Shown piece by piece: positions 1-64,000 of a stretch of DNA of 64,000 nucleotides (position 1 is its first letter; each line of letters opens with the position of its first letter). Both the position numbers and the translations under genes were made by a program. The stretch lies in the NCBI GenBank assembly GCA_021234155.1, contig JAJEKV010000072.1, positions 861,918 to 925,917 of the forward strand, read 5' to 3'. Source of the stretch: Isoetes taiwanensis (taxonomy: Eukaryota > Streptophyta > Lycopodiopsida > Isoetales > Isoetaceae). The notes beneath the pieces are model-generated. The model was given only the letters and a program-made list of their open reading frames with translations, was not told the origin of the DNA and ran no database searches.

Positions 1-1198
1 ATGAAGTCAAACATAGTAGTCACAATTGATCTTTTGTTATTCAGAAATTCAATCAGCATGGTGCTGGCTCCAAGGTTTATTTAACAAGGCACTGGATAGC
101 CAATCTATTCTCTTGGCATCCTACCCAGATGCATGAGCCCCAGCTAAGCAGAAAGTATTTCATCTAGGGTCTGGTTGGTTACCGTGGTCAATCTGGGAGC
201 GTCATAGATTGCACACATTACAAGGCATTTATTCACCTGTTCATAGTGTTATTGTTGTAGCCCAAGCTAAGATACTGATGGCTTATAAGTCTTTCCCCCC
301 ATCAAGGAAGAAGTGAGAGATTGTATTTGAATTCTTATCATTAGTCTCATGTTGGAGTAAGTACATAATGCTTCAAACTCGTGTTTCAGGAGCATTTTCT
401 CGTGCTTACATGGGTACATTTAATATATACATCTTGTAATGTTTATTTTTTATTAAAACACTATTTTTCGTCCCTAAAAAAGGAACAATGTTTTTTTGGT
501 ATAAGAAAATAAGGAGACATGTGAGTATTGAATGGTGAAGTGATATATGGAACTTAAAATATTAAAATGTAGACCTTTGAGACTAAGGTTAATATGCCAT
601 ATCCAAAAAATGGCACTCAGGGTTCAATGCACAGCCAAGAAACTCTGTTTTAGGTTCAAGCAGCCTGCATTGAATAAGGGCAACCATGGTTTCATGTGAT
701 GGCCAGACTGAAGTAGGTAAAATCTTGCTTTCAATCCTAGGTTGGCTTGTGGCAGATGCAAATATTTGGGGGAGTGGAATACTTCCCGGGCTTTTTATAT
801 CTACAATGGGATACAATTCAAAGTCATCCAGTAACTCTGGAGATTTAGGGGAACGCCTAACTAAAATAGAAATACAGACAAAGTTTGACTTTTGCAAACA
901 ATGGAGCGAAGGAAATGGAGTTCAGGCAAAAATATTAACAAAAAAACACAAAGAAAAGCTTCTAATCATTTTTTTTTTTGAGCCGAGTGATCCAAAATTA
1001 AAAAGATAGATAGATAGATGCCCATTTGTTGGATTTTTTTTTTTTTAGCACACCAGCCCTATTGGGCCTGCCTACAGCCTTTCCTCAAATTCTAGCCTAT
1101 CCACATAGCACCTCCACCTCATAAAAAACTGATGTGGCTCCCCACCCGATTTAGTGCATGTGATGTGTTGGGCTTCATTGACATACATTGACGTAAAC
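1..1198. other. No identifiable gene (left edge)
   Basis: About 1.2 kb without a recognisable gene. Two overlapping open frames occur at 589-1009, one per strand. Neither resembles a family I know, and the plus-strand frame ends in a T-rich stretch. A short GATA run (about 1006-1018) and a T-run near 1030 look like tails of old retroelements. The A/T-rich end of the first 480 bases could be the 3' end of a LINE, but no reverse-transcriptase residues are visible. Confidence 0.3.
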
Positions 1199-1294
1199 CA
1201 CTGTCACCTGGAAATTCCTCGAATTTCCAGTGTAAGTTTCTTTTTGGTATTTTTTGGGCAAAAGTTTCCAGGCGGCGCCGCTTACAGCGCCGCC
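1199..1294. repeat. Possible element end: 20-bp shared motif plus two hairpins
   Basis: Positions 1199-1218 read CACTGTCACCTGGAAATTCC. The exact reverse complement occurs at 12968-12987, upstream of another recombinase copy. Here the motif overlaps a perfect 10-bp hairpin (1208-1217 with 1221-1230, 3-nt loop) and is followed by a GC-rich hairpin (GGCGGCGC at 1271-1278 with GCGCCGCC at 1287-1294). It lies about 290 bp past the last exon of recombinase copy A in that gene's direction. I infer a terminal or subterminal repeat of the mobile element; the true end is not proven. Confidence 0.5.
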
Positions 1295-1582
1295 ACTACA
1301 GACAAAAACATTAATACATGAAATTTTTCATACAAGGTGGAACAAAACATTAAAATTTCAATATTTCAGTTACAGTTTCCATCAAGGTTTGCACTTCAAA
1401 ATACAAGTAAAAGGACCATGTTTCTTTCTGGTCGTAGTAGCCATGTTTCCCTTGATACAAGGTAGGTACGCAGTTCAAAATTAAACAAAAAATTGATCAT
1501 GAACTTATAGAAGTTCCCAACACAAGTTACCAGTACAACTTCAAAGAACTTGAACTTATCACAATAATTCTGAAGACAACAG

Positions 1583-3065
1583 TTATCGTGAAGGCAGACT
1601 TGAACCGCTGTTTCCCCTCTCCAACATTAAAGGTACATTACTAGAATCTGGAACTTGAATGAATGTGCAGTTATTAAAAGTTGCACCAACAAAGGAGTGA
1701 CCACCTGCAGTTTAATGCAGTGTAATTAGATAGTGTAATAAAGATAAACAAAAAATAATACACAATATAATTAAAATTACCAACATTCTTGACTTCAACA
1801 GTGGGCGGAAAATATTTGTGAAGCTGAGGATTTGACTTCAGGAATTCTTCAAAAGCCCAGTAATCTACTAAATTCTTGTCTTCCTCATCAACTCCAGAAA
1901 CTTGAATTTGATTACTTTTACCACTTACATCAGATACAACATTACGGTGATCCGCGGATCAACTGCATCACTTGATGATGCCACCACGATGCTCACTAAC
2001 GGGTACACCATCATTACGAAAACAAGCGGAATATTGCATTGCTTTTCAATTAAAAGCGATGCAGTGGGATGAAGAACACGCATAACAACACCTAACAATG
2101 AAACAACCACCAAAAGAAACACGCAACCTCCAACTAACCTACTAGCACTAACTATAAACAATAAATACACGGCGGAAGGCTTGTCGGTCAAACATTTTTC
2201 GAGCGTGAACCAAGCAATATATTTTCTTTATTCTTGATCATCTCGTTAAGTACATCGTAATTACAAACGCATAAGCTGCCATCATCATTATATGGTTTGC
2301 TGTTGATACTCATCGCAGCATTAACTTGAATTTCTTTACTGCGATCATACCTAGACAAGAACCAGCATGTGAAAAAAAATAAACTATAAATTCAATATAA
2401 ACATAACAAAACATTTCACTTACTTATAAGATTACGTTACGTGATGCCACGTAATAAGCTTTCCAACTTCGTGGAACACCGACCATTGACATTAGGTTTC
2501 ACGGTGGACACCGCGGCCGCTCTTGTTCGATATGTCCACATCAATGATTGCTCCCATATTCTGAATCCACTTTGATATATTATTACAGCCAACCCTGCCC
2601 TTTTGAAACCAAATCTAACAAAACAAACAATTGATTAGAGTTACCAAATAAAATAAATACAATTAAACAATAGAAATCGACTTTGAGATTTATAATTTGA
2701 AATTGCTTGTAGGAAGAAAGGTCTTGGCGCAGAATTTTCTTTTGGAGGTAGATGCCTCAAATACTGTTTGTATGTCAGAACAAAGTTTTCTTCAAAACTC
2801 CAAATTGGAGGACGAAAATGGCTTGGATCAAATTTCATCACTGTAGTGCCCCACGTCTTACTTGTCCTTTCGTTATAGAGAACATACTCGGAAAGTCCAT
2901 CAGTCTCAAGTGCCAAATCTACATCTTTCACTTCATATAACTCACTTGCACCCCTAATTGCAAACCTAGTGCAAAGATAGAAACAAAGACGTTTCTGAAG
3001 ACCCTTAGGAGTGTTTATCTGAAAGTCTATGTCTTCTAACATGTCTTTTTCAGAATTAAATGGAA
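1583..3065 (-). pseudogene. Crypton-like tyrosine recombinase, copy A (5'-truncated, decayed)
   Basis: A spliced minus-strand gene resembling the Crypton/DUF3504 tyrosine recombinases (known domesticated relatives include ZMYM2 and QRICH1). Visible exons, 5' to 3': 3065 to about 2684 (box I arginine in FAIRGASELYEVKD; an 'LTYKQYLRHLPPKEN' block shared with copy C); 2614-2424 (NKSGR, giving the K-x-x-R pair, then an in-frame TAA); 2350-2189 (begins MYDRSKE, the expected nucleophile tyrosine, after a ctag acceptor); about 1935-1781; and 1704-1583 (ends with FNNCTF, the kind of tail seen in Crypton proteins, then TAA). The last intron joins in phase (donor after 1781, acceptor before 1704). The N-terminal half is missing because a Helitron end abuts at 3066. 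The frame breaks after NKSGR, so this copy is inactive. Confidence 0.72.
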
Positions 3066-3095
3066 CTAGTAACGTGTGGCCGGCGTTGCCGGGCA
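3066..3095 (-). mobile_element. Helitron 3' terminus inserted in recombinase copy A
   Basis: Read on the minus strand, an 8-bp-stem hairpin (TGCCCGGC-AAC-GCCGGCCA, one mismatch) is followed by CACGTTA and then CTAG. The next base, at 3065, is T on that strand. Hairpin, short spacer, CTRR and insertion before T are the known hallmarks of Helitron 3' ends. A second end with the same layout sits at 6601-6630. The element body extends to higher coordinates, but its 5' end (TC) was not located. Confidence 0.6.
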
Positions 3096-3210
3096 TAAGT
3101 ACAAATATAAGCTAATATGGGTCATTTGGTTGGATACAATTGGGCAAATTAGACATTGAAAGGTTTTGATTTTCTTTGAAAGTTAGAATTTACCATATGA
3201 GCGTTAGCTA

Positions 3211-3292
3211 ATATCGAATATGGAGAGAGAGCATTGGGCTATGTGAATTTTATATCGAATATGGAGAGAGAGCATTGGGCTATGTGAATTTT
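3211..3292. repeat. Tandem duplication, 41-bp unit
   Basis: Two adjacent copies of a 41-bp unit starting ATATCGAATATGGAGAGAGA (3211-3251 and 3252-3292), essentially identical, so recent. They lie inside the presumed Helitron body. Confidence 0.85.
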
Positions 3293-3984
3293 ATATTTAA
3301 GATTGATGATTTGTGAGATGGGATAGTACCATGTATTATTTGTTTGTGGATGCATTGTGCGAATTTGGATATCAGTTATTCTTTGGTATGAAAATATGGA
3401 AGAGAAGGCTGGCATATGAGAAGATGGAAAGAGAAGGTTGGGATATCTCGAGTGAACTTCAACTTTGAACTTGATGGGCTAAAATAGTTGTATTTAGATG
3501 TGTTGTTTGAGGAAAATGACAATGTTATATATCAGTTAAAATAAACTAAATCAATATAGTAATAGTTGCCAGGTGTTGTCAAGCTTTAGCAGCCCTGTCT
3601 GTAGAACATGTGGCTTCTCGTACATAACATCTGAATAACTTTTAATCAATTTGATTTGTAAATAGATAACATCATATGTCGCTATATATGATCATGTTCT
3701 TGCCATGGTAGGGAAGCATGCACGTTGAAATCACGATATAGTTACAATTATTTGCCATAGAGGTTGGACTTATGTTCAAATATGGAGATATAACTTTGTC
3801 TAGACTTATTCGTGGTTATGGAGATATAACTTTGTTACACTTATTTGTGGTTATGGATACAACCATGTAGATAATACCAACATTTCATGGATTTCAATAA
3901 AGACACTTCGGCAAGACCCATTTAACAAAAGAGATTTCAGTGTTGGCATAATAGAAATACTATAGAAATTCAAGATATGAAGTT
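3293..3984. other. Non-coding, probably Helitron interior
   Basis: A/T-rich sequence with no supported gene. It is probably the interior of the element whose 3' end is at 3066. No helicase or Rep motifs are visible, so the element would be non-autonomous. Confidence 0.3.
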
Positions 3985-4660
3985 CATAATTTATCAAATA
4001 CGAAACAAACATGGTCAATCTTTCATACTTCTTGGCCAAGGCTGTAGCTACAATATTCTCACATGAAGAATTTTTAAGAAATCTATTTCTGTGCAGACAC
4101 CTCTGTAGAGTGGTCAAAACCAGATGTTGAACCTTCCAAAGTTTAGACCTACCGTATTGCCGCAATAGGTATCAAATACCAAACAAACATGGTCAATCTT
4201 TCATACTTCTTGGCCAAGGCTGTAGCTACAATATTCTCACATGAAGAATTTTTAAGAAATCTATTTCTGTGCAGACACCTCTGTAGAGTGGTCAAGACCA
4301 GATGTTGAACCTTCCAAAGTTTAGACCTACCGTATTGCCGCAATAGGAATGCATAGCAACATTTTCAAAGAGCCACAGACATAGGACCTTCCAAATGAAG
4401 AATTCTTAAGAAATCTATTTCTGTGCAAACACCTCCTTCCAAATGAAGAATTCTTAAGAAATCTATTTCTGTGCAGACACCTCTGTAGAGTTGTTAAAAC
4501 CAAATGTAGAACCTTCCAAAGTTTAGACCTACCGCATTGCCGCAATAGGAATGCATAGCAACATTTTCAAAGAGACACAGATGTAGGACCTTCCAAAGTT
4601 TAGACCTACTGCATTGCCGCAAGAGGAATGCATACCAACATTTTCAAAGAGCCTATTTCT
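3985..4660. repeat. Complex tandem array, 178-bp unit
   Basis: A unit of 178 bp (containing ATGGTCAATCTTTCATACTT at 4011 and again at 4189) is repeated, followed by shorter rearranged pieces of the same unit up to about 4660. The end segment, with 'TTTAGACCTACCG.ATTGCCGCAATAGG', recurs four times. The arrangement suggests unequal exchange. The apparent near-identical small open frames on the minus strand arise only from the repetition. Confidence 0.8.
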
Positions 4661-5910
4661 GTGCAGGATCTTTATAGGGCACTCAAAATAATTATGTCAT
4701 AAAAACCTTTAAATTTTTTTGGCTTGCCACATTTCTGCAAGAGGAATGCACATCAACTACAGTCCAATCTAATATTATGTAATTTATAAGAATCAAACTA
4801 TCTCATGCAATTAGGTGTGTTATAGCTGGACAACACAACACCAGAGCTACTGATCTCCATTTACATCTGTAACAGCAAGGATGCCCAGTCTTATCTGGAA
4901 GTAAAATGCTTTAATCCAACCAAAAATTTAAGAAGTATTTGTACAAAAAACATTATGTTGTGATTCAGAAAGGGAAATCTGCTTCTAGCAGGCTTATCTA
5001 GTACTTGATTGCACATTGTAATAAGGTCATGCGAAATTTAAAACAATTGTCCATTCTCATTTCTTACACTTTTTGAAGTCAATACATAAGAAGAATGGGA
5101 AGGAGGCCAATGCTCATACTATTCATGCATATTAGTAATATGTTCAAGTAATATCCAAGAGCAAATATTAAATTTAATGAGAAATGCATCAATATACTTT
5201 ACATGCTTTACAGGTTTTGCACTTGTAGACACGGGAGATACTAACCTTATTTGTTTCTAAGTCACATTGTTACTTCTCCTCGAATAGTGCAGAGAACTGT
5301 TTGCAAGCTCACATGCACTGTTCAAACTGAGATCCTACTTCACGTAAACAATAGATAAGAAAAACACATGAAGCCTCATTCACATGCACACCAGGATGCT
5401 TGCAAGGTATCGAAGCAGATAGTCTTCTACAAATGGTCTACAAAGTATTCAAGTTCCTATATACAAAAAACACAAAGCCATGTCAAAATCCAGATCTTAA
5501 AACAAATGATCCAGTTATTTTTGTAGTGGCAAGAGCAGCATGAACACGCTAATTCCATGTTTTCTGGTTTCAAAACAGAGGCAAAGTTGTTATGTCTTGA
5601 AAGGTAGTAAGATGTGCCATTTCTATTCCCAATAATGATTCTAACAGTCACCATCAACTTCAGATAATAAAGCTTTGCAACACAACTTTTGCGGGGACAT
5701 TGGCTTTTTCGCCTTATAATCAGAGCAACAGAAATATCGACGAACAAACTAAAATTATGTGTCATTCAAGATGCATGAGTAAAACTACAATCTCGTGCAT
5801 CATGCCGACACTGAGAAATTGTTTGCAAAGCATTAATAAGAATTTTATGAATTGCGTAACAGAAAATAAGAGCAAGATTTGGCCCAGGTCTAAGGTACTA
5901 CTATCTTCAA
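4661..5910. other. No identifiable gene
   Basis: About 1.25 kb of A/T-rich sequence. Open frames near 5457-5954 on both strands show no family features, and I could not place them as exons. Confidence 0.3.
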
Positions 5911-6300
5911 AAATCATGATAGGCACTGATACTACGACCAGAGCAAATCATTGAGCTATTAAATTGGGTTGGAGATTGACTGTTGAAGTCATGACAGTGT
6001 TACTACATCATTAAGCTATCATATTAAACTGGAGATAAGACTGAAATAGCATGCATTAACCACCTTGATCTTAAAAAATCATGATAGGCACTGATACTAC
6101 GACCAGAGCAAATCATTGAGCTATTAAATTGGATTGGAGATTGACTGTTGAAGTCATGATAGACAGTGTTACTACATCATTAAGCTATCATATTAAGCTG
6201 GAGATAAGACTGAAATAGCATGCATTAACCACCTACATCATTAAGCTATCATATTAAGCTGGAGATAAGACTGAAATAGCATGCATTAACCACCTTGATC
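5911..6300. repeat. Tandem duplication of about 165 bp with partial third copy
   Basis: The block beginning AAAATCATGATAGGCACTGA (about 5911) recurs from about 6075 with few changes. A third, partial copy of its 3' third (ACATCATTAAGCTATCATAT) follows at about 6235-6296. Confidence 0.8.
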
Positions 6301-6360
6301 TTATTGGACTGAATTATAGGTACTTATAATCTTCCTTCTTGTACTTCAAAGAACTAATAC

Positions 6361-6594
6361 GGCGTTTAGTCTAGTGGTAACACACTAGGTCTAGCAACTG
6401 TAGGTCTCGAGTTCGAGACCACCCAGAATCGCACTCTGAACTGTTGGGTGTCAAAATCTACAGACGCAATGTAAAGTGGTTGGGGGCAGGACCCAACTAA
6501 GCAATGTAGTGTGGTGTGTGGTCACATGTCCAGTTGGATGCTGCCTAGTGGCGTGACGTTAAAATACTATCTATCTATCTATCTATCTATCTTA
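6361..6594 (+). mobile_element. tRNA-derived SINE (family A) with (CTAT)n tail
   Basis: The head resembles a tRNA gene. TTAGTCTAGTGGTAAC (from 6366) fits a pol III A box, and GGTCTCGAGTTCGAGACC (to 6420) fits a B box with the TTCGA core. A tRNA-unrelated body follows, ending GTGGCGTGACGTTAAAATA and then a (CTAT)n tail to about 6594. The 3' part reappears at 44181-44232 (minus) and the last 17 bases at 51104-51120, which supports a dispersed family. No clear target duplication was found. It is too diverged and too long to be a working tRNA gene. Confidence 0.75.
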
Positions 6595-6600
6595 TAGTGA

Positions 6601-6630
6601 CTAGAAATGTGTGCCCGGCGATGCCGGGCA
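6601..6630 (-). mobile_element. Helitron 3' terminus, second copy
   Basis: On the minus strand, a perfect hairpin TGCCCGGC-ATC-GCCGGGCA is followed by CACATTT and CTAG, then T. Hairpin, 7-nt spacer and CTAG match the end at 3066-3095, while the sequences beyond the hairpins differ, as in non-autonomous Helitrons sharing only termini. It starts within a few bases of the SINE tail. A half-hairpin relic (GCCGGGCATTAGTTGTGGA) lies at 8027-8045. Confidence 0.6.
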
Positions 6631-6753
6631 TAGTTGTGGAAGTGTGGAATAAGTGGATGTATTAGGTGAAAATGTGAAGAGTTGGCTTAGATATGTCGAG
6701 CAATACCCTTGGGTGCGTGGTAGGAATAATGGAACGCATGCCCGACAATGTTA

Positions 6754-6975
6754 GGCTATGTATGGGTGTGCATGTAGTATAGGCATATTTAGGCACAACC
6801 TTTGTGCACTGTCAATGTGAGTTGTTTGTGAGTGTCTTGTACAAATAAATTACACAATTGCCTTGGCTATGTATGGGTGTGCATGTAGTATAGGCATATT
6901 TAGGCACAACCTTTGTGCGTTGCCAATACGAGTTGTTTGTGAGTGTCTTGTACAAAGAAATTACACAATTGCCTC
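6754..6975. repeat. Tandem duplication, 111-bp unit
   Basis: Two copies of a 111-bp unit beginning GGCTATGTATGGGTGTGCAT at 6754 and 6865, differing at a handful of positions. They are probably inside the second Helitron. Confidence 0.85.
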
Positions 6976-9183
6976 TTTTGTGCACTTACTTAAATTTATG
7001 TTATGCTTATAACCAATGCGAATTCTTTGTGAATGTTTTATATAAATGGCATGTGCAAAGTTTTCTCCCGTGACTAAAGCCAAATTACAATTAAGAGGAA
7101 ATAATAATCAGTAACGAAGAAGTTGTCTATACAATTCAATATCTTGCATAATAAGAAGCAACAACTCTGCCCGTTATGGGGAGTGTTGAAAAGTAAGGAT
7201 GCAAACACAACTACTAAATTAAAGAAACAAAGGAGAAAAGAAAACTTGTTTCTTGTAGAATCTTAGCATAAATTCTAGTTGATTCTGCCCTCAGGCACGT
7301 GTAGCACAATTCAAAATGAAACATTGTGACATGGATATGCCACAATGCATCAGCATGCCATTAAGTCCAATATTTGGACTTTTTAAATATCCCTAATATT
7401 AGAATCTTCAAGAAGCTTCGCTATGCTCTTTCATTCCGGCTCCATTTTCGTTTTTTCTCTAAATTTATGAAAACTACATAAAAATATATCCCAAGGCTTT
7501 GAAAATAATATAATAAACTAAGAAATCTTCCAAAAATAAAGGTGTACCTTGTAGAGTAGGTGATTGTTAAGCCATGCCCTAGCTGGAACACAGTATGACA
7601 GGCAGTAAATGAAGCCACAGTAGCAAATCATGAACAAAAAGAGGAATATAGAAAGAAGAGTTTTACACACATATCATAATACCAAGTTGACATAGCCATA
7701 TATTTAAATTAAGGGCACACATATAGATTTCAAAAACAAACCAGATCTCTTAGCTCTTTTTGTTGATTCAACTCCTGAAAACATGTAACAAATCCATTAT
7801 TCGTATCCTGTACACATGGACCAACAATGTAGATCATTAGAACATTAATGTAGAAGAGCATTGGTAAGGACAATGCTAAATTGGGCCATGCAAGAGAAAT
7901 TGGTTCTTACCCTGAACATGTTGATAAGGACGCTAAATTCAGCCAAGATCTAAAGCATGCTCCAATATCAAAGTGGGAACACTTTTTTTTTAGTGATATT
8001 GATGGATCTACTTGTTGACTTATGATGCCGGGCATTAGTTGTGGACTTGTGCATGCATTTATGGCATATGCATTTGTGGAGTTGTGGACTTACTGATGTG
8101 ATGCAGTTCTGCCATAGCTGTTCTGTTTTCTGAAGCCTAAAAGGTTACAGTTACCTAAAGAGGGCAATTTAAGAATTTCTGCCTTTGGTCTCAGTACTCT
8201 AAACTGAGCAAGAAGAGGAATGAGCAAGAAGAGGAATCGCTACACTCCAAAGTATGTAGCATTGAGAGGCAATTTTTAACAGTGGTTATGATGGAGCTAT
8301 GGCAGATCTATGGTCATGTGTGTTATTTTATTTGTTCCTCAGGCTGGCTATATGCCAGTTTATGAGTCAAGACTGTCTGAGCTGTATAGGAAGATCTTCA
8401 TAGCTGAATTTAAATTCCTGGGACTGAGGCTTGGTTCATGCAGCCTTTAGAATTGTTGAGAAAATTGTACAGTGTAGCTTCGTAACTATGCAATCTTTAG
8501 GACCGTTGAGAGGATTGTACAGTGCCATGCAGTCTTTAGAACCCGTGAGAATATTCTACATTATAGCCTCGTAGCCATGTTAGGGTCAGTAAAACCAAAA
8601 ATCTAAAAGCAATATATTAGTGAATCTAAGTTAGAAGATGGCTCGCTCATACCAAGTTGCAGGTTGCCTCAAGGACTTCTTATAAATGCCTAAAACCAGT
8701 GTATTCAAACCTCCAAACTTATCTATCCTTTACGATAAGCTCCAACTCAAGAATAGGCTGGCCACCAATCTCTGCAAAAACCAGGAAAACACATAAGAAT
8801 TAAAGCTTCAAATTTCATACTAAGAGCTTCAAACTTCAAACTTCATACAAACAGAAACAGACCAAAGAGTATTTAGCTAAATATTTCGTAATGTAAACTG
8901 ATTATTCAAGAGAAAAGGAAGAAAGAGATATAACAACGAATAACAGCTGAAGCACAACCTGGTGATATTATTTTTAATTTGAGTTGTTAGGGTCTGAATG
9001 GCTGCCTTGCGAGCTTCGTTAATGCCTGTTTGGAGTAGACATGCATCTAAATTGTGGTAAGATTAAGAAAAAGATTCATCTTAGAATGATTCACAGTATA
9101 TAGTCACCTCAAGACTGCTCGAAACCTGAGCTGAATCATTAGGAACAAAATGGCTGCAGCATGTGATGCATCGTTGAACTGAC
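6976..9183. other. No secure gene; scattered exon-like pieces on minus strand
   Basis: About 2.2 kb with no secure gene. Two short minus-strand pieces look exon-like: one ending at about 7552 before a GTACAC donor, and one at about 8732-8775 after a TTTTTGCAG acceptor. They could be 3' exons of the gene upstream at 9.2-11.2 kb, but phase could not be checked. Confidence 0.25.
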
Positions 9184-11226
9184 CTGATTGTCAAATAAAG
9201 GAAAATGTGGCTGAGCTTGTTTAATCCAAATCGTTTTTGCCAAGGATGGGTCTTCGTGGCATAACCTATTCCATCAGAAAAAAAAGGTCAAAGAGAAAAT
9301 TCAAGCATCGTCTATGTTCTTACCTGTGTTCTTTGTGCGCATATACATGCATACCTTGATAAGACTGTAAAAATCCAGCTCCGGACCTCCCCTCCCCTGA
9401 TCCTTTTTCATCTGCACTGATTGGTAGACGATTCAAATACTGGAGGCCCTTTTCAAAAATTAACTTCTGAGAACACATTGGCTATGGCCGATTTGAAAAG
9501 ATATGTCCAACCTTGCTACTTCGTGCTCGCATTCAATAGCGGAGGTAGGAGAGGAAGACCATAGACGCATACGACGATAAGAGTGCCGCAGGGGAAAGAG
9601 GGAACGCCGCATGCGGCGTTACATGCGGCGTTCCGGGCGCAAATTTCAAAGCTATCCCAAAATAAAAAAGAAGATGTTATAATTATGTTCTTTTGGCATA
9701 AAGTTACTGTTATGTTCTTTGACATAAATGTATTGACAAATAACTGTTTATCTACTAAAAGACTACTTTACCTTATGTCGTCAACGAACTTGCTTCTAAA
9801 CATGCCCTAAACATAGCCTTTCCTAGTTCCAATTAATTGCTCTAGGATCATCCATTTTATTAAGATCATGAACTATGAGAAAGTATCAAAGAACAACACT
9901 ACTATGCATGCAAGACAAACATACGGGCAAGTCTGTAAAAATGATATGGTGTCCTTATAGCTTAAGAAATAAGTAGAGACTCACTGCCCATGGAATCATT
10001 TTGGAATAATACTATCAGTCAATTTGTGAAATAGGACATGTCTGAGCAGTTATAGTGCAGGCAGTCAAAAGATTATTCATCTCAATTTGAATCTCAATTT
10101 GAAACCCAAAGGAAAGAAAACATAGGTAAAAGACTAACAACCAAGAAAGAAGCCTCAAACTTAAAAAATAGCAAGTTACCTTGAATTCATGCATGTAGAG
10201 ATTAATTATAGAAAAGATTCTGCAGAAGATTTCCTTGCCGTAGAGCATTGCTTCGCTTTTTAAAGCTACGTCAATGTGCGGGAGCACTTCATACAACAGC
10301 TTCTTTCGAGATGAATAAGAAGAAATCTCCTGAATGGATTAGCTAGTTAGAGGCATCCTAATGCAAGACATGGAAAAAGAAATCAAAGCTTTGCATGCAT
10401 GTCTTCCATTTACTACCTGGCACGGGAACGAATCCATCATAATAAAACAATACAAATTGGCATGAATCCAGCCACACAGTCATATGGCTATATGGCACAT
10501 CAGCCTTTTGATCGTTCAAATATCTTCCCATTCTTCTGTATTGTCCTGTTGAGCGGCCTACAAAAAAATGCCTGTAATATGTAGAGGGCATAAAATGCAA
10601 TAGAATCTAGAGGATACTGAAGACCTTAGACAACATAAACAATTTTCTGACACCTCTAAGCACTGCAAGAGGAAGAAGCAATTTTAGATAGTTAAGAGGC
10701 TTGTGTGTCAATATCTGTGCCCCTTCACAAATCTTCCATAGTATGCTGCTTGCTACTTTACGTATCTGATAATATTGCATGTGAAAAGATCTGAGTTTCA
10801 GATACAAAGGCATTCAAAGTTTGCATGTGAAATATGTCACAGCTCACCTCCAATCGAACTTATCCACTGATCCTTGCACTGGCCCCTGCTTCTTGGCATC
10901 CAAAAAGGGCCCAGTTCCTGGTACGTTCTCACAGGTATCTTTGCTCTTCTGAACACCTTAAGAAATAGAATGCATAAATATGCTCTGGCATGAGGAACAA
11001 ACAAACAAATGTCTGGTAATACATTTTAAAAGACTTGACTTCTATAACAACACAGATTTGAAACCAGTAAGGAGCAATAGGGCAAATACCAATACAGAAA
11101 TCATGCTAGTAAATGGAATGTCATGGAAAGAACCTCGGCGATGATGACTTGCATAAATCGTGGCCCGCATGCTGAGATGTTGAAAGGATAAACTTCCTCT
11201 AGCCTCAAGCTAGAATCGTGGCGCAT
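9184..11226 (-). CDS. Unrecognised multi-exon protein gene (partial model)
   Basis: I do not recognise this protein. Exons are inferred from open frames bounded by GT-AG signals with matching phase. Exon 1, 11226-11134, starts ATG and encodes 31 residues (MRHDSSLRLEEVYPF...). Exon 2, 10948-10848, includes DAKKQGPVQGSVDKFDW. The next exon, from about 10793 to 10647, joins in phase and includes KVASSILWKICEGAQ and LKLLLPLAVLRGV. Another, 10329-10180, encodes 50 residues including LLYEVLPHIDVALKSEAMLY. A later exon, 9466-9355, includes EKGLQYLNRLPISADEKG, and 9265-9184 is weaker because two frames are open. The pieces look helical and soluble. Start, exon count and 3' end are uncertain; exons may be missing between 10.6 and 10.3 kb. 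It could be a working gene or an ageing copy. Confidence 0.4.
9601..9634. repeat. GC-rich perfect palindrome
   Basis: AACGCCGCATGCGGCGTT (9603-9620) is a perfect 18-bp palindrome. In addition 9601-9613 (GGAACGCCGCATG) pairs perfectly with 9622-9634, so the region could form either of two hairpins. It is isolated in A/T-rich DNA just upstream of an exon-like segment. Confidence 0.8.
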
Positions 11227-11413
11227 ATTAATCTAGCTAGGCATGCAACCTCCAACGCACAACAGGCTCGGTAAAAAAAAACAGGCTTGACGATCTTCCC
11301 CGAATAGATGTCGGACATGCATGATGAACCAAACCATAAGGAGTTTTTAGTTTTCGATTTCTGGTAATCGGAAACTTTATACGGGAACTAATAAACCTCA
11401 AAACCTTAGGAAA

Positions 11414-12200
11414 TTAGCTTAACAAAAATTCCAAAAAGTTTCTTACCAAACCGGAAAATCCAAATTTAAACAATAAGATAGCCTGTGCTTTTTTCCTGCT
11501 GACGCCAACTCCTAGCTTCCTAGACCTATCAGCTGCAGCAACAAAGGCAGCCCTAGCCCTAACATATGCGGGATCACGTAAGATATTAAACCCAGCTGTT
11601 CTTTTGCATGCTGAAGGAGTCTTTGATTCCTGGTTCTTCCTAAGAATCTTCCCTATTGCTTTCAGCAAAGAATTTAAACTACAACAAAAATACACAAACA
11701 TTAGAACCCTAACAGAACTTAAACAAAAATAAAAAAAAGTTACCTGCCAGCAGGAAACATGCTCCCATCCTTCTTCCTAACTTGTATCATAAATCGAACA
11801 AGCATCTCGTTCAGCTGATCATCAGGTATGTCCTCTTTGCAAAAGGTAAGTCGGAAGTTTTTTTAGCAAATCTCCTCCATCCATCAAACTTTGCCCTTGC
11901 CCAGTTTGTTTGCTTCTTAGACTTGTCCTTTCCCCCCGTATCAACATCTCTAAGCATCTCAACATCAATACCAGCATATTCTTTTGTATCCTTCTCCACT
12001 TCTTTATCCACAAAACCCTCACTAAACCATGGCTGCTTCTCTATATCTCTCAACAGATTTTCTACCTCTAACGGATCTGTCTCAGCAACAGCATTCTCGT
12101 CTTCTTCCAAACCATTATCATCCAACCAACAGATGATCCTCGACAAGTGTAAATGAGAAACTGCAACATGTATCAGAAACCCCTCTAGCAACATTAACAA
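11414..12200 (-). pseudogene. Crypton-like tyrosine recombinase, copy B (N-terminal part)
   Basis: N-terminal region of the same recombinase family. Exon 1 (to 11744) carries an acidic leader, then TNWARAKFDGWRRF, a frameshift, and DDQLNEMLVRFMIQVRKKDG followed by MFPAG. This is the 'F..W / L..L..F..EVRK.DG..YPP' signature of the DUF3504/Crypton N-terminal domain. A clean GT-AG intron (11743 to 11679) splits a serine codon. Exon 2 continues LNSLLKAIGKILRKNQ and a basic stretch and runs open to 11414. The catalytic C-terminal exons seen in copies A and C are absent, so the copy is 3'-truncated. The intron sits at exactly the same place as intron 2 of copy C. Confidence 0.7.
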
Positions 12201-12299
12201 CTAAAACCACTTCAATAAACCTTGCTTCCCCATTTCTCGCAGCAAAGAAGAAATGCGCAACAAGAAAAACTTGTTAGATAATAGAAACCTAACCTAAAA

Positions 12300-12560
12300 A
12301 CAGAACCTAAAATAGAACCTAAAAACAGAACCTAAAATAGAACTTACACTTCAAGGAAGCTCCCTATCTTGCTCGCAAAACTCGCCTATGTGCTAGGGAA
12401 CCCAAAAAACTCCAAAAACTCCCTATCTTGCTCGCAAAAACTCGCCTATGTGCTATCAGAAACTCCAAAATCTTGTGTATCTACCTCAAGAACGCGACCA
12501 GAACCTAAAAAAACTCGCGTATCTACCTCAAGAACGCGACCAGAACCTAAAAAAACAGAG
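12300..12560. repeat. Short tandem repeats in the 5' leader of copy B
   Basis: Three small duplications follow one another: GAACCTAAAAACAGAACCTA-type units (12300-12345), CTCCCTATCTTGCTCGCAAA plus CTCGCCTATGTGCTA (twice, 12360-12455), and a unit with CTACCTCAAGAACGCGACCA (twice, 12480-12555). They lie in the presumed 5' intron or leader of copy B. Confidence 0.75.
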
Positions 12561-12791
12561 TAAACATTAGTAACTTCTCAGATTAAATGAAAACTAGAAA
12601 TAAAACTAACTATTTACCTTACTTCGGCAGCGGCGCCTTCACCTAGAACAAAGAAAGAAGAAAAGATTAGAAAGAAACAAAAAAGAATGAAAAATCAGGA
12701 AGAAAACATCCCTAACGTCGTCAGGGCATGCCTCCTTACCATTCCTGCACAAATGGCGCCAACCAACATCCACGCGCCGCGACTACATGTC

Positions 12792-13050
12792 ACCTCCGCC
12801 ATCAAGAGGAGAGAAAAAAAAAAACCCGATCACGGGAATTTCCAAGTATTACGCGCCACCTTTTCGTGGTTTCCTACTGAAACCACTCAAAGGTGGATCG
12901 CCGCACTCCGCCATCGCCGGACCTCCGCCATCGCGAAGAGGAGAGAGAAAAAAAAAACCCAGTGCACGGAATTTCCAGGTGACAGTGTATTACGGCTGGG
13001 AGCCGCCACCTTTTCGTGGTTTCCGGCTGGAAACCACTCAAAGGTGGCGG
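12792..13050. repeat. Duplicated hairpin block, probable 5' terminal region of element B
   Basis: Two related units (12792-12896 and 12921-13047) share ACCTCCGCCATC, an A-run, GGAATTTCCA and a long hairpin. In unit 2 the arms 13002-13024 and 13029-13050 pair at about 19 of 22 positions around a 4-nt loop; unit 1 has the same hairpin at 12854-12896. Unit 2 carries 12968-12987, the exact inverted match of 1199-1218. Because it lies upstream of recombinase B and the other match lies downstream of recombinase A, these may be opposite ends of one element type. That is inference. Confidence 0.55.
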
Positions 13051-13236
13051 TTCCCTAGCACGTACTTAGCATCATATTTAGTTTGGAGTATAGGAATGTG
13101 TGGTCTGACCATTATTTGCAGCTGCCCCACAAAAATTTGCCTCCGAAAAACAATGGGAAATAAATTCATCTGATGAGACTCATATTTTACGGATGTCCAG
13201 CGATGAAGCAAGCGCGAGCTCTAGCTCCGGATAGCT

Positions 13237-15336
13237 GTGCGTCTCTCTTCCCATTTCACACGTACTTTATGTATGTCTTCACTGTTAAGAACAAGGGACC
13301 GTTTCATCACTTTCGGTGAAAAATATTGGACCCTTTTGCATCAGAAGCGCAGCTATGGCCTACCATCAGAGAAAGAAAGCGTTTTAAACAATGTAGCTAG
13401 ACTGTGCAACATTGGAAACCTGGAGGAAGCTGTAAATCAATTAGATCACAATGGAGTTGACGCAAATTTTAGTCTCTTCAGATCCTTACTGCGGGCCTGT
13501 GGTAATGTCAAAGCCTTGCAACAGGGTAGACAGATTCATAAGCTTATTTGTAAGAGCAAATTGCATGAGAAGACGATATTGATAAATCAGATCATTGAGA
13601 TGTATGGCAAGTGTGCGAGTCTGGATGATGCAAGGGCAGTATTTGACAATATGCATCAACGAAATGTATTTTCGTGGACTGCTATGATTGCAGCATATGC
13701 AGAAAATGGGCAAGAAAAGAAAGCTTTGCAACTCTGGCCCCAAATGCAGATGGAAGATGTGAAACCAGATAATGTCATCTTCATTATGATCTTGAAAGCT
13801 TGCTCTCATCCTTCAACTTTGGAGGAAGGTAGGTTGATCCATGCAAATATTCTGGAGGGTGGTCATGATTTTCATGTTGTAGTAGAAACCTCTCTTGTTA
13901 ATATGTATGCGAATTGTGGAAGCTTGGAAGATGCCTCAAGGATTTTTAAGAAAATGTCACTGAAAGATGCTGTAACTTGGAATACTATGATTGCAGCATT
14001 TTCTCACCATGGCCGTGAAAAAGAAGCACTAAATCTTTTTTGGCAAATGTTTCAGGTAGGCCTGCAGCCAACTCGGGTGACATTTGTTAATGTCCTTACT
14101 GCTTGTTCCTGTCAGATGGAAGGTAAGTTAATTCATGCTCATATTTTCTATTATAAAACTGAGTCAGATGTAGTCATCCTCTCCTCCCTAATCAACATGT
14201 ATGGAAATTGTGGGACTATTGAGAGTTCATTGAGGGTATTTGCAAAACTGCACCAAGGGGAGGTCACAGTGTGGAATGCAATGATCACAGCCCACATTCA
14301 CTGTGGACAGGCTAGGGAAGCTTTGTGTCTCTATAGACAAATGAGGTCTACATGCACAAAACCAAATAAAGTAACATTTATCACCATCCTTAGCGCATGT
14401 TGCTCAGCAGCAGTCAAAGCTGAGGGTAAGGTGATCCACGCCCACATCATAGATTGCGGGTTTGAATCTGATAATGTCATTGGTTCTGCCCTTCTTAACA
14501 TGTATGGGAAGTGTGAGAGCTTGGAAGATGGACGAAGGGTGTTTGAAGAAATGCCCAAACAAGATGTTATTTCATGGACTGCCATGATTGCAGCATATGC
14601 TCAGCATGATCAGGGTCAAGAAGCGCTTAAACTTTTCCAGCTAATGCAGATGCATTGCATATCCCCAAACAGGGTCACAATTGTGACCATTCTTGATGTC
14701 TGTGCTGATCTTGCAGCCTTGGAAGAAGGGACATCCATGTATGCTTACATAACTAATAATGGATTTGATCTGGATGTTGTCATAGGTACAGCTCTTGTGA
14801 ATCTGTATGGGAAGTGTGGCTGTTTGGATGTTGCACGCGACATCTTCAATAAACTACCCTGGAGAAACTTGTTCACATGGAATGCCATGATATCTGCATA
14901 TGCCCAGTATGGGTGGACTGAGGATTCCTTGGAGCTATTTAATCAAATGCACCTTGATCATATCATGCCAGATGAGATTAGCTTCATTAGCATCCTCTCA
15001 GGATGCAGCCATGTAGGCCTAGGATACAAGGGTTTTCACTGGTTTGTCTCAATGAATCAAGGTTACAACGTTACAGCAACTGAGCAACATTATGGCTGTC
15101 TGATTGACCTTCTTGGGCGAACAGGATGGCTTGATGAAGCAGAAGACTTTGTCAACAAAATGCCAATTCCACCTGATGTTGTAGCGTGGAGGGCCTTACT
15201 TGGTGCATGCAATGTCCACGGAGAAATGAGGCGTGGACAGCAAGCTGCAAAACAGGTTATAAAGTTGGATCCTTGTGATGCTGGTGCATACGTTTTGCTA
15301 TCAAACATCTACCTGACAGGCACAATGGTTTACTAA
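13237..15336 (+). CDS. PLS-class pentatricopeptide repeat protein, E-type, no DYW
   Basis: A 699-codon intronless ORF. PPR proteins of this class bind organelle RNA, and PLS/E/DYW members specify C-to-U editing or RNA processing. The N-terminus (about 45 residues, rich in R, S, L and F and poor in acids) looks like an organelle-targeting peptide. Tandem P, L and S motifs follow from about residue 75, with hallmark phrases LINQIIEMYGKCASLDDARA, NVFSWTAMIAAYAENGQEKK and GSALLNMYGKCESLEDGRRV, about six PLS triplets in all. The end carries the LLGRTGWLDEAEDFV motif and the start of an E motif (GAYVLLSNIY), then stops abruptly after LTGTMVY. E+ and DYW domains, the deaminase, are absent. It may be genuinely short, act with a separate DYW partner, or be truncated. 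The ATG was chosen as the most upstream in frame; a second Met lies 12 residues in. Confidence 0.85.
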   Translation: MRLSSHFTRTLCMSSLLRTRDRFITFGEKYWTLLHQKRSYGLPSEKESVLNNVARLCNIGNLEEAVNQLDHNGVDANFSLFRSLLRACGNVKALQQGRQIHKLICKSKLHEKTILINQIIEMYGKCASLDDARAVFDNMHQRNVFSWTAMIAAYAENGQEKKALQLWPQMQMEDVKPDNVIFIMILKACSHPSTLEEGRLIHANILEGGHDFHVVVETSLVNMYANCGSLEDASRIFKKMSLKDAVTWNTMIAAFSHHGREKEALNLFWQMFQVGLQPTRVTFVNVLTACSCQMEGKLIHAHIFYYKTESDVVILSSLINMYGNCGTIESSLRVFAKLHQGEVTVWNAMITAHIHCGQAREALCLYRQMRSTCTKPNKVTFITILSACCSAAVKAEGKVIHAHIIDCGFESDNVIGSALLNMYGKCESLEDGRRVFEEMPKQDVISWTAMIAAYAQHDQGQEALKLFQLMQMHCISPNRVTIVTILDVCADLAALEEGTSMYAYITNNGFDLDVVIGTALVNLYGKCGCLDVARDIFNKLPWRNLFTWNAMISAYAQYGWTEDSLELFNQMHLDHIMPDEISFISILSGCSHVGLGYKGFHWFVSMNQGYNVTATEQHYGCLIDLLGRTGWLDEAEDFVNKMPIPPDVVAWRALLGACNVHGEMRRGQQAAKQVIKLDPCDAGAYVLLSNIYLTGTMVY

Positions 15337-17262
15337 AATATTTTTAACGCGTTGTTCTGCTGAGATGGAGAAAAATATGAAGAAATTCACAGATATTAGA
15401 TTTTAGAATGTTAGTGCGATGAAAGTACCTACTTTCTTAAGTGCCGTGGAAATACAGTAACTAACTGGTTTAAAGTACTCGAGACTAGGCAGAGACACCT
15501 TTGGCTGGAAGTTGCTGAGGTGTTAGACATTATTTTGACCCCTAATGGTGCGAACTATTTATGAGTTCAGATCCCAAAATGTGCTCTTTTGGATCCAGCA
15601 AATTTCTTTTCTGGCAACCATGTGGCTGCCATCTCTGCGTGCCTTGCCAACCCGGTGTCTCCAATTCTATCTGTCGACTTGCTTTATTAATCTCTGGTCC
15701 GTGGCAAACAATTTCTAAGACCTGAGAACACAGGTTATTGTTAAAAAATTGCTCCAAGCTGCTAATGCTGTTGAGATTATATATGGCAGATGTGAATAAT
15801 TGCTCTATAATTGCAAGAGGGTGAAGGATCTTTACTAACATCCACTGCATAGAGGTATGATGCATCTATTTTGGCCCAACCATTCAACAAATAATCTGGG
15901 TTAAAGGCAAGGCATAGAGCACAGAGTAAGATTGCTTCAATGTCATACTAAAAATTGGATGGATGACACATGTCGATTACATATGTCAAGATGAGGTCAG
16001 ACAAATTTAAAGGTAAAATACATCAAGCTTCTTACTTTAATACTAGCAGTTTGTCTTGGGCTGTTGTGTGGCCATGCCCGTTGGGATTGCTTATGGCAAG
16101 GACATGGTAGACATTTGTCATCGAGGGGGGAATGCCCGAAAATGTAGCATATGAGATGGAAGGCAGACAAGAAGCTTCAAAACCATATGTAGATTCTGCC
16201 TCTATACAGTGATGCCATGCAACCCAAGCAGTCAAAGTTTTAAGGGCATATACATGCATGTTGGGCATGATGGACACAATCCATGGCCCGAAGATAACAA
16301 ATAGAACCGTCCCTTACATCCTTCTATTGCAGAAAAGGCAGCAAACATGCTATTAGACACGAGCGAGTTCTAAGTTGTATGAGTAATATGATGGAGAGAG
16401 GGAAGTTCTGTAATACCATGAAACCTACTCAAAGAGTCACTTACCACTTCAAAGATGAGACCTACTCAAAGAGTCACTTACCACTTCAAAGTGGTGCATA
16501 GAATATATGGCATCTTGGGTACCACTTGCCAGTATAAGGTATGAAGAAATGGATAAAAAATGGCAAAAAGGGAAATGGAAAAACCTTTGGTCCCTAAATT
16601 AATGCCCCTTTTAATATTTGTATTGTTTTAACCATTCAAAGATCAATGCCCTTTTTAACATTGTATTGTATTATGAAGGAAACATTCATCTAAAACACAA
16701 AAATATGGAGATAAAGATTGAACAAAAGTATAGGAAACACTCTTCATATGGGATTACACAAGAAAATATAGCAAAATATGCAAACCAGATTGTCTTATTC
16801 AAGAAATCCATGAATTTAGTGATTCTCTTCCGCCTTATTCAAAGACATTTGGCTTTTTGAAGCCCTTTAATGAAATCCCATGATTCTTCGAATGACGGCT
16901 GGAACACTTGCATCACTTTTGCATTGTGAAGTTATTCCTGGCATGGTGCTCAAGGCGTAAAAAAAGAGAGACCTAAAAAACAAGCTTTTAAAATTGAATC
17001 CGGCAATTGGACAGAAAGCAAATGTTGGAATAACGGGAGAGGTAAAATCCCACTGACACTCAAAAGAAATGCGCTCAAATACAACACTCACACGGCATGC
17101 ACAATTGTGGAGATACTTTGAGCGCAATTAGTATGATAAAAGCAAGACAGATTCAATTGGCCATAGGTTGAATTGCACCCGATCATAAAAATTCTGTAAG
17201 GATTGAAAAATTGAACTAGATGATTGTGGAGTTTAACTAAGGAAAAGTCCTCAAATAAACAA
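15337..17262. other. No secure gene; exon-like minus-strand frames
   Basis: About 1.9 kb. Two minus-strand open segments look exon-like: 15865-15542, where a CTCAG acceptor precedes VLEIVCHGPEINKAS, and 16277 to about 16043, ending before a GTAAGA donor. Neither resembles a known family. A direct duplication of about 34 bp (CTACTCAAAGAGTCACTTAC) lies at 16427-16485. A Cys-containing minus-strand frame at 17306-16867 is interrupted by the MITE that starts at 17263. Confidence 0.3.
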
Positions 17263-17718
17263 GGGAAAAACTCTGAAATACCCTTATGTTTTGCTAAAAT
17301 TAACAAAACGCCCCTAGATTTGGGGGTATTTTTATGGAAATGATTATAACTTTTTTGTGATGATCCAAATGAGAATGAGTCTTTCAGATATATTGTAGAA
17401 GAATTTGAGATCTTTCCATGAAAGTTAACATCTCCTGAATCGGATTCCGAAATCTCAAGTTATGGTCTCGTAAATCCCTCTGAAATTTCTACAATTTTCT
17501 TGTGTATTAAAAATAGCATAACTTGTGATTTAAGACTCCGATTTATATGATCTTACCTTTGATGGAAAGATCTTATCCTCCTTTACAATAGTTCTGAAAG
17601 GCTCATTCTCATTTGGATCATCACAAAAACTTTATGATCATTTCCATTAAAATACCCCCAAAACTAGGGGCGTTTTATTAATTTTAGCAAAACATAAGGG
17701 TATTTCAGAGTTTTTCCC
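17263..17718. mobile_element. Foldback MITE, Mutator-like (9-bp TSD)
   Basis: A 456-bp element whose two halves are nearly complementary. The left end GGGAAAAACTCTGAAATACC (17263 onward) is repeated in inverse at the right end (to 17718), and pairing continues for well over 120 bp toward the centre near 17490. It is flanked by a perfect 9-bp direct repeat AATAAACAA (17254-17262 and 17719-17727). A 9-bp duplication with long inverted repeats is typical of Mutator-like elements. There is no coding capacity, so it is non-autonomous. Confidence 0.85.
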
Positions 17719-17827
17719 AATAAACAAATCTTCCAATAGTGGATTCCATAACTAGGCATAAAGAAAATGTCAGAATAACAAGAGGGGCAAAACCTGCTAG
17801 TTGGACGCAAAAAAAAAAAGAGCATTA

Positions 17828-18266
17828 TGATTGCTCTCCCATGGAAAGCCTTAAGATTTTCCATGGAAACCCTTTCGAATTTCCTTGGAAACCCTTCTAA
17901 TTTTCCAGGGAAGCTTTCAATAAAACCAGGAAGGATTTCCACGGAAACCCTTCCGATTTTCCATGGAAACCCTTCCAAATTTTCAACTTTTGAAATTAGA
18001 AAGGGTTTCCATGGAAGATGGGAAGGGTTTCCACTTTGGAAAATCGGAAGGGTTTCCCGGAAAAACAAGAAGGGTTTCCATGACATTATTTTATTTTTAG
18101 TATATTTACACGCGTGAGCCTTTATGGATCACGCTTATCGACACGAACGCCTTCCATTAAAGCGGCACGTCCATCAAGTATACGTCACCCCAAAATTCAA
18201 GTTTTGAGTGGAAACTCTTCCTGTTTTCCAATGCCAAGGAAACCCTTCCCGATTTCCTTGCATGAT
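17828..18266. repeat. Inverted minisatellite of GGAAACCCTTCC units
   Basis: About six 20-24 bp units built on GGAAACCCTTCC-GATTTTCC run to about 17985. From about 17995 the same motif appears in the opposite sense (GGAAGGGTTTCC) four times to 18085, forming a large imperfect palindrome. A further forward piece at 18206-18266 and opposite-sense units at 23465-23540 show that the LINE at 18280-23464 landed inside this array. Small open frames here are repeat artefacts. Confidence 0.8.
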
Positions 18267-18279
18267 GGAAATTAGGAAG

Positions 18280-19329
18280 AGCAGAAGTGAGATTAAGAAA
18301 GGGATTTTAGATCTTTCTGGTATCAGGGATTCCTCGGCCTCAGACTTATACTCTAAAAAGGGGATCCTTATTCATTTTCCTGACAAATCCCCTTCTCTTG
18401 GCGAGGTTAAATTCTGGATCACTAAGATTCAGAAAGTTCCGATCCTTTCCATTCTCAAAATAGACAACAAAACCTTCCAAATTTTGTGCTCTGACGAGAA
18501 TAGTGTTGGGTCTATTCTTAGAAAAAGACTGGATAATATTGGAAATAAGGATTTCTTTATCATGAGATGGATCCCGATCTATATCCCAGGTAATTATGAT
18601 TTAGTCTCCACCTCTACCTGGGTAACTTATCCCAATTTACCTCCTGGTCTCTGGACTAAATCCCACCTGCAAGCTATTTCTGAAAACCTGGGGGAAGTCA
18701 TCAGCATAAATATTCCCCAAACCAACTTCCCCTCAGTGTGCATTTCAAAGAGGATCAGATCTGAGTGGGGAAGGGAAATTACAGTCAAGATTTCTGAGCA
18801 CACGATTTTCAACCTTAAAATTAATTATTCAAAAATGCCTAAAAAGGATATGGATAAGGGCAAAGGAACAAATTCGGAGGAAAAGGGGAACAGATATACC
18901 CCTCCCCTTATTATTAGACAAGAATGGAGACCCAAGAATACTGTTGTGCAGAATATGGATCCAAAGGGGGAAAGCAGCAACAGCAATCAGGGTATTAAGA
19001 ATGATGAGGACCAGGTGAGTTATGAAGGTAATTTCAAGATTGACAAAAATTGGAATCTCATCTTTAAAAATATTGACCTTTCATTCAAAATTTCTCCGGG
19101 ATTTATGACTGTTTCCATCCCTCAGACTGCTCCTCTCATTTTTTATGATGATACCAATACTAACAAAGAGGAGGAGCATGTGAGTGATAATGAGAATGAA
19201 GAAATGAATTGGCAGCAGGTCACATATAAAAAAAGAGGAAGGGGCCAAAAAAAGATTTATTCTGGACCTATCAGGGTAAGCCTAAGAAAGGCAGCTATTC
19301 AATCTAAGATAGCTAAGAATATTCAATAA
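18280..19329 (+). CDS. LINE ORF1 protein (DUF4283-like, N-terminally truncated)
   Basis: The open frame covers about 349 residues inside the element and extends upstream into the flanking minisatellite, where the apparent start codons (18262, 18265) are found. Residues corresponding to FWITKIQKVPILSILKIDNK, FIMRWIPIYIPG and LPPGLWTKSHLQAISENLGE match the layout of the RRM-like DUF4283 domain of plant LINE ORF1 proteins, which act as RNA-binding chaperones. No CCHC knuckle is visible, unlike the third LINE. The C-terminal half is acidic then basic (KKRGRGQKK). The stop at 19329 lies 8 nt before the ORF2 start at 19338, a tight bicistronic layout. Confidence 0.7.
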   Translation, partial: SRSEIKKGILDLSGIRDSSASDLYSKKGILIHFPDKSPSLGEVKFWITKIQKVPILSILKIDNKTFQILCSDENSVGSILRKRLDNIGNKDFFIMRWIPIYIPGNYDLVSTSTWVTYPNLPPGLWTKSHLQAISENLGEVISINIPQTNFPSVCISKRIRSEWGREITVKISEHTIFNLKINYSKMPKKDMDKGKGTNSEEKGNRYTPPLIIRQEWRPKNTVVQNMDPKGESSNSNQGIKNDEDQVSYEGNFKIDKNWNLIFKNIDLSFKISPGFMTVSIPQTAPLIFYDDTNTNKEEEHVSDNENEEMNWQQVTYKKRGRGQKKIYSGPIRVSLRKAAIQSKIAKNIQ

Positions 19330-19337
19330 AGTTTTAA

Positions 19338-22300
19338 ATGTTAGGAACCATCAAGATGATTACTTGGAATCTCCAAGGCATTAATAATAGCATCAAAAGG
19401 GACAGAATTAAAGTTTGTTTATCTAACCTCAGCCCTGACATTCTTTTTATCCAGGAACATAAGATTCATGATCCCAATCATGAAAGGATTATTTCTAATA
19501 TTCTTCCTCCTAATTATAATATTTGGTCTATTGTTGCTAACAACTCGTCTGCAGGAATAGCCATTGCTTGGAGTCAAAAAATAAATTTGGAAGATATTTA
19601 TATGATTAATGATACCAATGGTAGATGGCAGACTCTTGTTGGTAGAATAAAATCGTGCAAGATAGCCTTTACCAATGTCTATTCTTTTCATGAACCTTCT
19701 GAAAGATCCTTGATGTGGAGCAGAATTAATAGCAGCCTGAACAACTTGGATGTGGAGGATTGTGTCATAGGTGGAGATTTCAATATGGTTACAGACAGTT
19801 TTATGAGGAATAGAAACTTTAGGAATCTTCTTCCTCAGGAGAGATGTGCATGGGATAATCTTCTCTCTTCCCATAATTTAACTTTGGCGGAACCAAGCCT
19901 CAAGCTTTTAGGTTAATTACGACCATAGAGTAGACCCCATTCTTTGTTTACATGATAGGTACTACGTGAGTGAGAATTTGTGGAATAGTAGCAGCAGAGT
20001 CGACAACCTTGAAGGATATACTATCTCGGATCACTACCCCCCGCAGATTACCATTTCAGGGGAGGGCATGCCAAGAAGAGAAAAGCCTATTTCAAAATGA
20101 ACATTAGCCTGATGGATAATGATGATTTTATGACTAAGTTGGGGGAAATTATCAATGGAAATCCTATGCCTACTGGAAGTACAGGATGGATGTATTGGTG
20201 GATAGATATTGCCAAAAAAATTAAATGTTGGCTCAAAGAATGGGGCAAGAATATTTATATTCAAAACAAAGCTCATCTTCAGAATTTAAGGCAAAGCATT
20301 ATTACAGCAAGTGATGAGCAGAAAGGGGAGATAAAAAAGAAAATTGAGATTGAAGAGATAAAGATTGCAAAAGGATGGAAATTAAAGGCCAAAATAAAAG
20401 AGTTAAAGGAGGATGAGAGATGCAATTCAAAGTACTTTTTCAACAAAGCCCGATATAGAGTCAAGAGGAACCATATTTATGAAGTCAAGGTGGATGATAA
20501 TGTAATCTCTGATGACAAGGATCTCAAACAAGCTGCAGTCGACCACTTTAAGAAGCTTATGGGATCCAACATGGACTCCACTCCCATGGCTATGGAAGAA
20601 TTTATTTGTCTAAATAAAAAGGTTAATGATGATCAAAACTCATATCTGACTAAACCCTTTGTGAATAGTGAGCTTCTGCAGGTTGTCAAGAATATGGAAA
20701 ATGGGAAGACCCCTGGCCCTGATGGCCTCCCAGCAGAATTTTTTAAGAAGACTTGGCCCTTGCTTGGAGATTGCATTACCAAAATAGCCAATGAGTTTAG
20801 GGGAGACTAATCTGATCACGGATGCAAGAATCAATACCAGTTTCATTGCCTTAATTCCTAAGATTGAATCTCCCAATACCTTTTCGGATTACAGGCCGAT
20901 TTCTCTCTCTAATGTTATCTATAAAATCATTTGAGGAGCTATTGCTTTGAGACTTAAAACCATCTTGGATCTCATTATTAGTAGTTCTCAATCAGCCTAC
21001 CTCAAAGATAGGTTCATTTTAGACAATGTGGTAACAGCTATTTTGGGACTTCAATGGGCAAAAGACTCCAACCAGGATGTGGCCCTCCTAAAACTCGACA
21101 TTACCAAGGCATTCGATCTGATGAAGTTGGAATTTCTTATTTAGATGTTGCAGGGCTCTAGGTTTCAGCAATGAAAGTATTCAAATATTCGAGGCTATTT
21201 TGTACAACTCAAGATCAGCTGTACTCATTAATGGTGAATGCAACCCTTTCTTTACAATTCAGAGGGGAGTAAAACAAGGTTGCCCCCTTGCCCCTTTCCT
21301 GTTTCTGATTATCATGGAAGCCCTCCATTGTAGGTTGGATGTTGCTAAAAATACTAACCTTATTAAAGGTGCGAGACTTCTGATAATTCTCGAGGCGATC
21401 AAATTCTGAATGGGCATTTTGCAGATGATACCTTTATCCTAATGTCTATGGATGAGAATTCCATTATGAATGTTCAGAGAATCCTTGGAGAATTTGGTGA
21501 GGCTTCAGGATGTAAAATAAATCATGCCAAGTCAGCAATTCAAGCAAGGGATCAAGGAAAGGGTGAGGTGATGGCTGTAACCATGGGATGTAAGTATAAC
21601 TCTCCTAACACTAGCTCAAAGATCCTGGGTATCCCATTTGCAATCAGAAGCAATGCTTCGGACTTATGGGGAGGTATAGTTGAAAAATTCTACAAAAAGG
21701 TTGACACTCTGAACTCTAAATATCTCTCTAAGAATGGAAGGGCAGTCATAGCTAATTTTATGATTTCTTCTTCTCATGTGTATCAATCTTCAGTTATTCT
21801 TGCTCCAAAAAAGATTGCTAACAAATTGCAGGGAATTATTGGTAGATTTATTGCCTGTGGGCAGAACAGGAGGTGCTGGCACCCGGTCTCAATGAAAGAA
21901 TGCTGCAAATCTAAGAGTAATGGAGGACTGGGAACAATCAATATTGAGAAGCAGGGGATGGCATTGGCTGCCAAGTACTTTTATAAGGCCTGTTATAATT
22001 CCATCAAGCACCCTATTTCTATCCTGATTAGGCACTATATTGGAAAATGCCATCCTTATGGGTGGAGATCTTTAAAGATGGAGCTTCCCCATTCTATCTT
22101 TTTTCTTTTTACTGTCCCTGCATCCACCCCAGGTATTATCAAGAAGTGGATCAAGGCTTGGGATCAAATTAAGGGAATGTATACTTGGAAAGAAGGGCTT
22201 TCCATGGATCAAACCATATTCTGGAATCCAGCTATCCTGCTCAACAATCCTAACCTCTGTCTGGCCTGCCACTTTCCTGATCAGGCCAAGTTATGGAAGA

Positions 22301-23247
22301 GTAAGGGAGTCATTTTTATAAGGGATCTTTTTGATGCTAATGGAATTATACCTTTTGACAGGTCCACTTTGGTTAATGAAGGAGTGCAGACCAGGACCCT
22401 CTATGATAATGTTCTTAATGCCATCATGAATAATTACTGGACTCATGAGGATAACTCTTGGCTAAATGAAGGAAAGGAAGGTTATGCTGTTAGAAGAGCA
22501 TACAAGTATCTCATGAGGGGAGAAGGAGTTACTATTCATATAAAATGGGATGTTCAGCCGGAAAGATGCATCAAGAATCTGAATTTCATGTGGAAAAGTC
22601 CCATTAACCCAAAGATTAAGTCATTCATCTGGCAACTTTGGCATAGAGCCTTGGCTACTAACTCGAAAAAATATAAATTATCTATGGCCAGTTCTGATAT
22701 CTGTGAAAGATGTCTTGGAGCAAAAGAGGATGAAAATCATCTTTTTAGAGGATGTCTTTGGTCAAAATGGATTTTAGAGCTTGCCTCGGGAATTCTGGGA
22801 TATGATCTCATTCATCTAAGTGAGAAGGATTTTTTCATGCCAGAGAATCCCAAGGATTGGAGAATCTTTGTCCTCCTATGGAGGATATGGAAGGGCAGGA
22901 ATTCTTTTATCTTTAATGGTGAAATTGTTCCTCCCGAAGGAATAATCAAACAGTTCCAATTTGATGTTAAGTGGATTCAAGAGATTAATGGATGACTTCA
23001 TTATTGCAGGTACTCTATTTCTGCTGGTGCGCAAACTCAAGTGGAGGAAGATGGACCTGAATGCGAACAACGAATGGATCAGAACTACAATATAAGGAGA
23101 GAGCTAATTTGCCAAGCAAAGGATAGCAGAGGCAGGTTCAACATGGCCAAGGCAAAAGCATGCATGTGCGTTTACTGCACATTCCACGAGAAGACGAAGG
23201 GGAGGGCAAGGAAGACCAGGAACTATCACCTGAGATCCTATCACTGA
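19338..23247 (+). pseudogene. LINE ORF2: endonuclease, reverse transcriptase, Cys-rich tail
   Basis: Order of domains: APE-type endonuclease from 19338 (ITWNLQGINN, FIQEHKI, GGDFNM, with TISDHYPP after a frameshift near 19910); reverse transcriptase (GKTPGPDGLPAEFF at about 20700; LKLDITKAFD; RGVKQGCPLAPFLF; catalytic FADD at about 21420); thumb and connection from 21442; zf-RVT-like Cys/His segment (CERCLGAKEDENHLFRGC); and a C-terminal tail (RRELICQAKDSRGRFNM, then ACMCVYCTFH and KTRNYHLRS) ending at 23247. At least five frame changes or stops (about 19910, 20808, 20933, 21144, 21409) plus a stop at 22993 disable it. The last piece stays open and is matched by the minus-strand copy. Confidence 0.85.
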
Positions 23248-23540
23248 ACAATCAATCTATCTATTCTGATGACGGAGACTTTCTTTAGCAAGATAATTTT
23301 AATATTTAGTTTGTCCTAAACTAAACAAGTTTTAGGATGATCCCTGTTTTCTAAATCTGGATGTTTTCGGATCTCCTTTCTTTTTTTAGGGTTCCTTCTC
23401 CCTTGAAAAAGAAGTTTTTGTAAATCCTTTTTTAAAATATATATAGCAGTCTTCAAAAAAAAAAGGAAATTAGGAAGGGTTTCCACACAAGGAGGAAAAT
23501 AGGAAGGGTTTCCACACAAGGAGGAAAATAGGTAGGGTTT

Positions 23541-24640
23541 TCACATGCACCATGAGATATGATTAACTAAGAAATTGAGATCCCAAAGGGCACATTGCAT
23601 ATGATTAACTAAGGAATTGAGACCCCAAAGGGCACAAGTAGAGATTGCAAAAAGTCGCCTCCAAGCTTGTGGAAAAGTAGCGTGCGACTCTTCAAAAGTG
23701 ATTCGGATTCGACAACACAATTTGATAGAATCTCTATACAAACTAGGCCCAGAGTAGAGATATCGTGTGGAAATGCATAACTGTTTTTGGAAAAATGAGT
23801 GTCCATGGAAAAATGATTTATGCGACAGAAAGCTATAGATTGAAAATAGTTTGTCATAGAAATGACCCAAATATTAAGTTGCCCACATCCAAAGCACCAT
23901 ATCACAACTAATTTCTACGGAACGCACATCCAAAGCACCATATCACAACAAATTTCTACAAGAATGCACTAAATCCTATAAAAATATGTTTAGTATCAAA
24001 CATTTCTCTATTTTTTGAGCTATTATTAACTGGAGTTTTTACTACATTAGAGGATAAAACAAATTCCCAAATTGTTGGAAAGGTAAACCAAGATTGTACT
24101 ATTCTGGGACAAATGACAATAGATCATGAAGCTGACAAGCTTATGTGTTCCTTCTGTTCTCTAACCACAGCCATGTAGTATAAGTATAGATCCTACAGAT
24201 TTAATGATCCTTAAAAAACACAAATATTACAGCTTGTAATCCTGCGAGTTTAATGATCCTTAAAAACACAAATATTATAGCTTGTAATTCACTAGAAAAT
24301 GCTTGTGCATATTTAGTGATCCTTCACAAATATTACAACTTGTACACTAGAAAGAGCACAACATTTTGGTTTAATCTGACCTATCCTGCTAAGCTATGGC
24401 ACGATAGTAAAATGGACCTGCTTAACACAACCACACACAACCATTAATTCCTTATGTGATGTCATTATGCAACAAATAAGAACTTCTCGTTTTAATGTAA
24501 CCAGTTCCATTATCATCCAAACTATACATTCTATTGAAACATATTTTCAATTTGCTACAGCTAAATGTACAATGAAAGATGATTAACAAACAAGATATAT
24601 AGCTGCTCTCTTTCTAGTTGGCTCTAACCTATCAAGTGCT
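23541..24640. repeat. Intergenic with three short tandem duplications
   Basis: No gene seen. Duplicated units: about 44 bp containing ATATGATTAACTAAGAAATT (23556-23637), about 45 bp containing CACATCCAAAGCACCATATC (23884-23960), and about 53 bp containing TTTAATGATCCTTAAAAA-CACAAATATTA (24200-24345, two copies plus a degraded third). Confidence 0.7.
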
Positions 24641-24642
24641 GT

Positions 24643-25301
24643 TCAATTTGTATCTTTGACATTGCAAGTTAAGAGTGCCTTTCCTACTATGATTGCCCAG
24701 ATGTACAATTCATGAACTGCAACTACTTTTGATATTTCTTCCACTAACCTTTTCTCGATAACTGTCTTGTCTATTTCATGAGGCATGCTCTCCATTAAAC
24801 CCTCAACAATGTCTCTTACCATTTTAACTGTAGTACCAAAAACAAGCACGGAGAATAGCAAGGCACGGAATAGGTCAATTTATCTTCAAATCAGGACGGT
24901 ATTATATGACATCCTTCAGAATTTTCTACTGTTTTATAACATCCTTCAGAATTTTTTATGATGAGATCGATGATCACAATATCTTCACTATTGTGTTGTC
25001 CATGCAAATGGCTTAACAAAGGAACTTCAATGTCAGAGGTAGCTACATCACTTCCATGGTCTTCATGATCATGACTGTGGGCATGATCTTCATGATCACG
25101 ATGATAATATTTATGACCACGATTGTGATCATCATCATGATCATGATCATGACCACCAGTGTGACCAATTTCTTTGTTGGTGTAGAACATGCCTTCACTT
25201 CTTCTGAAAGACTGCTTGCACAAGGAAGTCCATATACTGTACCACTGTTTATGCCAGCAGTATCCTGACGTTCTACCAATCCTTGTGACTTGCACATACA
25301 T
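24643..25301 (-). pseudogene. CDF zinc transporter (MTP1-like) pseudogene
   Basis: The minus strand encodes a histidine-rich loop (repeated HDHDHD and HAHSHDHEDHG, then VPLLSHLHG), and after a gap the last membrane and cytosolic part: [55 protein letters not shown]. These phrases match plant MTP1/ZAT-type vacuolar Zn2+/H+ antiporters of the cation diffusion facilitator family. Most transmembrane segments are missing, a YRPDLKIN* stretch (family: YKPEWKIID) carries a stop, and the frame shifts before LFSVLVF. It is therefore a decayed fragment. A LINE inserted at 25331 lies just upstream of its 5' side. Confidence 0.75.
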
Positions 25302-25330
25302 CTTGACTTACTAAGAATATAGATACAATT

Positions 25331-26496
25331 TTTTTTTATTTTTTTTTTAAAGAGTGAAGCTTTTTAGTCATTAATTATGGAAAATAAATAAACATAGAGT
25401 TCAGATCAAAAATGTGATCATCATAATAGGAATTGAGATAAGAAAACCTCAATTCAAAAATAGCATGTAATTTAGGATTTAAACCTTATGCATGAAAGAG
25501 TTTTCATGTACATAAGATTTAAAACTAAATGTTATAAAATCCATTCAAAATTGCCTTCTGTGAAATTGCCTTCTGTTCAGTTGTAAAAAAGAACTCTTGT
25601 AAAAACCCTCCATACAAGGCCGGGTTGCTCCTTCAGGCAGGTAAGACTTAAAGATATAGTTTGAGAAGCAACTGCAGATACCAAAGAGCCAGAACTGAAT
25701 AATAACCTGTATAAAGAGGAGCCAACAGAGGTAAGACAAAAAGGTATCAGAATTCATAAGTGTCCAGGAAATGGAAGTAGTCTCGGAATTGAGGCTGCAG
25801 AATGGGTCTACCATTGTTTCCCCAGTTAAATAACTCGATCAACCTGTCTGAGTTACAAGTGGACATGAGGTGGATCATGGTGCCATAACAATCTGCTCTA
25901 CCCCTATGGTAATAGTAGCATTCTCTGTAAAACTCGAACTGTTGATCTGTCATGTTTGCACTATTATTTTCCAAGAACCAAAAGAGAATGAACATGAGAT
26001 ATGTTTCCTTGCAAAATTCACTGCCCCATGTGATTTCCTTCTGCTGGATCTGCTGCATACCTTGGATTAATCTTCCCCTTACTGATCTAGTCCATTGATT
26101 GTAATCCCAAATTCTATGAACAGACAATTTCCTTGGATGTTGATATTTGGAGACTTCAGCATCATCCAGGTCAAGATTGAGCTTGACTTTACAATTCCTC
26201 AGATAATCTAGCATGAACAGATTTAGGATTAGGCAATGCTTGATTACAAAAGAGTTTAAAAAAACCATAAGATCCTGAGAATTTCCCAATAGATAACCAG
26301 CTATTATCAATTTGTGAGTCACCATTTTTATGTTTATAAGCAGTAACAGTCAGCTCAATGTCATAAATGACCTGCAATTTAATCCAGAATGTAGAAATGG
26401 TATGCCCCCCATGCAAACATCTATTTCTATGTTTCCAAATATTCCACAAAGCTATGAAAGAAATAGAGTTTTTAAATTTATTATCAGATATAAGAA
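25331..26496 (-). mobile_element. 5'-truncated LINE with 15-bp target duplication
   Basis: The T-run at about 25331-25348 is the poly-A tail of a minus-strand element. Perfect direct repeats AATATAGATACAATT flank it at 25316-25330 and 26497-26511. The 5' part encodes ALWNIWKHRNRCLHGG, the segment after the zf-RVT domain of L1-type ORF2. A frameshift leads into a 192-codon frame (26325-25747) that I do not recognise otherwise (KYQHPRKLSVHRIWDYNQWT...). Because it lies inside the duplication boundaries I read it as the C-terminal tail of this LINE's ORF2. The family differs from copies 1 and 2. Confidence 0.85.
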
Positions 26497-26511
26497 AATA
26501 TAGATACAATT

Positions 26512-27192
26512 GAGCTCATCTATTCAAAGTCTTAATGTTAGAAAATAGAGAATGGAAGAAACCAGCATATATAAAACTTTACTGCCACTAATTCATGCAA
26601 ATTAAAACCTTATCTCCCTGCTTTAGATTTTAGCTTTTACCAACAAAATCTGATTACATCTATTATGTTTAATCGTGTTCACAAAGTATTAAACCACGCA
26701 AGCATGGTCTGTATACAACCCAAAAAACTTGTTTATGCCATAGTCATAACTAATAGCATTCTACTGCATCTGTCATATGCATATTAAAGGTAGCATCAGA
26801 TCTATCAAGACACCTTAACCATTTAGATCTGAAAATACAATCAAACCTAGATATGGTCGCTTCCAATACTAGTAGGTGGACCTCGATCCATAGCACTTCA
26901 CGTTCCAGCATAATATACGGTACAAATATGTATAATATACTGCCACGTCACTTGTACATGTCGCTGTGATGATATGTACTTAGAACCGTAAAGGGCTGCA
27001 CCCTAGGGGGCAACTTCCTAGGTTGCACATATCTTTAAATGTGCATTTAACCCCTTTGCCACATGGCAAAACCCCACATGACCTTTTAGCCCTAACCCCC
27101 TAACCCTAACAGGTTCATTCAAAGGAACCAAAAGGGAAACCCTAAACCTTTTCCATTTTCGCATTCCAGCTTCCTTGAGCCATTCTGACCAT
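26512..27192. promoter_or_regulatory. Intergenic; telo-box motif before a candidate first exon
   Basis: No gene to about 27000. From 27080 the sequence becomes G+C richer and carries CCCTAACCCCCTAACCCTAA (27089 onward) and AAACCCTAAACC (27137-27148), the plant telo-box found in promoters of growth and translation genes. It sits about 50 bp before the candidate start codon at 27193, in a leader position. The promoter role is inference. Confidence 0.35.
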
Positions 27193-27324
27193 ATGCTAGT
27201 GCTATTTCGCATTGCCAGGCGCCGCCAAGCCGGCCTTGCACAACAGATCTCTCAGATTCAGTCGCCTTCAACCCGAACAGAAGCATGGACGCTTTCTGAG
27301 GAGGTGGAGCAAGCCAGGGCTCAG
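27193..27324 (+). CDS. Candidate first exon, possible mitochondrial presequence
   Basis: A 44-codon open segment from ATG at 27193 to a CAG|GTAAAT donor at 27324/27325. It begins MLVLFRIARRRQAGLAQQIS, Arg-rich and amphipathic without acids for the first 29 residues, as in mitochondrial presequences, and turns acidic afterwards (LSEEVEQARAQ). Base composition is higher in G+C than the surroundings. No following exon was identified, so this could be an orphaned first exon. The product is unknown. Confidence 0.3.
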
Positions 27325-27470
27325 GTAAATAGCAATTCTATTGTGTGATGCCGACTTTCAGTCCGGCAAAGAGCTAGATTAGCATGTTAGTTTAGCCTTA
27401 GAGGCCTTATAGATTCTGAGATCACAAGCCCTAACAAAGGAACCTAACCATGTATGTTTAGGTAGATAGA

Positions 27471-27519
27471 ATAGAATAGAATAGTTTTTTTAACGTCCAC
27501 GGAGACCAATAGGTCATGA
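27471..27519 (-). mobile_element. SINE (family B) 3' scrap with 18-bp target duplication
   Basis: A 49-bp insert between perfect direct repeats TATGTTTAGGTAGATAGA (27453-27470 and 27520-27537). Read on the minus strand it ends GGACGTTAAAAAAACTATTC with a (TATTC)n tail, about 85% like the 3' end at 50391-50440. The duplication and 5' truncation show it is a complete retrotransposition event that copied only the extreme 3' end. Confidence 0.8.
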
Positions 27520-27539
27520 TATGTTTAGGTAGATAGATT

Positions 27540-28411
27540 AGATGTTATTCTATATTTACTTCTATGGATGATGACGCTCTATTCTATGCGCACTCTTGTG
27601 TATTGGGAAAGGGGGTAGAGACCCTAAAAGCCTTAGTAGTTGATGTATCTAGATAGCCTCATTAATTCTCAACTAATGCAGCCTATGTATAAGAGCCCGC
27701 CTTGTTGTGGGTGGCAAGGCTAGACCAGCAGATAAAGGGGACTTGTCCTATTGCAGATTGATCCCTCTGGTGTGTGAAGCCTACCAAGGATCTCAGCAGG
27801 CTAGGCCTGATCACAAGGCACCCAAAATTAAAACACAACATGGTTTTTTCTATGGTTGTGAAAACCATTCTACAAAACTAATGGGCGTTTTGGGGTTAAT
27901 TTCATTAAAACCCATATGTGACTAAACTAGTTGGTCTTCTTATAAGGTCTGTTAAAATGGTATTACGTCATGGTGATTGTTCTAGTGTTTGTGACAGTGG
28001 TATTATATGTTGGTATGTGGATGCGGTACATTATATTGTTTTAAGGGTACGGTTTGTCCATGTGGTATAATGTGAAGTTGGTAATCCACTAATGGCTTCT
28101 AATCTAAAGCGTTTCAATTAATGCATAAAAGGCATGACGCCCTTTCCACTCAAAGTGTATTTGTTAAGAATGATAAACCACTAAACAATTTCTAGTGTTA
28201 AGCTTCTTAAGTTACTGCATAGAAAGAATGACAATCTTTTCACCGAAGACCTAATAGTTTCTTCAATCATACAAGCAATGGTGATGATGACAAATCACTA
28301 CGTTTCTATGATCCAAAGCACTTTTGGTTAATGAATGAAAACAAGAGCAGTCTTATTGATTATATATGTATGCATTTGTTCTATGACTACATAGTTTCTT
28401 GACATTTATGC
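27540..28411. other. No identifiable gene
   Basis: About 870 bp of non-coding sequence, including a G+C-richer stretch at 27690-27800 with no protein family features on either strand. Confidence 0.3.
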
Positions 28412-28915
28412 CTAGTGGTCAAGACTCTTAACCATAAATGTTTTTAGTTTCATAGGCCTAATGGTCAAGACTATTAACCACAAAGGTTTTTCACGTCCAA
28501 GCATTTAAGATTGATGAAAACAAGTAGTTAAAATATAGTAGTCTACTACTGGTTAAGACTATTAACTATAAACATTTTTCACGTCTATATGCCTATTGGT
28601 TAAGATCATTAACCATAAATGTTATTCATGTCCATATGACTAGTGGTTAAGACTATTTATCATAAATGTTTTTCATGTCCAAGCACTTAAAATTAGACTA
28701 CAAGAAGCAGTTAAAATGTAGTGGTCTCGTAGTGGTTAAGATTATTAACTATAAATATTTTTCACGTCTATATACCTAGTAGTTAGGACTATCAAGCATA
28801 CATGTTTTTTACATCCAAGCATTTAATATTAGACTACAAAAAGCAGTTAGAATATAGTGGTTTCCTAGTGGTTAAGATTATTAACTATGAATATTTTTCA
28901 CGTCATTTAAGCTTC
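28412..28915. repeat. Tandem array with nested unit and palindromic core
   Basis: Eight subunits share CCTAGTGGTTAAGACTATTA-ACCATAAATG-TTTTTCACGTC. Subunits alternate between about 47-50 bp and about 86 bp, where the longer ones add CCAAGCATTTAA...GCAGTTA, giving a higher-order period near 185 bp. Each core contains the inverted repeat TGGTTAA/TTAACCA. Confidence 0.8.
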
Positions 28916-28946
28916 TCCTCCACTGTTTCGTAACATTTTAAAATAG

Positions 28947-29660
28947 TTTTTTTTTTTTTTTTTGAAGAACTGTGTCATCAATATATTAAAAGAATGGTAA
29001 TGTTACAAAGCAAGTGAGGAGGAAGGAGAACTGCCCCAAAGGGACAGCGATACCTCGACACTCCACAATAAACTCACAGAAAAACTGCAACTCTACTGCT
29101 GTACAAACTGACCATCACCATCTACAACACGCAAGAAGTCCCGCCAAATGGCAAACTTCCACTCTACTAATCCCGGGAACACCAGAAAGCTTTGAAATAG
29201 CTTGTACCTGAGTCGAGGAATCAGAGAGGCTGCAGGCTGTTGAATCCCTTGAAAGATCCACAACCGCCGCCGCTTCCAAATCAGCCACACCAACCAAGCC
29301 ACACACGATGCAAAGCTTCTTTCGGCGCAAGAGCTGCCAAGCACCGGGATACACATGAAGCGGCAATGGCGGCTAGTCAATCTCACGAAACAGCCCTAAC
29401 CCAATCCCCAAAGCCTACAAATGAGGGCATAAAACCAGACAATGCTCCACGGTCTCACGATGAAGGCCACAACAAGGGCAGAGAGGGCTCACACCCGGCC
29501 TAAACCGACTCACAAGGGCATTCATTCCGTCTACAAATGCACCACCGCCACGAAGCACCCTAACCTTCGGTGGGGGAAGTGAGCTCCATGTCCACGTCCA
29601 AATCGAGCGCCATCGAGAACCCGGAAGCTGCAGAGACCACTTGCCTGAAGGGGGTAGTGG
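28947..29660 (-). mobile_element. 5'-truncated LINE fragment with target duplication
   Basis: A T-run (28947-28963) is the poly-A tail of a minus-strand element. Direct repeats TTAAAATAG (28938-28946 and 29661-29669, each followed by T's) flank it. The minus strand reads CPCCGLHRETVEHCLVLCPH, the zf-RVT motif of plant L1 ORF2, followed after a frame change by WLVWLIWKRRRLWIFQG. Its G+C content is higher than in copies 1-3, so it belongs to another LINE lineage. Confidence 0.85.
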
Positions 29661-29674
29661 TTAAAATAGTTTTT

Positions 29675-30249
29675 AACCACTACCACATTTTGTTTAAAGC
29701 ATTTGTGTTCACATGTCCTTCTTTAATGGCTTACAACTGGTAACCACAACTACTTTGCCAAGTAAAGATAGACTGATTTCAAAAATTAATGCATAAAAGG
29801 CTACAATAAATATTACATTGAATATGTAGCATAATAACAGGGGGTTTTCTTTGTGTTTTTGTACGTTTTTCACAAAGGTTTTCCTAAGATTTCATGGCGT
29901 ATTCGAATGGATGTACTAATGCGTACATCTAGAGTGCACCATTTCTTAGTCGTTGATTTAGCTTTTTTTTTTCAATGGTCCAACATCCAAGGGCTCACAA
30001 TAAAAGCCCTCTTTTTATTTTAGGGGCTGCACATGCAAGCCTCGTGCATAGCATTTTAGGGCACGAAACAGGGCTTGCAAATCTGCAACAACAGGGATTA
30101 CTGAAGGTGGGATATGCACGCCATATCTGGATGTGGTTTACTTTTGCTACTGTAAGCATCTTGGCCGCAGCTCTAGCTCTTGTTTTGCATTAGTACGTGA
30201 ATCAGAAAAATAAAAGCCTTTTATATTTTTCCTAGTATTCGTCCTACTA
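29675..30249. other. No secure gene; one small plus-strand ORF
   Basis: Mostly non-coding. The frame 29975-30193 (72 codons) ends in a plausible membrane helix (MWFTFATVSILAAALALVLH), which could be the last exon of a membrane protein. I cannot assign it. Confidence 0.2.
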
Positions 30250-30414
30250 TCATGTAGACAAGAAGGTCAACGTCCAGGCTTCAATAGTCGTTTTGCATGA
30301 ATTAAAAGATGACTTTGATCTGACAATTGGAGCTGAAGTCGAGCTTGCAAGGAATCTTGCAATCTGCATTGTTACCTTTAGGAGCAGGAGAAGTGACAGG
30401 AGGATTTTCAAATG

Positions 30415-30908
30415 GTCATCATAAGGGTTCAGTCTGAATGGGACGGAAAGAAAATTCTTATAAAGACGCTTTCTCAGTCTGGGTATGTCGAGTTCATAGG
30501 TAAGGATGTTCAATCTATGTATTTCGTGCAGGTTGCAAGACCAACGGACCATATATCTCTGCTCGAATCTGCCAAGTTCTGTAAGGCCAGAAAAGTTTGT
30601 TGGAATGGATCCTGTGAGCCTATTGTGGCCAACAAAGAATTGCTTCAAATTGGCAGCTGCCATGCCCGCAGGAATTCTCCCTGTAAGTCCAAATCCAGAT
30701 CATCCAGATTAGGGAAGGAAACATTTGGAATTGGGCCAGAGAAGTTGTTTCTCCGAAGCCAAAGCTGGGCAAGCAATGGCATGCCTTCTAGAAACGAAAT
30801 ATTACCCACAAATGCATTATTGGAGTCAGGCCTGTCACTTGCCAAAATGATGGGTGTGCTGAAGTATGCTCTGCATTTCAGCTTGATGTTCATGACCGAT
30901 CTTGTCAT
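30415..30908 (-). pseudogene. LRR receptor kinase ectodomain fragment (TMK-like)
   Basis: Two overlapping minus-strand frames read as leucine-rich repeats: FLEGMPLLAQLWLRRNNFSG followed by PIPNVSFPNLDDLDL, then, after a frame change near 30660, NLKQFFVGHNRLTGSIPTNF followed by SGLTELG. The order and the 'LxQLWLxxNxFSGPIP' phrasing resemble the ectodomain of TMK-type receptor-like kinases. No signal peptide, membrane helix or kinase domain follows; the sequence after GLTELG is not LRR-like. This is a gene fragment, not a working receptor. Confidence 0.6.
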
Positions 30909-30914
30909 TATAAA

Positions 30915-31171
30915 TTAATGCCCTGTGAGCAGAATTGCAAAGCCCTTGTGATGCGAGGGGAAATGGATAGGCATTGTGTGACAGCCTGCTCCATGAAGTT
31001 AGTTAGTTGTCCCTTTGTACCGACAGGCTGCATGGCAATGTTGCCCCAGAGTGCCAAAAACAGCATTGTGTTGATGCGATGCGGAGGCACCTTTTTCTAC
31101 TGCTACAAATAGTTCAGAAGCAAGAGATGATGGTTGAAGATCAAGGACAGCATCTTTCTCTTCTCGACAAG
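30915..31171 (+). pseudogene. TRAF-type zinc finger fragment
   Basis: Reads PCEQNCKALVMRGEMDRHC, then VTACSMKLVSCPFVPTGC. The spacing C-x3-C..R..M..H..C....V.C.F...GC is that of TRAF-type zinc fingers. A frameshift near 31045 shifts to ECQKQHCVDAMRRHLFLLLQ, which continues the family pattern with a helical segment to a GACAAG|GTTAGC donor at 31171/31172. It starts within a few bases of the divergent LRR fragment, so this is unlikely to be a native gene context. The frameshift indicates a pseudogene. Confidence 0.55.
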
Positions 31172-31591
31172 GTTAGCTTATTTGCTTTGACAGTTTTATT
31201 GAAGTAAAAATGACAGCAAGTCATAAGTTATTTTATGAGTATGAGAAGGCTCAGAATTGTATCTGTGGTGAACCATGACTTCCAAGCGAGTAATAGTATT
31301 TTGGCAGCTTAAGAGAGTGAACACGGCTGGAGTAGTAGATGCATAAAGCGTAAGCCCAGAATTATATGCATAGCCTCTGAAAGCAATTAAAGCATGTTTA
31401 AATGGTTTAGGAATAACCATCTCATAAAGGATTCAGCATTGAACCTCTTGTTTAGCTAGTGGGTTTCATGACCTTGAGGTAAATGATTGGGAGACTTGAT
31501 GTTTTATTAAGAAGTTATCATTCACAGTTGTAGAACACAGGTCATAGCACATCATTCATTGCCTTGAATACTTGTGTGTGCATTGTAGACT

Positions 31592-32167
31592 TTTAATGCT
31601 ATGCCTTGTCGGAATGTAGTATCGTGGTCTGCAATGATTTCAGCATATGGTAAACATGGTCAACGTAGGAAAGCTGTTGGGCTACTGAATCAAATGGAAT
31701 GTGAAGGGCTTAAGCCCAACAGGATCACAATGATTACTGTCCTTAATGCGTTATCAACATCAGAGCTCTTGAATTCAGGTAAGCTTATCCATGCTTGCAT
31801 CATTAACAGTGTTGTTTCCTGGAATACAATGCTTGCAACTTATGTCACTGGGCTTTGGAGTGAAGGGATTGCATTATTTTATCTAATGAAGCATGAAAAT
31901 GTAGTTTATGACAAATACACGCTTGTTACAGTTTGTGGAGCATGCGAAGATCCAGCTTTTTTTGCTCATGGGAAACTTATCCATGCCTGTGTAAATAAAG
32001 AAGGACTAAATAAAGGACTGATGGTGTAGTTGGAAAAGCTATTATCAATATGTATGGCAAGTGTGGTAACGTAGAGCAAGCATACAGACTGTTCAATCAG
32101 GCTCCTCACAAGGATGCAAGCTTGTGGACCATCCCTGCAATTCTTGCATTATGCACTTGCAGATGAT
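31592..32167 (+). pseudogene. PPR protein fragment
   Basis: FNAMPCRNVVSWSAMISAYG, LNQMECEGLKPNRITMITVL and SGKLIHACI are PLS-class PPR motifs of the same sort as the gene at 13.2 kb. An internal deletion joins HACIIN directly to SVVSWNTMLATYV, the frame stops at 32029, and a shifted frame continues IINMYGKCGNVEQAYRLFNQ until a stop at 32167. Only three to four motifs remain, with no N- or C-terminal domains. Confidence 0.75.
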
Positions 32168-34375
32168 TGGCGTCCACACCGTATATCCTTATTCTCCCAT
32201 CAATGTCCCACCTCACAAAAGGGATCTATGATGGTTGAACAGAGCCAGAACTTGAAACTGCCATTTTGGGAACATTTATAAGATAGTATTTGCACCATAA
32301 AGCTGCCACATGAATTATATGATGCAATTGATGAGCCACCGTTTGAAGATAAAACTAATGTAAGCAATTTATTTCCATCAATGGCATTCATAATATAATA
32401 AGGTTCAGGCTTCAGATTAGTAGTTTACTTTAGGGCCCGAAGGGCCCAAAATTTTTTTTAATATAACAATTAACACACAACTACCATTAACATTATTAAC
32501 ACAAACCATTGCATTTAACACATTTAAATTAAAATCCCCCTTAAACCCCCTTTGGTTTGGGTGCATATTCACACGGGGGATTACGTAGGGCAGCGAGAGC
32601 TCCAAAAATATATTTACAATACATGTATAAAATTAACACCATTAAGTACATTCTCTCAAACCTTATAGTATTTTGCAAACTTTGTTATACAGTATATAAA
32701 AACTTGTACATGCATACCCCACAAACGAGGATTGCTATGTACGGTCCAGATCTTGGAATAAAGGGCAAATTTGCCCATCCGACAGCTCTCGTTGCCCATA
32801 AGGCAATATCATAATAAGACATAATAAATAGATGCATCTGTCTTAAGTTTGTCCAAGGTCTCAATATACAATCAGCCTGTAAAAGTGACAGTTGAATGGT
32901 TGATGTTTCCCGTTCTCCAACCCTCTTTGGAGATTCTCACGATATTGCACTTTACGCATGCCATTGCAAAGAGTTTATACAAATCTGAACCCCTCACCTT
33001 GGACTTACATAGATCAGAAAATGCCTTCTTGTGTGTCTTATTCAATTCCTTGGTCAGTTGAAGAAGATCTACAACATTAAAATCATCAATCTTCTCCTTG
33101 TCAAGCGCAATCATGCATATAATCTTGTGTTTGAGAGGCTTCATTTTTTCCAATCTTCTAATCTGCTTTGACTTTGTATTGGTAGCAATGAAATGAGGTC
33201 GGTTAATCCTGATAAGGATCGATCTTATCATAAACATAAGGAGAAGTATGCAGATCGGCTATGCCTTCAGTGCATTCGGCTAACTTGAATATATAAAGAG
33301 GATGTTTGTGATGTGCGATGATCTAGGCGATCCCATATGAACAGTAATTGATGGGTATAAGTTCAATAATTGAATTTAAACTTGAATATTGCATAGCTAA
33401 ATTTTAATACATAGTTAAGGTTTTACAGTAATAACAACAGTTACCAGTGACCTTATACATGACAATAATAATAATATTACTAGTGACTTTACACATGATG
33501 TTATATGTGAAGTTATAGATGATGGAATATATGAAACAATAAATGATGCTATATATAAATTTATAGGTGACTCTACGAATGCTGATAATAGTGATATTAT
33601 ACTTTATAAGTGACATATCTATGATGTCACAGGTGGCACTAGGACTGGCACTATAAGTGACAAAGGTGTCGATTGTATATGTGACGTTCTCATTGCCACA
33701 TTAGTGTCTCCAGTATGTGTCACCCATAGCGTCATCTATTGAAAACTTTGAGTTATAATTATAAGTCAAAACTTGACACAGTAAGTGACACTACTTGATC
33801 CTTTCTCTAAGGATAAAGTTTAAAATCTAAGGATCTAAAGTCACTTTTTAGATGTTACACATCTTGAAGAAGTTGTTGTACTAGTCATGAATTAAATTTG
33901 AATGTTGGTATACCTTTCTCGAAGCAACTAGTCATTCAAAGAACTCCAACATTTTTTTGAGGCATGCACAAGATTGACTACGTAAGAAAGTGTCATTTAA
34001 ATAGAATTGAAAAAATTTGTTAGTTTCACTAGATTGGGTCTTTTTATTAAAATATTTTTCTACATATTCATATTTATTTATAAAATTATTTATTTTATCA
34101 ATTCTCTACCATGAGTTTCTATCAGTTTTTAAATTTTATAATATATATATAGATTACGTAACATTATTGAAGTACTTAACATTTGGTTCCATCATCTTTC
34201 ATTTGCCCTTGAATTGCTTTTTCTGAAGTTGCACTGGAAGCGTGTGTTAGTTATATCAAGGTCATTTCAGGATCTCCCTGGAAATGTTTGATATATCTCG
34301 AGGCTTATTATTTGATAGTCATTCACTTTATATACAGACCATCGGCCTACCTGATCACCGATCAACCCCATCCAG
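32168..34375. other. Mostly non-coding; one minus-strand ORF and a degenerate repeat
   Basis: Minus-strand frame 33237-32872 (121 codons, rich in K, N and D, with VVDLLQLTKELNKTHKKAF) could be an exon but matches nothing I know. From about 33430 to 33760, loosely similar segments of about 15-30 bp beginning GTGAC or GTGAA and containing TTA.A.ATGA recur, suggesting an ancient minisatellite. The last 100 bp before 34376 may be the 5' leader of recombinase copy C. Confidence 0.35.
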
Positions 34376-36289
34376 GTAAGTATGGGTGCCTTCTTCAGCT
34401 TTTATTGTTTGCCTCCATAGTTTTCAACTGCATTTCCTTGCGGGATATTTCAATCTCATGATAATTTCTGCAGCAACACATGATGATCGAGAAACAGCAA
34501 TCTAGTTTTTTCTTATTAGACTGTCAGATATGGCAGACATGGCTGAATGTTCTGAAATGTCTTTTGCCCTTGTACCTGGAGTAGTTTGTGAGATGGAAAG
34601 TCCTGTTCTGGCAAACGAATGTCAGAGTATTCTTGCAGAGTATGCTATTGAGGATGATAATAGTGATGAAGAAGGACGAAAAGGAGAATTGGATTCCGTT
34701 AGATGAGGATTTGCTGTCTCAAGCACTAAATGGCGGTCTGAACCGTTCAGGAAGTGTAAATAGTTGGGCGAGGAGAAGATTTGATGAATGGAGGAATGAT
34801 TTCGGATTAGGGACCAATATTCCAGTGGAGAAATTAGACTTGAGGGAGCTTAATTGGATGTTAACAAGATTTATGCTTCAGGTATTTAATTTATTATGTC
34901 TTTTTTTTTTAATTTGCTTTTTTTTTTTTTGTTCATTTCTTTTATATTTGTTATGCTTTTGTTTTCAGGCGAAGAAGAAGAATGGAAAAGTATATCCTCC
35001 TGGAACCTGAATATTTTTCGTTTTTGTGTTTTTTCTATTTTCTTATTACTCTATTTAATACCTAAATTTTCTTGTGTTAGGTTGAATTCTCTGCTGAAAG
35101 ACATTGGCAAAATCGTACGAAGAGAAAGGCAACGCATACAAGGGGAAACTGGTATTAGGAATATTCCTTTTGATATTTTGACCGATCCAATATTGTCCCA
35201 GAGTCGAGAGGCACAAGGCTCCTGTGATTACTTTTGCTGTTGAAAAGGACATTCTTGATGATTTAGATCATCAAATCACACACCCTACAGGGTGTATTAA
35301 AAAGCTCATGTATTGCATATTGACTTGTTTTGGTATGCGGGGAGACAAAAAGTTACACAATCTAAAGGACTGTGATATGGCCTTGGAGGTTGATGATGTT
35401 GGGCAATTAGTGAAGTCGGGAGAGAGGCTAAGTAAGAACTTTAATCCTAGTGTTACTAAGTACAATGATGTGGACATACGAAAAGGATTTTGTCCTTACT
35501 TACAAGCAATATGTACGGCATCTACCTGCCAAAGAAAATGAGAAAGAGTCACGCCATTTCTTCTTGCAGCCTGCTCCTCGTTATAAAACTAATGTAAGTT
35601 ACTCTAGTTTCTGTTTTTTGAATTTTTAGTAATTCAATTTTTTGCTATTTGATTTCTATTATTTTGTTTTTGGTATTTCGTTTGTTATCTAATTTCCGTT
35701 ATCTAATCTAGGCATGGTATGCGTCACGCCTGTTGGAAAAAATTCGATTTCTAAATGGTTGAACACAATGGTTGCGATAGTGCATCCTAAGACTTGGATA
35801 TGTAATAAGTCTGGCAGGGTGCCTTTAGTTTCCCGTCTTTCGCCTGCGAGTGTGCCTTCTAATGTGGGCATGGCCATTACTGGTCATAAGAGTACTCCGG
35901 CTTATGAAATGTGAATCTTTCTAGTATTCTACTTCTTTTTGTCGTTACTTGTTCTTTATTTTCTTACTATTGTTTACAGGTATGATCGGACACGAGAATG
36001 CAAAATGAACGTGTGTATGGATCTGATTAGCCAGCCTATTAATGATGATGGAACTATGCGAGCGTACAAAGATGTGATATCTGGTATTTTCTTATGTTTA
36101 TTCATCTTTTTCACGTTTGTAATTTCTATAATAATGTAAATTATCTAAATTAGCTCTAATATATTGTTGTAATTTTTAGGTGAAGTTGCAAAGCATAATC
36201 TGGTAGGGAATACTTCTAGGAAACCTTTGCAGGAGTTTGATGTTCTTCGTGCCTCAGAATCTTGTGGAAATATCGACGTAGCAGTATAA
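34376..36289 (+). pseudogene. Crypton-like tyrosine recombinase, copy C (six exons, frameshifted)
   Basis: The most complete copy. A 5'-leader intron (CAG|GTAAGT at 34375/34376 to ag at 34519) precedes ATG 34530. Exons: 34530-34881, 34969-35006, 35081-35593, 35712-35910, 35980-36083, 36180-36289. Landmarks: acidic N-terminus; SWARRRFDEWRNDFG and LNWMLTRFMLQ|AKKKNGKVYPPG (DUF3504 N-domain); LNSLLKDIGKIVRRERQR; box I Arg in CFGMRGDKKLHNLKD; TYKQYVRHLPAKEN; ISKWL; K-x-x-R in ICNKSGRVP; His in ITGHKST; nucleophile Tyr in YDRTRECKMN, nine residues after that His and split off by an intron. Damage: frame changes near 34680, 35205, 35484 and 35730, and the exon 2 donor reads CT instead of GT. Tyrosine recombinases cut and rejoin DNA through the Tyr. 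This copy can no longer make a full protein. Confidence 0.78.
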
Positions 36290-36441
36290 TAATATTTGAT
36301 TGAGTTGGAAACAATGCTATAATTTTGTTTGAATTCTGAGTTGCAAGCATTTGTTGTAAATGATGAACTTTGTTGCAAATTTTGGAGCTGTATAATTTTC
36401 TTATGTAAATGCAGTGATAATACAATGTCTTGAACAATAAA

Positions 36442-36507
36442 TAGTGGAGCTGAAATTACATGTTAGTGGACCTGAAATTATATGTTAGTGGACCTGAAAT
36501 TATGTGT
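36442..36507. repeat. Three tandem 22-bp units
   Basis: Three copies of TAGTGGACCTGAAATTATAT-GT (36442-36507), shortly after the last exon of recombinase C. This is possibly part of the element's 3' end. Confidence 0.8.
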
Positions 36508-37300
36508 GTGAAAAGATAGACAAATTTACAGTAATTCCAGCCTAAAGTGGACTACTTAAACGTAACCATGAATTATCTCTCTCTCTCTCTCATTTTTTTT
36601 TTTCCGCAGGTAAGTAAAAGAGAGGAAGAGAGGGGAAAAAATAGAAAAAAAGAAGAAGGGCAAAAGGAAACACCAGAGCAAATGACATTGGCGATATGGC
36701 AAATACCAAATGATAATGCGATTGGAAAATAGCTCGGGGTCTTCAAGAGCTTGCCATAATCAAGGAAAGAAGCTAAGAAGAATATGAGTTTTCTTATCAT
36801 AGCTATCATCATAGTCAGTTCCGGCAACCATATCCTATTTTCCCATAACCATATCCATCGCCAAATTCACTTCTGATTTTCTTTCTTCCATGCTTAAACC
36901 CACACATAAGATCCCTAGGCAAAAGATTTTATCATCGCATTTGTTTTTCCCATTTATACGAAACAACAAAACAAAAATTATACAATCACACCCTCGAGGG
37001 ACCGCAAGGCAACCCCCATTGAGTAGCATGTAAAGTTTATCTAGGGTTCATTCTAATGTTTCTATCCCTCATTCTGCTATGTGTTTCTTTTCCAGAAATG
37101 TTATTAATTTTTTAAGTTACTTGCATTTCCATTTTTAGTTGCATTCATTTAAAATCAAAATTCAAGGCTAAAAAACTTTTGATGTTTCATTCCATTGCTG
37201 CAAGAAAATCCCCTATAGAAAATCTTGTCTGCATCGAACATGGATAGATGTCCCTGTTCCAAAAATATCTGTAGCTTCAGCATTCCCTATTTTCCCCTAT
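36508..37300. other. No identifiable gene
   Basis: Non-coding, with a CT-rich run near 36575 and an A-rich run near 36650. A minus-strand frame at 36835-37029 shows no family features. Confidence 0.3.
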
Positions 37301-37549
37301 TTCTGATATATGCCAAGGTCGTGGCAAAAGGCTTTAGGCCTTTTTGGGCCATGTGGGCCTTTGGACCTTTGGGCTTTTGTCCAAAGGAGGTTTTGGTCCA
37401 AAGAGGGACCAAAGGGGCGTGCATGCTATGTAGTTCCTCGGGAAAGAGCTCAGGGGCAGCTGTGTCTTGGCTGAGGGCTTGTGGTTGGGTGATAAGATAG
37501 CGTGCCACGTCAAGAGTCTATTTTAGTGGTATCAGAGCAACAAGTTTTG

Positions 37550-38700
37550 ATGGCCTGTTCTCCTGCCAATGTTAACTTTGAAGATGGGGAACTGAAGAAA
37601 AAACATTTTGAGTTAGAGTATGATAATTCGCTCATGGGAGAAAAACTTGCAGCTGCCGAGGCTCGAATTGCTGAGCTGCAGGAATTGGATTCTCTGCGAG
37701 CGCAGGTGGCACAATTGCAGCAAGCTGTAGGGCGTCCATGTAGTGGTATCAAAACAATGTCAAAATTGAATTTAAAACGTATTCCGCTGCCACTAGTGAT
37801 GCGGATGAGCTTTTCGCATGGCTATGGGATTTGAATTCATATTTTGTTAAAACTAAGGGTGATGAAGACACTCAATTATATTTTACTAAGCATCATCTAG
37901 ATGGGGCTGCAACGGACTGGTGGCTGGATATCCAGAAGAACCAGCCAGTCGATCAACCTATTGCTACCTTTGCGGAATTTGAAAAGAAAATTAAAAATCA
38001 TTTTTTGGGTCATAATTGGGAGCAAGATCTTGTCGTTGAATGCAACAAGTTGACCCAATAAAACATGGAAACTGTTCGAGCCTTCGCCGCGTGAGTTTTA
38101 AAGAAAGGACTTCAGCTTATTAAAAATGATATTGAGAAGTCTGACAAACTCATGGGTGGGGTTCATCGTTTGGTACGGGCAAAGCTCAATCTGCAAGTCG
38201 CCGATCTTTCTTTTGGCAAGTTCTGTAAGATGGCAAAGAAAGTAGAAGAGGAAGGTTTGGCCCTCACGGAATGCTCAACGTGGCCTCAAAGTATCTATGA
38301 AAGAGGCGAGTGGTTTTCAGGAGAAATCAATGGGATCTGCTCCAAAGTATGGGCCATTCAAACGGCCGCACACAGATGCTGTAGATAATGAACCTGTTGG
38401 GGCCAACGAGCCAAAGGAATCTTATCAGGCACGCAAGAAGCGGCTAATGCGGGAGAATAAGTGTTTTTTTTTTGTTATTCAACCGACCATAAGTTTTATG
38501 AATGTCATACTTATCTTGAGAAGAAGAAAGGGGAAAGAAAGAAAGCTACACCTATTCTTAAGTCTGGGACTAAGAAAGAGGACAAAAGTAAGAAAATCGG
38601 AGGAGATGGGAAAGAGAAGAAGGTGGCCATTGTCCCGGAGAAATCGGATATGGATTCCGTTGAGAATAGTAGTCTCTTATGATTTTGGGCTACTACTCAA
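37550..38700 (+). pseudogene. Gypsy gag (capsid and zinc knuckle)
   Basis: ATG 37550 begins 11 nt after the primer-binding site. A coiled-coil-like stretch (ELKKKHFELEYDNSLMGEKL) precedes the retrotransposon gag domain (GAATDWWLDIQ, TFAEFEKKIKNHF). A CCHC knuckle C-x2-C-x4-H-x4-C (CFYC-type, at about 38465-38510) and a Lys-rich tail follow. Frame changes near 37825, a TAA at 38059 and further breaks show decay. Confidence 0.7.
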
Positions 38701-39179
38701 GATCAAAAAGTACATATCTTATTGGATCCGGGTAGGGAGAACTAAAATTAACTTCTATTCCTTTATCAAGTGATGTAGAATTGTCTTCTGCTTTCTTGAA
38801 TGTTGCCCCTCCGCCTTCTTCATTTATGGTCAAGGACGTTGAATTTCAATTGCAGGGATACGTCTATAACGTTCTTTCATGGTTTCTGACCTTGGAGATA
38901 TGGATATTATTCTAGGCATGCCATGGCATAGGGTATCAGTCCTCTTATATATTGGAAGGCGGGAATTGTTATGTTATCCTTGGAAGGGGGCAAAAAGACC
39001 TTCAAGTTTGTGAAGGATGATATTGTTTCCCCAATTCCAACAGTTTCTATTGTACAGTTTAAACGTTTGGCAATGAAAACTCATTTTGTGTATTTGGTGG
39101 TTTTGCATCCTAAGTCTGGTGTATCCCCATTAAATGAGCATCAAACTGTCTTTTTGCATTATTATGATGATGTCTTTTC

Positions 39180-40440
39180 AATGAAATTCCACAAACTTTG
39201 CCACCCCAACGTATGGAGGACCACATGATTGATCTTCTTCCTGGGAAAAAACCTCCTAATCAAACTCCTTATCAGAGAATGCATGGCCAACAAGTTGAGA
39301 TTAGGCGCCAACTTGATGAGTTACTTCAAGCTGAATTGATTCGCCATAGTTCTTCACATTTTGGTGCTCCTGTCTTGTTGGTTAAGAAAAAAGATAATTC
39401 CTGGCACATGTGTATAGATTATCGCGCTTTGAATAAGATAACCATAAAGAATCGATTTCCTATACCAAGGGCGGATGATTTGTTTGATCAACTCCAAGGT
39501 GCCACAGTTTTTAGCCATCTTGATCTTAAGTCAGGGTATTGGCAACTTAAGGTTGCATCTGAAGATGTTCATAAGACTGTGTTTTAGACAACCTTTGGAC
39601 ATTATGAGTTTTTAGTCATGCCATTTGGACTTACAAATGCTGCTTTTGCGAGGCTAATGGGGCGGATATTTGAAGATATGCATGGCGCTTATGTTGTCGT
39701 TTTCTTTGATGACATATTGGTTTTTAGTAAGTCCGAGGAAGATCATTACTTGCTTTTGCGGGAGGTTTTTCGTCGGTCAAAGGAGGAGTCTATTACTCTT
39801 AATCCTAAGAAAAGTATCCTTTTTCAATCAGAAATTGAATATTTGGGTCATATTGTTTGCATTGAGGGTCTTAAAGTTGATCCCAGTAAGGTACAAGCAA
39901 TTGTAGATTGGCAGTACCTACTTTCGGTTGTTGCATTGCGTTCCTTTGTGGGCTTATGCAGTTATTATAGGAAGTTTGTACAGAATTTTGCTCGTTTAAC
40001 TTCAGATTTATAAAGATGTTCCTTTCCAATGGAATCATAATCATCAGTTTGCTTTCCAAGTTTTAAGAAATGCCATGGTTAATCCTCCTGTTTTGCGTTT
40101 GCCACAATTTGGTCTCCCTTATTTGTTATGTATTGATGCAAGTGTTATGGCTTTGGGCACAGTTTTGATGCAGGATGGTCATCCTATTGCTTATGAAAAT
40201 CTGAAGTTTTCTGACACGAGTAGATATAGTGTTTATGATAAAGAATTTTTGGCTGTCATTCATGTTTTGAAAGTGTGGCGACACTATCTTTTAGGGTCGA
40301 CTATGCATATTTTGACTGATCACCAAAGGATTAGGCACATTGTTTCATAGAAAACATTCTCGAAAGGGCAATTGAAGTGGGTTAGAGTACAAAAGACCAA
40401 GATGCTCAATTTTTTTTCCATTGAATTTTGTTATCAGAGT
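39180..40440 (+). pseudogene. Gypsy reverse transcriptase and RNase H
   Basis: The RT begins after [19 protein letters not shown] and shows [54 protein letters not shown] and the catalytic VVFFDDILVFS. The usual residue before DD is I or V, so FFDD is unusual. TAG at 39586 stands where family members have CAG (KTVF-Q-TTFGHYEF). A break at 40013 precedes RNase H (LLCIDASVMALGTVLMQDG, SVYDKEFLAVI, ILTDH), which stops at 40350 and fades by 40440. Upstream, DIILGMPWH-like and LLDPGRE pieces at 38690-38940 are protease remnants. Confidence 0.85.
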
Positions 40441-40464
40441 ACATTGAGGTCCTTCGCCTAGTAG

Positions 40465-40755
40465 TTAGGAACACATGTGACAGCGCAGACCATTAGTTTG
40501 TTTTGATTGTCTTAATTTGCGCATTGCATTGTTTTCAATTTGTCGTATGCGTTCCCTAGTCACATTGTACATGTAACCCCTGTAACCCACTTCTTCAAGA
40601 GTCTTAGACCTGCCACCAGCCAGACCAAATCAATGCCGTATAATCTCCCGCTCCTGTGGTTTTAAAGTATGCAAAACCTTGTCCACATCTTCTTTTAGCC
40701 ACAATGCACTGGTAACTTTCTCAGTACATTCAGAAGTCTCATCTGCAAGTATCTC
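40465..40755 (-). pseudogene. Plastid-type sigma factor, region 4 exon
   Basis: An exon opens after a CATTGCAG acceptor (40756-40757) and reads LKEDVDKVLHTLKPQEREII, then [17 protein letters not shown] and [20 protein letters not shown]. This is the sigma-70 region 4 helix-turn-helix that reads the -35 box. In plants such genes are nuclear and serve the plastid-encoded RNA polymerase. A TGA sits where the family has CGA (RH-R-FGL), and the segment before NVTRERIRQ is two to three residues off the usual pattern. I judge it a decayed fragment. Upstream exons (regions 2-3) were not found. It directly abuts the broken end of the gypsy element. Confidence 0.75.
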
Positions 40756-40757
40756 CT

Positions 40758-41662
40758 GCAATGTTAAGGCTATCAGCATCTGTTTAATAGCAGTTGAATC
40801 AAGCAGAATACAAGCTTACCGTAAAGGTTGTAGTCTAGAAGCACATCACGTACAGTTCCATGAGGAAAAGAAGGGAGAAGCCATGTTAAAATCTGTAGGT
40901 CTACCAAGATGTGGTGTTAGGATTTATGAAAACAATATCACAAATTCAATCTTTCTTCAAGCACTATTCATTCAATGGCATATAACTTAAATCATCATTG
41001 CAACCACAAAATAATTTACTTAACTATATCATTGCTCAACTTTGCAATTAGCCAGCATTCAAAAAACCATGGTCATATTTATATTTTCAAACCATTACCA
41101 AAGGTGAAGTTCACTTTCAATCTCGATCACAATGGCTCAACCCGAAGCCTCTGTGCAAATTATTCATCTTAGGTTTTTCTTATTCGATCAGTCCCGGCCT
41201 CTTTGCCGGACCGATCTCCCTTGCTAAGCAGAATGTCGAGGTCTGATTAGACCGACATTTTCAAACAGGCATTCGATCCATTCAATTGGACCGACTAGTT
41301 TTACTGGGTCAACCTGCTATTTACATATAATTTACAATGGTTTCGTTTCATTATAATTTTAGGTCATAACAATGAAACCTTAGGCTACAATAAATTATTT
41401 ACATGCCACTAGTATATCACTAGTGCATAAGTCGAAATACCATTGTCCTTATGAAGTTCTTCCCAGCTCTTCAGTTTGTCTAAACTCAAATTCAGATAAT
41501 TATCTTCACTGTCCAAGCCATTATTTACTGCCAACACTGGTTTGTCTAGACCATTTTCCTTATGATATTTCTTCTCAAGCACAAGTCTGTAAGTCCTTAA
41601 ATGCATCAACATGAACATTAAGATTATGATATGAACAATGTGCTGATCAATATTTCTAACAT
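40758..41662. other. No secure gene; small hairpins
   Basis: Non-coding. Two short hairpins stand out near 41190-41215 (CCGGC...GCCGG) and 41230-41257 (AATGTCGAGGTCT with AGACCGACATT). No gene supported. Confidence 0.3.
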
Positions 41663-41953
41663 GTGGAACATAATGACAAAGAAGAGGACGAGGTATTGCA
41701 AGAGGAAGGTTTGCGCTCCTCAACGCAAGCACAAGAGGAAAAGCGTGAGCTACAACTGCAGAAGGAAGCTTTGTGCTCTCCAAAGCAAGCACAAGAGGAA
41801 GAGCACAAAAATACAGGTGAAAATCTTTTCCATGCTCATAGGAGAAATGCAATTCCTTTTCAAGCTCATGAGTCTACAGCTTATTGTGAGGTTAAAAAAA
41901 TGTTAGATGATTTTCAGCTTGATGAATATGGTTCATACTTCAGCCTTGATTAA
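41663..41953 (+). CDS. Hypothetical Glu/Gln-rich ORF with internal duplication
   Basis: A 96-codon frame, strongly charged and predicted helical (EEDEVLQEEGLRSSTQAQEE, then KRELQLQKEALCSPKQAQEE). The DNA under it is an imperfect 55-60 bp duplication, so length and composition may simply reflect the repeat. The last 25 residues (FQAHESTAYCEVKKMLDDFQ) are not repetitive. It lies just upstream of the FCP1-like fragment and might be an exon of it, but no splice evidence joins them. Confidence 0.25.
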   Translation: MEHNDKEEDEVLQEEGLRSSTQAQEEKRELQLQKEALCSPKQAQEEEHKNTGENLFHAHRRNAIPFQAHESTAYCEVKKMLDDFQLDEYGSYFSLD

Positions 41954-42318
41954 GGTGAAGCATGATGTACCACTTCGAACACATGTTCGATGTTTCGACT
42001 AATTGTTTTTTGTATTCATAAAAATATGATGATGGCTAAAGGATTAAAGAGACGTTACAAATTTCCAAACTCTAGTATATCCAAATGTTCATAAACTCTA
42101 TCATGCCTGAATAAGTTTTGTAAATATCTTGCCATTGGAAAGGCAAGAATGTGACAGTTTTTTTGTGATATAGTTCTTTTGTATCCAACACAATCTAATC
42201 ATACATTGTTATTTTCATGCCCCTTAGAATTAGTTCTTGCATCATGAACTAATTAATTCTTAATTTATTAATATATATTGAAGTTGTACAAGCAACACCA
42301 TCATTTCAAGAGACATCG

Positions 42319-42740
42319 AGGAATCTTATTCTTCTTGATATAAATGGGGTTCTATTAAAATGTGCTCATATGAAAGATAATAGACATGAAATCATAGTCA
42401 GACTACCTTGCTTTTAACGAACATTTTTAAGAGTTTGCAGAGGTTGCAATTTGGACAACAATGTCAGAGATAAGATTATTGACTTGTTTGAAGAAGATTG
42501 TGCCCAATGATAAAGTTTTCAAATCCTTATGGTATCAAAGGAAATGTACAAAATTAGAGTATGATTATCTTTCATAAGAGGTTGTTTTTTATCAAAGATC
42601 TTAACAAGGTATGGAGACATATCCAGAGTATAATGTGCATAACATTATCATGATTGATGATGATCACAGAAAATCATTTTAGAATCTAAAAAATGTTGTC
42701 TTGCATCCTTTCAATATGCAAGGAGTAAGGAAGATAATTT
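42319..42740 (+). pseudogene. FCP1-like HAD phosphatase fragment
   Basis: Pieces in changing frames follow the order of the FCP1/NIF homology domain: RNLILLDINGVLLKC (motif I with D-x-N-G as in plant members), FAEVAIWTTMSEIRLLTCLK (motif II Thr/Ser), FIKDLNKVWRHIQ (conserved Lys) and HNIIMIDDDHRKSF (motif III). Stops after LPCF, YDYLS and HRKSF and at least two frame changes mark a pseudogene. The protein family removes phosphate from phospho-Ser/Thr, but the plant D-x-N-G subgroup's activity is uncertain. Confidence 0.6.
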
Positions 42741-43337
42741 TTTGTTAGGAGTGGCTTATTTACGAGAAGCATGTAATAGTGGAAGCATCCAAAAAACTTT
42801 AAAAGAAAGTTTTTCCATGAAAGATGGGAAGAAGATTCTGATGATGTTCGAAGATCTTTATATTATGCTCAAGAGTATTAGGCACCCATAAAAAATGTCG
42901 GATCAGCTCCTGGATCTGAAACGAAGATTGATTTCACGTATAATGACCATGTTGACTCAATATAGTTTAAACACGATTTAACTCTTTTATTTTACAATCC
43001 ATGTTTGACTCTATTTCTACACTCCCTCCCTCACTCTTTTACATGTTTTCTTCAAAGAAAGATTAAAGGTGTATGTTATGACATTTTTGTTTTGTGTTCA
43101 AGATTATGATTCGCCATTGATTCATCGTCACATCATGAGTATATTCTACATCACATTCTACATATCACATGGAATCCAAATCCACTACTTAGGCAATATT
43201 GTGTCAATTACATTTCTTACAATATTATTTCTTACAATAAAAACTACACGACCACACGTAGTTAGACTTGAATAAGTCTAAAATTTGCTAAATATGCCAT
43301 ATACTTGTAGCTATCTACAACTTCAACTTTGTGGCTC
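42741..43337. other. No identifiable gene
   Basis: A/T-rich non-coding DNA between the phosphatase fragment and the LINE tail. Fading traces of the phosphatase fragment may continue to about 42900. Confidence 0.3.
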
Positions 43338-43519
43338 TTTTTTTTTATTGAAGGCCGGTATGTATATTTACGTATAAGTAAAAGTACAAAATTTACTTTG
43401 TACAGGGAAGTATAACATGTACATAAAAAGGGGGGTGAACATAGAAAGTATGTAGCACAGAAATAATACTGAAGAGCGCAGAATATGGATCTCGAAAAAT
43501 GAAAAACATAAACTTCAAA

Positions 43520-46930
<3,411 letters not shown>

Positions 46931-47007
46931 TACTCCAGAATCGGGTCCGCTTGTACTAATTTGTCATTTTTATGTGTTGGTCCTACCAAAAAAAATTCTT
47001 TTAAGGA

Positions 47008-47725
47008 CGTAAATTGATATGGACTTGGGATATGGGATTGGGGCCCATTGAATAGTGATTTCCACGAAGCATACGCTATTTTGGTGTGTTGGTATCTCTC
47101 GATGTAACGTTCCTAACTAACATGTCAGCCAACCAGGCAAAACCATTTAGACATTTATGAGTAAAATGCTTCTACCCATTTATGCCGGTGTTTCGAGAAT
47201 GTTCCATAGACATATTACTAAGATCTCTCGAGATGTCTCTCATGGGCCCTCTCCCACTATGCTCATCCTCGAGCATCACAATACCATCAAAAATTTTACA
47301 ATATGGACCCCATAAATATAGGCACCCATGGAGCCGAACTCGAGACTCGACTCTGATAACAAATGTAGCATTCTTAACTGACATGCCTTGACCAACTAGG
47401 CAAAATTGTTTAGACATTTATGAGTAATTGCCTCTACCTATTTATGTCGGTGCCTCGAGAATGCCCCACATGCACAATGATAAGATCTCTCAAGCGGTCT
47501 CTCATGGGCCCGTCACACTAGAGGTATATAGCAATTGATATTAGAGCCAGATTAGGTCCTCATTGCAACATTGGTGTGTTCAACATGCTTGAGGGAAAAT
47601 ATCTCAAGGAGGAGTTGATATAGTTTGTGGGGTATGGAATAAAGCCTTGGAAAGGTTGGGGCCCATATTGGATAATGATTTTCATGAAGGATGCACTCTT
47701 TTGGTGTGTTGGTTCTCACTAGAGT
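47008..47725. repeat. LTR-like repeats, possible TRIM or solo-LTR remnants
   Basis: Two related segments, about 75-80% alike by eye, start TGTAACGTTCCTAACTAACA (47103) and TGTAGCATTCTTAACTGACA (47364). The second runs to ...TATATAGCA (47533) and is followed by TGATATTAGAGCCAG (47536-47550), close to the tRNA-Met primer site TGGTATCAGAGCCAG. A second pair, about 47008-47100 and 47609-47725 (GGTTGGGGCCCATATTGGAT, TTTTGGTGTGTTGG), flanks them in the order a-b-b'-a'. No coding capacity. I read this as nested LTR fragments. Confidence 0.5.
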
Positions 47726-48609
47726 TGCTAGCATGTAACATAAATCTATTATCTCGAGAAAGATCAAGATCCATCAATAGAAACTTAATATGGGACTAAA
47801 AACTGAGTGGACGAAATGGTCCACTAAGCAGAGCCACCCATAGACAATCAATGGTCATATAGGTTGTACTACTTTAAGGCGCTTAATAACCTCATCATAA
47901 TCAACATATTGTCTCGCAGTCAATACATCATCAATGGACATCATGTTATCATGCCATTGAATATTAAGAGATGGAAACGATGCACAAGATATCATCTTCA
48001 TATCAAAAGCATGTTTCCTGCTACAATCTTTTGTTTGGTTTCTTACCAAGCTCCTTCGAACAGCGATCATTACTACCATTGGACATGGCATCATCAGAAC
48101 GATGAACACACTTAGAAGTCTGTATGCAATCAGGATCAACCTTAAAAGAAGCAATAGATGAAGAAGCATGTGCCATAGTAGGAGCACATAGATTAAGAAA
48201 ATGTTTCATTATTATTACACAGACGAAGGAGCAAGAACTAAAGGTTGAACATCAGTATAAGGTCGTTGAGCTTTTGTATGAACCTGGAGCTGGATATCTC
48301 ATCAAAAGGAAGCAAAAGCCTCATGTCCAAAAAACAAATTAGCCAATTTTGAACTATTCAGCAGTTTGAGATCTAATTTTTTTATACCATAAGCGAATCT
48401 TCACCAGTGATGACTTTAAGGTGTGAAACTTCGTAAAGTTGCTATATTTTACCATTTTTTAAAATTTGGATTTGATGGTTTACTAGGATGCGTACACAAG
48501 CATTAAACACTCAATTTTATGGTAAAACATCCAATTATACTAAATTCGTTTCTATAAAAATGTTGGAAAATAGGAAACAATCGCCACCATTTCTATAGTT
48601 TAGAAGCAG
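47726..48609. other. No identifiable gene
   Basis: About 880 bp. Frames at 47855-48342 on both strands overlap each other and show no family features. Confidence 0.3.
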
Positions 48610-49760
48610 CTAGAGGATGATAAAGTCATCATTGCTCTTCACCACAATACAATCTAGCAATGGAGAGCCAAGTGGTAAAGAAACACAGATTTTAGAACCA
48701 TTCAGAAATGGTGTGAATAATATGTACCCAAGCCCATTCGCAATCGAAACAAAAAATTGATAAGCCATCAAATCAAGAAAAATGTTAGACATTTTCAATG
48801 CACTAACCATACCAGGAGAAAATCCAGGAGAGTAATATTGATATATCAAATAACCACCAACAAGACAATTGCTCCCTCTAGAAACCAATTATCCACTCCA
48901 CCACTACTCTAGAATTGTAGACGACGTAATAAACACTCAATCAAATACAAAATCACATAAAATCTAGATAACCACCAGGAAAATATCTGATCACTGCACG
49001 TGGAAACAGACTCTCATCAAATCTGGCATGCACCTGATGATCCACTCCCATCACAAGAATTCCAGAAGCTTGAACAATATTTTGCAACCAGAATGGCAGA
49101 ATACATCATCAGGGGGTAGTTCCTATTGTAACTGGGATTATCGAACTTTTAATGTGTCCAAAATTGCAGTCAACTCTTCTTTGCTTTTCTCAGAAAAACC
49201 TGCAAAGCTACTAAGATAAGAGCCTTCCTATAGGCCATAATTACATTCTTAAACATCCAATCATTAAATCATTGAAATGAAACTTCTATAGAATTAGATG
49301 ACTATCAAGCATCAACACTAACTGAAGCATGAGGAGCTAGTTAGAAGTGGAGGCTATACCTAACTGAGAAAAATTAACATTAGGATCCTGATCTGCATCA
49401 GCAACACCTTGCAAAGGAAGAAGGTCCTTTTCTTGAAGATCTAATCAAAGGGGATGTATTTGCTATTGAATTGCCCATCTTTTGCATAGCTTCAAAAGCA
49501 CCAAGCGACTGCATAATGGAGGCACTTGCCATATCTTCATTGCGAGTTGTGGGGAGCCATGCGTTGACAAGACAGAAGCAGCCTTCTACAGCTTCAAGGC
49601 ATGTTTTGATGATTCTTTGGATTTTGACATGGGTACATCTCTTACAGTTGGTTTTACCTCAGTGACTGACTATAATCATGAGAACTCTACAAAGACGACA
49701 GATGTCTCAGTGCAAACTTTAGAGGCAAAAACTGAGGTGGGAATTTAGATGGAAGTACAA
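48610..49760 (-). pseudogene. Possible retroelement ORF1 remnant
   Basis: The minus-strand frame 48888-48610 contains SPGFSPGMVSALKMSNIFLD and ANGLGYILFTPF, vaguely like the DUF4283 RNA-binding domain of plant LINE ORF1. Upstream on the same strand, GAFEAMQKMGNSIANTSPLI and, in another frame, LPLQGVADADQDPNVNFSQL give open protein-like stretches. Together they suggest a broken ORF1 of a separate LINE, but no catalytic domain is nearby. Weak. Confidence 0.25.
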
Positions 49761-50274
49761 ACTTCTCTACCAGAAGGTACAGTGGAATAGGCACATCTGA
49801 GGGATGAGCAAGATCATGGCTTAGATACTAGAGTCCTAAATCTGCGTATCGTAGGGCTTGCAGAGACGACGACAGACAGTCACTCCGTTCTGGATGAGGC
49901 TTTGCATTTTAAAAATAATGTCATGCATGTACATATTGATGGGGTATATCTACTTGTCGATAGGAGCCACCAGACCTGATTGCCCTCACCATCTTTTGGT
50001 ATGGTTCCAAGATGCACTTAGTTGACTCCATATTCTTCAACAAGGCAATCATATCAAAGGTACCAAGTTTTCAGTACAAGAAGACCTCTCTCTTCTTCAG
50101 TTTTACAAGCGTAGAAATGAGAGATGCAAAATAAGAGAAGCGCGGATCCAAAAGAAGTGGACAATTTGTCGTGGAGGTACAATAATTATTCTAGACCACT
50201 GGCCATCCAACCATTGGTTAGGTTATGTTTAGATAACATAAACCATATATATGACATAGAATCTAAAGTCTGAC
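49761..50274. other. No identifiable gene
   Basis: About 500 bp non-coding; nothing recognised on either strand. Confidence 0.3.
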
Positions 50275-50455
50275 TTGATTGTCTGGCCTAAGGGCCAAAT
50301 CATAGTTCCATCTGACTTTTGCCCAAGCTTTGTAATGCTTTCATTATGTTTGGTGATGTTCTGGGTTGTTTTAGCCCATTGTATGGGTCCTATGGCCTAT
50401 TGGTCTTCGCGGACGTTAAAAAACCTATTCTATTTTGTTCTATTCTTCTTACCTC
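50275..50455 (+). mobile_element. SINE family B with (CTATT)n-like tail
   Basis: The segment ends GCCTATTGGTCTTCGCGGAC-GTTAAAAAAC followed by TATTCTATTTTGTTCTATTC. Its last 50 bases match the 49-bp inserted scrap at 27471-27519 at about 85%. GGACGTTAAAA before the tail parallels GTGACGTTAAAA of family A. The 5' end and pol III boxes are not clear, so the start is approximate. Confidence 0.55.
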
Positions 50456-51103
50456 GCATACGCCCCTAAATTAAAAGCAAACCCTACCAAAATCGATAGT
50501 GATCGAAACCTCGCAATTTTTTCAACGAGCTAAAGAAGTTGTCAAGAACGAAGTCAGGTGAGAAGTTATGCTGAAAACCCAATCACCATCCTCAAGAGCA
50601 ATCTAGTGGGCGCTTCCATTCTCCTCGATGAATGCATTTGGAATATAAAGACATTGCAACACAAATTTCTTCATATTCACAATTGGCACTATAAAGTTTT
50701 ATCTTTTGTTTTAAAGCATTTTCAAGTTCCACGACATTGTTGTAGCACATATGCACAAATATAAAACCTAGAGCAATGTCGTTTATGTGGTATAGCATGT
50801 CAAATCAGAAGTGATGTTTATTGGTAAACCCTCAATGTGGCATAACCGTTGTACTCAAATGGTTAACTGCCTGCATTGGTTCATTTTTATCTTTGGGACC
50901 ATAAGACATGCTCAAAGGCCTGCATCATAACAAAGCAATTTGCTTTTTGCATATACAAACATTGCCAAGGAGATTCATCATTTCCTTTCTCACAAACAAC
51001 CCCATGCTGTGTTTTAAATGTCAACCATTGTATAAACTTCCCTAAACTAAGACATCTTAAAATGTATGATATTTTAGCAGACTACAACGTTTCCTCAGCT
51101 CTT
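50456..51103. other. No identifiable gene
   Basis: Non-coding. A tRNA-like stretch near 50830-50875 (AAATGGTTAACTGCCTGCAT, TGGTTCA) could be a worn SINE head but lacks a convincing B box. Confidence 0.25.
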
Positions 51104-51141
51104 GTGGCGTGACGTTAAAATCTCTTCTTCTTCTTCTTCTT
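51104..51141 (+). mobile_element. SINE family A 3' end with (CTT)n tail
   Basis: GTGGCGTGACGTTAAAA (51104-51120) is identical to the pre-tail sequence of the SINE at 6361-6594, but here a (CTT)n run follows to 51141 instead of (CTAT)n. Confidence 0.6.
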
Positions 51142-51749
51142 GTAAACTTTTCAGAAGGATTGAAATATTAAATGGTTTTGTAAAAGTAAGTTTCATTATG
51201 CTATAAAGTGCCCATGAATTCCATTTGAGCCTTCATGTTTGAAGGGAATCAAACAACAGGACGAATGAATTCACTCCAACAAACTAAGAATGAACTCACT
51301 CCAACAAACCAATCACAAAGGACCACTTCGCATCTCAGGCACCTTAAATAAGTCTGAGCACTATAAAACAATTTACAGTGTGCATAGGGCATGTATTGAC
51401 GCTTTGCCTGGCTTAAAATTGCAGCATCTTGCAATTAAGTTAACCATGTAAAGGGCCAGAGGTGGAGAAAATTGAAGAAACAGATCTTTTAGATGCACCT
51501 CCTTGAGAGTTCACAAACCTCATTACGCGGGATCTCTTTCTTCTAACCAGTTTTAGTTAAGCCAGACTTCCTGCAGTCGAGGAGAAGAAACAGTGTCCAA
51601 AGCACTGAAATAACTTGGGACTTCCAGGCTTGTAATTTTATCAATAACTACTGTTCTGGAGCTATCGTTAATAGCAGAGCTTGAGCTTGGAGATCTCTTA
51701 GGTTATAGAAATATTCTTAGAAGCAAAAACTTGTGGAAGAGGGACTCTC

Positions 51750-52091
51750 TCAGGTGGCGGAAGTGAGGAGAAGAAAGCTGTCTAACATGCGCACCTCTTG
51801 AGCAAAATTTGGCCGAACATTTGGATCCTCAGCCCAACAAAACTGCAGCTGCATATGCTGCGTGTAGATTAGACATGCCCTCAAAAGACTACAGATTAGT
51901 AAGCAACTCCCATGGCACTGTTAACAAAACTGTAGAAGCCGACCTTATGGTTGCAGTGGTTCTTCTCTCCTTGTCGAAGGATTACAGTGTTGTATAGCTG
52001 TTACAACGAAAAGAGATAATAAGAAAACATATGAAGCTAGACCAAAATCAACTAACTTGACAGTTTTCTGGTCTCTTTTGAGCATGAGATT
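51750..52091 (-). pseudogene. Protein kinase fragment (Raf-like HT1/STY type)
   Basis: Two exon-like pieces on the minus strand. The first opens after a TTAG acceptor (52092) with NLMLKRDQKTVKLVDFGLAS, the catalytic-loop end and DFG motif. The second reads in changing frames NHKVGFYSF (family KVDVYSF), FEGMSNLHAAYAAA and CWAEDPNVRPNFAQEVRMLD. This order and wording match plant HT1/STY-type Raf-like kinases (subdomains VII to XI). The APE region is missing and several stops occur, so it is a pseudogene. The N-lobe and HRDLKPE exon were not found upstream. Confidence 0.65.
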
Positions 52092-52100
52092 CTAACATCA

Positions 52101-55100
52101 ACGTTAGATATAGATATTATAAACTACATAAAACAAATTACAATAAGTACCATGCAACCATCATCAACTACATCCACATGCACAAACTAAACTGAGCCAA
52201 AAAGCATGAGGTTATTTGTGATCGCTTTATCACACAATTTATGTATTACGCCTCAGCCGCCTAAAACATCAGACAAAAAATACAAGTATTGTCATGATAA
52301 ATTCACAAATTGGCCTCAGAGATTGTAATTTGCTTGTAATCATCGCATCATACAATGTAGGTAAGAAAATAAGCATCATTGGCCAGGTTGGACAACATAA
52401 AATACCCATAATTCTAATGAATCTGGAGATTCAAATCTATCTTGTCCACAGAAACTAGTGCTATAGTAATAACGATATCAAATGTGCACAGAATGGTCTC
52501 AGAGATTAATTTGCTTAGAGGCAAACCATTTCCATGAGCCCAACAACTTTCAAATGCTTCGAGAGAAAAATTAAGGAAACAAATGGCATGGCATTGCAAA
52601 ATGTAAGCAAGCAACGAATCTGGCTAGCACGCACGATAGATATAGAGCCATACCGATGCTAAAGACGGGCCAAGACAACCCAAGGGCAGCATAGTTATAG
52701 AGAGCAGGATAAAGACACAGGCCACAGAAACTCTGATGCTCCAACCGAAAACCTAAAGCCAAGAAGCTTTGATGCTCGGGCCCCATGGAACGAGTCGAAA
52801 GCCTAATCCACATAAGCTCTGATGCTCTGAACCTAAATCCAAGGGTTGCCAAACCCTTTCCTTTTGGGCCGTTCGGGGGTCTTGGGTTTGGACGGCCGAG
52901 ATGGGTCTGGATTTGTTTTTGGTTTGTGGGTTTGGCCGTTCCTAGTTCCAAGCATCTATGGTCTATTTTCTAACATCCGGATTAAAAGGCTCTGAGTAGA
53001 CTTGAGGGCACATTACAATGTTGTGTACTTCGCTATGAGCCTCTGTACATATTCAAAGTATTTGAGATTGTTTATTTGCAGCTGCCACTATTCATGCTAT
53101 CACGGCGTTTACACATTCAAGTTCAAGCTGTTTTTTGCATTTCTATGATCCTTCCACTGCTTAGCACCTATTAGAACATTGTCCAATTTTTAACCACACC
53201 GTTTCAAGCCTTTGGAGAGTTGGACGACTTCACTGGAGCATTTGGAGTTCTTCTGGAAGCTACAGTCCCTATTTGGTAGATGATTAATAAAAATCCATGA
53301 AGAGTTTGCATTTGACTACCTAATATCTCTAAACCATTTGCATTATTTATTTACGTTTCTAGATCCTGCCTTGTTTCATCCTAAAGTTGTTGTTAGCTTC
53401 AATTTGTTAGCTTTCTTAGCATGTGTGCAATTCTTCTAAGATGGAATGTCAGAACGTCGATCCATCTTGAATCTTAGTATTTTTGTCTCGTCCGGCTCCA
53501 TCCCTTGTTGTTGGCTCTTGTGAACATGAGATGTTAGATTTTGTTTGATGTTTGCACTGATGCCGCTTTATATAACCCACGTTGTTAGGGCACTTCTGAG
53601 CTTGGTTTTGAGGGTGTGCTTCATTTAGCATGTAGCTAAATGTTGAATCACATATCATGTGCTCAACGAGAGGACTTGGTACCATACTTTGTGAAGCTCA
53701 GCTTCTTAAGCCTGAGACATTGTTTAGTGACCTTTAGCTTGCTCTTAGAGCCTTTCTGTATTTACCTTACATTCCAAAACCATCAGCACATGTTGCTTAT
53801 AGCATTATGTCTTAGATGCCATCTCATGGAGTCTTCTACAGTAGTTATTCTATGGCTATATTTTCTTTTGGTAGTCAATTTAGATTTATTCTTTCTTGAC
53901 CGTAGGTAGTTGTGTTGCCATTAACGACCAATCCTACTAGGGCTACTCTGGTTTTTTTTGTCCTATACATTTTATCTTGGCACTTGCTAGATTATGTTGC
54001 CGTGTTGTGTGAATGTTTTACAGGAAAGAAATAGAGCAAGCACATTGAATGGTCCAACTTTGTCAGAGTTCTCGTTTAGAGCTCGCCAGCAGGAGATCCA
54101 TGGTTGCATTATCTTTTCAAGTTCTAGTCTCTAGGATGTCTATTGTTTTTTAAATGCAGATGTAGCAATATTTATGGTATCTCAGGTGTTCCTTAGTTGC
54201 ATTTGATCTTAGCTTCCTAGCGGCTTCCTGACTCTATGGTCTTGGTACGACCTTGGCCAGGTAAACATTAATTTAGGCTCACGCTTCTATTGATGATCAT
54301 GTATTGTCGCTTTATGCATGTATTGTCGCTTTATGCACCATAGGCTGGTCCAGTTCATTGTGTAGAATCTTGTATGTCTTAATCTCATTGAATGTGTGAT
54401 TTTTACAAGTGTTCTAATGATTCGCGTTATTGCAAATTCTGTAGAAGGGAGAACATGTACTTGAGTTGTACAATTTTCCTTGGATTGCAATGTTGAAGCA
54501 CATATTTAAGAGTGGGCATGTTCTGTCTTTGCAAGCTGTTAGATGTTCTTAGCTCATAATTATGTTCTCTATCTTTTGTTGACTTCATGACCGAGTTGAA
54601 TCCACAGGTTTTATACCTTATGAGGTCTTCCATTTACTTGTTGATTTTGTTGTGCTGCACTATATCCACAGTAGTCAAATTTTGTTTAGGGCCAATGGAA
54701 ATGGATTTTAAATGATCATAAACTTGCAGAGTTCTAGATCTGCACAGTAGCGGCTTGAACCAATGGTGTTATCGTGAGACAAGTTGCAACTTATGGTATC
54801 TTACTTTTGGTAGAAAGGAGGCCTATGAGTATTAGAGCTCTATGAAAACCACCCTTTGAACCACCGCAGGGTCCAGTACAGCTAAAAGCATGCATAAAGC
54901 ATTTCTCATAGTATGGTGATGTCAAAAATGATGTTTACTGGCTATGCAGCACATTTAAAGATGTGAATATTGTTATAGCTAAAGCATTTCAATGAATGCT
55001 AATTCTTGCTTTATTTGTTTCCGATAAGAGGGTTATGACTGTCGCTTTAATTTGGGGCTGATCATTCCAAAAGCTTGACGGTTATCATGCTAATTTTGCC

Positions 55101-55640
55101 ATGTTTGTGTATGTGCCCTAGGATTATGACCATTGACGTAGTTGAGATAGGACTTGCTGCCTTTAAATTTTGTAAATCTGGAGATATGTTAGACATAGAC
55201 CCTTTGACCTTGTTTTCATGACTGTTTATTTGGCTTTCCTCCCTTCTGGACTTAAGTCAACCTTCAGAACTCTTATTTACAAATATGCTCTTTTCCTTTG
55301 GCTATCTTGTTCTTGATCCCTACTTTGATCTTAAATATATCCATCCAGTCTGTTGCAGAGGCTTGTTGCATAGCTCTTATATATAAGAGACGGGTTACAG
55401 TTGAATCGGTAGATGTAAGGACAACACCTAGTGTGCAGGCACATTCTAATTTTCTGGTCTGTTAAAGATAAATTAAGAGATCTAATGTTTAAAGTTAATT
55501 TTAGCTACATGGACGACCCATAGACAGCCTAAGATTCAAGGAAATTATGTATCTCGGATTGGGCAAGCTTGCTAAACATATATGCTTGTCGAATCCGAAG
55601 TACATGATTTTTTCACTAGCTTGGCTATTGGCTTTGGTAG
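52101..55640. other. Long stretch without a recognised gene
   Basis: About 3.5 kb. A G+C-richer patch at 52650-52930 holds three loosely repeated pieces with GCTC/GCTTTGATGCTC and open frames on both strands without family features. The remainder is A/T-rich and non-coding. I see no exons, repeats or elements I can support. Confidence 0.3.
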
Positions 55641-57520
55641 CTTGTTCACTGTTTTGGCCTCCTAGTCTTCCTCTGTTTCTGGCTCCTCAACTTCGAGCTT
55701 AAAGACATAGGTCACTTGCTCCTTCTTTATGTATCTAAGTAACTTCTTACTAGACATGCATTGCATGATTGGGGTGACTTCTTTACCTGTTATCTCAATG
55801 ACTTGGCCATTTAGTGTCGTCAAGGTGACTTTCCGCTTCCCACAACCAATCACAGCTCCAGCCGGGCCAAGTTATTCCATGCCTATGATCAAGTCATACT
55901 TGCCGATGTTCATCACTTCTGCTCCCATTTCAACGTTGATACCTGCAAGTCTATATCGAAGTTGCTCCTTTTTTATGTTGTGTGTCGGATTGCCCCACAG
56001 GTCTAAGCTTAAACTTCAAAGGCTTCAGCTTCAGCAACTCTACCATCCTTGGTGAAGCAAAATTATTGGTGCTCCCCGTGTCTATCAACACTATGAAGGA
56101 CTTGGCTTTGGCTTTCCTGGATGTAGTCGCAAGCACCTTCTTCATCGTTCTCCTGTCTCCCATCCTCCTAGCTCTGCTAATGCCACGTTCATCACAAAGG
56201 GACAGTTGTGTGTCCGATGTCCCAGTTATAAGCAACTGAAGCACAACTGCTTTTCAATACATTCTTGTCTCTTCTCCTTCAGAATGGACTGCAAGAACTG
56301 CTTCATTACCTTGGAGTAGTTTGAACCACTCGCTTGCTCTTTGTTCTTGAAACTGACCTGCTTCTTGTCCTGCTTTTCAAAATTTGCATTTCCTTGCTTT
56401 CCATAGTTTGCATTGTACTGAGGTATAGCAGCTTTTGGGCTTGTTGCTCTTGGACTATAGCTTCCTATAGCTTTCCCCTTGTCCTGATAGTACTGCTACT
56501 TTTGTCCACTGCCTTGGGGACCTATTCCTTGTAAGCTCACGGCCTTGGGTTCTGTTTCTGACACTGTTCTGGGTTGATGGCTATGGCAAGCTTCATGATA
56601 TCCTCATTCAAGCCTTTGATGTACCTCTCTTCTGCATGTCTTTCGCTCAACTTTGGCACGTAGAGTCTCAGCCTCATAAACTCTTCGGTGTACTTCTGCA
56701 CCGTCTTGTAAAATTGCTGCATCATATGGCACTTGTGTTCCCTCGGCACGTAGTGACACTTAAATGCCTTGGAGAACTTCTTGAATCTGCAACTATCTCT
56801 GCTCAACCCATGGGCCGTGGCATAGCCTTTCGACCAAATCCTGGCCGCTCCCTTGAGGTTGGCTATCGCTACTCTACCCTTGTCCTTATATTTCATACTA
56901 TAAGCATTTCTGTACTCTCTCATCTCGTCCAACCAAGCCTCGGCTTCCATCCCTGACCTGTTATCTCCTGAGAACTGTTCTAGCTTCTTGGCTTTCCACA
57001 CATTGCTCAGTGCGGAGTCAACTTTCTTTTGATAGTCGGCCTCGTTCTTGCCTCTATCATGGTTGGGACCCTCCCAGTGGTCCTGCTGATCGTTATCCTA
57101 CTCCTCTGATTCTGAGCCGGAGTCAGAACTGATGTCAGAGAAATTTTTACTGGGGGATCTCCTTCTCATGTTTCTCTTATTTGCCTTGTCTGCTCTGCCA
57201 ATAGGTGTTTGGGGTAGCTGGACGTTCTGGTCTGGTGCAATTACTGCCCTTCCTGCCAGCAAGGCTCTTATTTCTTGCATATCCAATCTCATATGGGATA
57301 TCTCCTCTTATGGGATTGGTGCCTTGAACACTTGGAATAGGTTCCTTGGTTGAAATTGTGTTGCGGGTGTTTTCTCTTCCTGAGGGTGTTGGTCTTGCTC
57401 AACATTCCTGGGTGCTCTAGCTGCATACACATTAGATTGCACTCTTATGATTAGCTTTTGTTTGTTATTGCATTGGTTTTTGATGATATAGTTGTGGGGA
57501 CAAAAGATATCAAAGAACAT
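55640..57520 (-). mobile_element. Ty3/gypsy gag-protease remnant
   Basis: Minus-strand order: Glu/Ser-rich leader (QEEKTPATQFQPRNLFQVF; SPSKNFSDISSDSGSESEE); gag domain in 57001-56537 (AKKLEQFSGDNRSGMEAEAW, YVPREHKCHMMQQFY, KYTEEFMRLRLYVPKLSERH); a CCHC knuckle near 56230 (CFSCL*LGHRTHNC, with a stop inside); and aspartic protease (SFIVLIDTGSTNNFAS, D-T-G active site) at about 56110. A further 63-codon piece ends at 55662. Reverse transcriptase, integrase and LTRs are absent. The gag differs from that of the element at 37.5 kb, so it is another lineage. Confidence 0.8.
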
Positions 57521-57605
57521 TTATAATGCCAACAATTATATTCATAAATTATTATTACAATTAATAATAGAGAGAATTTTTTTTTTTTAACTATTATTGT
57601 AATCT

Positions 57606-58220
57606 TCAATATGTCGGGTTGTCTTTCAAGAACTTCTTTATGTGGGTTGTACCAACCATACGTCCCAAGTTCCTGAGAATGTTGGTGGACGTACCACCTT
57701 GCAATGCCCTTACTAGATCTTCCACCCTTCTATCTGACGTATAGGCCGCAGTGACGGCTAATCTGCCCCAACGTCTGTATGGGACTGCGAAGTCGAAGAT
57801 GCTCAGGGCTATTGTCCTCTTCACCATTACGCGGTTGATGTTCGGAAGCATTCGAGCATGCCTGTCAAATCCCGAGAGGGCAATGAGCATGTACACCCCT
57901 TCTTCTCCCCTCGCATAACAGTATGGACCGGAAGGCCAAACGAGGGCCTTGTCGTGTCCCTCCCTTGCCTCTTCTCCGGTCCTGATGCCCGTCCCGTGCG
58001 CCTCTCGAAGTACTTGTCCACCGGATCTGCCAGTCCTGTAATCTGCAAACATGGACTTGGAAGAGGTCAAGTTGATCCCGCCTCTTTCGTTCTCGGCTCG
58101 CGTTGCTGATGAGGAGCTGGGTAGGAGTGCGCTTATTGTCTTGCCCCTAATGCCCATCCTTCCTGGATGGTGATGAATTCCTCCTCTGAGGGCAGCTCTT
58201 CTTGTGTCATCATCTGCCAA
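57606..58220 (-). CDS. Unrecognised 204-codon ORF, G+C richer than surroundings
   Basis: An open frame from ATG at 58220 to TAG at 57606. Base composition is clearly richer in G+C than the flanks, and both flanks turn sharply A/T-rich. The N-terminal 100 residues are Arg/Gly/Ser-rich (MADDDTRRAALRGG...), while the second half is hydrophobic and basic with YMLIALSGFDRHARMLPNIN and YRRWGRLAVTAAYTSDRRVE, then a basic C-terminus. A second minus-strand frame overlaps its middle (58048-57827), so a frameshift inside is possible. It lies just upstream of the gypsy gag on the same strand. Candidates are a retroelement accessory frame or an old insertion from another source, including a virus; I have no match to support either. 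Confidence 0.35.
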   Translation of the reverse strand: MADDDTRRAALRGGIHHHPGRMGIRGKTISALLPSSSSATRAENERGGINLTSSKSMFADYRTGRSGGQVLREAHGTGIRTGEEAREGHDKALVWPSGPYCYARGEEGVYMLIALSGFDRHARMLPNINRVMVKRTIALSIFDFAVPYRRWGRLAVTAAYTSDRRVEDLVRALQGGTSTNILRNLGRMVGTTHIKKFLKDNPTY

Positions 58221-58908
58221 ATACTCATATAAAAAATTACAAAAAATTACAAATATGGAAAAGGGAGGATGGACATGTCAGCTTTGAGCACCATCTTTAT
58301 TGATTTCTTTGTCCTATCTGATTCAAATACGATTCTTGATTTGTTGTGTTAATTCAGGTAGGTTCTGAGCTAATTTGGTGGATCAAGTCTGCCAGCCTTG
58401 TAGGGGTTTGCATTCTCCATGCTTTCCCTCATCAAAAGCTACAGATGGATATCAAAATCTTCACAATTGTCAAATACAATTCAAGATTGACATAGTGATT
58501 TCCTGAAAGGATCCCCTTCAGAGCTGTGGAATTTTTTAGTTTCTGATCAACACTTTCCTGAAGAATTATTTCTCCCAGAATACTCCTTTATGTCGAGCTC
58601 AGTAGAATTTGAAGTTGAAATTGTGGAATCTTGGCTCCAAAAATTCATAGGCAATAAAGAAATTGTGGTATCAGGCATCTTTCATGTGCATTGTAATTGG
58701 ATCAACTCTAAAATTGTTGTAAAGGTATACTCCGAGCAATGATTCATGCTTTGGCGCTTGGATCTCTGCTATTTGGTGATGAACTTGGCTCTCCATCTTC
58801 TTAATCATAGATAGGTCCTCTTCCCTGCTTTTTTCCTGCCCTTTGATTTCCCCCCCGGAGTTTTCGCCCATTTTCCTCGTGTCTTTGTAGTTTTCCCCTG
58901 GTTTTCTT

Positions 58909-61330
58909 GTGATGGAACTTAAAAGCGAAAATTACCGTAAATTTCTCTCCATTCTTCACGCCTTTGCTGATTTCGTGCCCTCTGATCGTCCCGAACTCCT
59001 TAAACAGTTAAGATCTTTCCATGAAAACTCAAAAAATTTATTTTTCTTTGGAAATTTTGCTAACTCTCTGAATGGACAGTCTGCAATGGATCCTCTGTCC
59101 TTCAAAGTTCCTTGCTGGGATAATTTGTCTAAAGATCCAGATTATAGATGTCAATTGCCAAGATTGGACCCTGCCCATGATGTTTCTCTTCCCTACGGTG
59201 AAAGGAGATCAACTCAGAAGAAACACTCGGATGAATCCCTCAACAAGGCCCCCGGGAATGTTCGACCCTTCAAACCCCCCTTCAGTGCCAAAAAGATCAA
59301 TATTTTCAATGGTATTTCTTTGGATCTCCCTTCTCTGTATGCAAAGTTAAATTCCTTTCATGATTCTGCTGTAATTGTAAAGGTCAATAAGCATGGGATC
59401 AAATTGGATAAACTCTGGTCCTTCTATCTGAACCTTCATAAAGGCATTCTGATCAATGCTGTCTATTGGCTTCAGTCACCCTACATCATGATTGAATGTG
59501 GAAGCAAAAGATCTGCTAATTTCTTTCTCAATCACGGTCCCTTGAATCTTTTCGATTATCCTTTCTCAAATGGGACCCTAAATTTGAAATTGCTAACTTA
59601 AACAATCTCTATGTGGCCTCTACTACTCTTCATGGCCTAAATCCCATCTATTGGAATGAGGATTGTCTGAAAATGCTCTTTGACTCTGTTGGATCTTACT
59701 TTGGTACAGAATATTCCCCTTATAGACCTTCTCGATCTTTTGTTCAACTTGACATCTCAAAAGATATCCCTCTTCAAATCCCCTTCCTATATGTCTTTGG
59801 TCAAAAAGCCTATCTACCTTTAAGATGGTCGGGATTGCCACCTCATTGCCAAATTTGTAAGGTCATGCACTTCTGATATGAATCTTGCAAGGAGAAATCA
59901 GTTATTTTGTCGAGAGCCAACCCGCCAATTGCTGTCGTGGTGCCAAGTCAACCAAAGAACAGTCAATCGAGTCGAAGTCAGCGGTGTTTTTTGAAACTCA
60001 AAAGGCTCAGTCCTTGACCGAGTCTCCCCAAAGATTACCAATGATCCTGATGTACCCAGTATCATTTCTAAAGACAATAGATTCGAGCAAACTAAGGTTA
60101 ATGGAAGTTACAAAAGAATCCAAATGAAGAAAAGGTTAAAAGAGGCCCAGATTCAGAAGGAAGAGACAGTTAATACTAAGATTAATGTTGCTTCTAGAAA
60201 GATTTCTAGCAAAGAAAAAGATTCATCTCAACTAGTCAAGGTGCTGCAAAATCATGAGAATGCAGCAAAAAATGTATGTTTGGATAAGAATAAAGCAATC
60301 TTCCTAAACAGAATCATTGTGGATGCCAAGAGCCTAGGGAAAAAAAGGAGTCATTTGCAGATCCTTTTAATCCCTATATGAGTAAGAGTGGTCTATTAGA
60401 CAAGAAAATCAAACATAGTAAAGAATTGAAGCAAGTCAACTTTGATAATGAGCAAGAATTGAGGCTGAAATAAACCCTTTGGATACTATAGTGGAAGTTG
60501 TCCCTGCTTCTCCTCCAGCTAGGGCAGAATTGGACAAAGAGATCAATCATATAAAGGAGACTACTGCCTTAGGTACATTGCAACACAAGGAGTTGCAGAA
60601 TACCACCAATCAAGTTACTGGTATCAAGTCAATTTCAGGTATTAGCTAAGCTTAATTCTGAACTTAATATGGATTTATTGTTGATCAACACCCTTACTGC
60701 CAAACCTAAGCATTTTAAACCACCTTTTATTGACCTCTCTCCAGCCACTGATTTAAACCCCCTTCCCTCCTCTACTATTGCATCTGAAATTGCTGAACAG
60801 ATAGCTTCATTGCAAGAAGGACTCAGTTCACAAGCTCAACAAGTCTTCCATTGGAACCTTATGGATGATGAGTTTGTCCAAGATACTCCAGGAAGGGAAA
60901 GTGCTACATCTAAGGAAATCAATCAAGCAAAGATTGTAGTTTTGCAGGTTGAAGAAACACAAAACATGGTTGCAGATAATACAGGTCATGACTCATCTCT
61001 CTTACTTTGTGATAATTCTAATATAGATAAGTCTAAAAATTCTAATATTGTTTATTTCCCTCATCTCCTAGAAATAAGATGTTTGAATTTATCCCTGGTG
61101 GAATTTCGGATGTTAGTGTGATGTCTTTCTTTCTGATAATTCCTCTCTTGAGTTAGGCATGAAACCAAAGTCATATGGAGCTAGGGTCAAAAGTAAATCC
61201 AAAAAGGGTGATCCATCCCTAACTGATCTCACTAATTTGCACAACACTCTTGCTGCCAATAAGGGGTAAAAATAAAAAAGGAAAAGGGAAAAAAAGATCT
61301 GTCAGACTCTAGCTCCCCTTGTCTTTCTCT
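58909..61330 (+). pseudogene. LINE copy 3, ORF1 (DUF4283 plus CCHC knuckle)
   Basis: The first frame, 58909-59601 (230 codons), starts MELKSENYRKFLSILHAFAD and carries VVKVNKHGIKLDKLWSFYLN-type text, then LQSPYIMIECGSKRSANFFL, the RNA-binding DUF4283 region. After a frameshift, 59613-59876 reads LNPIYWNEDCLKMLFDSVGS and LPPHCQICKVMHF*YESC, a CCHC_4-type zinc knuckle with a TGA inside. Lys/Glu/Ser-rich segments in broken frames continue to about 61120. Sequence before 58909, back to about 58250, may be the 5' leader. The knuckle distinguishes this LINE from copy 1. Confidence 0.7.
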
Positions 61331-61346
61331 TTCCTTTTCTTTCCCT

Positions 61347-64000
61347 ATGAAGATTCTTTTTTGGAATGTAAGGGGTATCAAAGGCCCCATCAAAAGAAGG
61401 AGAGTTATCTCCCAAATCAGAAATTATAATGCTGATGTCATCCTCCTTCAGGAAGTCAAGCTCCCTAAGTTTGAGATTTCCAACCTTGGTGATTGGATAT
61501 ATCCTGGAGCTTCCTCAACTTGGATCGAAGCTACTGGAAAAAGTGGTGGTATAATTATGGTTTGGAAAAATCTTAAACATCTCTCATATTATAATTCCCC
61601 ATCTAAGATGTGGCAGGCTGTTACTTTCACAATTCAGGACTTTGTCTTTGGAATTATAAATATTTATGCCTTCACTAACCCGAAAGATAGGGAAATTCTT
61701 TGGACTGAGATCAACTCCTGGATGCATAACAGTCCCAATTTTGACTGGATAGCTGCTGGTGATTTCAACAATACTCCTTCTTGGAATATGAAGCTTGGTA
61801 ACAACATTAATGTCTACTTTGGAAAGATGTAATTGGGACGTCTTTATCTCGGATTCTTCCCTTGTTTATGTTTCTTCTTCCACTGCTACTTTCACATGGT
61901 CAAATAAACAAAAAGGGGACAAAAGAGTTTACTGTGCCTTAGACAGATTCTACATGTGTAGTCCCCACGCTTCTCTTTGGGATAATTGCTATGTTACCAG
62001 TGATGAGAGTAATATTGTCGCTGATCACCAACCTCAATTCTTTTGTATTAGGCATCGAACTCAAAGCCCAAGAGATGGCAGTGTTTCTTATAAGTTCAAT
62101 TGTGCTCTTCTTGATAATGACTTCTTTGTGAAGGATTTTAGAGACTTCTACCAACTCATTCATAAAGATATCAATGGGCATTCTATGAAGAATTTTTACT
62201 GTAAGATCAAGAAGATTAAGAACTGGATTAAGAAATGGTCTAAAAGTAGACATCTCTCCAAAGCAAGGGAGAAGGAGAAATTTCTCTCTCAAATGAGAAA
62301 TATTAGATCCCTCTTGCAGGATGACCCTTACAACCTCAATCTGCAGATTGGTGAAGAATTGATTGAGAACTACCTTAAAAGCATTGAGGAAATTGAAGCC
62401 AAAAGTTCAGCTATTAAATATAAAGTCAAATTTAACAAGAAAATGGATTGTAGCAGTTCTAGATTCTTCTTTAAACTGACTAAAGTGAGGCTTCTTAGGA
62501 ACTCAATCACTCAGGTTAGAACTGATGCAGGTATCTCCTTAGATGATCCTAAGCTTATCAGGTCTTTCTTTCAAGATAACTATACCTCCCTTTTCTATAA
62601 AGTCTCTGCTCAGCAGATTGACTCTTTCAGAGAGAAGGAATTCCTTGATCTTATGGACAACATGATTCCTTCTTCAATTGATTGTATGGATGATTCCATT
62701 ATTAATCCTCCTAGTGAAGAAGAAGTTCTGAATATATTGAAGTCCTTAGGCAAATGCAAATCTCCTGGCCCTGATGGTCTTCCAAGTGAATTCTATATTC
62801 ATTTTTGGGACATTTTAAAATCTGATATTATCTCAATGCTTAGAGGCTTTTGGGAGGCTAATCATCTACATCCCTCCATCTCAGCTGGCTTCATTGCTCT
62901 TATTCCTAAAGTGGATAATCCATTTGCTTTCTCTGATTGGAGGCCTGTCTCTCTCACTAATACCTCCTATAAAATTTGTGCTAAAATTATTGCTAATAGG
63001 ATTAAAGCTTATCTGCAGAAGAATATTTCTCAATATCAATCTGCCTTCCTGTCTAACTGGTTCATTTTAGATAATTACATTACAGCCATAGAAGGACTTC
63101 ATTGGAATAAGATTTCTAATTAAAATTGTCTGTTGCTGAAATTGGATTCTAAGCGTGCTTTTGACACTGTGAGATGGGATTTTCTTGACCTTGCTCTTTC
63201 AAAATTTGGCTTCCATCCTAAGCTCAAACTGCTTATTCATGGTTTGAACATCAATTCTAATTCTGTTGTCATTCTCAATGGCTCGATTTCGCAATTCTTT
63301 CCTTTATCTCGTGGTGTTAGACAAGGTTGCCCCCTTGCTCCTTATCTTTTTAATAGTGGCTGAAATGTTAACCAAGGCTATTTTGCATTTTAAAGATCTT
63401 GGCAGAATTAAGGGCCTCAAAATGCCAAACAGTGATGACTTTCTTACCATCTCACAATATGTTGATGACACCTTTGCTTTCCTGGATGCAAATATCTCCA
63501 ATATTGATTTCTTTCTTGAAATTATCAAACAATTCTCTGCTGTCTCTGGAGTTCACTTGAATTTGGCCAAATGCATGATTATTGATGACAACATCCAGCC
63601 AAATTATACTGATATCAAAGTTCTAAACTGCAATCAGGCTATTATGTTGCTGGGAATGCCTCTCTCTCTAAATCCTTGTTTGAAAAGTCTTTGGCAGCCA
63701 ATCATTGACAGAATTAAGAGGAAACTCAACAATTATAGGGGATGTTTATCCTTTGCAGATAGAACTCTCATTGCAAATTCGGTCCTGGCCAGCTTTCACA
63801 TCTATTTCTCCTCTGCCCTAGTTGCTCAAAAGGCTGTTTATTCTAAATTAGAGAAAACCATCAGAAGATTCATTTGGAAAGGATCTCATTTAGTAAATTA
63901 GAATTCTGTTGCTAGGCCAAAAAAATTGGGGGGTTTAGGCTGCGAAAACCTTCATTTGCAGGCCTCTGCTCTTGCTGGTAAATATATTTGAAAGTCTTTT
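61347..64000 (+). pseudogene. LINE copy 3, ORF2 (endonuclease and RT), cut by window end
   Basis: Endonuclease from ATG 61347: ILFWNVRGIKGPIKRRRVIS, LLQEVKLPKFE, AAGDFNNTPS; frameshift near 61810; then VADHQPQF (catalytic DH). Reverse transcriptase: GKCKSPGPDGLPSEFYIHFW, FIALIPKVDNPFAFSDWRPV, QSAFLSNWFILDN, stop TAA at 63121, KLDSKRAFDTVRWDFLDLAL, RGVRQGCPLAPYLF, frameshift, catalytic YVDDTFAFLDA, and thumb to a stop at 63899 followed by still-homologous sequence (GGLGCENLHLQASALAGKYI). Few lesions compared with copies 1 and 2, so it is younger, but it is already inactive. Confidence 0.85.

Follow-up and report, generated by a model that had tools for sequence, protein, structure and literature searches.

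The window, that is, the whole 64-kb stretch of Isoetes taiwanensis DNA that was analysed, contains two elements with a gene predicted to encode a tyrosine recombinase (YR). Element 1, carrying gene copy 1, lies on the forward strand, where the gene extends from an ATG at 34530 to a TAA stop at 36287-36289, and element 2, carrying copy 2, lies on the reverse strand between TACGTGCTAGGG (13064) and GGTTTACGT (1191), ends that are common to genomic copies. The original prediction had counted three copies in the window, but there are two elements only, element 2 being split by a Helitron-like insertion. The features are as follows.

34530-36289, +, coding part of element 1, decayed gene of predicted Crypton-like YR (profile match, catalytic columns, PF12012)
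34675-34881, +, exon piece, N-terminal core-binding domain
34882-34968, +, intron A, GT-AG, 87 bp
34969-35006, +, exon piece, KKKNGKVYPPG
35007-35080, +, intron B, 74 bp, donor CT, CT...AG borders
35081-35593, +, exon with two frame changes, box I Arg and β-hairpin Lys (ERLSKN)
35338-35340, +, box I Arg codon (GMRGDKKL)
35594-35711, +, intron C, GT-AG, 118 bp
35712-35910, +, exon with one frame change, NKSGR (K-x-x-R) and TGHKST (His)
35911-35979, +, intron D, GT-AG, 69 bp
35980-36083, +, exon, candidate nucleophile Tyr (YDRTRE)
36084-36179, +, intron E, GT-AG, 96 bp
36180-36289, +, last exon, TAA at its end
1191-13064, -, element 2 end to end, insertion included (3,461 bp without it), ends matching genomic copies
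11479-12200, -, 5' half of the element 2 gene (originally the third copy), N-domain, frame change near 11835
11743-11679, -, element 2 intron B, GT-AG
3066-11478, -, Helitron-like insertion, 8,413 bp, 5' TC, 3' hairpin plus CTAG, between A and T
2230-3065, -, 3' half of the element 2 gene (originally the second copy), two in-frame stops
2423-2351, -, element 2 intron D, GT-AG

Architecture of the two elements and their surroundings

The motifs quoted in the original prediction (N-domain, GMRGDKKL, NKSGR and TGHKST) were found in copy 1 where it had placed them: W-A-R..F..W and L..F..Q.KKK.G..YPPG are present within 34675-35006, and NKSGR and TGHKST within 35723-35908. The Tyr is indeed nine residues past the His, a spacing that spans an intron. 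That the recombinase gene has introns of its own was borne out, and the description of six exons with GT-AG borders throughout holds for introns A, C, D and E but fails at intron B, with its CT...AG borders. A translatable spliced gene at 34376-36289, in contrast, was not recovered: the reading frame shifts near 34.7, 35.2, 35.47 and 35.72 kb, and 16 residues of the copy 2 alignment have no counterpart near 35.2 kb. Copy 1 is a relic; its frame disruptions may stem partly from decay and partly from assembly error. No terminal motifs of the copy-2 family were detected near element 1, the ends of which were not found.

The two minus-strand gene halves of element 2 are complementary. The N-terminal half ends with ...CAGGCTA (11479) and the C-terminal half starts with TTCC (3065), and joining them across the insertion yields an open frame of 209 residues. 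Uninterrupted genomic copies read across the same point as KAQAIPFNSE(K/R)D or a variant, thus confirming the join independently, and the alignment of the window with the genomic copy L037 is interrupted exactly at the insertion point. A giant intron was considered and rejected, since no GT donor borders the 8.4 kb and the uninterrupted copies are continuous there. The 3' half carries the box I Arg, the Lys, NKSGR, a degraded TWH in place of TGH and the Tyr exon, with a raw His-Tyr distance of eight rather than nine. Both window elements are dead.

Helitrons insert between A and T and are distinguished by a 5' TC and a 3' hairpin plus CTRR. The insertion in element 2 displays a 5' TC, a 3' hairpin followed by CTAG and an A/T site, and a second, nested hairpin-CTAG end occurs within it at 6601-6631, with none expected in 100 shuffles; the fold energies of the two hairpins are -7.3 and -15.9 kcal/mol. 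Inspection by eye of its frames of at least 60 aa revealed no recognisable Rep/helicase, so the insertion would be non-autonomous.

A pentatricopeptide repeat (PPR) open reading frame at 13225-15336 (703 aa, at least eight PPR_2 stretches plus an E motif) starts about 160 bp past the left end of element 2. It is followed by LINE pieces at 18208-22995, which comprise, in several frames, DUF4283 (18208-19329), an endonuclease, the end of RVT_1 and zf-RVT. Further LINE-type pieces lie at 45508-46170 (-; RVT_1, 84.9 bits) and 61263-63123 (+; endonuclease plus the start of RVT_1), and pieces of LTR retrotransposons at 39171-40013 (+; RVT_1, 66.8 bits at 39588-40013) and 56537-57097 (-; Retrotrans_gag, 37.0 bits). 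No tRNA genes were identified in the 64-kb window. PPR genes with an E motif and DUF4283 LINEs are typical of plants, and their location between the two elements supports the vascular-plant host that had been proposed from the sequence.

Relationship to DUF3504 and Crypton recombinases

The PF12012 profile matched the joined exons of copy 1 (E 4.3e-5, 24.0 bits) and joined copy 2 (E 3.9e-4, 20.9 bits), both below the 29.7-bit cut-off, and the QRICH1 domain matched more weakly (E 0.1 and 0.019, respectively). Copies 1 and 2 are 42% identical. A protein search with joined copy 1 alone returned nothing at E ≤ 1e-3 among 1027 candidates. When a profile of the two copies was used, the sole protein at E ≤ 10 was P0001 (E 6e-20; 5052 candidates of 5.77 billion), which carries DUF3504, QRICH1 and Phage_integrase domains and, compared with solved structures, matches QRICH1 (E 1.1e-7) and IntI4 (E 1.2e-4). 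Addition of P0001 to the profile revealed 364 relatives at E ≤ 1e-5 (120 listed), and the named ones among the matches listed are animals (Gymnothorax, Patella). Searched against solved structures, the window profile retrieved three designed proteins only (E 0.04-0.45), taken as chance, and the NCBIfam and PHROGs profiles gave nothing convincing.

An outside profile was constructed from 120 relatives, the best 120 of the 364. On this profile copy 2 scored 122.1 bits and copy 1 111.8 bits, whereas none of 1000 shuffles and two reversed sequences exceeded 7.6 bits. Six unjoined window frames matched it at E ≤ 0.005 (23.6, 21.5, 19.3, 14.1, 12.5 and 12.1 bits), and they lie in gene order on each strand. 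Catalytic positions are nearly invariant in the relatives (box I R in 120/120, β-hairpin K in 119/120, box II H in 117/120 and R in 114/120, box III H in 119/120 and Y in 118/120), and in the alignment the two window copies have R, K, K, R, H and Y at these columns. With a conservation threshold of 85%, 93 columns qualify, 33 of which are retained in copy 1 and 32 in copy 2. The window copies are distant relatives, predicted to encode a tyrosine recombinase related to DUF3504/Crypton YRs. The refuting checks proposed with the original prediction were run and did not refute it: the matches are recombinase/DUF3504 proteins with aligned catalytic columns, and the assignment to a Crypton/DUF3504-type YR is supported by outside-profile scores far above those of shuffled sequences.

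Copies in the Isoetes genome

The assembly searched comprises 1,658,258,908 bases in 1110 contigs; the I. taiwanensis genome is described as 1658.30 Mb in 204 scaffolds plus 909 contigs (PMC8566536). The copy 2 protein gave at least 184 exon-level matches (115 of 2314 candidates scored), which supports the multi-copy lineage that had been anticipated from the window. The best 30 matches occupy 30 places on 25 contigs, the window among them; 12 loci were taken for detailed comparison, and seven of the contigs carrying examined copies exceed 10 Mb. Using L037 as reference, similarity stops at 7159-7163 in 10 of 12 comparisons (11 loci and the window copy), the exceptions being L036 (7143) and L039 (5440). 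It starts at 3534-3539 in five of the 12 and later, in a variable stretch, in the rest. A mismatch-tolerant search for the end motifs located both ends in 8/12 loci as well as in the window copy; of the other four loci, two have the left end only and two the right end only. The left end reads YAY-GTGCTAGGGAACCG and the right end GGTTTACG, each with variants. Inverted repeats lie near the ends (GGTTTCC-GGCT-GGAAACC and GGAAATTC-GAG-GAATTTCC), and in L037 the terminal 28 bp recur in inverted orientation (93%) 130 bp inward from the left end.

Eight complete genomic elements measure 2,887-3,627 bp and, together with element 2 of the window, are 77.7-97.8% identical, and the 1-kb flanks of complete elements have nothing in common. 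Introns occupy matching positions across the copies. When complete, an element of the copy-2 family measures about 3.5 kb and has one intron-containing gene, and its copies are dispersed and repeated, with fixed ends. The longest word common to both ends is 5 bp in four, 4 bp in two and 3 bp in three of nine copies. Such words average 4.1 bp, versus 3.9 bp for ends taken from different copies, and no signal of terminal direct repeats or of a target duplication stands out from this background. In L040, L041 and L042 an extra frame of 153-158 aa, beginning LVLVGYLEVAGF, is found near the element end on the strand of the gene.

These structures bear on the possibility that the family is a YR retrotransposon of DIRS or Ngaro type, or a fragment of one. 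Such elements encode YRs too, and DIRS elements are present in Viridiplantae (PMC4157794). However, the longest frame in the eight complete elements is 302 aa, leaving no room for a reverse transcriptase, so that elements of 2.9-3.6 kb have no frame long enough for reverse transcriptase plus RNase H; three antisense frames of element 2 matched no Pfam family; the gene retains its introns; and DIRS and Ngaro YRs are reported not to match DUF3504 (PMC3212892). A retrotransposon origin is very unlikely, and a DNA transposon is preferred.

Window copies are saturated at synonymous sites, and selection was therefore tested on genomic copies (12 loci; exon 3-4 frame in 10, at least 120 codons in seven). 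The recombinase gene of the copy-2 family was under past purifying selection, with dN/dS of 0.21-0.49 in 18 of 21 pairs (129-165 codons). The remaining three pairs, formed by L044, L045 and L046, display dS ≤ 0.009 although they occupy three separate loci, indicating recent movement. L045 and L046 have an uninterrupted N-terminal exon and carry NKSGR plus TGH in one frame, while L044 has stops and a shifted frame in the N-terminal exon/NKSGR-TGH region.

Boxes II and III are readable in one frame in 17 of the best 30 loci, and all 17 keep K-x-x-R and TGH. With a box II pattern that permitted H, K, R, Y, Q or N, Lys was found in 17/17 readable loci, in both window copies and in the L002 locus described below, compared with His in 117/120 relatives. 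This replacement means that recombinase activity is not assured. Lys does occur at this position in other relatives of the recombinase fold, and the predicted activity of an enzyme with a box II Lys is plausible.

The PF12012 search of the genome identified two places over the cut-off, L001 and L002, and no match in 14 control genomes. The L002 model has nine exons separated by eight GT-AG introns and encodes 724 aa uninterrupted by stops. It scores 30.9 bits with PF12012, 25.1 bits with Phage_integrase (E 1.8e-5, cut-off 27.1) and 81.9 bits on the outside profile, where the best of 500 shuffles plus one reversed sequence reached 3.1. N-K-x-x-R is present, and a Tyr follows the His at a distance of nine residues. 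L001 contains seven stops within its PF12012 match. An inverted copy, L004 (C606:38000-47900; 89.5% identical, rich in indels), adjoins L002, and this inverted repeat is possibly an assembly fold-back.

With few matches, this second family (L001, L002) could contain a domesticated gene. Extended to the whole, such a reading would make the sequences a family of domesticated host genes with DUF3504, comparable to ZMYM or QRICH1, and not a transposon. Splicing, purifying selection and the uninterrupted nine-exon gene of L002 are compatible with it, but at least 184 exon-level matches, with the best 30 at 30 places on 25 contigs, sharp common ends between unrelated flanks, near-identical copies at three loci and catalytic residues that are kept, whereas animal DUF3504 genes have lost them (PMC3212892), render it very unlikely and argue for a mobile element.

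A tree of 54 rows, 51 of them drawn from the 120 relatives, unites the three Isoetes sequences in a single group (100/100), and their branches are very long (Iso_f2 8.07). All of these relatives were obtained through P0001, so the tree provides no placement among CryptonA, F, I and S. The animal identity of the named relatives (Gymnothorax, Patella) would suit contamination, or else a recent horizontal transfer with an animal or fungal donor. Against this stand copies on many contigs, seven of the examined ones over 10 Mb, the plant-type genes between the window elements and the grouping of the Isoetes sequences on long branches, and we regard contamination and a recent transfer as highly improbable; an old horizontal transfer may have occurred.

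Proposed mechanism and comparison with known systems

Together, the data make it very probable that the window gene belongs, in decayed form, to a lineage of Crypton-like DNA transposons carried by a lycophyte. The gene product is predicted, from homology, the catalytic columns and the fold of a homologue, to be a Cre-fold tyrosine recombinase with a core-binding and a catalytic domain (R, K, K-x-x-R, H, Y). By analogy with the family, the recombinase would bind the inverted repeats near both element ends, Tyr-mediated strand exchange would excise the element, probably as a circle, and the element would be reinserted elsewhere, leaving no long target duplication. Known Cryptons are likewise proposed to pass through a circle (PMC3212892). 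We lean, with less assurance, towards lycophytes holding a separate, recently active Crypton group, level with A, F, I and S and characterised by introns, a fixed box II Lys, YR-type ends with nearby inverted repeats and a high copy number, plus a distant second family with an uninterrupted nine-exon gene.

The original view that land plants have no established Crypton family stands in part. In the open-licence PMC literature, covered by titles and the starts of abstracts and by passages of papers including PMC11630846, PMC10541799 and PMC7353026, no sequence-level account of a land-plant Crypton was found, but a table in PMC4438587 lists Crypton among the superfamilies present in all groups studied. 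In Dracaena, 24 Crypton fragments totalling 1,719 bp are reported (PMC6294377), and PMC3212892 includes a Chlamydomonas sequence in its tree and notes a DUF3504 protein in the mitochondrion of a green alga. Cryptons are known in sequence detail from fungi, stramenopiles and animals, and a recently mobile vascular-plant lineage with a high copy number would widen this host range. It would offer a plant system for testing YR-driven transposition (circles, choice of ends, gene splicing) and a possible source of YR-derived plant genes. The fixed Lys in the H-x-x-R box is a natural variant of a well-studied active site.

The Isoetes lineage most resembles Cryptons, especially animal CryptonA and CryptonI (Kojima and Jurka 2011, PMC3212892), in having a DUF3504-type YR as recognisable product, multiple copies and a catalytic R-R-H-Y, and in lacking both retroelement genes and inverted repeats at the very termini. 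It differs from them in its land-plant host, its introns and the box II Lys in place of His, and its identity to P0001 is about 23-25%. Terminal direct repeats of 4-6 bp are described for fungal and oomycete Crypton groups and none for animals (PMC3212892), and in the Isoetes copies no such repeat stands out above the background of mismatched ends. Cre, Xer, integron and Tn1549 integrases are more remote, with 10-12% identity to Cre chains, and the Isoetes gene is spliced and eukaryotic. DIRS, Ngaro and PAT retrotransposons share a tyrosine recombinase, whereas the complete Isoetes elements have no reverse transcriptase. ZMYM2/3/4, QRICH1, WOC, KIAA1958 and KCTD1 contain the same DUF3504/QRICH1 domains as the Isoetes family; in contrast with DUF3504 host genes, described as having lost the catalytic residues (PMC3212892), the Isoetes family is mobile and retains them.
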